Source of the DNA: Bolinopsis microptera
Lineage: Eukaryota; Ctenophora; Tentaculata; Lobata; Bolinopsidae
Direction of reading: 5' to 3'
Assembly (NCBI RefSeq): GCF_026151205.1
Contig: NC_087075.1
Span: forward strand, 12,260,303-12,324,302
Length of the DNA: 64,000 bases
Positions within the stretch are counted from its first letter, which is position 1. Every line of letters starts with the position of its first letter. The notes under the pieces were generated by a model, which saw only the letters and a list, made by a program, of their open reading frames with translations, did not search any database and was not told where the DNA came from. Shown here one piece after another: positions 1 to 64,000 of the stretch. The position numbers were made by a program, and so were the translations under genes.

Positions 1-93
1 CTTTATTCCATTTCTTCAAACTTCTTTACCTGCCATTAAAATCAATCAATAAATAAACACACCACAAACTATTCCTACCAACCCGTTATTTAC

Positions 94-3000
94 CTGCCAT
101 TGAAGCTACATCGTTGATCTCATTATCATCCTTAGATAAAGTATACTTCTTTTTGTACTTGTCTGCGAAAGTTCGCTGTGGAACGGAGAATGTTGGAGCG
201 GGGTGATAGTGTGATCCTCCTCCTACTGCACTACCGACTGAGGGAAATGGGTAGATTATGCCACGGTAATATGGCCTCTATAATCTATATGGCCTCTATA
301 ATCTATATATTCGAGCTTTTCATTTAGAATTAAAAGAAGTCCTTCATATTATGGAGCCAGACATGATACGCATTACACGTCAGGCCACTATATTACCGGT
401 GTTAACCAAACGGAAATTGGAAAGTGTTCCTTAGTAATATAAACTATAAAGATACTACTACTGTATCTGTTAACTCACACTGATGTCCAATAGAGTTGGC
501 AGGCAGGGGAGCAGAGAGTGGTATAAGTTTAGAGGTCTGGACCGGAGCAAGACCCGGAAATGGAGTGTGGGAAGACACTCCTCCGGTTTGGGGAGGCGGC
601 TGTTTTCCCTGCATACTCTGCATACTTCTCTGCCGGGACTGAAAGTGAATTTTAGAACCACGCCAGATAAACCCCAATCAAATTGAATTTTCAGTTACTA
701 TAGATTTATTTTAGGACCATTTATTAATTAACATGAAATTAAACGGTAAGAAATTCTAAATTTTGTCGTAATGTCTGAACACTCCGGATTAGGAAGTTCA
801 TCCGAAATCCCGCGTCCGGGATATCTACTATTAACTTCTCGTTTCTTCCAACTCACCCACGTAGCAATCTAAAATAACGACCCTAGCTAAACATAGGGGG
901 GACAACAAAGTTGTTACAATTTGAAGCTAATTTCAAGTGTTGTACTTGTTGAGGGGCTTTACTTGGCTTCACTTCTCGAGCGAGGGAACCATTAGTTTCT
1001 AAAACTATCGACTGAAATCCGAGGTTATAATAATATCAGATACACTTTCATAAAATTAACCTGCATCTCGTTTCTCAAGACAGGAACACTCTGTTTGAGA
1101 AACACTAAAAGGTGAGGCTGAGGAGGTGACTTGAGGGCAACTTGGAGTTCATTCAGAAACGTTTCCTCGTCTATATTCGCTGTCATCACTTTTCCTATCA
1201 GATCCTTAACGGTTTGTCCAGTAGAGGCGTCCTGGAGATGAAACTTACTTGATGATTGATCGGAAAGTTGGCACTAATTATAGAATATCTAGTTCACTCA
1301 TTTAACAGGGTTAAATATTCATTAGCTATTTGCTTAACAAAGGTCCATAGTTCTTTAAGACAGGCTCACTTCAAAAAAAGAGGTTTTTCATTGATTGTAA
1401 ATAAATTTATAAATCTGCAACAACATTTACCTGTTTGTTGGAAATGTTAAGGAGGTTGGTAAGGAAAGCCTTGAGCTTCTGCACACTCTCCCGGGTACTC
1501 ATGCTGGAGAGGATGGCTGCTGTCTTCTGCTCTGATTTAGGTTGTTGAGGCTGCTGCTGCTGCTGCTGTTGTTGGGGCCTGATTGCTGGCTGTATTGGAA
1601 TAGGTTGATTCTGAAGTGATATCGGCTGACTTTTTACCTGGGAGAAAAGAAGAGAAAATTAATAAAAATTTAAAATATTTCTTATCAAATCTGGCGACGG
1701 AACGTAAAGGTTAAATCATAATCAGCAAAGAACGATACGGCACATTTGTAGTTTCGACATTTGTTGATAGAGGTTCAGCTAGCGTACATTACAAATGATA
1801 AGGAATAAGGATGTTTATCGTCAAATTTAGATACTGTACCTGAACAAGAGGCTGAATAGGAACCACCATAGGTTTACTCTGGATAGATCTTATAGGTTGG
1901 GTTATCATACTCGGCCGTACTCCAGCTACAAGCTGAAATTATAATATTTTCAATACAGTTTCTAGGAGAAGATAAATGCTAGATGGTGAATGTCATCTAA
2001 GATAAAAAGCATTTTTGTATTTCTAGTCGTCATCGATGAAGATGGAGATTCATAAAAATAAGGAACGTCTAGAGTCAATGTTTTCTTCGATCAGAGAACG
2101 AATGATATGAGTGTTTTTTTTTTTCTTTTTTTTTGTTTTTTTCCTTTATAAAATGCAACCTACTCATAAAATGCAACCTACTTTATAAAATGCAACCTAC
2201 TGATATGAGTGTTAAACTTCCAATTAAAATCTTCATGACATTTGGAAAATATTTTTTTACCTGGGGGACGGAGGAGTGAGGTGTAGCGGAGACCATGATA
2301 GTTTGTGGAGATTGAGAAGAGGCAGCGGTGTACACTGCAAAGGGTCCTCCAGTCATGGGTACCATTACTGAGGAGCTTACTGCTATTACCTGTAACATGG
2401 GTACCATTACTGAGGAGCTTACCGCTATTACCTGTAACATGGGTACCATTACTGAGGAGCTTACCGCTATTACCTGTAACATGGGTACCATTACTGAGGA
2501 ACTTACCGCTATTACCTGTAACATGGGTACCATTACCGAGGAGCTTACCGCTATTACCTGTAACATGGGTACCATTACTGAGGAACTTACCGCTATTACC
2601 TGTAACATGGGTACCATTACTGAGGAACTTACCGCTATAACCTGTAACATGGGTACCATTACTGAGGAGCTTACCGCTATTACCTGTAACATGGGTACCA
2701 TTACTGAGGAGCTTACCGCTATTACCTGTAACATGGGTACCATTACTGAGGAGCTTACCGCTATTACCTGTAACATGGGTACCATTACTGAGGAGCTTAC
2801 CGCTATTACCTGTAACATGGGTACCATTACTGAGGAACTTACCGCTATTACCTGTAACATGGGTACCATTACTGAGGAGCTTACCGCTATTACCTGTAAC
2901 ATGGGTACCATTACTGAGGAACTTACCTATATATACCTGTAACATGGGTACCATTACTGAGGAACTTACCGCTATTACCTGTAACAGTTACCTGTTTATT

Positions 3001-6000
3001 AATTATTTATTACCTGTAAGAGTTACCTGTAACGGTTACCTATTTATTACCTGTTTATTACCTGTAACATTCACCTGTTTATTACCTGTAACAGTTACCT
3101 GTGTATTACCTGTAACAGTTACCTGTTTATTACCTGTAACAGTTACCTGTTTATTACCTGTAACAGTTACCTGTTTATTAGCTTTCATCTGTTAGATTTA
3201 TGGAACAACATGTTAACAAATACACGATGTAATTAATACTTCATAGTGTTCGACGTTTGCAAAGAAAGTAAAACTAATCTTTAGCGATCGTATCTTTAAG
3301 TCAAGGATATCGTTCCAGAAAGTTAAATATATGATCGAACTGACGCTAGTAAAAAGCTATAACATAACTTAAAGTAACCCCAAACGTCCTGTGCTACATG
3401 AATGGTTTAAACCAATTTGAAATCTCAACTAAACACAATCTATCTAGCCACTAAGTAACTGAACCCCACAGAGGGATTACACCAGTCACCAGACACCCTA
3501 CTACTGTACCCAAAGTGCGCTAAACTGCGCTAAAATGCGCAACAACCATCTGTTTCGAGGAATACTTTACATAATCGCACATTGCATCATATGTGTTCAT
3601 AAAAGGGGTATGTCAAAGACTGAGTCACGTGACGTCACGTGATGGATTCAGACACACCAGGTTGTAATTTGAAAACGTTTTTATCTTAGAGTGCAATATG
3701 TTGTAAGATCAGGGAGGAACCATTTTCTGGGGAAAGCTCTGTAAACTGTTGCTTTGTGGTTAACATATTGCTCTTGCTTTGTGGTCGACATAATATATGA
3801 CAAATTCGATATTTATCCCCTTGAATATTTATTTTTAGCGTACAACTGAGTGGATCAATAAACGAGAAAGGTGTACTTGACAGCTTAGAATATAACCCAA
3901 TAATAATTGGTACAGTATGGGGACATATATAATATATTCGTCACATTTAACAGTTTTGTTGCGAAGGAGTAATAGTTGTAGTACCTGCGGTCCCATTGGA
4001 GCGTTGACTCGTTGTGGAGTAATAACAGCAGTGGGAACTATGCTAGCACTTGATATCGCTCCTAAAACGTAACAGCGAGTGTTATACACCATTCGGGAAA
4101 ATAAATGAATAACAAATTAAAAACACTGAAAGTATGACAGTTGGTGATGTTAGAATATTATATAATCTAAAAAGATCTAACGAAGAATGATTAGCTAATG
4201 GAAAAGTATGATTAGCCAGAAATTATTCGTCTCAGCTGATCATTTTGCCGATGATCAGAACCAAAATAAAGTAAAAACGAAACACGATAGGGACCAACAA
4301 TAATTATGCATAAATAAAATGTAATTTGACCAAAAATATAAAGTTATTCAGATAATAATAGCAAGAAAAATTTAAAAGAGTTGGGGTAATTCAGAGAGCT
4401 TATAAACCAAATTGCACCGCTTTTCACGATTAAAAAGATGATCATGATACACGAAAACATATGTTGTTTTCAAAATTGTATTTAGCAGCTTAGAAAAGGA
4501 AACCATTATATCGAAATATAAGATTTGAGATGAAAATACCGGTATTAATGGATGACGTGTAGGTAGTTTGTTGAGAGTGTAGCTGTTGGACTGACGTTAA
4601 TATGGCTTGTTGAGGTTGTTGGTTGGTTGCTACTGGCACTCTGAACAACGGGGGGATTTATTTAGCAAATGTTCTCATTAATTAGTTAATTAATTAATTA
4701 ATTAATTAATTAATTAATTAATTGATCAATTAATTAATGGCTATTACTGATGAGGAGTAATTTATTTGAAAATAAAAACCCTGAAAAGATTACTCATTCT
4801 GTTTACACATTAAAATTAATATCCCGAATTAACAGGAATTTTAAAGGAATTCAAATTTGAACTAGTAATGATAAACCAGGAGTTTAAATTTAAAACATGT
4901 GACTAGACACTTTTGGGTAGTTTGAACTTTGAAAACAGGACCCGGGCCCTGATATCAAACTACCCAAAAGTGTCTAATTACATATTCTTAACTTTAAACT
5001 TTACTTTATCGGAGTAAAACTGTAGTTAGGAGTCTTACCCGATAGGTTGTTGGTGGGTGTTGGCCGACTGAACTAAGGGCGGTGTTCCTGGACCGTGCTG
5101 CTGCATGGGTTGTAACATTGTTAACATCTGGCCTGAAGGGACAAGAATGTGTTACAGTAACGTGTTACAGTTTAGGAATGTGTTACAGTTTTAGGGACAA
5201 CTTACAAGAGGGGAGGAATTTGGGTGAGAATACAAGTCACCATATTATTTAGGAGCACAGCTGATTATTTTATGTTTCGCAAAACCAAACAAAATAGGTG
5301 AATATATCTGATATCTATATTATATTTTAACCTTCCGACGAAATTCCTCCGCAACGGCATAAAAGCACAGAAAATTTACCAAAACGTGACCTTCCGCGAG
5401 AACCAATTTTAGCAAATGGAGTTGAAAACTTGTGATTTTTAGCAAGGATGTATAAAGAAATAAAGAAGAAATGCAGATAAGATAGAATTTTTAGAATTAG
5501 ATTTGGGTTTTAAATTCTTGTAAACAACGTCAGAAATGAAGGAAAATAGATGTTAGAATTAGAAAAATGCTTAGCAACCTCAAAAGATTGGATTATCTTT
5601 ATTACGTGACAAAAAAGCCTTACGACCTTGACATAACTAGCAATGGGAATGATTATTGATTACGGTAACCAGATTTCCCAGAATCCCCCGAACACTGTCT
5701 TATGCTAACAAGACAGTGACTTTCTTCAGAGTGTCTTGTTAGCATTTAGCAAGCTTGTACGAGTGCTATAAGTATAACCAGATTTTCGTGAGGTTTTGCT
5801 TATTGTTTTATTACATAAACTATACAGTCGAACTATACAGTCGCCCAATGTCATCAGTAACGAGAACTTGAATACCTTACTCGGGAATATTATAGCGGGT
5901 TAATTTATGACTGGAATTTTCCAAAACCCACCAAGCATCAAAATGTATTACTATTAGTTTACCTTACTCGGGAACATTATAGCCGGTTAATTTATGACTG

Positions 6001-9000
6001 GGAAAATTAATGACCGGGAAAAATATGGCGGAATTTTCCAAAACCTACCACTTTATCCCAGTCATAATATTCCCGAGTAAGGTAAACGGTGTAAAGTGAC
6101 ACTACTGACGGAGAGGATCGCGGAGGCTAGATGGAAAATGGCTGGGCACGTACTTAGGAGTGGTGAAAGCACCCCTGCCTACCTATCATTCAGATTAATA
6201 TATGATGTATTAATAAAAGACCTTTTAAAGAGAAAATTTATTAGTAATAAAGTCTTAAAATTGGCTGATTTTGACAATCTGGTTCACATGGCCCATAACA
6301 GAGTAGTATGAGGTAGTATGAAGAATGCGTGACTACTCGGCCAATTGATGCATTTCTCGTTTTTGCTGTATTTATTTTTATAATAATAATAATATAATAT
6401 CCGAGGAGTCCTAGCTCTCCCTGCGTCCTAAGACGCTGTTTCTCTTGTCGCATATACCGTGCCTCTCTATACTGGGTACCTCTATCTACTGGCCACTGGG
6501 CCTCTCCTTTCTCCCAAACTTTTAGTTAGTTAGCTTAATTCTGTCACACTACAATTTAAATCATAACTAATGAAATCATTACAAGATCTCGAAACTATCA
6601 TTTCTTTTCTGAACATACAACCAAAATGTCTCTCTCTGAAGTAAAATGAATGCGCGCGCTACACAAGATTAGTCACCATTTCGACCAGCAGGTTTCTAGT
6701 ATAATATGCATGCACAGTACACAAAAAAGATATTTCAGAACATTAAAGTGTCTAAAACTATAAAATTATTATTTTAAAAAATATAAAAAAAGTGTCTAAC
6801 GAAATTTCAGAACATAATATTCCAAGTAAGTCCGACCATTTTGCAGTCTCCTTTACTTTGAAATCAAAGGTGAAGCGCATCAAATCGCAAAAGAGGGAAT
6901 CTTTAAATTTTAAAAGAGCAAATTGGGATGCACTTAATGCAGACCTTGCAGATATTGACTGGCAGGCAGAGTTCACTGGTAATATGGAAACATCATGGAA
7001 CAAGTTTAAGGAAGTTTTAGAGCAAAGAACCAATGAACATATTCCAAAGATTAAAATTGGAGGCAGGGCTCAACCTCCTTGGTTTGACGCTGAGTCTCAT
7101 CAGGCCTGCCTAGAAAAAGAAAGGCTACACAAAAGTTATAAAGAAACCACGGACCCTTCCTGCAAGGCTGAGAAGTACTTTAAGTTCTCTAAAAGCAGAA
7201 GCGATTTTAAGAAAATTGCCTCCAACAAGATGGCATCTAGCTTTGAGGACGAGGATGATTCGAATCTAATTACAAAGAAATTCTGGTCCTATGTAAAAGC
7301 AACATCTAAGAATACTCGCATACCTGAACAAATTCACCTAGAAGATGTACACAAAAGTGATCATTCTGACCAAGCAAACCTATTTAATACCTTTTTTCAT
7401 CAACAGTTCTCATCGCCTAGTGATTATGATGTACATGTTGATAACACACTCACACAGGATGATATTGATTATGTATCTACCCTTTTCAGTTCGTCTAGGA
7501 TAGTAGATATTCTCAAGAATTTGAATACTAGAAAAGCTATGGGACCGGATAAAATCCATGGTGAAGTTCTTAAAAAATGTGCCTTTACGTTAGCCCCAGC
7601 ACTGGAGATTCTTTTCACAAAGTGCTATGTATCCGGCTTCCTACCTTCAAATTGGAAATATGCAATTGTTGTTCCAGTACACAAGAAAGGCTCCAAGAAT
7701 GACATTAAGAATTATAGGCCAATATCTTTGTCTAGCTTAGTTATGAAAGTCATGGAAAGAATTATTCGAGATGAACTTTTGAGTAGATGTTATGATAAAA
7801 TTGATCCTCGTCAACATGGTTTCCTGCCTCACAAATCTTGTGCAACTCAGATGGTTGAATTCTGCGATAGCCTATCCCTCTCTCTTAACAAGAACATTAG
7901 ATCTGATATTGTTTACTTCGATTTTGCCAAAGCATTCGATTCCGTTAACCACGACTTAATACTATACAAGCTAAAATTTTATTATAACAATTCAGTGTGT
8001 AGTCGTTTTACATTTGGTTGCAAATAGCGAGCTCTGTTATCAGCTGTTGTAACTTGCGATAAGAAGTGCTTGTCTTTTAGTGTGATCGTTGTGTAGCCTG
8101 TATACAAGAACTGTACATTGGAATATACACGATGCAGTACTCATACCATGAACATACGAAGCATTTGGTCGATGACCCCGATAATGATGATCTGTTTAGT
8201 GCCAGACATGCAGATCAGGTAGCGAGAGCTACAAACAGTGTTTTTAATGAAATGTGCCATGAACTGGATGTTAAGGAATACGGAGATCTAGTATTGAAAA
8301 ACCTGAACAAGCGATCAGTTTCGAAAGAAAAACTGTGTGATTGGCTGCAAACTGTTTGTTTCATTTTGAATCGTTATGCGGCTCCTCATTTGCAAATGGC
8401 TGCGGAGAGAGTAGATAAACAGAACATTTCAGTAATCGCGGAGCAGAAAACTGTCATTGATTTGCAGAAGCAGCTCATTGAAAAGAAGGACGAAGAACTC
8501 AAGTCTGTTCAAACAACTGTGCAGACAGAAATGAAATCATATTCTTCTGCCCTGAAAAAGACTTGTGCAGCTGCTCTTACGCCAAAGAAGATCTGTACTG
8601 CAGTTAAGACAATAGCTGAAAAGGATGAAAGAAGCAGAAACGTCGTAATCTACGGAATAAGTGAATCCGACGGCGAGAAGTTAGAAAACAAAGTTGCTGA
8701 AGTTCTTGGTGAGATAAACGAGAAACCTTCTTTTCGTGACTGTTGTAGAGTTGGTCTGAAGAGAGTGGGCACATTAATACGACCAACTAAACTATCTCTA
8801 AATAGCTCTGACATGGTTAATCAGGTGCTGCGAAAAGCGAAACTACTACGCACAAAAGAGGGCTATAAAAGTATCTACATTTGCCCAGACAGATCAGTGG
8901 AAGAAAGGAGAGCTTACAAGAAGCTCTGGGAGGAATTGAAAGAGAAGAGGAAAGCAGAGCCTAACAGAGTTCATTTCATAAGGAACAATAAGATTGTCAG

Positions 9001-12000
9001 CTCTGATAAGAACAGTGTATCAGCCTCGTCTGAAGAAATTTGAACTGTTTCACATTCTTCACCACACATTTATTTTATCACAATTTTGTTTCACATTTTA
9101 AAAAATCATATCGGGGCCATGTAATTGCGGGCACGTTTTACTGTGCAGTACCGTGTTTGGTCTCCCGACAGATTTTACAGACGGGGGCAATATTTTATTC
9201 GAGTTTATTTCATTCGTTGTAATTGCTGTACTCTGTAAAGTTTGAAAAGTATTTAATAAAAAAAATCGATGGAATGCTTCTCCAATTTATGAAAAGTTAC
9301 CTCTCCGGACGTCAGCAATGTGTAGTTGTTAATGGGGCTATCTCTGCAACCCTACCGGTGTTGTCAGGTGTTCCTCAAGGGTCAATAATCGGACCAACAC
9401 TTTTTGTTCTTTTCATAAATGATATATATTCTGGACTTTCTCAGGGCACTAATATCCTTTTATACGCTGATGATACTAAAATGTGGAGAGAGATATCCCA
9501 AGAGGAAGACCACCATATACTTCAAAGCGATATTAATTATCTCATGACATGGGCAAGAACTAATAAGATGAAGTTTCATCCTGATAAATGTAAGGTCTTA
9601 GCTATACTTAAGAGGTGGTCTCCCTTAGATGGCATTATACCATTTACACGTTACACTTACTCTATGGGCCAAACTCTTCTTGATTATACAGATTCTGAAA
9701 AAGATTTAGGCATAATCATGACGTCTAATCTAAATTTTAATAGCCAGGCCGATGCTCTATATGGTAAAGCTAACCAAAAATTTGGCATGCTTAAGAGAAA
9801 TTGTCATTTTATTAATGATCTGAACAAGAGAAGAGTCTTGTATCTTACTCTTGTACGCTCAATATTCGAACACTGTCCCATCATTTGGCGACCAGCGTCC
9901 AGTAGCACTATCAATAGGCTTGAAGGATTGCAGAAAAGGGCCCTCAAATGGATTCGTAATGATTACGGTGTAAGCTATAGTGTAGAGGAAATCTATAATG
10001 GCCATTGTAAACAGTTAAATATTCTGCCCCTAAAGTACAGGTTTGATTACCATGATCTCAAGTTCTTTCATTCCCTAGTGCATCAATACCACCCATGCAC
10101 CACTCTGCCTCAGTACCTTACTTTTTTCTCCGGGTCAAGCCGACTGAGAAGCTCACATCTTGATCACTTATCAGTAATATCTTCAATTCCACCTGGCTCA
10201 GCTATATCTAAATCTTACTTTTATCGAGCTCATCTCACTTGGAACCGACTTCCTCTTTCCCTTCGAGAGATTATCAGACCAGGTGTGTTTAAAACAGAAC
10301 TTATTAAACACATCTGGAAGGAACATGTTTGTACTGCATCTGTAGATATTGACCCTAGTTCAGATCCTGACAATTCTTTTTCTCCAGACTACGGGTAGTG
10401 TATTTCTCTATTATTTTTAAAAAAATTTTTTTTGAGGTACTCATCACGCATTTTTGTTTTATTCGGATACAATTTTGATTTAGTCTTTTATATTCAATTA
10501 TTTAAATTTTATCGTTAAAACTTCATTCCATTGGAAATATTACAAATCAGCCAATTGTAATTGAGAATTTTTGGGTTGTGGCAATTATTCTTAAAAACCT
10601 AGAAATGCCTCCTAAGTTCACAGCTCATATTATTTGCCCATTTTTCTCCTTCTGCACTTGAGGCCCAATGTAATTGCTCGACTTTTCATCAGGTCTCTCG
10701 AGGCCTTTTGTTTGGTTATTTGGGTGTATTGGTGTCCCCTGATTGTTATCATCGCTGTACACTTGTTAAGGCATTTTTTGGTTTCTCTAGTCCATTTTTA
10801 GAAATTCTATACAACATTGATATTGTAATAAATTCTGATGATAATAATTGAAAGATTTCAATAAAAAAAAAAGAATGTTTGGTTACCTGGAGGTTCGGAC
10901 TTTATAACAGTGGTGGGGAGCACGTGGAAGCCTGGAGCAGGTTCCTGTTTTATAGAGTTAAAGGAGGTGATAGTCGGTATCTGTTGATCAGGTTTCGGCA
11001 TCTGGTTCTCAGTCCTAGTTGCAGATACTTGTTATAAGGGGTCGTTCATATATTACGTTATAACTTTTTGAACAAGTTAAATCATTTGGAAAACCCCCTC
11101 CTCGGCCGATTACGTGATATGTGAACGACCCCTTAGCTTAGGGGTTTAGATACATAAAATAGATATTTGAAGAATATACGAAATCTTACTGTTTATAAAG
11201 CAAGACGATATAATATTTATATATAATATTTCAAATACACTTTTTAAACATATCTCTTTGTACTTTTTTTTCTCTATGTTACTTCGGCCAATGTTGGTGA
11301 ACGTGACTTGGTATTGCCATTGGGTCCTTAAAACTAAAAGTTAAATAGCTAAAAATTTGGCTTTTGAGATCGTTCACATATTATTACATAATTAGCCGAC
11401 GGGGAGGGGGGTTCCAAAAGATAATACGCTAGTGTAATTTTGACACAATAGCTATGTGTAAAACTGATAACGGAGGGGGGTTTAAAATTATCCAAAAATT
11501 GATTACGTAATATGTGAACGACCCCTTATGAAGTTATGAATAACTTTATGCTTTATACCATGATTAGATTTCTGAACTTGGGGCGAATCCTCGCCTAATC
11601 GTAAAAATATGAATGATAAATTATCAACTTCTAGACTGCTACCTTTATGACGGTTTTCGTGAATCGTGCCACCCCGTTACAATTACATTATCTAGCGTTA
11701 AACCTTAGCGGTTCGAGGTACTGGTAGGTTCATATTAAAACAAATCAGCTCTGCTTTCTAAAGTTCCAACTTTTGTGTGACACCTCCGCATACTCTGACT
11801 AAATAATATCAGCTTCAATTCCCGCTCGCAAACTGCAGTTATGTTCCTCTTGTTGATCGTCGTCATCGACTTTCTTGCTGCTGCCTCTGATGATAAGCAG
11901 TACACTGCTCTTCACTTTGGTACCTCCGGCTCCAGTAATGACTATATTGGATTTAATTTTAATAAAAAGGTGCTCACTAATAAGGCCTAAGGGACGCTGG

Positions 12001-13131
12001 ATTGAGCAAATTATTGATTATAAGGTATTTCTATTGTGTTATTCTAATTTTCGTATATTTTTATGACCTAAAATTAAATATGCAAAAATAGAGTGATTTT
12101 TTAATTTTATCTCATAAATTAGAGCCATTGAAAATCCACACACTATTTTCAACTCACCCTGTATATATATATATTATATATCCGTACCATTTTACTGACA
12201 CCACGGCATCAACTTTAACAAGACTTACCGTAAAAGATATACAACCTAAAATTTGTTGACTGATTCAAATGCTTTAATGGCCTTCAAATCAGCACGAAAA
12301 AATAAAAAAATGGCCAAGGAATAAGAATTTTAGTGCCCAAAATTTGGACCCCCAAGTGGTGTCAAAAACGCGAATTAAATAGGCAATAATTAATTTAGTC
12401 TCTTGAGTTGTGACACCACTTTAGGGTTAGACGGGTTCCTGCTAGTGAGTATAGAATATAGAAATATAATTATACAAAACACTTTCAGATTTATCTTTAA
12501 CCTGTGTATGTTGAAGGAGCTAGGTTCAGGCTTGATACTAGGATCGTAGTTACTTCTTGGGGGTGGCGGAGGGATGTAGGACTGCATGTTCCCAGAGGTC
12601 ATATCCGGCTGATGGGGGGAACGTGTTAACTGTTAAGGTCGCAAAGATTAGGGCACTTAAACTTTTGGACAAAACATGTTTGATCACGAAAAGTTTGTGC
12701 AATGAGAGTGTTTGCTATGCGTAAATGGCTACAAAATGTTAGGATTCTATTTCCATAAGCAATCTTGCACTATCTAGAACCGCTGAGGGGGGTTGTGTTG
12801 AGTCCACAAAATTAAGGCACTATATTTGATCACGAAAATTTGGTCCGATGAGAGTGTTTGCTGTATAGTGTATAGTATGTGGAATGTGGATCTCGACAAG
12901 AAATCTTACATATTTAGGAATCGCTGGGAGATGGGATGCGAAATCCAATCCTATAATTTCCAGCTGGATTATAAGTCAAAACTACCGGATCGACTGTGTT
13001 AATGACCAATAATTCCAGGCTCTAGCCCTCACCTGGCTGGTAAAGAGGTCACTTTGCAAGCTCTGCTGCATGTCACTCACTGCCTTTTCGTCCACATCGC
13101 TAGACTCCAGTATCTTATCCAGGAACGACAT
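94..13131 (-). CDS. TAF4: TAF4, TFIID subunit 4 (5' twelve coding exons; 3' end lies off the window)
   Basis: TAF4 is a core TFIID subunit that nucleates the complex on promoters in the nucleus. Exons by GT/AG and phase: 13033-13131 (starts MSFLDKILESSDVDEKAV), 12502-12608, 10887-11014, 5039-5132, 4540-4640, 3985-4061, 2261-2389 (minimum; see the 42-bp repeat), 1840-1932, 1431-1637, 1061-1231, 479-638 and 94-225. The sum is 1,498 nt with every junction in phase. The middle is the Gln/Pro-rich coactivator region. Exons 1431-1637 and 1061-1231 encode the TAFH/NHR1 domain (STRESVQKLKAFLTNLLNI, then PPQPHLLVFLKQSVPVL). The last exon ends KDDNEINDVASMA, the hallmark leading into the TAF4 histone-fold region, so the histone fold is beyond base 1. 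The intron 5133-10886 holds a LINE. Confident on identity; single exon ends could shift. Confidence 0.9.
2354..2984 (-). repeat. 42-bp tandem array, about 15 copies, fused to a TAF4 exon
   Basis: On the minus strand each unit reads GTAATAGCGGTAAGC, then TCCTCAGTAATGG and TACCCATGTTACAG. The unit is 14 codons (VIAVSSSVMVPMLQ) and thirteen units are open in one frame straight into the TAF4 exon ending at 2261. The unit boundary TTACAG/GTAATA looks like a 3' and a 5' splice site at once, in phase 0, the phase the neighbouring exon requires. One distal unit (around 2925) has one extra base and breaks the frame. The array is either coding or a row of alternative splice sites. Confidence 0.85.
2985..3183 (-). 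repeat. 24-bp tandem array continuing from the 42-bp array
   Basis: Units of about 24 bp (minus strand GTTACAGGTAATAAACAG), repeated with some decay, abut the 42-bp array inside the TAF4 intron. Each unit also holds CAG/GTAA, a strong 5' splice-site match. Stops occur in frame, so it is not coding. Confidence 0.8.
3184..3984. other. TAF4 intron remainder
   Basis: No gene is seen. The only notable element is an E-box/CRE cluster near 3624-3642. Confidence 0.6.
3624..3642. promoter_or_regulatory. Composite E-box / CRE / E-box
   Basis: GTCACGTGAC overlaps TGACGTCA, which overlaps a second CACGTG, inside a TAF4 intron. These are consensus bHLH-ZIP and CREB/ATF sites; function is inferred only. 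Confidence 0.35.
4681..4739. repeat. (TTAA)n microsatellite
   Basis: Almost pure TTAA repeats inside the TAF4 intron, about 60 bp. Confidence 0.85.
5957..6087. mobile_element. Short inverted-repeat element (MITE)
   Basis: It begins TTTACCTTACTCGGGAACAT and ends with its near-perfect inverse complement (about 24 bp), with no ORF inside. A degraded partial copy of the same termini and interior lies at about 5870-5935, just upstream. Confidence 0.6.
6094..6195 (+). pseudogene. Fragment of a LINE reverse transcriptase C-terminus
   Basis: Encodes ERIAEARWKMAGHVLRSGE followed by TPAYLSF. This is the conserved R-WAGHVLR motif found after the RT domain of many LINEs. It is too short for a full element and lies immediately after the MITE. 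Confidence 0.55.
6792..7990 (+). pseudogene. LINE polyprotein, 5' half (end of endonuclease + RT fingers/palm)
   Basis: About 399 codons. Visible motifs are the endonuclease tail SDHFAVSF, the RT linker KNLNTRKAMGPDKIHGEVLK, IVVPVHKKGSKNDIKNYRP (RT block 1), ISLSSLVMKVMERI, QHGFLPHKSC, and the first catalytic Asp block VYFDFAKAFDSVNHDL. It then runs into the inserted element and stops at about 8027. The missing 5' end means no complete endonuclease. Confidence 0.85.
7991..9263 (+). mobile_element. ORF1-only retroelement nested in the LINE
   Basis: A 1.27-kb insert within the RT codons of the host LINE. It consists of a 5' leader (7991-8131), a single 303-codon ORF, a 3' UTR, and an AATAAA followed at once by an A-run at 9255-9264. 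The host protein resumes at IDGMLLQFMK at 9265. It carries no RT, resembling a HAL1-type half-LINE or a retrocopied ORF1 transcript. A clear target duplication is not visible because the junction is A-rich. Confidence 0.65.
8132..9043 (+). CDS. LINE ORF1-like RNA-binding protein, intact 303 aa
   Basis: A single intact ORF. Residues about 1-90 form an alpha-helical N-terminal region without a known motif. Residues about 90-150 are a coiled coil rich in K/E/Q (EQKTVIDLQKQLIEKKDEEL). Residues about 165-260 look like the RRM-type fold of L1/CR1 ORF1 proteins (RSRNVVIYGISESDGEKLE, FRDCCRVG, LLRTKEGYKSIYICPDRS). Known ORF1 proteins trimerise through the coil and coat LINE RNA. It is intact although embedded in a dead LINE, so insertion was probably recent. 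Family placement is by pattern only. Confidence 0.7.
   Translation: MQYSYHEHTKHLVDDPDNDDLFSARHADQVARATNSVFNEMCHELDVKEYGDLVLKNLNKRSVSKEKLCDWLQTVCFILNRYAAPHLQMAAERVDKQNISVIAEQKTVIDLQKQLIEKKDEELKSVQTTVQTEMKSYSSALKKTCAAALTPKKICTAVKTIAEKDERSRNVVIYGISESDGEKLENKVAEVLGEINEKPSFRDCCRVGLKRVGTLIRPTKLSLNSSDMVNQVLRKAKLLRTKEGYKSIYICPDRSVEERRAYKKLWEELKEKRKAEPNRVHFIRNNKIVSSDKNSVSASSEEI
9265..10398 (+). pseudogene. LINE polyprotein, 3' half (RT palm/thumb and C-terminus)
   Basis: Continues the interrupted RT: LSGVPQGSIIGPTLFVLFIN (block with PQGS), LLYADDTKMW (catalytic YADD), a thumb region, FEHCPIIWRPASS, LEGLQKRALKWI, and a C-terminal TWNRLPLSLREIIRPGVFK. Catalytic residues are intact, so decay began with 5' truncation and the nested insertion rather than point mutations. 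An ATG in the upstream insert could allow an artefactual fusion start at about 9223. Confidence 0.85.
11035..11135. mobile_element. MITE family M1, copy 1 (short)
   Basis: Terminal inverted repeats AAGGGGTCGTTCATATATTA at the left and the inverse complement at the right, about 100 bp in all, within the TAF4 intron. Same family as 11366-11527, 35063-35130 and 35948-36121. Confidence 0.75.
11366..11527. mobile_element. MITE family M1, copy 2
   Basis: GATCGTTCACATATTATTAC at the left and TACGTAATATGTGAACGACC then CCTT at the right, with the family's C-rich/G-rich internal blocks, 162 bp. No coding capacity. Confidence 0.75.
11528..12501. other. TAF4 intron, no recognised element
   Basis: AT-rich sequence with short spurious ORFs only. 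Confidence 0.6.
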
Positions 13132-13989
13132 GCTTGGAACCTAGTCGGAGGTCTATTAAATATTTGTGCTGGGGAATTGTCAGAGGACGCCTAATGAACA
13201 TGAATTTCACATACGCATTTAGTCATATAATTCGATAGAGTTTTAAGGTCACGTATGGAATGAATCACCTTGCATTTTAGTTTAGCTGTACGAATTCCCG
13301 CATAAATTTGCTGAGTTGTACCTAAATTTCAAAATGTTTATAAGACTTCCCTCAATATAAGGTCTTACAGTTGAATTTTTCTGAACTAATATTAAATTCG
13401 GTAAGACAATAAAAAACATGTAATCAGTTCATATTCAATTTTCATAAAATCACGATACTATTGAATAATATCTCAATGTTTGTCTGCGTAGAATATCTTA
13501 ACAAATTTCTGTACAATATGTAATTAATGATATTTCATTAATTAACATTTTCCTGTCGCGAAAGGAAAAGCAAAGGAAAATATCAACATTTTAATAACTT
13601 AATCTCTATCCATCATGCTATTAGTGATCAACTTAAAATTTAGAAACAAACTAAATTCTCCAAGCAGGGCTTGGCAAAAAATAAACATTCTCTAATGTAT
13701 ATCCGCCGAGACTATCAATATCAAAATACAATTATGTTCGTCGCGCATGGACACAATATGAATGCCAACTTCCAAACAATAGGGCGACCGTAAACACAAT
13801 CCAATCTGACTCATTCTATTATCAGCACAATAAGATCTGCCAATTCTTGGGGAACTACATAAACAATTTGTACTTGATCCTCTCCAAGGAGAGTTCTTTG
13901 CCGTAGTGTTTTATTACACCGTACCAGTGAGTCGCTGTCTGTGTTATATCTTCTTTTAGTGTGCCTGTGACTGCGAGGGGGAGGTTTAA
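13132..13989 (-). promoter_or_regulatory. TAF4 5' UTR / promoter region
   Basis: The 0.86 kb between the TAF4 start codon and the E-box array has no ORF of note. The transcription start must lie here or in the array beyond. No TATA or initiator can be assigned with confidence. Confidence 0.4.
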
Positions 13990-14149
13990 GTCACGTGACG
14001 AGGGGGAGGTTTTAGTCACGTGACGAGAGGGAGGTTTTAGTCACGTGACGAGAGGGAGGTTTTAGTCACGTGACGAGAGGGAGGTTTTAGTCACGTGACG
14101 AGAGGGAGGTTTTAGTCACGTGACGAGGGGGAGGTTTTAGTCACGTGAC
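13990..14149. promoter_or_regulatory. Seven-copy GTCACGTGAC palindrome array upstream of TAF4
   Basis: Perfect GTCACGTGAC 10-mers start at 13990, 14015, 14040, 14065, 14090, 14115 and 14140, exactly 25 bp apart. The spacer is GAGRGGGAGGTTTTA. The 10-mer equals the CLEAR/E-box palindrome bound by MiT/TFE (TFEB, MITF) and USF proteins in animals. It lies between the TAF4 start (13131) and the 3' end of the next gene (14370), so it could act on TAF4. Regulatory role is inferred. Confidence 0.6.
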
Positions 14150-14369
14150 GAATAAACTTATTTAAAATTGTTTTAACCTTAATTAAATTCACGGATTGAG
14201 CACACTGCAAAGAAAAATTCAGTTATCTGTTGATGATCTTCCAAGGACATACTCTAAACAAAAAAGACCATATTTTGAATCAACATCTTTAATTACAAGG
14301 ACATTAGTTAATCACAATTAAAATGGTGATATTAATTATGTTGTTGAACTATGAATATCATAAATTTAA

Positions 14370-17300
14370 CTAACAATTCCCGGGAGCTGTTCCAATATTT
14401 AACGATTTAAGAATATTGGAACCACCATCAAGAATGCACATCCCTCCAGCATATGTTCCCTGAAACGTAAGCAATATTATTAATTATTTAATAATATTAT
14501 TAATTATCTAATCATATTAGTAATATTATTAATCCTTTTAAGATATATCACGGAAAATGTTTGGTTGGCTACTGTTCTTGCTGTATAGAATTTAGTCACT
14601 CCGCAAGCAATAATAGCATTTCATTCACTCCGCAGTATATTAACTGTGTCTCAACTATAAAGAAACCGTTTTCATACCAATATCGTAAATGGGCGCTAAC
14701 CGCCTTTCATAAGCTGATGAATATTTTAGTTGAAGAATAGTTCATTACTACTGCTAACTGACTTTGCACTTTCATTTGATGATATTGCTTTCCTTTATGT
14801 TCACTACGTACGATAATGCGTGTCTTCCATTATATTTATATTATTAGTATTTGATACCTTACTTTTTTTAAACAAACTATTTTAACTTTTAGTTAAAGTG
14901 CCTGCCATGGGACTCTCATTTTTCTAACTTTGAACACATGTACTAATATGTGTAGTGCTATCTCAGAGGACAACTCTAAATCACTTAAGCCAAAACCCGC
15001 TCAACTCTAGGAAGGACTCCGTACCTGGACGACATTCTCCACAATAGCTTCCGTGTAAGATCTGGCTTCTTCAGTTTGGCACCCCGTGTCCACTGAATAG
15101 AGTTCATGTTAAAGTGGGATATGTTCATGTTAAAGTGGGATATTGTCTGTTGAAAATAACTAAGTATTTGTTAATACCATTGATAAATTCCTGTGGTAGG
15201 TAAAACTGCAGACGCTTACAATTTATTTGTAAATCAAAGTCTTCTTTGTCACGATTGTTAATACTTTAAAGCTTTTATTTTTTCAATTTTTAAAATAACT
15301 AAATGTTTGTTAATACCATTGATAAATTCCTGGAGTAGGTAAAACTGCTGACACTATTAAAAGTAAATTGTAAATCAAAGTCTTCTTTGCCGTTATTGTT
15401 AATACTTTAAAGCTTTCTTATTTCAATTTTTGATTTAAGTCTATTTAAAATAACTTAATATTTGTTCATACCATTAATAAATTCCTGGAGAAGGTAAAAC
15501 TGCAGACGCTTACAAGTTAATTGTAAATCAAAGTCTTCTCTGTCGTAATTGTTAATACTTTAAAGCTTTCTTATTTCCATTTTTGGTTTGAGATCAAACA
15601 AAAGAAGACAAAAAACACCAATAACTACGGAAAACTAACCGCTCGATTCAGATGTCGACCTATTCAACCTATCCTCTTGACCTGAAAAAGAACAAAGTCA
15701 TAAATTTAACAAACTTCAATTATTATCTATTTATAATCCATCAATTTAAAACTCAACAGTCACAGAAAGAGTGAAAGACTCCCTTATAAGGGCATAACGT
15801 GACATTACCTCTCTGATTAGGAGCACTGATATCATGGTCCTCACTCCATTCCTCGATCACGTGATCAGATTCAGGGTAGTCTATTTTAACAGGATCACTG
15901 GTCAGTTCCAGGGTGCCGATTATAGCAGCTCGGTCAGTCGACACGAGATCTTGCTCTCTGAAGGAGAAAGTGGGTGGTAAAGTGGGTGGTAAAGTAGTAA
16001 ATTGGGTGGGTAAAGTGGGTGGGTAAAGTGGGTGGGTAAAGTGGGTGGTAAAGTGGGTGGTAAAGTGGGTGGTAAAGTGGGTGGTAAAGTGGGTGGTAAA
16101 GTGGGTGGTAAAGTGAGTGGTAAAGTGGGTGGTAAAGTGGGTGGTAAAGTGGGTGGTAAAGTGAGTGGTAAAGTGGGTGGTAAAGTGGGCGGTAAAGTGG
16201 GTGGTTAAGTGGGTGGTAAAGTGGGTGGTAAAGTGGGTGGTTAAGTGGGTGATAAAGTGGGTGGTAAAGTGGGTGGTAAAATGGGTGGTAAAGTGGGTGG
16301 TAAAGTGGATGGTAAAGTGGTTGGTAAAGTGGTTGGTAAAGTGGGTGGTAAAGTGGGTGGTAAAGTGGGTGGTAAAGTGGGTGGTTAAGTGGATGGTAAA
16401 GTGGGTGGTAAAGTGGGTGGTAAAGTGGGTGGTAAAGTGGGTGGTAAAGTGGGTGGTAAAGTGGGTGGTAAAGTGGGTGGTAAAGTGGGTGGTAAAGTGG
16501 ATGGTAAAGTGGGTGGTAAAGTGGGTGGTAAAGTGGATGGTAAAGTGTGTGGTAAAGTGGGTGGTAAAGTGGGTGGTAAAGTGGGTGGTAAAGTGGGTGG
16601 TAAAGTGGGTGGTAAAGTGGGTGGTAAAGTGGATGGTAAAGTGGGAGGTTAATCAATGTAGGAGGTTTGTATAAAAGTAGCTTCTACATCATGAAGACAG
16701 TAGTTTAAGGTAACTATTAGATCGATATAACTTTATTTTAGCAAGCTTCTTACACGAAGAAGTGTCTCCCCAAAAATCTCATGGTAGCCCAATGTGAAAA
16801 CTAATGACAGAGTTTCTAAGTATAAAAAACAGAAGTTCGCAAGAAGCAGGGAGGTGCGGAATGCGGATGGTATGCAGACAGAACATTGAAAATAGTGCTC
16901 ACAGTTCAAATCAGATTAGGGGTTTTATTGAACCAACCCCCAACCAACCAACAACATTTATTACACAGACGGAATACACAAGTAGAGTGGTACAGCTAGT
17001 GTAATGACAAAATAACACACCTTATTACTTCTGGTGACTCATCCTCAGTGAGTGATTCATCCTCACTCATAACCGATGAATAAGGAGGATATCACTCTAG
17101 AGAACCTTCAAATACACTCAGAACAACAAGTTCAAATACACTCAAATACACTCAAATACACTCAAATACACTCAAATACACTCAGAACAGGAGCTTGCCA
17201 AAAACAAACGTCACACTAAGATAATAAACGTGTATGAACTGTAGTGCAAGGTATAAGCCCTTAATAATACTAACTTGTGACCACACCGGAATACAGTAGT

Positions 17301-17635
17301 TTACACTTCTCTGTATACACAGCTAACAGCTAACAGGTACTAGGCAAACAAAACACACGTACTGTTATTGTTCGATATAACAACCTGATGGGACAGATAT
17401 TTTGCTTTTGCTACATTCACATGACCAGATTGGAGTTGCTGCCACATTCCTCACCGCTCAAAATACCCTCAACTTACTCATTAAACTCAGTATCAGAGCT
17501 AGGTTCTGACAGTATAATCACATCCTCCATCCGATCATCCTCCACCAGCAGGAACTGCTCATCTTCCTCATCTTCCATTTTATCCATCGTTACAGCGCTC
17601 CCATCAGCTAGTTTATTGGGAGCTTGGTTAGTTTC
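14370..17635 (-). CDS. Uncharacterised acidic protein, six exons
   Basis: I do not recognise this protein. Exons: 17478-17635 (coding from ATG at 17587, MDKMEDEEDEQFLLVEDDRM), 17021-17065, 15809-15957, 15640-15681, 15025-15092 and 14370-14459 (ends TAG). All junctions are in phase (2,2,1,1,0). The N-terminal half is very acidic (DEDESLTEDESPEVI; IEEWSEDHD); the C-terminus is GTYAGGMCILDGGSNILKSL followed by NIGTAPGNC. There is no signal peptide, membrane segment or known domain. The first exon merges with a 40-bp tandem array, so upstream exons are uncertain. It could be the 3' part of the adjacent peptidase-like gene, but no phase-compatible junction was found. The small 17021-17065 exon has the weakest acceptor. 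Confidence 0.5.
15160..15592. repeat. Three diverged tandem copies of about 135-140 bp
   Basis: The same series of blocks (TTGTTAATACCATTGATAAA, then GGTAAAACTGC, then TTGTAAATCAAAGTCTTCT, then TTAATACTTTAAAGCTTT) occurs three times in a row inside the intron between exons 15640-15681 and 15025-15092. Confidence 0.8.
15966..16653. repeat. 12-bp minisatellite GGTGGTAAAGTG, about 57 copies
   Basis: Near-perfect dodecamers with scattered substitutions (AGTGGT, GATGGT). On the coding (minus) strand the unit is CACTTTACCACC, a pyrimidine-rich string that leads straight into the acceptor CTTTCTCCTTCAG of the exon starting at 15957. It translates as repeats (YHPL or VKWV) but has no coding role. 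Confidence 0.9.
17127..17184. repeat. 10-bp microsatellite CAAATACACT
   Basis: Six consecutive copies in the intron between exons 17478-17635 and 17021-17065 of the acidic-protein gene. Confidence 0.8.
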
Positions 17636-18040
17636 CTTAAATCGGCTAGTATATTGGGAGCTTGGTTAGTTTCCTTACAAATCAGCTAGTTTATTGGGAG
17701 CTTGGTTAGTTTCCTTACAAATCAGCTAGTTTATTGGGAGCTTGGTCAGTTTCCTTACAAATCAGCTAGTTTATTGGGAGCTTGGTTAGTTTCCTTACAA
17801 ATCAGCTAGTTTATTGGGAGCTTGGTTAGTTTCCTTACAAATCAGCTAGTTTATTGGGAGCTTGGTTAGTTTCCTTACAAATCAGCTAGTTTATTGGGAG
17901 CTTGGTTAGTTTCCTTACAAATCAGCTAGTTTATTGGGAGCTTGGTTAGTTTCCTTACAAATCAGCTAGTTTATTGGGAGCTTGGTTAGTTTCCTTACAA
18001 ATCAGCTAGTTTATTGGGAGCTTGGTTAGTTTCCTTACAA
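17606..18040 (-). repeat. 40-bp minisatellite, about 11 copies, overlapping an exon's 5' end
   Basis: Minus-strand unit GATTTGTAAGGAAACTAACC + AAGCTCCCAATAAACTAGCT. The copy nearest the gene (17606-17635) is the start of the acidic-protein exon (acceptor TTTAAG/GAAACTAACC), so the array repeats a splice junction. The other copies read TTTGTAAGG, a 5' splice-site match. Confidence 0.85.
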
Positions 18041-18990
18041 TTTAGAGGAACATATACCGCAGGGTATAATATATGGAATACGTCTTTGTTCCGATATAAT
18101 ATAAAGGGAGTTACACATTCAAAATCTCTAATGAATATTACACAAAATTAGCTCTCTCACAACTGATATCCAACATGGAACTGAACAAATCAGACCGGTA
18201 AAAGAATGCAAGTTACAAACAAGAGCTTAAGAGAAATTATATGACCAAATAAGCGTATGGGAAGGCTAAGTAAAACTAAACGAGCGATATGTAGTACAAC
18301 GATTAGATGATTGAATAGTCTCTGAACCGGCCACCACTGATCCTTGTAGTCTACAGCATGTGTATTATAGTGGATATATAGTGGATATATGGTGAATATT
18401 TGGAGCAAATAAAATGGAAATACAGAAGACTCGACTACACGTTACGACTCATTATGCAATTTCAAACTATAACTATCTATTTTAAAGATGTATTAATGGA
18501 TTGCATACGCGCATATTACATATATAATTTACAGGTATACCATATGTAAACCAATACACAGAGGTGTGTTGTTAAAAAGTCACTGTGCCAATATTGATAG
18601 TATAATAATAATCTGGCAAAATACCAGATTATGATCGGGCCAAGCAGCTCAATCGCTAGCTTTTGACGCTATAAATAATACAACCGACTCAATAAGAAGT
18701 TTCTCGGTATTTTTGAATGGGTTAATAAATTACAAAATAAGTTACATGAAAAACCTTGAAAGTATAAAACTGCGCTTATCAAAACCGGGTGAATGAAACG
18801 TCAACAGCCTGATGTTAATATAACCTAAGGGCTAAGACTTGTAATAAGTTTCAACAACACACAATTCGTTTCGTTTAAAAATTGTAATAAAGGAACTTGA
18901 ACAAATCTTTCAAATCAGTCCCGAAGTCAGTTAACCAAATATGGCGTGACCATGACCAGCCTTCTTCTCCAAATAAGGTATAATTACTTC
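18041..18990. other. Intergenic or intronic, nothing recognised
   Basis: AT-rich sequence between the peptidase-like gene and the 40-bp array. No exon with compatible phase was found. Confidence 0.5.
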
Positions 18991-21900
18991 CTAGCTGTCT
19001 GCTATCTGCTGATTAACCTTACCGGTCTCATCCTCTACTGCCACCCTACCGGTCTGCTCCCTCAACCTCACCATTCCTTCTCGGTCGAAGGGTGGTGGAA
19101 CCTTGAGGTTACCCTCAGGGCCCACTAAGTGAGGGTGAGTGGAGGAGAGACGGGAAAAGAGGGCTGAGTCTGGGGAGCCGGACACGTCACGGTGCCACCA
19201 TTGTTTTCCTGGGAAGGGTGGGTTTTAGTGAGGAGGGTGGGTTTTAGTGGGGAGGGTGGATTTTAGCGGGGAGGGTGGGTTTTAGTGGGGAGGGTGGGTT
19301 TTAGCGGGAAGGGTGGGTTTTAGCGGGGAGGGTGGGTTTTAGTGGGGAGGGTGGGTTTTAGCCGAGGAGGGTGGGTTTTAGCGGGGAGGGTGGGTTTTAG
19401 TGGGGAGGGTGGGTTTTAGCGGGGAGGGTGGGCTTTAGTGGGGAGGGTGGGTTTTAGCCGAGGAGGGTGGGCTTTAGCCGAGGAGGGTGGGCTTTAGCCG
19501 AGGAGGGTGGGTTTTAGTGGGGAGGGTTGGTTTTAGCCGAGAAGGGTGGGCTTTAGCCGAGGAGGGTGGGTTTTAGTGGGGAGGGTGGGTTTAAGCCGAG
19601 GAGGGTGGGCTTTAGCTGAGGAGGGTGGGTTTTAGTGGGGAGGGTGGGTTTTAGCCGAGGAGGGTGGATTTTAGCCGAGGAGGGTGGGTTTTAGTGGGGA
19701 GGGTGGGTTTTAGCCGAGGAGGGTGGATTTTAGCCGAGGAGGGTGGGTTTTAGCCGGGGAGGGTGGGTTTTAGTGGGGAGGGTGGGTTTTAGCCGAGGAG
19801 GGTGGGCTTTAGCCGAGGAGGGTGGGTTTTAGTGGGAAGGGTGGGTTTTAGCCGGGGAGGGTGGGTTTTAGTGGGGAGGGTGGGTTTTAGCCGGGGAGGG
19901 TGGGTTTTAGTGGGGAGGGTGGGTTTTAGCCGAGGAGGGTGGGCTTTAGCCGAGGAGGGTGGGTTTTAGTGGGGAGGGTGGGTTTTAGCCGGGGAGGGTG
20001 GGTTTTAGCCGGGGAGGGTGAGTTTTAGCCGAGGAGGGTGGGTTTTAGTGGGAAGGGTTGGTTTTAGCCGAGGAAGGTGGGTTTTAGCCGAAGAGGGTGG
20101 GTTTTAGTGGGGAGGGTGGGTTTTAGTGGGGAGGGTGGGTTTTAGTGGGGAGGGTGGGTTTTAGTGGGGAGGGTGGGTTTTAGCCGAGGAGGGTGGGTTT
20201 TAGTGGGGAGGGTGGGTACTGGGTTTTATTGGGAGGGTGAGTTGGGTGCACTGTAATAAGTAATATAATTTTAGACTACCCCGTAATACGTAACTGCAAT
20301 TTGATATTTATTGGTAAGGTCCAGCAGCAGCACAACTCACCTCCCATTCCGTCTCCGAAGACCTTGAATCCTGCAGCAACTTTGGAAGCATGCTCTATCG
20401 GAGCTACGAGAGCATTCGCCAGCCTATCTGCTGTCAACTTAGTTCCTGGAACAAGATAAATTAGTAACTCGAACCTTATCGGTGTAAAGGAGTCAACTTT
20501 CGACAAAGAAATTCCCTCTAAGTCTTAGCTCCCCGCATCAAACATTGTGGTCTGCAGGAACGTCTGCTTCACCACCGTACTGAACATCCATCTAGTGTTG
20601 ATAGTTGAAGTGAGACATCCCACTTGTATTTTATAGATTTCAGGGAGCAGAAAGCTTAAAATATAAGAAAAAACAGTGTAAAAGAAACACGCCACTCACC
20701 AGTGAGATACTCTACCATTTCCCTGGGGCGCTTGCCAGCCCCGTGTTGAAGGAAATGCTCCCTGAAGTACTCGCCAGCGTGTCTGGAGAAGGGGTCTATG
20801 ACAAAGAGTTCCTTGTGTAGGATGTTAGCTATCGCTTTACACCAAAGGTGCGAGTAAACTTGTCCTCCCTGGGAAAAAAGTTGGCTTAGGGTGAACCTGA
20901 AGACGATTTAGGGTGAACTTGAAGACGATTTATGGTGAACTTGAAGACGATTTAGGGTGAACTTGAAGACGATTTATGGTGAACCTGAAGACGATTTAGA
21001 TTTTAGGGTGAACCTGAAGACGATTGAGGGTGAACCTGAAGACGATTTACACATGTATTTTTAAAGTTCCTGCTTAATTGACATTTCATATCACTTATTA
21101 TACATATTATGTTTAAAACAACCCCTTTCAGGCTGGTTACTTTATTTATAAGATATGTACAATTTTATTGCAGGTTAAGTAGTAAGCATGTGGGATTGGA
21201 GTTATATGTGTTTAACAAACGTGGGATTTTGAAAATTGTGACAAGTCAATTAGTCAACTTAGAGGTGGGAGATTAGTCCGTGCGTCATGATTTCTATCTT
21301 AGTTCCACTACCGCTTGGGAATATAATGGATTCTGTTCTGTTTCCGCAACAGACCCTTTAAAGTTATTTATTCCAAGGCCACAACTTGTGATATGTTTAC
21401 ATGCTCCGTGATGTAGTGTGGACTGTGTGTAAGGACCCGAATTCCGTATTAATTATCTTTAATTTTGTCCATTACATTTACATATCGTCAGATTAAATAT
21501 GTTTGCTAGATATTGATACTCTGATATAATACTTATAAATAGATGATGTTTGTTGTCGTGGTAGCATGGCAACAATTGCCTGGATCAATATTATAAATTG
21601 CTTTGGCCTTTTCTAGGATGATCGGTCATGCAGCGTGATCCGTGATTAATGTCGTCAACGTAACAATATTGAACCGAGAACAATTGTTATGACATTTTTA
21701 CTTGCTGTCGGTGACACTAGTATACCGGCTCTAACAATTAGACTTGTGCTAAACAGGCCCTGACACTCTGATAGGCCTAGAGACAGAATATAAGAAAATT
21801 GAATCAAAGCCGATCGAACATAAAAAGTCATAAATCTGCGAATGAGAAACGCTATTACGTCACATATAATCCGATCTATGTAACCAGGTTATTCAAAAGT

Positions 21901-24900
21901 CTTTATAGCCCGTGTTAGTGACTCCGTTTATAATACGAGCGCCCTCTTTCTTTACGTTCCTCAGATGCCAGGAACAGCAAGTGTTGATCATAACTTGCTT
22001 AAAAATTTCTATTGTTTAATTTACACATTTTTGATGTAACGAAGAGCTTGCTTTCACTTCTGTGTGTTTCTACGGTAACTTCTAACGTTTCTTGATAGTC
22101 GTTCAAACTTTGTTTGCTGTTAACTTATTTTATTTTAATAATAACACTTTTGCTTTTGCAAGGAATAGGGAAGTTGTCTAAAAAATACCAACCTCGGAGG
22201 AACTGATCAGGATATCCAGCTGTTTAGTCGAGTAGTCGAGTGTAGAATGAGGATAACTGCACAATCAGTGCGGGCAGCAACTCTTATGACAATAACACTC
22301 ATGGACAAGGCCAGGGGCCATGTTAAAGCAAGCCCATCAAGATCACGAACCACAAGATACTCAGAACCCTGGAGTATTGGCACAGTTGAAGTGATTGCTT
22401 TATCAATTTTTGTACCCCTCACTTTTTTGCTGCTAATCTACATAGCTCTCATAACTTATTTGAAATGGCGTCATGACAGATCTCAATACTTAGCTAAACA
22501 AGCCGAGATGTCGGCAATTTTAATTGTGGAGAATCCGGTAGCAGCCAATGTTTAAGCCTAACGTCTCCCAAAGTGATCCAAGAGAAACGAGTCAAGTTCT
22601 GATGATGACACGTACTTTGGTCTTTGAGACAGAATCAAGAAAGGAAGAGTAACGGTTATTCAGCGCTATAATACCAAGTAAGCGACCCGCCAGGAGTTCT
22701 ACAATAATCAACTGGAGAGGATAGTCCGCCCTTACTTACATTAATGGAATCCAAAAACTGGAAGGGCTGTCCTTAAGCTTTGTTCCTCAGGACTTTGGAA
22801 AATTCCGAATTTTTTAAGTTATAAATTGGGTCGGCGGTGCTCAGATTCACGCATTCTAGTTCAAAAATCAACGTTCACCAGAAATCACCCCTTTCGAACT
22901 ACGGTGCGCGTCGAACTAGGGTTCGTGAACCACTCAACAGGCTGCTAACGATAACAAGCAGGCAGAATGAGTGTAATTACTGACCGGTAATAAGAACAAC
23001 CGGCTGAACAGATGGATCCACCGGCATCCTGTAACTTTTTTATAAACGAACTCCAGGACAACATCGATTTCTGTAGAATTTGAACAGAAAAGTATATGAA
23101 TACGAGGTGCACAGAAATTTAAATAGGAGAACTTATCTGTAAATCATATTTGTTACCAGAATATACATAAATACTTCTGTCTATGTAGAAATTTGTGTCT
23201 TATATTACGACCGTTGATTAGATGTTAAAAACGGATGACTCGGTAATTGAGATCATATTATATTCAACCTTTTTAGTATCTTTTTGTGTAAAAATTGGAA
23301 TTGGTCAGAATAATTGAGTCAGCTTGTTGTGGTACGACCGTTTTATTTCTAAGAAAATCATCTATCTTATTTGTGTTATTGTAATTTGTTTGCATCTTAA
23401 TTTATCGAACGTTTAAATGTAAAACTTGTTTAGTTTTTAAGTTTTGTAACTGAGAGGCCTGACGGATGCCCTAACTTCTCTCAACTACCATGTGTAAAAA
23501 TGCAGAATTGCATTTAATAAGAATCATAAAGATCATTCATCCATAATTCATCGATGCCGTCATCTTACCCTTTTTACATTTAAGCCGTTTTTAAAAATTT
23601 TGTTAAGTGTAGAATGGAAATGATCATATTGTTATGTATCTTTCATACGGAAAGACGGCAATGGCTATCAAGTTTAAAGAGCAAGAACAATTCTGTTGTA
23701 CTTTCGCATGAACTCATAAACAATTGAGTTGACATATATACAAAAGTTATAATGACCCCGACGTGATTTGAACACGCAACCTTCTGATCTGGAGTCAGAC
23801 GCGCTACCGTTGCGCCACGGAGTCATAAACAAATGAGAATGGTTAACATTATAATTAGTTAAGTAAATTTAGGCCCAGGTGTCATTTTATATTTGAATTT
23901 GACTTTGGAGAAGATTAGAACACATTCTTTTGTTAATAGCTTAATAAAAGTTGCTTTAATTCAAGCCGGTGATCACACTTGGAGCGATTGGTTTGACTAT
24001 GAGCCTGCATTGGAAATGAGGGCGAAAATGTCGATGATCCCGCCGCGATTCGAACAAGCATCTGATCTGGAGTCCGTGCTACCGTGCTACCGTGCTACCG
24101 TGCTACCGTGCTACCGTGCTACCGTGCTACCGTGCTACCGTACTACCGTGCTACCGTTGCGCCAAACATCAGATATATTCCGGCACTGTCCAACAAACTA
24201 ACTGTAGCTGGAAGAATGTCTCAGGTATACGAGGATGGTGCAATGTAGTCTATTATACAGAATACCATGTGCTGTATTCTGTGAACTACCAACCTGTGTG
24301 TACAGCTGGTGTGAGCGGAGATGGGGCGCAGTGTCCTCTATGTAGGGTAAATGCGTGTACTTTTCACAGTTCCATGAGTACACATCTGTACTGCTTCGTC
24401 CTGAAAACGGAGGGATTAGTAGCTACACTGCTACACCAGCTACGTGATCCTGGTAACTAGTTCAGCAATTTTCATGAGAAATAGCAGTGCTTCAATGAGA
24501 AATAATTATTACTGAACCTGAAATTCAAGAAGGATAAAATTAGAGATATAATTAAAGAATTAACCAATACCTGAGATTCATAACCTAGTGATACGTCATT
24601 AAAAGTGTAAAACTGAAAAATATCTGTTAACGAAAGTCATCAGATGAAATCTAACCGTCCGAGAAAGGGAAATCAGTGTGCAGACTAAGATCCACTGCAG
24701 ACATGGCCAGTTGCTGTTCAACCTCGTGGGCACGGAATACTAGCTGAGCGTTAGTTATTGCTTGTACTGATACCGGGTTTACTCTGGGTAGCACGCCTGG
24801 GAGGTTTTCCATGTGGTAACTTAATACTGTTTTGAAATGTATATTATTAATACGAAATTAAAAAATTATTAGAAATAATAAAAGTTAGAAATAATAAAAG

Positions 24901-27900
24901 TTAGAAATAATAAAGTTAGAATAATAAAGTTAGAAATAATAAAAGTTAGAAATAATAAAAGTTAGAAATAATAAAAGTTAGAAATAATAAAAGTTAGAAA
25001 TAATAAAAGTTAGAAACAATAAAAGTTGGAATAAATTAACACTCACCGGTTCTAGTATGATGTTTCATGATATGATTGAGAACCGTGGGGCTCTGTGCTA
25101 GATTCTGATGTAGATAACCAGATATCAGCTTCATGTCCGGGGACAAACAACTTGCACTTGTCTGATGATGCTTGTTTCGACCTGCACATTTTACAATTCA
25201 AATAATTTTTAATCTTAATTCTAGTCGTTCATTTTTGAACAACGATATAGAAACTATTGCTTACTATTGATTCACCAAATTTAGTTCCAGCAAACATAAA
25301 GTGTGACCTAAGTACGGGATTTTTGGGTTTCAAGCATAACAAATAACTCCACCAACCAAGCATGATATGAATAGCAGATCCCAATTCCCTGAACAGTTTC
25401 TCAAAAGTGCTGACGTTAAGGTGGGGAGGTCTGTACCCATTACCCAGCGTGTAATTACACTCGACAACGCTGATAGGAAGCTGCTTGTTTGTACGTGACC
25501 GGATCACGTGATTACAGGGTGGGGATCTCTTCTTGTCTGACGTGTAGAAATCCAGATACAGCAATCCTGAAATGTTGTGGTTGATCATTTTGTCATTGAA
25601 AATCCAATCGCATCGAATAAATGTGATTGATTCAGTGACTGCGCGTAATAATTCTTAGGCAAACGATTGCATGAAGAAATGGAGAGTCGGAAACAAAAAT
25701 AACTGTGACCCCGACGTGATTTGAACACGCAACCTTCTGATCTGGAGTCAGACGCGCTACCGTTGCGCCACGGAGTCATATCGATGAAAGGCCTGAAATG
25801 TTACAATGAAATGTAGGTAGTGTGTTGATCTTTTTCAGGCTAAGGCGTCGTGATGTGAATAAATATCCAAATCGGAGGAATGAGGGCTCTGGGCTTTTGC
25901 TGTTGTTACGATCTAAAATCTTTAGCTGAATTTAAGCCGTTGACCATTTGATTAGAATAAGTAAAATTGGAGACTTTAAAGGGAATTGTGGACAAAAAGA
26001 TCAGTGACCCCGACGTGATTTGAACACGCAACCTTCTGATCTGGAGTCAGACGCGCTACCGTTGCGCCACGGAGTCATGAAACGTTATGAAATGTAACCT
26101 AGATGATTAGACGTCAAATTAATAATTAATCAGGTAGAGATAGTCTTATCTTCGAATACTTTAACCGAAGTAATTAATGCACCTGTTGAGATTTTAAAAG
26201 TTCGCCTGAATCTAAACTGGTTATTAGGTTAAATAGTTATGGAAGACAGAGGAATTGGGGACAAAAGAACACTGACCCCGACGTGATTTGAACACGCAAC
26301 CTTCTGATCTGGAGTCAGACGCGCTACCGTTGCGCCACGGAGTCATTAGAAAAATTGCGAAAACCTGGTTTATAAATCGCTGAAATCAGGCAAAGTGCTT
26401 TGAAAATTGTTAAGAGTTTAGAAATCAATATAAATGGCCAAAATGGTACTATTATACTATTATTGGTACCTCAAATATTTCATGATATCATTAAGTTAAG
26501 AACGCAAGTTCCATTTAGTTCGGATTATTTCTTATTTCTTTCCAAATGCCAAGAAGCCAATTCCTTAACATCAAAGATATCATCATATACAGCTTCATCA
26601 TACTCAAGGATCCTGATGAACTCCGATTCATGATACATCTAGTCTACTACATAACTTGAGTCGATTCGCTCCAATGATGAAAAATGAGGGTTGTAAAAAA
26701 TAACATGACAATCAGATCTACACGCGCGCGTAATGGTACTATTTCTCAAATGCCATCAATGAAAAAAGTGCACAATACTTCCAATTCGCGCCACAATAAA
26801 AGCAATGACAGTTTACCGCGCGTCGTAACAATGACAGCCAACCATGTGTTACAAACAGCTATGCCGAAAAAAGCGATTTAAGCCATGTAAATGGAGGTAC
26901 TCACCGAGAGTCCCTCCTTTTCGTGTTCGACAGCTAGTTTGATGACGTCAGAATGCCAAAGTTCACCTTTAATAGGCTGCTCCGCGACTAGCGTCACACC
27001 AAATGTATCTTCCATCCACTGAAACGATTAGTGCATAAATAAAGTAACAAAGTAACGTACAGTGGACGAAAATGAATACTCATCGTCTTGAGGCCTCTAT
27101 GTATCTTCATTTCGCTTAACTCTTATAGATGACCATGGGATGGTCATGAAAAAATTACCAATCTCACCGTTTTGGTAGAGATTGAGTTAGACTCAGCATA
27201 GGGACTGATTTCCATATAATTCAACATCTAAAGCACGGGGAATAAAGATAGTTGCATTATACATGACTTGTACTCTACACCATAACTTACTGTAACTTAC
27301 TTCATGACAATTAACATAACAAAACCACACTTACCACTCCGATCTGCTCCACTACTGATCCCACGGACAGAAAGTCCGCCAAGTGTGGCACAATTATCCT
27401 GGACTCCTCCTTGATATACAGCTTCCTGTAGTCCTCTGCTATGTATCCTGTGTCCCACGGACTGACCACCACTTCACTGACCGCGTGGTATCCTTTGTTG
27501 TAGAAGTGACTGCTTTGCATGTACTGAAATAACGGGAAGTTAAATGAGGTTAAACTGACGTTAAACAATGAGGTTAAACAGAGTAAGAATAGTTTTTTCT
27601 TGTCATTGATTTCTATACTCTGAGCTTTTGAATGGATGATACAGCTTGATATACATTGTAAGGCTGGTAAAATGGAAAATACCTTGATCTTTTCCATTTC
27701 ATACATCTCGTCCCTGGCGGCTGGTCTGATCTGCTCGTGTGTTTCTTCAATGAACTCTTTCACAACAGCAGGAGAACCCGCCATACTGCCCTGTAGTACC
27801 CTCTCCGCATAGTTATTGTAACCTGTAATTTGTAATTTGAGTTATATTAGGATGCATTGAAACTATCGGAATGTGGATTTGCCAGCCCGTAGCAACATTA

Positions 27901-30900
27901 AAATATCTCATCGTTTCTCAATAAATGTGATAGATTTGTAGCGGTGTAACTAGTTTAAAATTTGAATGAACACTTGCTTGGTATTGTATCACACAAACTA
28001 GAGTCTGGATAGCCGACAGGAGTAAGGGGACAAGTATCTTTAGCGTTTAGGTCGACTATAAACCAACAGACATAGTTTGAACATGCATCACAACTGAAAT
28101 TGGCTGACCAACAAGCTGAAACCTACCTGTAGCTTGGGCCAGTTTGTGTCGTTTTTTCAGCAGGTTGTGTAATAAAGCCTCTTTTTTGGGGTCGTGTTTG
28201 TAGTAGTTTCTCCATGCATGCTCTCTGATCGCATCAGAGGTGCTCTCGTCTGCCCAATCCGATAGTACTATCTTATTGTCCTGTTTATTAATCAATTAGA
28301 TAATTAATGATGAATTGAAATATTTGTTGTTTTAAAGCTTTGAAGTCTTTGTATCATTCCTAGCTGAAGACGATTTAACAAATGATTTAAAAAGATTCTG
28401 TTTGCAAAAAATTATCATTACTCATATTTTCGCTTTAGTCCTTTCCCACTCTCCTGCAACTGTTTCAGCACAGTTTCAAAGACAGGTAAAATGACTTAAC
28501 ACATACCGGACGTACCTGTTCTGGTAAACTGAGAAGAGAATCATGACATTCCTCTATTGGAATTCTGACTGGAACAACTGTCTCCTTAACAAACGATATT
28601 CCCTCTTTTCCTACCTAACAATATAATAACATTAATAGTTAACAATATCTAACTGATCATCTGCATCAGTTATAGAAAATTAATATTCATTCCTTTATAA
28701 CCTCAAATACTTTATATTCTAACTCAAATTTAGTTTCATAACTTTAAATAAAAACCCAACAAAACTAAAAACTAAACCACATAATATATATGTGGTTTAG
28801 TTTTATTTAAGATTCACATATTATGTGAATATATTCACCTGTTTTATAAGGGTCTGTATTTCAGTGTGTTTCTCAGGTATCTGGTCAGAGCCGTTATTTT
28901 TACAGTCCACCAACAACATCAACACTGCTCTCCGGGATTCACCCTCCATCTTGAGGAATAATTGAGACTTAACCGGAAGCTTCATGTTAAGTAGAACCTA
29001 ATTTATATTTAGTGTTACAAACTTCGAAATTACAGCATCTAACTTTAACTCAAACTAATAAAAGCAGTAGTTAAAATACTACAAAGCAATCAAGGCGAGA
29101 CAGCTACATAGTTATAGCACCTGATTGGTTATCGGGAGGTCCTGGGTTCAATTCCCGCTCTCGGCACATCTCACCCCGACCTTTCACAAAACGTACTACC
29201 TTACTGCCTTGATTAAGTGAGCTGCATGATTGTGACCATGCTGGCCAACCCAGATGAAAAAAAAGGATTCAACTAAGCTAAAACTAGACAGTAGCTAAAG
29301 ATTAACCTGTTCCCAAGTTTCCGTGTCTTCCACCAGTCGTTTAAGAGCTGAGAAGATAACAGAACTGTTATTCAACTTGTTCATGTATACTTCAGCTTGT
29401 TTCAGTAGTTCACGACCTTCGTCTCTCTTATCGCTGAGTAGCATTTAACATTAATAAGAGATACACTGGATTAGCACTAGCTTTGCAGATGTAGTCATAT
29501 TTGGTACACCTCTTAATAAAGGTGCCTAAATAAAGCTGATTAAATAAAAGGTATTTAACGAAATGTTAAAACTAGATTTCAATTATGTACCAGGGACACA
29601 AATTTCTAAAGAAAGGTAGGAAACCTGGTAGATTGTGCTAAGAAGAGCGCCATGTCACCAACAGAGACAATGTTTCTCACCAGGTCATCTGCCAGTTCTA
29701 GTGTTTCATCTGTACTGCTAGTTTCTAACTGCAGTGGGGTGGGTGTTAGTAGGTGTTACATACATACATGTTACATGGCGAGATCTCCATCCAAAAGGAT
29801 TAGTCTGCGTCGACTGCGTCATTACTTTGTATTATACAACTTCGGCGGGTAACATTTCTCCATCCCTTTCGGTCTGCAGCTAATCTTCTCATACAATCAA
29901 TCGTGAGTCCATTACGATCCAATCTCTGCTTAGCATCCTCAATGAATACATCATTTAAGCTCTTCCTAGGCCTGCCTCTTGATCTCTTCCCATGCTTGGG
30001 TTTCCATTCAAGTAAAAAGTTGGGCAACCGATCTTCAGGCATTCTACTGACATGTCCAAACCAACGCAGCCGTTTTTTTGTTATTATGTCAGCAAGGGCA
30101 GTTATTGATGCCCTTCTTAAAACATAGTAGGTGTTACTAGGTATTAATAAGTGTTACTAGGTGTTAATTAGTGTTACTGTAACTATGGCTTACCTAATTC
30201 TACTAGGTTTTAATAGGTGTTGCTAGGGGTAACTGACTGAGATAGATTCAGAAGTTGAACAATTTATCATAAAAGAATAATTATAAAATGGCATTAAACA
30301 AAAAAGTAAAAAGATATGAAATCCTATACCTGATGGAGTAAATCGTCACATTTACTGGTAACTAAAGTAAAATGATCTTCAAGATCTGTCCTATCAAGCC
30401 CGAAAAGACCACAATTCACTTCATCTAGGAGTAAAAGTATGAAAATTTGTTACACAACCATCGAAATCAGACATGTCGAATAGTGGTGATGTAAAGATGA
30501 TTGAGCGATTAAATTTTGAACGAAATTAGAAGTGCTAGCACTATACCGTTTACAGAAATCTGCTGCTTCTTGTTCAAAATATCCTCAATATCTGTATTGG
30601 CTGGAGATCTAACAACCAGAGTGTCTGAAAGAAGTTATAAGCATGAGAATGAAATCAGGTGCAACTCTTGATATATTTTTGAGTGTTAAGATGACTGTCG
30701 TTGGCCTCATCCAGAATGAAACAACAAAATATTATGGAATGAGTTGAAGAAGAAACTTGTTCACTTAACAGTTAACACATACCATAAAGAGGTTTATTGT
30801 TAACCGCTCTGTTCTCCACAGGTTTTGGGACCTCTAAGGAATGCTGAGAGGTAAGGTAACGTCTCAAAACATTGTATGTATGACGAGGAAGATACCTTAT

Positions 30901-30903
30901 CAT
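18991..30903 (-). CDS. MIPEP: Mitochondrial intermediate peptidase-like protein, predicted inactive (M3 family)
   Basis: Eighteen exons: 30783-30903, 30547-30624, 30330-30424, 29625-29728, 29307-29433, 28839-28997, 28516-28614, 28127-28280, 27683-27822, 27335-27523, 26901-27018, 25357-25566, 25047-25181, 24656-24826, 24294-24400, 20700-20868, 20341-20445 and 18991-19208. The sum is 2,499 nt, about 832 aa; human MIPEP has 713. The N-terminus [20 protein letters not shown] is a typical matrix presequence. MIPEP landmarks are [14 protein letters not shown] and [27 protein letters not shown], and [20 protein letters not shown] normally removes octapeptides from imported matrix proteins using HExxH zinc. 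Here that motif is [12 protein letters not shown] and the downstream glutamate block is gone, so catalysis is unlikely. Exon 26901 must use GTACCT rather than the overlapping better donor at 26905 to keep phase. The last exon reads through to TAG at 18991, but a donor at 19023 is possible. Confidence 0.82.
19211..20238. repeat. 19-20 bp G-rich minisatellite, about 50 copies, at a 3' splice site
   Basis: Plus-strand units alternate GGGGAGGGTGGGTTTTAGT and GCCGAGGAGGGTGGGTTTTA. On the gene strand they read CTAAAACCCACCCTCCC, matching the natural acceptor CTAAAACCCACCCTTCCCAG that precedes the exon at 19208. The G-rich strand fits the G3+N1-7 quadruplex pattern throughout. Confidence 0.9.
20886..21049. 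repeat. 24-25 bp minisatellite next to the exon at 20868
   Basis: About seven copies of GGTGAACCTGAAGACGATTT. On the gene strand it reads AAATCGTCTTCAGGTTCACC, which holds an acceptor-like CTTCAG/G, and the array begins within 20 bp of the true acceptor. Confidence 0.85.
21050..22246. other. Intron of the peptidase-like gene
   Basis: No exon or mobile element recognised. Confidence 0.55.
22247..22555 (+). CDS. Possible small single-pass membrane protein in an intron, opposite strand
   Basis: A 102-codon ORF, ATG to TAA, in the 3.4-kb intron 20869-24293 of the peptidase-like gene. Residues about 47-69 form a hydrophobic span ([20 protein letters not shown]) flanked by KWRHDRSQ, giving a plausible stop-transfer and an N-out, C-in topology. 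The first 45 residues are basic and not signal-peptide-like. No family is recognised. No splice sites are needed, and chance is not excluded in a 64-kb window. Confidence 0.3.
   Translation: MRITAQSVRAATLMTITLMDKARGHVKASPSRSRTTRYSEPWSIGTVEVIALSIFVPLTFLLLIYIALITYLKWRHDRSQYLAKQAEMSAILIVENPVAANV
22556..23752. other. Intron of the peptidase-like gene
   Basis: No exon or recognised repeat. Confidence 0.55.
23753..23824 (-). tRNA. tRNA-Trp (CCA), copy 1
   Basis: 72 nt. GACTCCG pairs with CGGGGTC; A box TGGCGCAACGGTAGC; anticodon loop CTCCAGA (CCA); B box GGTTGCGTGTTCAAATC. No intron. It lies in the host gene's intron in the same orientation. Confidence 0.95.
24035..24166 (-). pseudogene. tRNA-Trp pseudogene with an internal (CCGTGCTA)n expansion
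   Basis: Both flanks match tRNA-Trp (T-arm and anticodon side CTGATCTGGAGTC; D-arm start TTGCGCCA). Between them the GCTACCG of the D-arm has grown into about ten copies of an octamer with a few variants. It cannot fold as a tRNA. This is a satellite that began inside a tRNA gene. Confidence 0.75.
24871..25030. repeat. 16-bp minisatellite AGAAATAATAAAAGTT, about 10 copies
   Basis: Lies directly downstream of the donor of exon 25047-25181 (gene strand GTGAGTGTTAATTTATTCCA, then the array). Confidence 0.85.
25706..25777 (-). tRNA. tRNA-Trp (CCA), copy 2
   Basis: Identical over the 72-nt gene to copy 1, in the intron 25567-26900 of the peptidase-like gene. Apparent ORFs over it are artefacts. 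Confidence 0.95.
26005..26076 (-). tRNA. tRNA-Trp (CCA), copy 3
   Basis: Identical 72-nt gene body, same intron and orientation as copy 2. Flanking sequences differ apart from short matches such as GGGGACAAAA. Confidence 0.95.
26273..26344 (-). tRNA. tRNA-Trp (CCA), copy 4
   Basis: Identical 72-nt gene body, the fourth intact copy and the third in the same intron. Confidence 0.95.
29092..29277 (+). mobile_element. tRNA-derived SINE
   Basis: A tRNA-like head (GCGAGACAGCTACATAGTTA; B box GGTCCTGGGTTCAATTCCCG) followed by a unique body (GTGAGCTGCATGATTGTGAC) and an A-rich tail with AAAAAAAAGG. The tRNA stems are imperfect and the loop lacks a purine at position 37, so it is not a functional tRNA. 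It sits in an intron of the peptidase-like gene. Confidence 0.6.
29800..30125 (-). pseudogene. LINE fragment, RT C-terminal region
   Basis: Reads [20 protein letters not shown], then [15 protein letters not shown] and [15 protein letters not shown], the conserved post-RT segment of many animal LINEs. There is no upstream RT, so it is a 3' fragment inserted in the intron between exons 30330-30424 and 29625-29728. Confidence 0.75.
30128..30235. repeat. Degenerate AGGTGTTACT repeats
   Basis: About eight diverged copies of a 13-15 bp motif (AGTGTTACTAGGTGTTA), starting exactly at the end of the LINE fragment. A second small group lies at 29738-29762 on its other side. Confidence 0.6.
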
Positions 30904-31448
30904 TTTACTGGATATTATCTTGTATCCAGCATCTAGTTCTGTGCTGACGCAATTATTTGGTCTACAAACTAACCGAATTCGTGTTCTCCCATTTTACATG
31001 ATACCTAGCTGGTGATAAGACAGAGTTGAAATTTACGTTTTATTTCGTCCTTTCAAAAACGCTGTACAATTTTAAGAAGTTAAGTACGAAAAATACGGAA
31101 AAATTCCACAAATATTTTGTATCTAAATTTATATCTATTACTCTCAGACAAGACTTCTAAAGTAAAAAAATATATTTCACAGCTCTCAAAAAAGACTTCG
31201 AGTAAAAACGAACATAACGAAATAATTTCAAAACGTTATAAAATCAACATTCTTCATTTTAAACTTAATGTCATAATAAAACAAATATTGGGATTGAGTG
31301 TGCTCCAGCATAGATTAAAAGTCAAATTAGAAAAAATGAATAAACGTGATTATCCCTTTGATGACAAGTCCCTAGATTATCCAATATCGGCTGACAATTC
31401 AAATAAGTTTATGTGATTTACAAAATTCCAATCTCATGCCTCCCTAAG
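30904..31448. promoter_or_regulatory. Upstream region of the peptidase-like gene, 3' of F-box A
   Basis: Holds a 99-codon Lys/Ile/Asn-rich plus-strand ORF (31117-31416) with no domain, judged spurious. The peptidase-like promoter should lie here. Confidence 0.4.
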
Positions 31449-32810
31449 TTATTGCTCTTCTCTTTGCAGCTCTTCCATAATATCTTCATCATCAGGCTCA
31501 CAGTGACAAATGCTCTTTAATAGATGATACCATTGAATAAAAGGATCGTCCACTGAACAGTCCAGTCGACTTCTCAGAGATTTAAGATCAATGTTGTTGA
31601 TGCGCTCTAGTTTAGGACAACTATAACATAGCATTGTTTTGAATCCTCCATCAAATATCTGGTGGTGTATAAGACACTCCAAAACCTGGAAATTTTCTGC
31701 GCCGTAATCAACATACCTGAACTCTATAAGTTCAGGACATTCTAAATTGTCAATGAAACAAAGCGCATCCTGTTCAATTCTTAATTTTTGCAAGTTGTCG
31801 GAGCAAATTTCAAGAGGGTAAAACTCCCCAACTGCCAAGCGACCATCCCAGTTCTGAGCAAGATATAGCCCAAGAATCTCTAGAGACCTTATAGCAGTGT
31901 TTTGTAACAGCCTCCTCAGCAACTCATTCAATGTCAATGAGTTAGATAAATGACTCATTTGGAGGTCTCGTGCATAATCCTTGATTTCTTGTGTAGTTTC
32001 ACATTCAATAGGATATGGGACGTTGTTAGGAGTATTAGTTGCCTGAAGAACAACTTTAGTTAGGTGTGGCAGAGTCGTAGCAATAACATTGATCATATCA
32101 AACGTCTCTTTAGATCTATCTATGGCAACATGAAGATGGGTCAGTTCTTTTGACTTGGATAAGTATTTGCTTAGAATGTCTTTGTATAGGGGTGGAAGAA
32201 TGTGGTCATAAGGAAAAAGATTTTCGCTGCTGTACTCATATAACACAAAAACGAGTTTCTGAAGCCGTGTAAGGCGAACCCTTTCTAAGTTTTTGATATA
32301 TTCGCCCTTTTTATATTTCTGCAGGATCATGATATTGTAGGTTGACTTGAGAGATAGAACATATCTTCCATCAAGTTTTCTGAGGTTATGAGGACAAAGA
32401 GGAAGGATTAAACTTAGGACAAAGTTTCTACTAACAAACTCAGCAATAGATTTACAGGTTACAGCCATTGTACTGATATCAGAATGAGGCAGAAATGAAA
32501 ATATGATCATAATCAATTCCTCGGGTAGACTAATAAAAGCTGATGTTTGGTGATGTTTGTTCTTATAACTTCTATACTTTGAAGTAACAGAATCCTGTGA
32601 TACGAGCTGATCCCGCATTTGATCATAGTCAACTATCTCAGCATCATAGTCACGGTTCGGCAACTTGTAAAAGGTCGACCCACTGAAGGCACTGATTTGA
32701 ACCATTTTATGTGTCACTGCAGTTCGCTCAAGTCGCTTTCCGTGAGCTCTGGACCATTCTTTTGGGCCAGCTGGTCGTCGAACACCTCGTTTTTTCTTCT
32801 CTTTCCCCAT
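31449..32810 (-). CDS. F-box protein A, intact, 453 aa
   Basis: Single-exon gene. A basic N-terminus (MGKEKKKRGVRR) is followed at residues about 93-135 by an F-box: LPEELIMIIFSFLPHSDIST, then VTCKSIAEFVSRNF. The rest is an irregular Leu-rich region with LRR-like segments (LTHLHVAIDRS, LPHLTKVVLQATN, IRSLEILGL, LQKLRIEQD, CPKLERINNIDLKSLRSRL) and an acidic tail. F-box proteins bind SKP1 and recruit substrates to SCF ubiquitin ligases; the substrate is unknown. It is closest to copy D in this cluster. The upstream block at about 33200-33260 resembles those of B and C. Confidence 0.85.
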   Translation of the reverse strand: MGKEKKKRGVRRPAGPKEWSRAHGKRLERTAVTHKMVQISAFSGSTFYKLPNRDYDAEIVDYDQMRDQLVSQDSVTSKYRSYKNKHHQTSAFISLPEELIMIIFSFLPHSDISTMAVTCKSIAEFVSRNFVLSLILPLCPHNLRKLDGRYVLSLKSTYNIMILQKYKKGEYIKNLERVRLTRLQKLVFVLYEYSSENLFPYDHILPPLYKDILSKYLSKSKELTHLHVAIDRSKETFDMINVIATTLPHLTKVVLQATNTPNNVPYPIECETTQEIKDYARDLQMSHLSNSLTLNELLRRLLQNTAIRSLEILGLYLAQNWDGRLAVGEFYPLEICSDNLQKLRIEQDALCFIDNLECPELIEFRYVDYGAENFQVLECLIHHQIFDGGFKTMLCYSCPKLERINNIDLKSLRSRLDCSVDDPFIQWYHLLKSICHCEPDDEDIMEELQREEQ

Positions 32811-33790
32811 AGATTTAGACGATCAGTATCTTTGTCTAACTATTAAAATATATATTTGTAATTCACTTTCACGAATCAAGCATGTGATTTCAGTTGGACT
32901 CATTTCGGCTCATTTCAAGATTTATTTTAATTGACAGTCCAGAAATTATGTGATCCTTAAAATATGCATCGATTTTACAGTGTGAATTAAAAGTACAGTA
33001 CAATTAGCTATATCCTGATTTTATACCTTCATAGAACTGTGAACATTTTATTTCATTTCTTATAATATTATATTATTATTACAAAAATATAAAAACAATA
33101 ACATTACGTAGCTAAAAACAATTTTGATAACAAATCAGTTTACTATTGACATGTTATACTATTTTTATGTTGAGTCAAACAAAATAATTGTAATTTCAAG
33201 GATTGGCATTTAAAGCTGTTTCGTTATGAGGCAAAAACAAATAAATATACATTTAAAATTATTTAAATTCATGCATCTTAAAGGAATATCAAAAGGACTA
33301 AGTTCACATGATTTTGTTTATGTAACCATCAACATTTATTTGAATTGAGTATCGATCTTTGTAAATGAATGTAAATCTGGAAAAACAAAATAAATCTACT
33401 AATGTAATATTCCCAACTACTAATGTAATATTCCCAACTAAACATTATGGAATTTTAAATTACTTAATATCATATTCATTAAAAGATTAAACAAACTTAT
33501 TTTGAACGATTTAAATAAAAATGAATTATTGCCAGCCACAAATTCTCAGCTTAATTAAAAGAAAATGGACAAGTTGCTTCTTGGTATCGCTATGCTGACC
33601 TTTAAAAATTCTGTAGAAATCTGTAGAAATCTGTAGAACAATCCTGTCTGTTATCCAGGTTATTAGATTATGAGCAGTTGAACTTATAATCATAATATTG
33701 TATTTAGTACTAAGTCACTCTTCTAATACTAAGTAACGTATTGGTACACTGAATCATGGACCCATAGTGTCACCATATTTACCTGTCTTT
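32811..33790. other. Intergenic between F-box A and B
   Basis: AT-rich. Contains the upstream block shared by the cluster (AAGGATTGGCAT, GAGGCAAAAACAAATAA) at about 33200-33260 and 3' flanking sequence shared with copy C. Confidence 0.6.
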
Positions 33791-35017
33791 TTAATCTCCA
33801 GATTCTGATTCACGTTTGCAAGGACAGACTTCTTTAAGTAAATCTCCCCAAGAGTCCTTGATATCTCTAAACTCGTGTTCCTTTCTGTCATAAAATCCTT
33901 TCCGTAGTGAAGCTACATCAATGCTGTTGATACACTCGATAAGAGGACACCACTGCAGAATGTTATCGTTGTAGCCTCCGACAAACACATCTTCAGATTC
34001 ATGTAAAAAACAGGTGACTACCCCGCGTAAAGGACCAAAATTAAGGTTCATCTGCTTGAATTCCAGAAGTTGTGGACAGTCAATATGAAGAATTCGACCA
34101 AAAGAATCCTGTTCAATTCTAAGATATTGCAGGCTAACTGATTCAATTTTAATATAATAATATACATAATTATTGTCTTAACCATTTCTGTTGAAGTAAT
34201 TTCAGATTAATGATTTCGAGAGATCGTATGGATGTGTTTTTGAGTAGCCTCGCTAGCAAATTGTTATATGTAAAAAAAGATTCGTCACACTCTCTGATTT
34301 CCTCGGTAACTGGGCACTCGATGGGCTTGAAAAAGTGAATATCAGTGTTATGAAGAATAACTTTGTAAAGACAAGGCAAGGAATCAGCGATAATGTCTAT
34401 TATGTCAAACGTTTTTCTAGATCTATCTATCGAAATATGAAGATGAGTCAGCAGTTTTGATTGGGACAGATAATAGCTCAAGATATCTTTATATAGAGGT
34501 GGAAGAATATGAACATAAGGGTATATGTGCTCGGGCTGTACTCAAACAAAACAAAAACGAGTTTCTGTAGTTTACTGAGATTCAATTCTTTGATATTTGC
34601 TAGATATTCACCATTTCTGCACTTATCGAGGATCATGATGTTGAAAGTAGATACCAGAGACAAGATACGTCTCCTGCCAAGTTTTGCGAGATTGCAAGGT
34701 GAAAGAGGGAGCACAATTGAAGGTAGAAAGTTCCTGTATACAAACTCAGCCATGGTTCGACATGTTATTGACATGGTTACAATATCCGAATAGGACAAAT
34801 ATTCAAAAATCATCATCATTACCTCTTCAGGTACACCAGAATAGTATGCAGTTTGGTGATGTTTAGTTTCATAAGTCAGATCTTTGGGAGTGACCTGATG
34901 TTGCTTTATGAATTCTTCCCTTATGTCAACGAGACGTTCAAGCCTCTTTTCAAATCTTACCCAATCTCCCACCTTTGCATGGTGCTTAATTTCTCTCTTC
35001 TTCTTGTCTTTTCCCAT
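33791..35017 (-). pseudogene. F-box B, broken copy of the C subfamily
   Basis: About 90% like copy C along its length. Begins MGKDKKKREIKHHAKVGDW and keeps the F-box VPEEVMMMIFEYLSYSDIVT. At about 34537 one G is missing compared with C (GCTCGGGCTG versus GCTCGGGGCTG), shifting the frame after the EYSP segment. A second disruption at about 34150-34190 replaces the region before SASLRYLRIEQ. The 3' third is open again (33791-34051). It is probably a pseudogene, though the F-box-only first 179 residues could still be made. Confidence 0.8.
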
Positions 35018-35062
35018 TATGGCATGTATTGGTGAATTTAGTACAGTGCAATCAGCTATCCT

Positions 35063-35130
35063 GATTGGGGGATGGGGGTTAAAAATTGTCCAAAACGTGA
35101 TTACGTAATATTATGTGAACGACCCCTTAC
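35063..35130. mobile_element. MITE family M1, half copy upstream of F-box B
   Basis: Only the right half is present: TACGTAATATTATGTGAACG then ACCCCTT, with the GGGG-rich inner block. It starts 45 bp before the B start codon, where B stops matching C, so the insertion and a deletion replaced about 130 bp of the B upstream region. Confidence 0.65.
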
Positions 35131-36594
35131 TATACTACTATCAGGTCGAACAAAATAATTGGTAATCAAGGATTGGCAATACATTTTGAGCCGGTTCCTA
35201 ATGAGACAAAAACAAATAATTAAACATAAATAAAATAATTTGAATTCATGCATCGTGCTCGAAAAATATTTAATTTTATGTTAGTGCATGCAAAAAAATG
35301 GTATTAGTTAAAAAGACAAAAGTTATAAGAAGTTTTATTCTTTTAGAGCTAATCTTCTTCATCTTCATCATCTGAAGATCATAAGATGAAATATGGTATG
35401 CTAAAGAATAAAATTATAATTAGAATAATAAACTAATAAGGAGACATAGACTGAAGAGTCAGAATGAAACGAATGAATGCATGGAAAATAGTGTGTACCA
35501 AATTTTCTTTATAACATAGGCTCATAAATTGACAAATAGCGGTTTAAGGTATCAAAAATTAGAATTAACCGAATTCCGTGATTGTAATAATATAAAACAT
35601 TATCGGCTTATATCATGTTATTAGAAATGGTATTATAAACATAGTTATGAAAAAAGCTGAAATAGGAAAAATAATGTACTTACAGTAGACCTATGATAAT
35701 CAAAAATAATATTTCATAATCTCATTTTTCATAAAAAAGTTTTAAAAACAAAAGTGATATTGAGTTAAACATGTTAAAAAGTACATTATATGAAATCAAA
35801 ATAGAATCCTTTTATAATTATTATACTAATATAGACGTATATAGTACTCATAGTTACATAAACACCACAGAATAACACTATCTATTGTTGATTACAAGAT
35901 ACTTGTTAAGAAATATCAAAAGGATTAAGTTGCCTTGATTTTTTCTGGTAAGGGACCGTTCACATAATATTACGTAATCACTATATGGCCAATTTTTAAC
36001 CCCCCTCCCCCTCCGTAATCAGTTTTACACATAGCTACTGTGTCAAAATTATACTAGCTTAATCATTTGGAAACCCCATTCCCACCTCGGCTGATTAATG
36101 TAATATATGAACGCCCCTAAAAGTCAAAATTTATTCGCATTGATCTGTATGAATGGGTGTAAATCTGGAAAAATAGAATAAAATTAAACATTCCCAACAG
36201 TATGGAATTTAAAATAATCTATCAAATAACAAATCATTTCGACCAATCTAAATAAAAATGAATTATTACCAGCTCAAATTTCCAGTTTCGTACTTAAAGG
36301 CTCAGTATAATTAAAACACAATGAACACGTTGCTTTTAAGTATCGCTACAATTTGATATGGAGACTTCATTTTGTATGGCAATAAATTCTGAACAAATCT
36401 GTAACTATAATACTCTCTCGTTGCCACTAGGATATTAAGTTTAATGGTATGAACAGTTTAACGTCTTATTATAATGTATTTAGTACTAGTTAAGTCACTC
36501 TTATAATGCTAAGTAATAATACAAAGTAAGTTACGTATTAGTATACTGAATCATGCACAATATTATTATAGTGTCACCCTATTAACGTATCTTT
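35131..36594. other. Intergenic between F-box B and C
   Basis: The cluster's shared upstream block is at 35155-35230. The rest is AT-rich, apart from MITE M1 copy 4. Confidence 0.6.
35948..36121. mobile_element. MITE family M1, copy 4 (full length)
   Basis: Left GGGACCGTTCACATAATATT, right TAATATATGAACGCCCCTAA, with the CCCCCCTCCCCCTCC block and ACACATAGCTACTGTG in between, 174 bp. It resembles copy 2 in inverse orientation. Confidence 0.75.
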
Positions 36595-37833
36595 TTATTC
36601 TGATTCTGAATTAGGTTCACAAGGACAGACTTTCTTAAGTAAATCCCCCCAAGATTCGTCGATATCCCTAAACTCGTATTCCTTTCTGTCATAAAATCCA
36701 TTCCGTAGTGAAGCTACATCAATGCTGTTGATACGCTCGATAACGGGACACCACTGTAGAATTACATTGTAACCTCCAGCTCCGACAAACACATCTTCGG
36801 TTTCGTGTAAAAGACAGGTGAATTCCCTGCCAATATTCAGGTCCAAATGCTTGAATTCCAGAAGTTGTGGACAGTCCATATCAAGAATTTTACCGAAACC
36901 ATCTTGTTCAATTCTAAGATATCGCAGGCTAGCTGATTCAATATTAATGTAATTACATAGATTTCGCTTTTCCCATCTCTGATATAATTTCAGATTAATG
37001 ATTTCAAGAGATCGTATGGATGTGCTTTTGAGTAGCCTCACTAGCAAATTGTTAAATGTAAAGCAAGATTTGTCACTCTCTAACAGCCTGGATTCTTCTC
37101 TCATTTCCTCGGAAATTTGGCACTCGATGGGGCTGCAAAAGGCATTATCTGTGTCATTAGTTGCTTGAAGAACAATCTTATAAAGACAAGGCAAGGAGTC
37201 AGCGATAATGTCTATTATGTCAAACGTTTTTCTAGATCTATCTATTGAAATATGAAGATGAGTCAGCAGTTTTGATTGGGACAGATAATAGCTCAAGATA
37301 TCTTTATATAGAGGTGGAAGAATATGAACATAAGGGTATATGTGCTCGGGGCTGTACTCAAACAAAACAAAAACAAGTTTCTGTAGTTTACTGAGATTCA
37401 ATTCTTTAACGTTTGCTAAATATTCACCATTTCTGCACTGATCGAGGATCATGATGTTGAAAGTAGATATCAGAGACAAGATACGTCTCCTGCCAAGTTT
37501 TGTGAGATTGCAAGGTGAAAGAGGAAGCACAATTGAAGGTAGAAAGTTTCTGTATACAAGCTCGGCCATGGTTCGACATGTTGTTGACATGGTTACAATA
37601 TCCGAATAGGACAAATATTCAAAAATCATCATCATTATCTCTTCAGGTACACCAGAATAGTATGCAGTTTGGTGATGTTTAGTTTCATAAGTCAGATCTT
37701 TGGGAGTGACCTGATGTTGCTTTATGAATTCTTCCCTTATGTCAACGAGACGTTCAAGCCTATTTTCAAATCTTACCCACTCTCCCACCTTTGCATGGTG
37801 CTTCATTTTTCTGTTCCTCTTGTCTTTTCCCAT
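36595..37833 (-). CDS. F-box protein C, intact, about 412 aa
   Basis: Single exon. I choose the ATG at 37833 (MGKDKRNRKMKHHAKVGEW) because this start is shared with copies A and B; the frame is open 12 codons further. F-box at residues about 62-100: VPEEIMMMIFEYLSYSDIVT then TTCRTMAELVYRNF. It is followed by LRR-like segments (LTHLHISIDRSRKTFDIID, LYKIVLQATN, IRSLEIINLKL, LRYLRIEQDGF, LLEFKHLDLN) and a Ser/Glu-rich tail. An SCF substrate adaptor role is inferred from the F-box. Copy B is its broken twin. Confidence 0.85.
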   Translation of the reverse strand: MGKDKRNRKMKHHAKVGEWVRFENRLERLVDIREEFIKQHQVTPKDLTYETKHHQTAYYSGVPEEIMMMIFEYLSYSDIVTMSTTCRTMAELVYRNFLPSIVLPLSPCNLTKLGRRRILSLISTFNIMILDQCRNGEYLANVKELNLSKLQKLVFVLFEYSPEHIYPYVHILPPLYKDILSYYLSQSKLLTHLHISIDRSRKTFDIIDIIADSLPCLYKIVLQATNDTDNAFCSPIECQISEEMREESRLLESDKSCFTFNNLLVRLLKSTSIRSLEIINLKLYQRWEKRNLCNYINIESASLRYLRIEQDGFGKILDMDCPQLLEFKHLDLNIGREFTCLLHETEDVFVGAGGYNVILQWCPVIERINSIDVASLRNGFYDRKEYEFRDIDESWGDLLKKVCPCEPNSESE

Positions 37834-38220
37834 TATGACATGTATTGGTTTGAATTGAGTACAGTGCAATCAGCTATCTTGATTTAATACCTTCATAAAC
37901 CTATGAGAATGTAATCTTTTATATATAACAAAAATTTAAAAAGAATAGCATTAAATGAAAACAATTTGGAATTTGGATAACAAATCAGTTTTTAAACTTT
38001 TAAACCTTTTTATGGTATTATCAGGTAACAAAATAATTGGTAATCAAGGATTGGCAATACATTTCGAGCCGGTTCCTAATGAGACAAAAGCAAATAATTA
38101 TACATTGAAAACGATTTTAATTCATGCATCATGCTAGAAAATAAGAAAAATATTTTACCTTTATATAAGCGCATGCACGACAGTGGTATCAGTTAAAAAT
38201 GTATAACAAGTTTTATTGTG

Positions 38221-39560
38221 TTAGGACTCATATTCGTCATCTTCATCATCAGCTGTTTTACAGGGGCAGATTTCCATAAAATAATCAATCCACTCGTCGT
38301 AACAATATTGATTCAACAAACGACTCCTGACTGCTTTGATATCAATTTCATTAATCCGCTCTAGTTTTGAACAACTGTAAACCATCGACCGTAAATCAAC
38401 ACAATTATCAAATTCTATTTTAAACATCTTGTGAAGGACAAGACATTCCAAATCTTCTGCACCAAAATCAACATATTTGAACTCCGGCAGTTCTGGACAT
38501 ACAATCTTGCTGATGTAACAAAACGCATCTTGTACAATTCTGAGGTGTCGAAGATTGCGGGAGTAAATTTCAAGAGGATATACATGTGCATGTAAATATT
38601 GACCTGCGTAGTCCCTGTCCCAGGTGTGACACATGTCTAAACCTATAATTTCTAGAGACCTTATAGTGGTGTTTTTCAAAAGCCTTCCCAGTAAAACATT
38701 CAATACCAGTGACTTATATGAAGGAGGTATTCGAAAGTATTTTCATTATCAAAGTTAACAAATGGGACATTGCCAGGAGTATCAGTTGCCTGTAGAATAA
38801 CTTTAGTTAGGTGTGGCAGTGTCGTAGCAATAACATCGATCATGTCAAACGTTTCCTTAGATCTATCTATTATATATATTGCAACATGAAGATTGAAGAT
38901 GGATCAGTTCTTTTGACTTGGATAGGTATTCGTTTAGGATGTCTTTGTATAAGGGTGGAAGGAACACTATCTCCTTGTAAGGAGAACGATCTTCAATGCT
39001 GCATTTTAATTTATATAAGACAAAAACAAGTTTTTGAAGTCGTTCCAGTCGAACACTTTCCAAGTTCTTGAGATATTCGCCCTTTTTGTATTTCTGCAGG
39101 ATCATGATATTGTAGGTTGACTTGAGAGATAGAACATATCTTCCATCAAGTTTTCTGAGGTTATGAGGAGATATAGGAAGGATTAAACTTAGGACAAAGT
39201 TTCTACTAACAAACTCAGCAATAGATTTACAGGTTGCTGCCATCGTACTGATATCTGAATGAGGCAGAAATGAAAAGATCATAATTTGCAATTCCTCAGG
39301 TAGACCCAAGAACACCGATGCCTGGAGAAGTTTATTCTTATAACTTTATAACTCGAGTATTTTGAAGTAACATAATTCTGTGTTACAAGTTGGTTCCGTG
39401 CTTGATCATAGTTAACTATTGCTGGATCAGTTCCATATAGTCGCACCATCATGGAGGAAATTGTACTAGAAAGATGCGACTTTTTATGTTGAAAATCAGT
39501 ACGTTCGAGTCTTTTTCCTTTATCTCTGAGCCATTTACGTTTCGTTTGTCTTTCTGCCAT
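38221..39560 (-). pseudogene. F-box D, broken copy of the A subfamily
   Basis: Homologous to A throughout (RDKGKRLERTDFQHKK; LPEELQIMIFSFLPHSDIST; LKLDGRYVLSLKSTYN-like; CPELPEFKYVDFGAEDLECL). The frame breaks at about 39340 (extra bases in TTATAACTTTATAACTCGAG compared with A) and again between 38700 and 38900, where A's middle is rearranged (an added TATATAT stretch at about 38870). Three separate open pieces remain. It is a probable pseudogene. Confidence 0.8.
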
Positions 39561-40119
39561 ATGCTTTATTTAAACAAACCGCTAGAAATAAAATAGGTTT
39601 AATTGATTTCAATTCTACAGATTAAATCCAAATAATTTTAACTTTTAAAGTCAAATATCAAGCATGCGTTGCAATTTTATTTTTTTCAAGAGGGAGCAAA
39701 CCTCAATTCAAAGTGGTTCAAATACGGACAAAATAATACATCATCAAGTTTAATATCAAATTATGTCTGAAAAAATTTTTAAAATACAGATTAAGAAGAT
39801 AAAACATTTCGTTTCACTATATTCCATTATATTTGCTTAAATGTATAATATAAATATTAAAAATCATTGTTAACAGTTTCACTGTAAAACAAACTCCTGC
39901 CACTGTGAAACTTTCAACCAAAATAAAAAACAATTTCCATTATGTAGGATAGCAGGTCAATTCAGACTGTCATTCAGATTTTAAAAACTGCAGCCTTCAT
40001 TACGTTTACATTACGGCTTTTGATTACATTAACGAAGTAAAATAATACAAAACAAACCATGAAATAAATTAATACACGTTTAAAAACAATCTCCTATAAT
40101 ATGAATAAATTAATTTTAA
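39561..40119. other. Intergenic between F-box D and the BRCA2 3' end
   Basis: AT-rich; no ORF or repeat noted. The BRCA2 polyadenylation signal should be here; AATAAA-like strings occur. Confidence 0.55.
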
Positions 40120-43100
40120 TTACCCGAATATGGATTCATAGTCAGCTGGTTTTACCGGAGTTACATAATCAGATTTAGCTCGATTGCTACACCCCAGTAA
40201 CTCTTCATTTTCCAGCTCAGACATGGTACTAAACAGTGGTACACTGGTTCCGTCCTGATTGTTGGCTTGTTTTTCTGTATGTTTGTTTGTCTGTTTGTTT
40301 GTGTGCATCTCAAACTGCTCCCAAGGTATGTTGTCAGGAACCTCGTCCCAGTGATCTGGTTCGGTTGTTTCTGTTGTGGAATGTGTGGAGAGCAGAGCGT
40401 CCCAGAAGGTTTGGGGTTTATCTGCGATTAATTTACGGAATTCGCTAAGTTTTTCTGACAGTGTCTTGTCTTTTGGGCTCGAACTGAAATTGGTAAATTC
40501 TATCAACGTTTTATCATCAAAAAGTGCTTTTTTTATTGAAAAAACTGCAAGAGGTTATAAAGAAATTACAAGTGATATTAAACCTTGACAGAATCCACCC
40601 ACCTAAATAACCCACCTTACAGTATTATTATACCTTACAACTAAATAACTCACCTTAAAGTAGACTTCTCATTGCAAATCAGGGCGCCAGTCTTGGTAAC
40701 CTGCAAGTTAACAAAGCAGACCACACCACCAACTTTGACCTCCTCACCAGCACTATACACAACAACCTCCCCTGCAGTCTCAGTATCACCTATCACCACC
40801 ACTGTCCGGCTGTCAGTCTGTTTGTCTGTTTGTAGCACCTTCCCAACAAGATCACACTCCGACACACTCACTGGCACAGAGGAGACAGTGCAGATAGGTT
40901 TAGCTGACATGTGGGTGTAATCTCCCTTTGTTTCACGAAAAAGGCTTAATTTCGAGGAGGAAAGAGTCAGACTGCTTCCTCGGAACGAACTACAGGATAT
41001 GTTATACATTTTATAACAGCGCCCTTCTTTCAGTGGTACTTGTTGTTCTGCACGCCAAATAGTCAGGAAGTACGGTTTTGTGTTAGGCTGCAGGGCACAA
41101 TGTATTCTATGCTTCACCAGGGAGATAACTTTTCGAGGGGGACATCGTTCTTTAAGTTCTTCCATAAGTTGTTTATTGTGCTGAACCTCTTGTCTAGAAC
41201 GCTCTTTTTCAGAATACTCCGCAAGCATTTCACGCTGTGACGGGTTAAGTAGACTTTGTAGAGAACTGGGGTCGGGATGATTTTTAATGAGCTCATACAG
41301 TTCCTGACCAGAATCGATACGTTTTACCGCTTCATTACTGATACTCTTGCTTCTTTTAGCCTTTTCACTTTTTAATAATTTGTGGGTTATATCCTCAATT
41401 ATCTTATCCCTCGTTCGGCCATATTCTTCTTGTCTTTTTCTCTCGTCCTTTTCCGACCGAAACATTTTCTTGCCTGACAAATTTCTAGATTTCATAAGCC
41501 GAATCAAAAGTCATCCATCGAAATCTATTGTATGATAGAATATAGATGAGATAATTCAAAAGATGATAAAAATCCAGAAAGCTTCCTTAACTTCTTACAA
41601 ACAAAATTCTAACCACAAGGTAAAGTTTCCAAGAACTGCACAGGGTACCGTCTGATAACAACTACTTCCATACACGCACAAGTACCCCCGTCAGGAGCTA
41701 GCACGCTGATTGGTAGAGAAGGCATCGTGTTCACATCTGAAAATCATTTTAGTGGTTTTAAGAGGAAATAGGTAGATTGCAACATGATTATTGCTAATAA
41801 AACCATTGCTATGATATTGTGTTCCATCTCATATCAGTTGCAAGGAGTTTTTAAGGAATATAGGGCGAGCAGAACCAAAATTTCAAACCAACATTTAAGA
41901 TGTGATTAGCAGATAAACTAAACAATCATAGCAAGGTGGTTGGAGCGAAATTTCAATTGAATGATTCATTATATAGTAATCTTGATTAAGTGATATTTGT
42001 CAGTAGCTCAGTAGCAAAAACGCCGATTCTAAAACGCTTGAATAATTAAAACAAACCAGTGTATCCGAGCTTGGCACTCCATTTAGCAGGTCGGACACAA
42101 TTATAGTTTAGTTTAAGTTTTAGAGTTGCTTTAGCTTGCAATGGAGGAATTCCATCCGCGTGAGGCCCGGTTATAGAGGAAGAGAAGCTCACTATCTTCG
42201 AACCAACTTTTATCGCCTGAACGATTTGTAAGACTTAAATACAAATTTACAATAATGTTATTAAGGATCAAGCAACTTTTCTCTAAGTACATAATTACTG
42301 TAAAGACGTTAATTTCATTAACAACTTTATTAACAACAATAACTACCATTGAGTTCTTTCAATCTAATGAGCAATAATCATGGCTAATTGCCAAATAACC
42401 CCAGTAATAAGTTAATTACAGTAATTACAGTAATTACAGTAATTACAGTAATTAAAGTAATTACAGTTATTACAGTAATTACAGTAAATCAGGCTTACCC
42501 GACTCTGAATAAGGACAGAGAGAGGATTATCCAGAACACATTCCAAACAATACCAACCATCAGACACCTCAATAGTCTTACCCCCAATCCCAGACACAAC
42601 CAGTGTCATTGGTTTAGCAGGACTGTCATCCTTCTCCGTGACCCTCCTCAGAGCTGACCTTCTCCCTTCATCTACCTCAACAGAGTAGCGCAGGAGGAGT
42701 TGTGACATGATGTTCTCAGGAGTGAGCACGCAGCCAGCGTACACACCTGGCTGGCAGCGCTCCAATCCAGCACATTTCCATACAATGAGACGGTAATGAT
42801 TTAAAACCCACTTCTCGGATATGAACTGCTGTTTGATTTTTGGAGCTTTAAGAAGGGCTTGGCGGAATTCAGTGTACCCTGCTGATTTACCATCTCGTAA
42901 CTTAAGATTGATCCCACATCCTGATAACATCACTTCCTCCCCATCATTCTCTAAGAAATAGTCAGGTTTAGTGAATCTAAATTCCTGTGCTGATTGTGCA
43001 GTGACCTCCTCAACCCCACAGGACACGCCCATCTCAAACAACTCCTCTGATTCATAATACCGGGGTGGAGGGAGTGATGACATGGATTGACGGGCGGAGC

Positions 43101-46100
43101 ACAGTGGACCAGGTTTAATGAGTTTGCTAGATGTGGGGAGGGTGGTGGGTTGTTTCCACAGCATGCTGGAGGGGACTTCCTTTTTAGGTAGGGGTTGGGT
43201 TGAGGGACATGTTTTACTGTAGGGGGTTATAAATGATGTTCCCTCTGCTGGACATTCTTCAATGGTGCTGAAAATAGTTCTTCCAATTAATTTTGCATAG
43301 TAAGTTGTGTAGTAAGTTGTGTAGTAAGTTGTATAGTAAGTTGTGTCAAAATTAACATTTTAACTATAGTTAATATCGCAAAAATATGAAAGAAGCAAAC
43401 TCTCAACCGGTCGTTATCTAGATTCAGTAGATTGCCAAACAATTCAGAAGAGTTTAAAATCGCAAAATAACAACCTCTCAAGTTTAGGAGAACTGATAAG
43501 AGGAGAGAAACCAGGTCTTATTCTGTGACTCACAGGAGAGGACACAACAGCACGTGATCTTGTTTTGTCTGTAACAGGGCTGTTGAAGCCAGACCGTCTG
43601 GAAATGCGCCTGTAACAAATAGGACAATCAGTGTTTTAATTGGTGTGATATTATAATAGTGGTGATAGAAAAAAACATAAACTTTGACATATAATTATTT
43701 AGAAAAAAAAAACAAACGCGATAAAGTTGCAGCCTATTAGAAATAAGTGTTCAATGAAACTCCACTTTTAAGTAAACCTGCGTTTGTTGAGGTATTGTAT
43801 CGGAGTAGAAGGATCATCAGTACTCTCTCTTCTAACCCGACTAATAACACTCTCTTCTGATGCACTGAGTTGTCTCCTCCTTACTTTATCTGATGGGGTA
43901 TCCTCCCTTTTAGTCTGATCCGTCTCTCTGGCACGCTTGGGATTTTGTGCTAGAGACAAACTTGGTTTAGACCCAGTTTTGAATATCGGAGTGATAGGTT
44001 TAGGTGTGATACTTTCAGAGCTCCTTATTTTGAGACGTGGTTTAGAGGAATGTGAAGCCGAGGAGGGTAGTCGAGGTTTGTTATGATCAACACTGGCAGG
44101 AGTAGCTTGAGAGGATCTAATCAGATCGAAAGATTTTTGGCACACTGAAACACCTTTACCGCTCGCAGTGGAAAACCCAGTTGCCACCCCAGAAGGTTTT
44201 GGCACTTGTGAGGATCTTATGTGATCTAAATCATCTTCTTGGATCTTAGCCGGAGCACCACCTGCTGTTGAGAACCCTGAGCTTAGGGTGACTTTTGCTG
44301 GTGCCTGTGAGCATCTGACAGCAGATAATGAATCTTCTGCAATATTGACAGGGACTCCGCTTGCAGTTGAAAAACCAGTGAGAGCTTTTTTATTCGGTAC
44401 TTGAGATGACCTGATATGATTTAACGAGTTTTCTGAGACCCTGACTGGCGCCCCGCTTGCTGTCGAGAAACCAGTCATAGTTGCCGGCTTTAAGGGAATT
44501 ATATGGGGAGAGTGTGATGGTTTTGATCCAGAAGATGAATTCTCAGCTGAAGATTCAGTTGCGGAAGATTCCTTATCCGGTACTTCTAAGTTCAATGGTT
44601 TTGATCCAGTTTCATCTATAGCGTCTGGAATGCCGGTAAAAGATACCTGCTTTCCGCCAGTTTTCTTAACTGCTGAAACTTGGGACAATCTAACAAAATC
44701 TAAAGATTTGGCTGAAAATTCAACGTCTCTCCCTGATGCAGTTGAAAATCCTGCAAACTTAAAACTGGGATGACTATTATTGGATGGTTCTTGCTTATCA
44801 GGTAGTAACGGTGGTTATAACCTTTGAGGCAGGCTTGAAACCACCATCATTGAGATTAGTCTGATCAAGATCAGAAAAGTCCTCTCCAAAGAAACTAATG
44901 GGATCTTTAGCTTTGAGTGCTGGTTCATTGACTGAAGAGGCCTTGGTTAAAGTTGGTACTTTTGGACTAGAAGTGGACGGTTTTGGCTTATTAGTAGTAA
45001 CGGTAGTAATAACCTTTGAGGCCGTCTGGAATCCACAATTACCGAGATTAGTCTGATCAAGATCAGAAAGGTCCTCTCCAAAGAAACTAATGGGATCTTT
45101 AGCTTTAGGAGCAGGTTCATTGACTAAAGAGGCCTTGGTGAAAGTTGGTACTTTTGTACCAGATGTGGACGGTTTTGGCTTATTAGTAGTAACGGTAGTA
45201 ATAACCTTTGAGGCCGTCTTGAATCCACATTTATTGAGATTAGTCTGATCAAGATCAGAAAGGTCTTCTCCGAAAAAACTAATGGGATCTTTAGTTTTGG
45301 GATCTGGTTTATTGACAGGAATAGAAGCCTTGGTGAAAGTTGATACTTTTGACGTATCTAAATCAGAGAAATCTTCGCCAAAAAAGTTTACACTTTTCTT
45401 TGAAGATTCACCTTGGTTATTTTTGGATTTTTTTAAATCAGAAAAGTCCTCCTTGACAAACAAGGCTGCAGCGTTATTGGACGCAGAGGTAAAGCCTTTG
45501 AATTGATTTTGGGGAGTCGCTTTGTGTGTTACATGCTCATCTTCGTTAGATTCGTTTGCCATCGATAGAGGCATTTGTTTTTCTTTCCCTTTTGTCTTTT
45601 CATCAACTTTTTCGTGCGGAATTTCCTGTTTAATCGAGTGTGAAATACGGAAATTCTCCTTGTTATCTAAGACAGAAATAGCTTTATCCAAGTGATCGTA
45701 AACGTCGTTTGGCCACTGACTAAATGCCAACGAATCTTGGTTACCATCTGAAAGGTTGTCCTTAGAATTCAATTTTGCAGGAGCAAGATTATTGTCATCA
45801 TTTTGTTTCTTAGAAACAACTTCACCCTCATCAATTTTTGATAGAACTTTGTTGGCATGCTCATAAACTTCGTTGGGCCACTGACTGAACCCCAAACTAT
45901 CTGAGTCCCTCTGATTATCAAGCTGAAACTGAGTATCGTTCTGAGTAGCGGTAGGGTACTGGAAGTTTCTTTTCTCCTTTGGAACTGGCGATTTGTCCAG
46001 AGAGTTAATGTTACATGTAAAAGACAAAGGTTCGGCATTGTCCAAAGAAACAGGACGAATAAAACTAGGCTGAGAGTCGTTGTCAGGTTTTAACTTTTCA

Positions 46101-49100
46101 ATTAATACCTCCCCTTGAACAGCATCTGAAATCTCATTCGTCACATTATTCTCTAGAGAGGAAATCTTCGTGTCTGAGGAATCTTTCTTTTCTGCCATCT
46201 CTGAAAGGTCAGTGACAGGTTGTTCATCTTCAGATGCATCATATGGTACCCGCATCTGATTAAGAAGAGAAGAGATTTTTTCTGAATTATTTCCGGAAGT
46301 TAAACTATCAGGTTCTTTAAGTGAATCATCTTGGTTAGAGAAAAGTGAAAAGTCCTTTGAATCAAGTTCATTTTCAGATACTTCAAGATTTACAGCAGAT
46401 TCAGGCGTTTCAGGCCCATTAGTTCCTTTTGGAGACAAATTTTCGGTCAAATGGTAGTTTTGCTCTGACGAAATTGAAAGTTTTGCATCTGATCGTGTAT
46501 CAGGACTAACAAATAACTTCTTCGTAGCCTTCTGCGAAAAAAAAATATCGTTAACAATAAAAATGAATATAATATGCCATAGAAGACGGCAAGATTTATG
46601 GGATATCGAGACTTAATGTTCACAACGAAGAAAATTCTAAAGTAAATGCCCATTGCCCACTGCCCAGTGGCTGTACCAAAATGAAAGAGTTTGTCAAAAA
46701 TAAAAGAGTTTATCCAAAATTAAAGAACGATTCCAGAAAGTTGTATCGGGTGACTGAGAGTTCACAAAATATTGGAGCCTTACTTCAAAATGTTAGGGTT
46801 GCTCTTGCGTTTCCGCGACGGCGTATGGACCCATAAATGCCATAACATGAGAACTATAGCACCTAGACAGTCGAATAATAGCTTAAAAGATGCGGAATGT
46901 GCATGTTTATATTCAACTTATTAATCACTACAGAGCTAGATGACGAAGAGAAATTATAACATGACTGATTTTTTAAATTTCCTCGAACAAAGCTTTCGAC
47001 TAGCGGGTTTTTAGTATATAATAATAGTAGCTAGATTGAATTATATATCAATTTCCAAAAAATAAAAGTTGTCAGAAGTGGGATTTGAACCCACGCCCAC
47101 ATTCATGGACCAGAGTTTGAATCTGGCGCCTTAACCACTCGGCCATCCTGACGTGTTTTAAGGAGAACTTTGCAAACTTTATACTGCCGAATAGAGCCTG
47201 CGTAACTTAATCGTTGTTTCTATACATGAATTGTGAGTAGCTGCAGATATCTAATGTCATTACCTCATGGATAATATAACGTTATGTTATGCTTCTTATA
47301 ATAAATAAATAATAAAATTTGGTAGCTTAAACACAAACTCTAAGCCCAGTGGATAAACCACAAAACTTATGCTCTATTGTGTGAAACAAAGATACTAGAT
47401 CAAGATAACTATCAAGGAGTGTATGCATAGGACATAAAAAGTTTTGGAACGAAGATGACATGCTTGTGAAGCGAGCTAACAGTCTAATTGCTAATAAGTT
47501 CAAAAAGATCATGACATTAGGTTGCATCCTAAACAGTTTAAGCAAATAACATAAAGTTATTATATTGTCAATTAATCGCTCATGCAGTCATGCCATAACT
47601 TTTCTTAAACAGGTGAGTTTTTAATAATGTTTTGAACAGATCAACATCGGAACAAGTCTTAATTTCAATTGGTAGTTGGTTCCAGATTTTCGGAGCAACA
47701 GTCTGAAACGCTCTTGGGTGTGATCTTGTAGATCCGACGGGTAGGTGTAAGGAGGAAATTCTTCTGCTACTCGAACTAACAAATGTTACTAGATCACACA
47801 GATATGCAGGAGCAACACCATTGACTGCTTTGAAAATCAGTAAGCATAACTTAAACTCAATCCTCTCCTTCACCTTGAGCCAATGAAGGGATTTGAGCTT
47901 CTCCTCGACTGAGTCTCTCTTCTTTAATCCAAAAACCCGACGGCATGCTCGGTTCTGAATGTTCTGCAGCTGCGTAATTGAGGCTTGACTACAACCATAG
48001 TAAAGTGCATTGCAGTAGTCAAGCGATGAGATTACAATTGCTTGAGTCAGTGTTCCCATCTGTTTGGTTGTTAGGAATGTTTTCATCTTAGCAAGGTCTC
48101 TTAGTTTCAGAAAACACGATGTTTTAAGTTGCTTGATTTGCTCACCAAAGTTTAGTTGAGAGTCGAGACGAAATCCGAGGTTCTTTGCAACAGGTGACAG
48201 CCTGACACACGTCTCAGAGTTAACAAACACGCCCCCTATAGACAGCTGCTGGAGAACAAGCGGTGTCCCAAAGACAAGAATCTCAGTTTTTCCTGCATTG
48301 AGCTGTAGATAATGTTTTTTCATCCAGTCATTAATTTCTTGGAAACATTTGGGAACATCGTTGATAAGGACGGTGGGCTCCTCGTTTGGCTTGAAACTTT
48401 TATACAGCTGATGATCGTCGGCGTAACCCTGGATGGAGAAGTTCAAATCATGTGCTGCTGAGTACAAAGAGCGAATGTAGATGTTGAACAGGACCGGACC
48501 CAGCACAGAGCCCTGTGGGACTCCAAACTTAATCACTATCTCATAAGATTCCTCATTTCCAACTTTAATCGTTTGACATCTACCTGTGAGGAAGCTGCTG
48601 AACCATTTCCAAGCTGTCCCTGTTATTCCCAACTCATTTCTGAGGATGTTCAGTAGTTTGCAGTGGTCAACTGTATCAAAAGCTGCGCTGAGATCTAGGA
48701 GAAGAACAACAGTTGCCTTGCTTTCTGTAGATGCAATGAGTAGATCGTTAACAACTCTCACAAGCAGAGTCTCGGTGCTGTGTTTTGATTTGTATCCAGA
48801 CTGCTGTGGGATGTTCAGGTTGTTGTTTTCTAGATGTTCATTTAGACGCCTGAGCACTACTCTTTCTATCAACTTGCCCACAAAACTAAGGTTAGATATT
48901 GGTCTATAATTCTTGAGATTATCACTATCTAATCCCTGGCCCTTGATCAGGGGTGTGATATGAGCTAGTTTAGCGCCATCAATACTGCCAGAAGATAATG
49001 AAGCATTTACTGTGTCAACTAAGACGGGTAGTAGAACCTCAAGGTTTTCTTTAAAGATGTTTGCAGGTAGAGGGTCAATTGAAGAAGACTTGATCTCAGA

Positions 49101-50809
49101 TGCCTTGATTATCTCCTCTAGTTCTTCTAGAGTAGTTGGAGAGAACTCAGCTAGTTTTTCTCCGCAGTAAGAGGGCGTTTGATCGTCAGACTCCACATGA
49201 TCAAAGTTATTTCGTATTGCCTTTATTTTCTCCTGAAAATATACGTTAAAGTTTTCGACTGTGTCCTTGAGAGACTCCGACGAAGGCAACACAATGCTTT
49301 TATGCCGATCAAGAAAGGTGTCCACAAATCTAAAAAGACTCTTAGAAGAATAGGAATGCTTTATGAATTCGACTCGAAAAACTCATGTTTCTTCCTGTCT
49401 GAGAGTTCTGTGCACTGCTCTCTGATTGATTCATAGTGTTTTTTTATCGTCTTACCGGGGTGGAAAATGTAAATCGGGGCGCGTTAAACTATTACTGTTA
49501 GCTTACTATTTACTGTCTAGGTGTTATAGTTCTCATGTTATGGCATTTATGGGTCCACACACCGTCGTGGTAGGCCGGGCCGTAACCATGGAAACGCGAG
49601 AGAAACCCTAAAATTTTGGAGTAGGGCTCCAAATAATTTTTGTGAACTCTCATTCACCCAATACAACTTTCTGGAATCGTTCTTTAATTTTGGAAAAACT
49701 TTTGTATTTTGGTACTGTATGCCCACGTGACGAGAAAAAAATTGATATTTCGAAAGTAGCAATAAATTTCCAACCTGCGAACTCTTTAAAGGACGAGGAG
49801 GAGTAGAAAACCCTCCCCCAACAGACGGGACTTTATCAGTTGATATACTCAAGTGCTGGGAAGGGGTTTCCATGTTTGTTTCCCATGTTAATACAGTGTC
49901 TGAGGTCATCTTTTCTGCTCTTATACTGTCACCTTAAGGTTTATCAGTATCAGATTGTAGTTATTCGGGGAAGGTTTCTTCAAAATATCTCAGGTTTTTA
50001 CGAGAGAGAAGTTTCATACTTGAGATACAACTGCATCAACAATAATATATAAATAACAAATATCTTACTTCAGTTTTCTTACCTCCGTGATACCTGCTGT
50101 CACCAGATAAAATAATAGGTGAATGAAAGGAGGGAGTTTCAAATGACTTAGCGATACTAACATCCCTGCTAATGTCTCCAGAGATAGGCGTGCTGGATTG
50201 GGGGGAGGACCAGGGACTCTCCTGAAAATAGAGATGTCAGGTATTGTAATCACATGATTGCTTGTAAGTTCTGATTCATAATTCAACGAAGAAAATCATC
50301 TACTGTTGATTGCGACATGGACATTACTAAAGTGCTAAAGCCCCGAGATTAAAGATTTATGAAATTATTTTCATGATATAATGTACTCTACTTTCTAATT
50401 ACGGACTTACACCGAGAGAAGACAAAGAAAAGGGTGACTTCAAACAGCTACTTCTCTGAGTTTTAAGAGGGGTAGTAAAAGTTAATTCTCTGTTGCGGTC
50501 ACTTTTGTCAAACTTGGGAGTGCAGCTTCTTTCCCTGATTAAATTTAGTTACTGATTAGATGATATAAATGGAGGGCTACTTAGCGTTAGCACCCATTGT
50601 GACCATTACAATAAGACATTATGAATTTATCTTCATAACACTTTTATGCAGATTATAAAAAACAATTATAGTTATCCAAAGAATCTGTTGCTTGCAGACA
50701 CTTACAGCCTAGCTCTTGGGTAGAGTGTGAAGATGTCATTGTAACTGAACTCTACCTCACTTGCATCCTCGGGAGTCTCCCAGGAAAACTCCTTATCAGC
50801 TGGTTCCAT
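40120..50809 (-). CDS. BRCA2: BRCA2, homologous-recombination mediator, 11 exons
   Basis: BRCA2 loads RAD51 on RPA-coated single-stranded DNA in the nucleus. Exons: 50706-50809, 50411-50534, 50083-50221, 49775-49914, 43778-46531, 43475-43609, 42499-43267, 42057-42216, 41614-41736, 40654-41473 and 40120-40483. All junctions are in phase. The total is 5,632 nt, one more than a multiple of three, because of a 1-nt insertion at about 44796. The product is about 1,876 aa. The N-terminus MEPADKEFSWETPED has a Trp that could be the PALB2-binding site. The large exon carries BRC repeats. Then come the helical domain (SAGYTEFRQALLKAPKIKQQ), OB1 (LSPENI-like TPENIMSQLLLRYSVEVDEG, DGWYCLECVLDNPL), OB2 (PDGGTCACMEVVVIRRYPVQ), the tower (KKMFRSEKDERKRQEE through KNHPDPSSLQSLL) and OB3. 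The tail VTPVKPADY may match the CDK/RAD51 C-terminal site. It starts 592 bp from a divergent BTB gene. Confidence 0.9.
42416..42486. repeat. 9-bp repeat CAGTAATTA at a BRCA2 donor
   Basis: About eight copies. Begins 13 bp inside the intron after the donor at 42498 (gene strand GTAAGCCTGATTTACTGTAA). Confidence 0.85.
43298..43342. repeat. 12-bp repeat TAAGTTGTGTAG, about 4 copies
   Basis: A short tandem array in the BRCA2 intron just upstream of the exon starting at 43267. Confidence 0.75.
43778..46531 (-). other. BRCA2: BRCA2 exon 5: BRC repeats plus a threefold 64-residue duplication
   Basis: Five units contain GFSTASG or GFSTAGG followed about 18 residues on by (I/V)R(S/C/L)SQ: FAGFSTASGRDVEF, TGFSTASGAPVRV, TGFSTASGVPVNI, SGFSTAGGAPAKI and TGFSTASGKGVSV. 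The N-terminal side has three near-identical units of FFGED(L/F)SDLDQTNL, then GF(K/Q)(T/P)ASKVITTVTT and a Pro/Ser spacer, plus an outlying FKGFTSASN and another FFGEDFSDLD. The vertebrate LFDE half-motif is not in its usual place after FxTA. The frame slips by +1 near 44796, between the third duplicated unit and the first canonical BRC unit. Confidence 0.8.
46671..46893 (+). repeat. Left arm of a 220-bp inverted repeat in a BRCA2 intron
   Basis: Includes TTAAAGAACGATTCCAGAAA, GGACCCATAAATGCCATAAC and ATGAGAACTATAGCACCTAG. The inverse copy lies at 49490-49712, roughly 80% alike by eye. Confidence 0.8.
47070..47152 (-). tRNA. tRNA-Leu (CAA), intronless
   Basis: Type II tRNA. GTCAGGA/TTCTGAC acceptor with wobble, A box TGGCCGAGTGGTTAAGG, anticodon arm CCAGA-TTCAAAC-TCTGG (CAA), variable arm, B box GGGTTCAAATCCC, discriminator A. 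Located in the 3.2-kb BRCA2 intron, same strand as BRCA2. Vertebrate tRNA-Leu(CAA) usually has an intron; this copy has none. Confidence 0.93.
47580..49440 (-). pseudogene. CR1/L2-type reverse transcriptase, nearly intact
   Basis: Motifs: FRFVDTFLDRHKSIVLPSS, ITPLIKGQGLDSDNLKNYRP, QQSGYKSKHSTETLLVRVVN, LLLDLSAAFDTVDHCKLLNI, FGVPQGSVLGPVLFNIYIRS, IQGYADDHQLYKSF (YADD), LQLNAGKTEILVFG and a C-terminal IWNQLPIEIKTCSDVDLFKT, giving a complete RT. The frame is open for 581 codons. Upstream, one frameshift at about 49375-49385 separates it from KKHEFFESN. There is no endonuclease, so it is a dead 5'-truncated copy. Confidence 0.85.
47580..49445 (-). mobile_element. 5'-truncated CR1/L2-like LINE
   Basis: Inserted in the BRCA2 intron 46532-49774, between the two arms of an inverted repeat, same strand as BRCA2. 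Coding similarity begins at HYESIREQCTELSDRKKHEF (about 49440). The 3' UTR downstream of 47580 has no clear end. Confidence 0.85.
49490..49712 (-). repeat. Right arm of the 220-bp inverted repeat
   Basis: Inverse complement of 46671-46893, including GTTATAGTTCTCATGTTATG and GGCATTTATGGGTCCA. It ends about 60 bp from BRCA2 exon 4. Confidence 0.8.
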
Positions 50810-51401
50810 TTGACATGGGGTGATATATTAAAGAGGTGGACCTCTTGCTACATCCTACTAATATTATTACTTTATTACTGCATTACGTAATTTAAAAGTG
50901 TTAAAAATGGGCGTCAACTGTAACAGAGTCTGATATTAACAACTTGGTATGTGGGGACAATTGGATTATAAAATTGAAGAAATATAATTTGGCGTCACAT
51001 CTTGCTTGTCACTTTCGTAATAATATACCAATAATCGATTACTTAGAATTTATCATAAAATCAAGCAGGCTGGCCATATCATATGTCTGGCAACTTTGCA
51101 GAGAAATAACATTACGTAGATTTAAAGGCAGTCCAGAGATAAGAGCCATACCTCCATACCAACTTGTATCGAATGACATGTTGTGTTTGTACTTTGTAAG
51201 CGTTTGTTTGCTGCTCCAATTTCTTAGCAAATTTAGTATTGAAAGCTTGTAGAGGGTATTTTTTATTTTAATCATTGTGGCCACGTTCATATTGTTTAAA
51301 AACTAAAGAGGTTTTTACTATTTAATTCAAAAACATCCAGATGTATTCGTGTAACCAATCTAAACTTCTTACAATTAACAGGCCCTCAGAATTGACGGGC
51401 T
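50810..51401. promoter_or_regulatory. Divergent promoter region between BRCA2 and the BTB gene
   Basis: The two start codons are 592 bp apart and point away from each other. A 102-codon ORF at 50944-51252 shows no domain and is judged spurious. No TATA box is assignable. Confidence 0.5.
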
Positions 51402-53224
51402 ATGTCTAGTTTCCTGGTTCCAGCAGATTTCGGACTCAACAAACTTAAAAGCAGGCTCCACGGCAATGTCCTCATCTCTCTTGCAGGAGGAAAACAACTG
51501 CGGGCTAACTCTGTCATACTCTCCCTAAACAGTCCGATATTTGAAGGAATGTTTGCGGAGGTGGACCCAGTGCCCGAGTTAGATCTGAGTGAGTATAGCA
51601 GTGCAGCTGTTCAAATGTTCATTGAAGCTATATACACTGGGAAAGTAACACTGGACACAGTTTTAGTTAGAGATGTGCACAAGATAGCCTATGTTTACAA
51701 GGTAGCTTGGCTCCAGAGACGTTGTGAAAGTTATTTGGGAAGGTTGGTCTGCCATGTGGACGGAGATGATTACAACAGTCTATTTTACTTGTTTGAAGAG
51801 GCGAGATGTATAGTGGAGATGACAACACACAAATCACTTCTTAATGAGCTTATGGAGAAGATCACACGGTCTCACAGAACAAAAACTGATTTTGTGACCC
51901 GATACATGGCAGATTATGAGACTTTGTCCAAATCTCAGCTTGAGCTCATGATCAATGTGACAAGAGATGATCCGGCTATATTAGTGAAAATTGTAATACA
52001 ACACATTGAAGCAAATAGTCTCATGTTTGATGACGCTACGGAATACATATTGACTAATTTGGATCTTTTGAGTTGCCTTTTGAGTGACAAAGTTCATTAC
52101 GATTGTTTGTTCGACCTTCTCTTTGAAAAAGTCGTTAACTTATCATTCGATGATTTGAAACTCATAGTGACGCTGCACAAGTCCACATTCGGAGCTTACA
52201 TGACGTCTTGCAAAGAAGCTTCCTGGAAAGGACAGAACAGTGACACAGGATCTCGACAAAGTGCCGTGTCGAGCTGTTCAACGCGATCAGACTCGGTTGA
52301 TAGCTTACCAGTTATTTCACGTCTTGAGTCAGCAGGTAGTGTACGAATCAGTCCTGTACCTGAGGACACAGCTAGAAGCAAAGCAGTTGTTTACCAGCTC
52401 TTCCAGTGACAGCGAGTGAAATTTCTATAATAAGCAATGCTTCTACCATAGCAAGTGACTTTTCTATAATGAGCAATGTTTCTACCGTAGCAAGTGATAT
52501 TTCCATAATAAGCAATGTCTCTACCGTAGACACAAAGTTTTCAGACCCGCCAAAAGTTCCAACAACTATTAATAACTTGTTTCATTCAGGCAAGTCCCTA
52601 CAAAAGCTTTCATTTCACGGAATCATTGCTTTAAAGACAGTTCTGAACACCAAGAATGTGTCAAGCCTTTTCATGGTGATTGAAGCTCTGACATTCTTAC
52701 CCAACATCTCGACATATCAAGCCATAGATCTCCTAAAATCCGCTACAAAGGAGCATAATTGGGCACGAATACCTCCCAAGTTTCTGGAAAGTTTTGCAAG
52801 ACACCCCCACACGCAGCTAGTACAACAGATCAAGAAAACTCTAGCACTCTGCTCAACTAGAGACTGTTTGCAACTTGAATCTAAAAACTTTACAACTCTC
52901 CATGATCTGGTAACAAAAGGAGCGACTGTCCAGTTTCAGCTTCCCGCTAGATTTGGAGCGGGAAGATTTTCACTGGACGTTCAACCATTTGATAACGATA
53001 GAAACTTTGAAATCAAGTTGAATGACACGAAAGAATCCCAGGTACCAGCAGAAAAACTACATCTGTTCGTAAAAGAATGGGACAGTTACCGTGGCAACAA
53101 ACTACTGAATAGGCATGTGACTTGGTGTGATAGACCAGTTGTTAGAAGAGGGAAGATTAGTTGGGGGGAAGTAACAGAGTTCCGGAGGATCAAACTTGTG
53201 GTGTATTGTGATATGAGGCTGTGA
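51402..53224 (+). CDS. BTB/POZ-domain protein, two exons, about 583 aa
   Basis: Exons 51402-52335 and 52407-53224 with a 71-bp intron (CAG/GTAGTG to CTCTTCCAG). Phase 1 matches on both sides and the total is 1,752 nt including the stop. Residues about 15-115 form a BTB fold: NVLISLAGGKQLRANSVILS, LNSPIFEGMF, ELDLSEYSSAAVQMFIEAIY. Then comes a BACK-like helical region (LFYLFEEARC, ELMINVTRDDPAILVKIVI). A Ser/Thr-rich linker has three repeats of SxISIISNxSTVASD near 52415-52530, and the C-terminus has no named domain. BTB proteins often link CUL3 to substrates; that is inference. If the intron is retained the protein ends QLFQ at 52409 (335 aa). The last ten codons and stop are the first unit of the 32-bp satellite. 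Confidence 0.75.
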
Positions 53225-53274
53225 AACTTGTGGTGTATTGTGATATGAGGCTGTGAAACTTGTGGTGTATTGTG
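53192..53274 (+). repeat. 32-bp minisatellite, left part (includes the BTB stop codon)
   Basis: Unit AAACTTGTGGTGTATTGTGA + TATGAGGCTGTG, 2.6 copies, beginning in coding sequence (KLVVYCDMRL then TGA). Interrupted at 53274 by the TIR element and resumed at 55782. Confidence 0.9.
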
Positions 53275-53349
53275 GGGGGGTGTCATGTCCGTCTATGTCC
53301 GCCTATGTCCTGTCCTTTTTGGATTCTATGAGACAACGGACGTGTTTTT

Positions 53350-53525
53350 TGGGACATTGGCGGACACGGACGGACATTGGCGGACTCGGACGGACATTGG
53401 CGGACTCGGACGGACATTGGCGGACTCGGACGGACATTGGCGGACTCGGACGGACATTGGCGGACCCGGACGGACATGGATGGACATTGGTGGACATTAG
53501 CGGACATTGGTGGACATTAGCAGAC
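53350..53525 (+). repeat. 20-bp minisatellite GGACATTGGCGGACTCGGAC
   Basis: About eight copies, with variants toward the right. GGACAT is the inverse of the element's terminal ATGTCC, so the array is probably an expansion of the terminal repeat. Confidence 0.85.
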
Positions 53526-53539
53526 AAACATTTTGAGGA

Positions 53540-55490
53540 CTGAAGAGTACTGAAGAGTACTGAGGAGGATGACTGAGAAGGATGGCTGAGAAGGATGGCT
53601 GAGGAGGATGGCTGAGGAGGATGACTGAGGAGGATGACTGAGGAGGATGACTGAGAGGGAGGAGAAGGATCAGGAAGACCCAGGAGGAGGAGGAGGAGGA
53701 GGACCCAGAAGGAGGACCTAGGAGGAGGAGGAGGAGAACTGAGGAGGATGACTCAGGAGGAGGAGGACTCAGGAGGAGGACTGAGGAGGACTGAGAAGGA
53801 GGAGGACTGAGGAGGATGCCTGAGGAGGATGGCTGAGGAGGATGACTGAGAGGGAGGAGAAGGAGGAAGAGGAGGAAGAGGAGGAAGAGGACTGAGGAGG
53901 AGGAGGAGAAGGACTGAGGAGGAGAAGGAGGACCCAGGAGGAGGAGGACCCAGGAGGAGGAGGACCCAGGAGGAGGACCCAGGAAAAGGCCCCAGGAGGA
54001 GGAGGAGGACCGGGGAGGAGGAGAACTGTTGAGGACTGATGAGGAGGACTGAGGACGAGGAGGAAGAGTAGGAGGAGGACTGAGGAGGGGAGGAGGAAGA
54101 GGACTGGGGAGGATCAGGAAGACCCAGGGGGACCCAGGAGGAGGAGGAGGAGGAGGACCCAGGAGGAGGAGGAGGACTGAGGAGGACTGAGGAGGAGGAC
54201 TGACGATGACTGAGAAGGAGGAGGACTGAGGAGTACTGAGGAGGATGGCTGAGGAGGATGGCTGGGGAGGATGGCTGAGGAGGATGACTGAGGAGGATGA
54301 CTGAGAGGGAGGAGGACTCAGGAGGAGGACTCAGAAGGAAGAGGAGGACTCAGGAGGAGGACTTAGGAGAAATGAGAAGGAGGACTGAGGAGAACTGAGG
54401 AGGAGGAGGAGGAGGACTGAATAGGAGGAGGAGAAGGAGGGGGACTGGGAGAGGACTGGGGAGGAGGAGGACTGATGAGAAGGATGAGGAGGAGGACCCA
54501 GGAGGAGGAGGACTGAGGACGAGGAGGAAGAGTAGGAGGAGGACTGAGGAGGGGAGGAGGAAGAGGACTGGGGAGGATCAGGAAGACCCAGGGGGACCCA
54601 GGAGGAGGAGGAGGAGGAGGACCCAGGAGGAGGAGGAGGACTGAGGAGGACTGAGGAGGAGGACTGACGATGACTGAGAAGGAGGAGGACTGAGGAGTAC
54701 TGAGGAGGATGGCTGAGGAGGATGGCTGGGGAGGATGGCTGAGGAGGATGACTGAGGAGGATGACTGAGAGGGAGGAGGACTCAGGAGGAGGACTCAGAA
54801 GGAAGAGGAGGACTCAGGAGGAGGACTTAGGAGAAATGAGAAGGAGGACTGAGGAGAACTGAGGAGGAGGAGGAGGAGGACTGAATAGGAGGAGGAGAAG
54901 GAGGGGGACTGGGAGAGGACTGGGGAGGAGGAGGACTGATGAGAAGGATGAGGAGGAGGACCCAGGAGGAGGAGGACTGAGGACCGAGGAGGAAGAGGAG
55001 GAGGATGAAGAGGAGGAGGAGGACCCAGGAGGAGGAGGACTGAGGAGGAGGACTGAGGAGGACTGAGGAGGATGGCTGAGGAGGATGACTGAGAGGGAAG
55101 AGGAGGAGGAGGAGGAGGAGGACTGAGGAGGACTGAGAAGGAGGAGGAGGAGGAGGAGGACTGAATAGGAGGAGGAGGAGGGGGACTGGGGGAGGACTGA
55201 GGAGGAGGATGGAGGACTGAGGAGAAGGATGAGGAGGAGGACTAAGGAGGACTGAGGACTGAGGAGGAAGAGGATGAAGAGGAGGAGGAGGACCCAGGAG
55301 GAGGACCCAGGAGGAGGACTCAGGAGGAGGAGGAGGACTGGGGAGGAGGAGGACTGATGAGGAGGACTGAGGACGAGGAGGAGGAGTAGGAGGAGGACTG
55401 AGGAGGGGAGGAGGAAGAGGACTGAGGAAGATCAGGAAGACCCAGGGGGAGGAGGAGGAAGAGTAGGAGGAGGAAGCATCTAAATGTTAC
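53540..55490 (+). repeat. About 1.95-kb polypurine tract (GGAGGAGGACTGA family) with 459-bp duplication
   Basis: Built from GAGGAGGAC, CTGAGGAGGA, CCCAGGAGGA and GATGGCTGAG words, nearly all purine on this strand. A long block beginning GAGGACGAGGAGGAAGAGTA at 54052 recurs at 54511, giving two consecutive copies of about 459 bp; a partial third lies near 55370. Confidence 0.85.
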
Positions 55491-55781
55491 TTCCATTTTT
55501 GTCCGTTTTTGTCCATTTTTGTCCGTTTTTGTCCGCTCTATTTTTTGTCCGTTTTTAAAATATAGGGTACCGAACGGACAAAAAACATGATCCCCCTATA
55601 ACAGCAAAAATTGAACATTTTATTAAGCAATTTAGGTGTCCATTAATGTCCGCCTATGTCCGCCTATGTCCGTCTATGTCCGCCTATGTCCGTCTATGTC
55701 CGCCTATGTCCGCCTATGTCCTGTCCTTTTTGGATTCTATGAGACAAGCGGACATAGACGGACGTGACACCCCCCCCCCCC

Positions 55782-56187
55782 ATTGTGATATGAGGCTGTG
55801 AAACTTGTGGTGTATTGTGATATGAGGCTGTGAAACTTGTGGTGTATTGTGATATGAGGCTGTGAAACTTGTGGTGTATTGTGATATGAGGCTGTGAAAC
55901 TTGTGGTGTATTGTGATATGAGGCTGTGAAACTTGTGGTGTATTGTGATATGAGGCTGTGAAACTTGTGGTGTATTGTGATATGAGGCTGTGAAACTTGT
56001 GGTGTATTGTGATATGAGGCTGTGAAACTTGTGGTGTATTGTGATATGAGGCTGTGAAACTTGTGGTGTATTGTGATATGAGGCTGTGAAACTTGTGGTG
56101 TATTGTGATATGAGGCTGTGAAACTTGTGGTGTATTGTGATATGAGGCTGTGCAACTTGTGGTATATTGTGATATGAGGCTGTGAAT
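55782..56187 (+). repeat. 32-bp minisatellite, right part, about 12.6 copies
   Basis: Same unit and phase as 53192-53274, highly uniform, with two substitutions in the last units. Long minus-strand ORFs across it are artefacts of the repeat. Confidence 0.9.
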
Positions 56188-56671
56188 GGGACCCCACATT
56201 TCGGTTGTGTAGAGGAGGTACTACTGCGACATATTATCATTAATTATTTAATTGCGATCTTTACACTTATTTTAGTAATCAGTAAAACGATATATTTCCT
56301 AAACAAAAAAATTGATTTGTTGTATTATTAAACTGATCAAGTAAATAGAAGAGGGTCACTCCAACAACTTGATTCTGACAGAACTCAATAATATTGATAG
56401 TGCATCACGGTAAAATTATATCTTGCATAATAATCCTGATTTTATTTACAAATAAACTACAAATAAGATTTTCTCATAAATATCGCAATTTGCATTTAAT
56501 AAAATAACGCTCGATCACCATTTTTCAATGGGCAGCTGTTGTTTCAATTCCAAATAGTTGCACTCATTTGATGAAGAGTCTTGGTACTCAAGGGTCACGG
56601 TAATTAAACAGATCAGGACGTTAGCTATGAGTATTATTCATGGAAACTTTTTCAGCTCTTTTAACTCCATC
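56188..56671. other. 3' flank of SDHAF2
   Basis: AT-rich region containing the SDHAF2 3' UTR; no other gene seen. Confidence 0.55.
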
Positions 56672-59600
56672 TTATTTGAGTTCAGGCTGTTGTGTCCTAT
56701 CCTTCATTTCCTTGTTCTGCGTGAACTCAATGAGCATCTTCATCACCTGAAAAAGCAACATAATCAATCACTTTTGCGAAACTTAACAAAACTTTAAAAA
56801 TTTGGATCATCGGAATCACTAGCAATTTCAAGCATTCTGATTTTGGATTTCAAGGGTTCTTCCTTTCATGCACATAATATTACACTGTGTCTGTGACCAT
56901 CTCGTCTTAATTAAACTCCTTATTGTGACCCCTTACCTCGTTATCATAAGGAGGAGGTGGTTGTTCCTTCCTTATTGTGACCCCTTACCTCGTTATCATA
57001 AGGAGGAGGTGGTTGTTAAACTCCTTAGTGTGACCCTTTACCTCGTTATCATAAGGAGGAGGTGGTTTTTAAACTCCTTAGTGTGACCCTTTACCTCGTT
57101 ATCATAAGGAGGAGGTGGTTGTTAAACTCCTTAGTGTGACCCCTTACCTCGTTATTATAAGGAGGAGGTGGTTGTTAAACTCCTTATTGTGACCCCTTAC
57201 CTCGTTATCATAAGGAGGAGGTGGTTGTTAAACTCCTTAGTGTGACCCCTTACCTCGTTATTATAAGGAGGAGGTGTGGCCTCCTTAGTGTGACCCCTTA
57301 CCTCGTTATCATAAGGAGGAGGTGGTTGTTAAACTCCTTAGTGTGACCCCTTACCTCGTTATCATAAGGAGGAGGTGGTTGTTAAACTCCTTATTGTGAC
57401 CCCTTACCTCGTTATCATAAGGAGGAGGTGGTTGTTAAACTCCTTAGTGTGACCCCTTACCTCGTTATCATAAGGAGGAGGTGGTTGTTAAACTCCTTAG
57501 TGTGACCCCTTACCTCGTTATCATAAGGAGGAGGTGGTTGTTAAACTCGTTAGTGTGACCCCTTACCTCGTTATCATAAGGAGGAGGTGGTTGTTAAACT
57601 CCTTAGTGTGACCCCTTACCTCGTTATCATAAGGAGGAGGTGGTTGTTAAACTCGTTAGTGTGACCCCTTACCTCGTTATCATAGGGAGGAGGTGGTTGT
57701 TAAACTCCTTAGTGTGACCCCTTACCTCGTTATCATAAGGAGGAGGTGGTTGTTAAACTCCTTAGTGTGACCCCTTACCTCGTTATCATAGGGAGGAGGT
57801 GGTTGTTAAACTCCTTAGTGTGACCCCTTACCTCGTTATCATAGGGAGGAGGTGTGACCCCCTAGCCTTAGTGTGACCCCTTACCTCGTTATCATAAGGA
57901 GGAGGTGGTTGTTAAACTCCTTAGTGTGACCCCTTACCTCGTTATCATAGGGAGGAGGTGTGACCCCCTAGCCTTAGTGTGACCCCTTACCTCGTTATCA
58001 TAAGGAGGAGGTGGTTGTTAAACTCCTTAGTGTGACCCCTTACCTCGTTATCATAGGGAGGAGGTGGTTGTTAAACTCCTTAGTGTGACCCCTTACCTCG
58101 TTATCATAGGGAGGAGGTGTGACCCCCTAGCCTTAGTGTGACCCCTTACCTCGTTATCATAAGGAGGAGGTGGTTGTTAAACTCCTTAGTGTGACCCCTT
58201 ACCTCGTTATCATAGGGAGGAGGTGTGACCCCCTAGCCTTAGTGTGACCCCTTACCTCGTTATCATAAGGAGGAGGTGGTTGTTAAACTCCTTAGTGTGA
58301 CCCCTTACCTCGTTATCATAAGGAGGAGGTGGTTGTTAAACTCCTTATTGTGACCCCTTACCTCGTTATCATAGGGAGGAGGTGTGACCCCCTAGCCTTA
58401 GTGTGACCCCTTACCTCGTTATCATAAGGAGGAGGTGGTTGTTAAACTCCTTAGTGTGACCCCTTACCTCGTTATCATAAGGAGGAGGTGGTTGTTAAAC
58501 TCCTTAGTGTGACCCCTTACCTCGTTATCATAAGGAGGAGGTGGTTGTTAAACTCCTTATTGTGACCCCTTACCTCGTTATCATAGGGAGGAGGTGTGAC
58601 CCCCTAGCCTTAGTGTGACCCCTTACCTCGTTATCATAAGGAGGAGGTGTGACCCCCTAGCCTTAGTGTGACCCCTTACCTCGTTATCATAAGGAGGAGG
58701 TGGTTGTTAAACTCCTTAGTGTGACCCCTTACCTCGTTATCATAGGGAGGAGGTGTGACCCCCTAGCCTTAGTGTGACCCCTTACCTCGTTATCATAAGG
58801 AGGAGGTGGTTGTTAAACTCCTTAGTGTGACCCCTTACCTCGTTATCATAAGGAGGAGGTGGTTGTTAAACTCCTTAGTGTGACCCCTTACCTCGTTATC
58901 ATAAGGAGGAGGTGTGACCCCCTAGCCTTAGTGTGACCCCTTACCTCGTTATCATAAGGAGGAGGTGGTTGTTAAACTCCTTAGTGTGACCCCTTACCTC
59001 GTTATCATAAGGAGGAGGTGGTTGTTAAACTCCTTAGTGTGACCCCTTACCTCGTTATCATAAGGAGGAGGTGTGACCCCCTAGCCTTAGTGTGACCCCT
59101 TACCTCGTTATCATAAGGAGGAGGTGGTTGTTAAACTCCTTAGTGTGACCCCTTACCTCGTTATCATAGGGAGGAGGTGTGACCCCCTAGCCTTAGTGTG
59201 ACCCCTTACCTCGTTATCATAAGGAGGAGGTGGTTGTTAAACTCCTTAGTGTGACCCCTTACCTCGTTATCATAAGGAGGAGGTGGTTGTTAAACTCCTT
59301 ATTGTGACCCCTTACCTCGTTATCATAGGGAGGAGGTGTGACCCCCTAGCCTTAGTGTGACCCCTTACCTCGTTATCATAAGGAGGAGGTGGTTGTTAAA
59401 CTCCTTAGTGTGACCCCTTACCTCGTTATCATAAGGAGGAGGTGGTTGTTAAACTCCTTAGTGTGACCCCTTACCTCGTTATCATAAGGAGGAGGTGGTT
59501 GTTAAACTCCTTATTGTGACCCCTTACCTCGTTATCATAGGGAGGAGGTGTGACCCCCTAGCCTTAGTGTGACCCCTTACCTCGTTATCATAAGGAGGAG

Positions 59601-62600
59601 GTGGTTGTTAAACTCGTTAGTGTGACCCCTTACCTCGTTATCATAAGGAGGAGGTGGTTGTTAAACTCCTTAGTGTGACCCCTTACCTCGTTATCATAAG
59701 GAGGAGGTGTGACCCCCTAGCCTTAGTGTGACCCCTTACCTCGTTATCATAAGGAGGAGGTGGTTGTTAAACTCCTTAGTGTGACCCCTTACCTCGTTAT
59801 CATAGGGAGGAGGTGTGACCCCCTAGCCTTAGTGTGACCCCTTACCTCGTTATCATAAGGAGGAGGTGGTTGTTAAACTCCTTAGTGTGACCCCTTACCT
59901 CGTTATCATAAGGAGGAGGTGGTTGTTAAACTCCTTAGTGTGACCCCTTACCTCGTTATCATAAGGAGGAGGTGTGACCCCCTAGCCTTAGTGTGACCCC
60001 TTACCTCGTTATCATAAGGAGGAGGTGGTTGTTAAACTCCTTAGTGTGACCCCTTACCTCGTTATCATAAGGAGGAGGTGGTTGTTAAACTCCTTAGTGT
60101 GACCCCTTACCTCGTTATCATAAGGAGGAGGTGTGACCCCCTAGCCTTAGTGTGACCCCTTACCTCGTTATCATAAGGAGGAGGTGGTTGTTAAACTCCT
60201 TAGTGTGACCCCTTACCTCGTTATCATAAGGAGGAGGTGGTTGTTAAACTCGTTAGTGTGACCCCTTACCTCGTTATCATAAGGAGGAGGTGGTTGTTAA
60301 ACTCGTTAGTGTGACCCCTTACCTCGTTATCATAAGGAGGAGGTGGTTGTTAAACTCCTTATTGTGACCCCTTACCTCGTTATCATAAGGAGGAGGTGGT
60401 TGTTAAACTCCTTAGTGTGACCCCTTACCTCGTTATCATAAGGAGGAGGTGGTTGTTAAACTCCTTAGTGTGACCCCTTACCTCGTTATCATAAGGAGGA
60501 GGTGGTTGTTAAACTCCTTAGTGTGACCCCTTACCTCGTTATCATAAGGAGGAGGTGGTTGTTAAACTCCTTAGTTTGACTCCTTACCTCGTTATCATAA
60601 GGAGGAGGTGGTTGTTAAACTCCTTAGTGTGACTCCTTACCTCGTTATCATAGGGAGGAGGTGTGACCCCCTAGCCTTAGTGTGACCCCTTACCTCGTTA
60701 TCATAAGTAGGAGGTGTGACCCCCTAGCCTTAGTGTGACCCCTTACCTCGTTATCATAAGGAGGAGGTGTGACCCCCTAGCCTTAGTGTGACCCCTTACC
60801 TCGTTATCATAAGGAGGAGGTGTGACCCCCTAGCCTTAGTGTGACCCCTTACCTCGTTATCATAGGGAGGAGGTGTGACCCCCTAGCCTTAGTGTGACCC
60901 CTTACCTCGTTATCATAAGGAGGAGGTGGTTGTTAAACTCCTTAGTGTGACCCCTTACCTCGTTATCATAAGGAGGAGGTGGTTGTTAAACTCCTTAGTG
61001 TGACCCCTTACCTCGTTATCATAAGGAGGAGGTGGTTGTTAAACTCCTTAGTGTGACCCCTTACCTCGTTATCATAAGGAGGAGGTGGTTGTTAAACTCC
61101 TTATTGTGACCCCTTACCTCGTTATCATAGGGAGGAGGTGTGACCCCCTAGCCTTAGTGTGACCCCTTACCTCGTTATCATAAGGAGGAGGTGGTTTTTA
61201 AACTCCTTAGTGTGACCCCTTACCTCGTTATCATAAGGAGGAGGTGGTTGTTAAACTCCTTAGTGTGACCCCTTACCTCGTTATCATAAGGAGGAGGTGT
61301 GACCCCCTAGCCTTAGTGTGACCCCTTACCTCGTTATCATAGGGAGGAGGTGTGACCCCCTAGCCTTAGTGTGACCCCTTACCTCGTTATCATAGGGAGG
61401 AGGTGGTTGTTCCTTCCCTGTCATCCAGTAGTAGAGATCCCAGTCAGAGTCCACTGTGTTTATCAGAATATCAAACTGTTCTACTATCTTGCGGGGCAGA
61501 CTCGGGCCATGTTCAGAGAAAAATGTGCTGAGAAAAAGTTTAAAACTTGGTTATCCATTGTGATTTGAGAATCAGTATGATACGGTCCAGGCAAGTTATT
61601 CTTGAAATGCAATAATCAGTCATTCTGAAACTATTGATAATTATATATGACATTCAGCCATTGTTCTGGCAAGTGAGAAAAGATTTAATACAACTGTTAT
61701 TTCGATCAATTCTTTGAAGAGTCTCCTGAAGAGTCTCTCTCTGTTAATAAAGACTGACCTGAGGATGAGACAGTTCTCTGCAATGCCACGTTTCCTACTC
61801 TGCCATATCAGTCTGGCCCGTAGAGATTCTTCTGCTTCGTTGATTCTAGCAGGGTAGCTAGGCACTGTGAACTCTGTGTCATCCTGAAATATTAAGTTTA
61901 GCTTTTATTGTCACTCCTAATCACATTATGAGTAAAGAAGAGATATTTAGTGTGCACCTTAGAGTGAACAAACACTTAAAAACCCAAGGGAAGTTGGTCG
62001 TTTAGCTCCGGACAGTCTATGCAACGTCTATGCAACGTCCGTGCAACAACAAAAGAACCGTCTATGCAACGTCTATGCAACGTCCCTGCACAATGAACAC
62101 TCTATGCACACTCCCTGCACGGTCAGTCTATGCAACGTCTATGCAACGTCTATGCAACGTCCCTGCACAGTACCATATGAACACCGGCTACTAGCCGGCT
62201 ACTAGCCGGCTAGTAGCCACTTTTGTAATAACAGCTCCTCAACTTCACATTAACAACCGGCTACTAACCGGCACTTGAAAAGTGGTCACTAGCCGGCTAC
62301 TAACCGGCTACTAGCCGGCTAGTGACCACAAAGTGGCTACAAACCGGCTACTAAGCGGTCACTAGCCGGCTATTAGCCGAGCTCTAAAGCAGACCTATTA
62401 GTAGCCGGTTCTAAACCGGCTACTAGCCGGCACTTGAAAAGCGGTCACTAGCCGGCTACTAACCGGCTACTAACCGGCTAGTAACCACCAAGTGGCTACT
62501 AACCGGCTACTAACCGGTCACTAGCCGGCTCTAAAGCAGACCTATTAGTAGCTCGGCTAATAGCCGGCTAGTGACCGCTTAGTAGCCGGTTAGTAGCCAC

Positions 62601-63899
62601 TTTGTGGTCACTAGCCGGCTAGTAGCCGAGCTCTAAAGCAGACCTATTAGTAGCCGGTTCTAAACCGGCTACTAGCCGGCACTTGAAAAGCGGTCACTAG
62701 CCGGCTACTAACCGGCTACTAACCGGCTAGTAACCACCAAGTGGCTACTAACCGGCTACTAACCGGTCACTAGCCGGCTCTAAAGCAGACCTATTAGTAG
62801 CTCGGCTAATAGCCGGCTAGTGACCGCTTAGTAGCCGGTTAGTAGCCACTTTGTGGTCACTAGCCGGCTAGTAGCCGAGCTCTAAAGCAGACCTATTAGT
62901 AGCCGGTTCTAAACCGGCTACTAGCCGGCACTTGAAAAGCGGTCACTAGCCGGCTACTAACCGGCTACTAACCGGCTAGTAACCACCAAGTGGCTACTAA
63001 CCGGCTACTAACCGGTCACTAGCCGGCTCTTAAGCGGACCTACTAGCCCGGCTAATAGCCGGCTAGTGACCGCTTAGTAGCCGGTTAGTAGCCACTTTGT
63101 GGTCACTAGCCGGCTAGTAGCCGGTTAGTAGCCGGCTAGTGACCACTTTTCAAGTGCCGGTTAGTAGCCGGTTGTTAATGTGAAGTTGAGGAGCTGTTAT
63201 TACAAAAGTGGCTACTAGCCGGCTAGTAGCCGGCTAGTAGCCGGCTAGTAGCCGGTGTTCATATGGTACTGTGCAGGGACGTTGCATAGACGTTGCATAG
63301 ACGTTGCATAGACGTTGCATAGACGTTGCATAGACGTTGCATAGACTGACCGTGCAGGGAGTGTGCATAGAGTGTTCATTGTGCAGGGACGTTGCATAGA
63401 CGTTGCATAGACGGTTCTTTTGTTGTTGCATGGACGTTGCATAGACGTTGCATAGACTGTCCGGAGCTAAACGACCAAGTTACCAAACCCAATTACGTGT
63501 GACAGCAACTAGCAAGGACCTCAAAACACCAACAACCACAAGTCTCACCCTATGTGGCTCACACTCCACAACAATATCCCCAAACATTGTTGTTACATCC
63601 CTGGTTTTCTTGTCCCCAGAACTTAAGGCCCTTATCTTCACAGCTTGAGAGATAGAACTGCTACATTTTGGTGCGATGCGACCCACCAGGGATCTTAACA
63701 TACCTAAACGTCAATAGAGAATTAACTAATTAATTGATTAATTAAATATTAGGGGATAAAATACCTTGAAAGGCTCATACTCAATCATGATGTCGCCAAA
63801 TCCAGATCTTTTGTTATCATGACTGAGTGCTCTGGACTGTGCTTTTTGACAGAGTACTGTGTTGCACTTGGGAACTATCCGACACAAGGACCTCAACAT
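56672..63899 (-). CDS. SDHAF2: SDHAF2, succinate dehydrogenase assembly factor 2
   Basis: SDHAF2/SDH5 promotes covalent FAD attachment to SDHA in the mitochondrial matrix, needed for complex II. Exons: 63765-63901 (1b, coding from 63899) or 63549-63703 (1a, coding from 63701), then 61759-61883, 61383-61527 and 56672-56746. With 1b the protein is 158 aa; human has 166. Conserved features are [20 protein letters not shown], the family's R-LLYESRKRG-LENC core that contacts [18 protein letters not shown], matching [15 protein letters not shown] joined to [13 protein letters not shown]; and a C-terminal QQPELK. Exon phases (0, 2, 0) all agree. The intron 56747-61382 is almost entirely satellite and the intron 61884-63548 holds a palindromic element. 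Confidence 0.88.
56912..61412 (-). repeat. 53-bp satellite, about 84 copies, made of an exon-intron junction
   Basis: The right-most unit is the last 30 nt of SDHAF2 exon 61383-61527 (AACAACCACCTCCTCC + CTATGATAACGAG) and its donor GTAAGGGGTCACACTAAGG. Every other unit repeats this, including GATAACGAG/GTAAGG. Two main variants alternate: type A with GAGTTTAACAACC and type B with CTAGGGGGTCACACC joining the units. The array fills almost the whole 4.6-kb intron. Unit length is not a multiple of three. Confidence 0.95.
61994..63478. mobile_element. 1.5-kb palindromic foldback-like element
   Basis: Begins TTGGTCGTTTAGCTCCGGAC and ends with its perfect inverse. Outer arms (about 61994-62385 and 63060-63478) hold TGCAACGTCTA repeats and GCCGGCTACTA repeats in mirror order. 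The centre carries three tandem blocks of about 247 bp (AGCAGACCTATTAGTAGC near 62387, 62637 and 62886). No transposase. Lies in the first intron of SDHAF2. A clear target duplication is not seen. Confidence 0.75.
63549..63703 (-). CDS. SDHAF2: SDHAF2 alternative first coding exon 1a
   Basis: Acceptor GACGTTTAG, then GT and ATG; 51 codons starting [20 protein letters not shown] and ending ECEPHR at donor GTGAGA in phase 0. Arg/Ser-rich with no acidic residues at first, a classic matrix presequence. Homologous to exon 1b. Confidence 0.65.
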
Positions 63900-63901
63900 A
63901 C
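63765..63901 (-). CDS. SDHAF2: SDHAF2 alternative first coding exon 1b
   Basis: Acceptor TTCTTATCTAG, then GT and ATG; 45 codons starting [20 protein letters not shown] and ending EYEPFK at donor GTATTT in phase 0. Matrix presequence-like. Joining 1b to 1a would give GTA-TGT-TAA, a stop, so the two are mutually exclusive. Confidence 0.65.
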
Positions 63902-64000
63902 CTAGATAAGAAAGGGAGTTATAAGAAGAAGTTATGCTTATTAGCATGTAACGTTATGCTTATAATATTAATGATCTGTGTTTCAAGAATAATTTAGTCT

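Follow-up and report, generated by a model that had tools for sequence, protein, structure and literature searches.

An intron of the SDHAF2 gene of Bolinopsis microptera is built from 84 tandem copies of the end of its own upstream exon and the adjoining 5' splice site and, with the authentic site, presents 85 donors. The array lies on the minus strand of a 64,000-nt window, the whole stretch of DNA analyzed here, to which the coordinates refer. We consider it likely, judging from the sequence, that the array is a near-neutral "mirage" minisatellite, that normal SDHAF2 is made via an exon-defined first donor and that the array is passively removed. Repeats across exon-intron boundaries are already known from amphioxus and human genes, and the SDHAF2 array is a large, uniform example of them. 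Studies of splice-site choice usually have to contend with sites that differ in strength and in local sequence. In this gene, of which a single copy was detected, 85 donors have near-equal surroundings and differ mainly in their distance from the exon and the acceptor; such a large uniform array offers a possible test of choice between nearly identical splice sites.

The SDHAF2 gene and its donors

The exon structure and the boundary at which the array begins were inferred from sequence and homology. The features of the locus are as follows.

63765–63899, minus strand: first coding exon, copy a (gene model)
63549–63701, minus strand: first coding exon, copy b (gene model)
61759–61883, minus strand: exon 2, 125 nt, followed by a 231-nt intron to exon 3 (gene model)
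61383–61527, minus strand: exon 3, 145 nt, ending QPPPPYDNE (gene model, Pfam match in place, gapless human alignment)
61381–61382, minus strand: authentic donor, number 1, GAG/GTAAGGGG (gene model)
56911–61411, minus strand: 53-bp minisatellite, 85 copies including the exon's own end (TRF, unit decomposition), without a match elsewhere in the assembly
56937–61382, minus strand: 84 intronic units, each closed by GAG ahead of the next GT (donors 2–85)
57040–57094, minus strand: weakened donors 82 (57094) and 83 (57041), GTAAAGGG
56937–56988, minus strand: 52-nt unit containing another exon/intron junction, made of 20 nt of native intron plus 35 nt of native exon
56747–56936, minus strand: donor 85 and the native intron tail up to the acceptor TTTTTCAG, 190 nt
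56672–56746, minus strand: exon 4, including the stop codon (gene model, human SDHAF2 alignment)

The gene product matches the Pfam Sdh5 family (PF03937; 6.3e-21, 74.5 bits against a curated cut-off of 27) and human SDHAF2 (6vax_B; 9e-27). The predicted gene model preserves the reading frame, the splice sites and the conserved residues. The residues RGIAE, which fit the RGxxE motif of SDHAF2/Sdh5, are present. The array-bearing gene gave the one PF03937 match detected in the assembly, and a pattern search found the locus once in this single assembly. Given that this sole match has an intact frame and conserved residues, the gene, if it is needed, must be spliced correctly.

The array intron extends over 4,636 nt, from the upstream exon end at 61383 to the acceptor exon start at 56746. 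The original prediction of an intron made of about 84 copies of its exon end and donor, for which Tandem Repeats Finder (TRF) was the proposed check, was borne out: TRF reported a period of 53, 85.0 copies and 90% matches, and decomposition into units by script gave 84 intronic copies besides the real donor. Most intronic units are 53 nt long (82 of 84), with one of 48 nt and one of 52 nt. Two main unit types make up the array; in 25 of the 84 units an 11-nt patch differs, and the copied exon portion is about 23 nt long instead of 29. Single-copy unit types cluster at the array end (five of nine within the last seven of the 84 units), as expected for the usual poorly homogenised edge. Donors can be told apart by the sequence upstream of them: 60 nt is unique for 10 of 85 and 250 nt for 56 of 85, 500 nt for 78 of the 82 examined and 1,000 nt for all 72 examined.

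The AG/GT signal is kept at all 85 donors, and AG/GTAAGGGGT is invariant at 81. The 11-mer AGGTAAGGGGT occurs exactly in 81 donors, GTAAGGAG in two and GTAAAGGG in two. Decoys described beforehand as all equal are thus nearly but not exactly so, with four deviating, and the locus does constitute a natural competition among near-identical sites. The predicted U1 duplex is −10.1 kcal/mol for the common form and −6.9 kcal/mol for the form at donors 82 and 83; of the gene's four donors, the common one is predicted to pair most strongly with U1. Within the first six intron bases of the 82 units of 53 nt (the donor-position table left out the 48-nt and 52-nt units), position 5 alone varies, in 2 of 82. 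We make no claim of selection on the donor, since in a homogenised array with too few independent changes constraint cannot show.

It had been proposed that use of a distal donor would usually shift the frame; instead, all 84 distal donors lead to a premature stop at one shared codon, giving a product of 159 rather than 165 amino acids with an altered C-terminus. The stop is a TAA at the second donor for 83 of them and a TGA at the join for donor 2. As anticipated, the conserved ending NE-VMKML is obtained from the first donor only. A stop at least 50 nt before the last junction generally triggers decay, and the premature stop lies at least that far upstream for 82 of the 84.

Origin of the array

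The 53-bp unit comprises 29 nt of native exon (one mismatch) and 26 nt of native intron that overlap by 2 nt, and it thus spans the exon-intron boundary as placed by homology; the last 29 nt of exon 3 are the template for its exon part. The second junction, in the 52-nt unit, has a 3-nt overlap (one mismatch allowed). At one flank the unit is continuous with native exon, at the other with native intron. Alignment of the copied coding residues with human SDHAF2 needs no gaps, which implies that the exon is older than the array. These features indicate that the array arose at the SDHAF2 exon 3 boundary.

A search of the 264.7-Mb assembly, some stretches of which read as N, with a 25-nt core (at most three mismatches) returned 85 matches, all 85 in the array, and a reversed control pattern returned none. 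At this threshold the unit was not found at unrelated loci in this genome, the only one searched; copies at such loci would have made the exon overlap secondary. Insertion of a foreign satellite into the intron, or an assembly artefact, is scarcely credible in view of the continuity of the unit with native sequence on each side and of the failure to find a second copy in the assembly, even though tandem repeats abound in the genome (34.5 of 264 kb examined).

We propose that a segment of about 53 bp, across the 3' end of exon 3 and the start of an intron of about 190 nt, was tandemly duplicated at the microhomologies of 2–3 nt; the 190 nt from donor 85 to the acceptor are taken as the intron length before expansion. 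The duplicated segment would then have expanded and been homogenised into 84 extra copies in the manner of a minisatellite, in a repeat-rich genome.

Choice among near-identical donors

For near-equal 5' splice sites, exon definition favours the upstream site and intron definition the downstream one. Five human minigenes, each carrying a pair of identical strong 5' splice sites, used the upstream one exclusively under exon definition; human short-intron cases prefer the downstream site, as did all four human architecture classes before filtering for equal strength. Both the exon-definition rule and its threshold of about 250 nt derive from human data. Applied to the array, the published rules give donor 1 and the 4,636-nt intron under exon definition, and donor 84 or 85, with introns of 242 or 190 nt, under intron definition. 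The originally predicted choice of the first donor is thus what exon definition predicts, but it is not the sole published expectation. Because the rules point to opposite ends of the array, the locus could separate the two modes; it would also give a leak rate per donor, and it shows the extent to which copies of its own donor can swell an intron.

Under the explanation that we favour, exon 3 would be recognised by exon definition, paired with the closest donor, donor 1, and because of this pairing normal SDHAF2 is most likely still made. Selection of the first donor by exon definition would also account for tolerance of the array, which would be removed passively with the rest of a single 4.6-kb intron and be close to neutral; any leak to later donors would end in a premature stop and mostly in decay.

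Some features of the locus speak against exon definition. Intron 2 is short, the introns from donors 84 and 85 have lengths suited to intron definition, and the array and the exon are equal in GC content (0.476 and 0.469), an equality of intron and exon that the study of human data links to intron definition.

Were intron definition to prevail, the last donors would be mainly used, resulting in a mostly stopped transcript and a failing gene. This would fit the preference in human short-intron cases and the introns of less than 250 nt from donors 84 and 85, but the single PF03937 match in the assembly, with its intact frame, splice sites and conserved residues, makes it highly improbable.

It is unlikely that later donors are used in a constant share of transcripts, which would then stop and decay, so that copy number would tune the level of SDHAF2 and thereby complex II flavinylation. 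The shared stop and its position, the strong U1 pairing of the common donor and the use of two downstream repeat units as donors in human IFI6, as cited in PMC4526556, are compatible with such leakage. So is the figure given in an account of human segmental duplications, where 66% of the intron modifications caused by repeats at exon-intron boundaries were also backed by a transcript retaining the repeat (PMC2812944). Against it, the amphioxus report, in its section on these repeats, suggests no interference (PMC3087553), nothing points to selection on copy number, and similar copy numbers occur elsewhere, with arrays of 78.8, 74.0, 54.9 and 45.5 copies in a 200-kb sample of this genome. The proposed tuning of complex II by the array is unsupported.

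Stepwise removal, in which the AG/GT of each unit acts as a dual-specific or recursive site, would cut parts of the array silently and re-splice wrong products to the right mRNA. The intron contains 84 AGGT in addition to the exon's own, and since exon 4 starts with GTG, all 84 wrong products bear AG/GT at the junction, where one more splice would restore the message exactly; a tandem array of dual-specific sites is used by UBC, according to the account in PMC10809524. The unit nevertheless looks, by eye, a poor acceptor, as the cut lies at GAG and TATGATAACG breaks up the pyrimidine tract, and recursive segments in flies, typically 9–15 kb, exceed the entire array intron. We regard this mode as very unlikely.

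It is also quite unlikely that the copy number of the array switches the splicing mode, with repair built in. At few copies, the intron would be shorter than about 250 nt, and choice would favour the wrong donor, downstream; expansion would make the intron long and move the choice to the first donor, so that growth of the array would itself be favoured. Because every unit meets exon 4 as AG/GT, a wrong product could be re-spliced into the correct mRNA.

The idea that the exon's C-for-T difference frees the first donor from a hairpin in which the other donors are concealed was rejected on predicted accessibility (RNAplfold-type, three window sizes): donor 1 ranked 12, 33 and 58 of 85, and mean accessibility for the 19 donors with the exon's C was not above that of the other 66. 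The lack of any predicted gain in accessibility at donor 1 over its copies speaks against the favoured explanation. Protection from polyadenylation by many U1 sites was likewise set aside, as the lack of AATAAA and ATTAAA in the intron (none of either) says little in a repeat array.

Related arrays in other genes and in the genome

Amphioxus mirage minisatellites were reportedly first described by Canestro et al. in 2002. They are found in Adh3 and in the globin genes BflGb6 and BflGb9 and, in the passages of PMC3087553 devoted to them, resemble the SDHAF2 array as minisatellite-like tandem duplications over an exon-intron boundary with AG/GT in the repeats. Regular splicing was tested there and reported as apparently undisturbed, whereas the SDHAF2 array is known from sequence. 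By the same passages, BflGb6 has six and three units of 150–160 bp in two haplotypes, some lacking AG/GT, compared with 85 donors that all have it in SDHAF2; Adh3 units measure 10–72 bp, against 53 bp here.

The minisatellite of human IFI6 (6-16), a source of several splice donors (Turri et al. 1995, as cited in PMC4526556), likewise offers them in succession. Use of two downstream units gives three mRNA species by that account, whereas every later donor in SDHAF2 stops the frame. The UBC and VCX3A arrays of dual-specific splice sites share with SDHAF2 an AGGT in each tandem repeat, but the UBC repeats, as outlined in PMC10809524, are coding, 228 nt long and in frame, and the SDHAF2 units are intronic and out of frame; the frame-keeping repeat length of UBC is not shared, as 82 of the 84 units are 53 nt and all 84 distal donors give a stop. 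A potato RdRp gene resembles the founding event in its tandem duplication across an intron-exon boundary; one duplication created a new intron there, in the description given by PMC4974935, whereas a pre-existing intron swelled in SDHAF2.

Among 43 minisatellite arrays (units of 15–200 bp) in 20 sampled stretches of 10 kb, two had units containing a strong donor; shuffled sequences gave 0.58, so the excess is not significant (P 0.13). The 64-kb window, which was chosen because of the SDHAF2 array, gave 3 of 15 against 0.19. The two sampled donor-bearing arrays lie in these stretches:

L027: second donor-bearing array
L031, 7862–8142: donor-bearing array overlapped by two ORFs, one of 205 aa on the plus strand (opposite to the array) and one of 79 aa on the minus strand

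Read by eye, the 205-aa ORF over the L031 array appears mobile-element-like.

SDHAF2 and its donor array

The SDHAF2 gene comprises exon 1a or 1b (alternative first coding exons) followed by exons 2, 3 and 4, an exon structure inferred from sequence. Its predicted protein (159 residues with exon 1a, 165 with exon 1b) matches Pfam Sdh5 (6.3e-21) and human SDHAF2 (6vax_B; 9e-27), the latter with a gap-free alignment across the exon 3/exon 4 join. A PF03937 search of the assembly yielded a single match, exon 3 of this locus. A second SDHAF2 copy is unlikely, though the search was run exon by exon and its counts are lower bounds. The two first coding exons (63549-63703 and 63765-63901, minus strand) are similar and lie in tandem; both have a TAG just ahead, end in phase with exon 2 and possibly encode alternative mitochondrial presequences. 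Intron 1 contains, at about 62000-63475, a fold-back element recognized by eye, whose long inverted ends (TTTAGCTCCGGACAGTCTATGCAACG) flank 11-bp and 249-bp repeats.

Tandem-repeat detection (TRF) delineated the following array in the intron between exons 3 and 4:

56911-61411, minus strand: 53-bp minisatellite, 85 copies

Each unit copies the 3' end of exon 3 and the start of the intron, including an AG|GT donor. Split at the donor, the array comprises 85 donors (donor 1, the authentic one, and donors 2-85, numbered toward the acceptor). The intronic units number 84, of which 82 measure 53 nt and the remaining two 48 and 52 nt, in agreement with the roughly 84 copies of exon end and donor in the original prediction. 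The equal consensus also claimed for these donors holds for the 81 of 85 that share AG|GTAAGGGGT, but not for the other four, which carry GTAAGGAG (two) or GTAAAGGG (two). An 11-nt patch substitutes for the usual intron/exon joint in 25 of 84 units. When the 264,652,675-base assembly was searched with a 25-nt array core, allowing up to three mismatches, all 85 matches fell in this array; the reversed pattern, used as a control, gave none.

Expected donor choice and its consequences

With exon 1b, the protein has 165 residues when donor 1 is used, and 159 residues followed by a stop with any of the 84 later ones (159 and 153 residues, respectively, with exon 1a). The stop is a TAA at the second donor for 83 of the 84, and a TGA at the join for donor 2. 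It lies at least 50 nt ahead of the last junction for 82 of 84 later donors, the distance being -4 nt for donor 2 and 49 nt for donor 3. Intron length would be 4,636, 242 or 190 nt, and exon 3 length 145, 4,539 or 4,591 nt, with donors 1, 84 or 85, respectively.

The predicted U1 pairing of the common donor (-10.1 kcal/mol, compared with -5.7, -9.0 and -8.1 for the other SDHAF2 donors; a consensus site reaches -14.6) indicates that the array copies are good donors. According to Carranza et al. 2022 (PMC9225289), the upstream of two near-equal 5' sites is chosen under exon definition and the downstream one under intron definition, and exons between a short preceding and a long following intron show a heightened upstream preference; when sites were not filtered for strength, all classes favoured the downstream site, and larger exons with weakened 5' sites were mostly skipped. 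Exon 3, with a 231-nt intron before it and a 4,636-nt intron after it, falls into the class where donor 1 is expected. However, the last two donors likewise provide short introns, GC content is equal in the array (0.476) and the exon (0.469), and the unit-of-recognition rule is human.

Regular splicing is reportedly apparently undisturbed by amphioxus 'mirages', minisatellites straddling exon-intron boundaries with splice signals in the repeats (PMC3087553). The human IFI6 gene uses two of its downstream repeat units as donors (PMC4526556), and for human segmental duplications, transcripts retaining the boundary repeat are described as often found (PMC2812944). Based on these precedents and the published donor-choice rules, we favour a scenario in which the first donor of exon 3 would be used and the whole array would leave as a passive part of the intron, with later donors possibly used at a small leak.

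Since exon 4 starts with GTG, AG|GT stands at the join of each of the 84 wrong products; by arithmetic, splicing them once more from donor 1 would exactly restore the correct mRNA in all 84. Such re-splicing is a prediction from sequence: UBC shows that tandem dual-specific splice sites can be used (PMC10809524), but the acceptor within the unit appears weak.

Origin of the array

The array is flanked by coding sequence ahead of the first donor and by other intron sequence past the last. Eight units carrying the intron's A at position 14 are identical to the native intron over 26 nt, whereas the common units differ from it there at one position. Unit suffixes correspond to native exon sequence over 29 nt, most of them with a single T-for-C mismatch. 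These lengths total 53 plus 2, so the founding junction has a 2-nt overlap. The 52-nt unit matches the intron over 20 nt and the exon over 35 nt (with one mismatch), the two stretches overlapping by 3 nt, and is a second, different junction of native intron and native exon. Exon 3 itself predates the array, since the copied residues (..P..[YF][DE]NE) align in human SDHAF2. Five of nine single-copy unit types sit within the last seven of the 84 units, making the intronic end the least homogenized.

Related systems and genomic context

The array belongs to an already known kind, akin to mirages, the IFI6 minisatellite, the UBC and VCX3A arrays and the boundary duplications of intron gain; searches of open-licence PMC papers found no published account of it among the entries listed. 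Its high copy number, near-identical donors and uniform stop make it well suited as a test object, but do not set it apart as a new category.

Tandem arrays are abundant in the genome, occupying 34.5 of the 264 kb examined (window included). A 200-kb genome sample contained minisatellites of 78.8, 74.0, 54.9 and 45.5 copies. The SDHAF2 array has the highest copy number among 58 arrays counted, by a small margin, and stands out by its content. One 32-bp repeat forms two arrays 2.5 kb apart (53192-53274 and 55782-56186), the former overlapping the end of a plus-strand open frame (52376-53224).

Other features of the window are:

6756-10398, plus strand: second region, with putative ORFs resembling the reverse-transcriptase ORF at 47580-49382
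31449-39345, minus strand: cluster of related F-box-like ORFs (two by Pfam, others by their translations)
40650-46612, minus strand: BRCA2-like gene (BRC repeat, helical and OB1 domains exceed the Pfam cut-off)
47580-49382, minus strand: reverse-transcriptase ORF (Pfam RVT_1)

The OB2 domain of the BRCA2-like gene scores 26.2 bits, slightly under the 27-bit Pfam cut-off; the ORF at 44798-46612, with no Pfam match, is assigned to this gene by position only, and a 192-bp repeat (3.0 copies) lies at 44781-45351. A 42-bp array of 15 copies (2354-2986, minus strand) runs into an open frame, in a stretch where no gene was recognized. Acceptor-like CTCAG|TAATGGTACCCATG occurs in it 14 times unchanged and 15 times when one variant is counted, and donor-like CAG|GTAATAG 13 times unchanged and 15 times when variants are counted; the array may be a mirror case, at the 5' edge of a putative exon.
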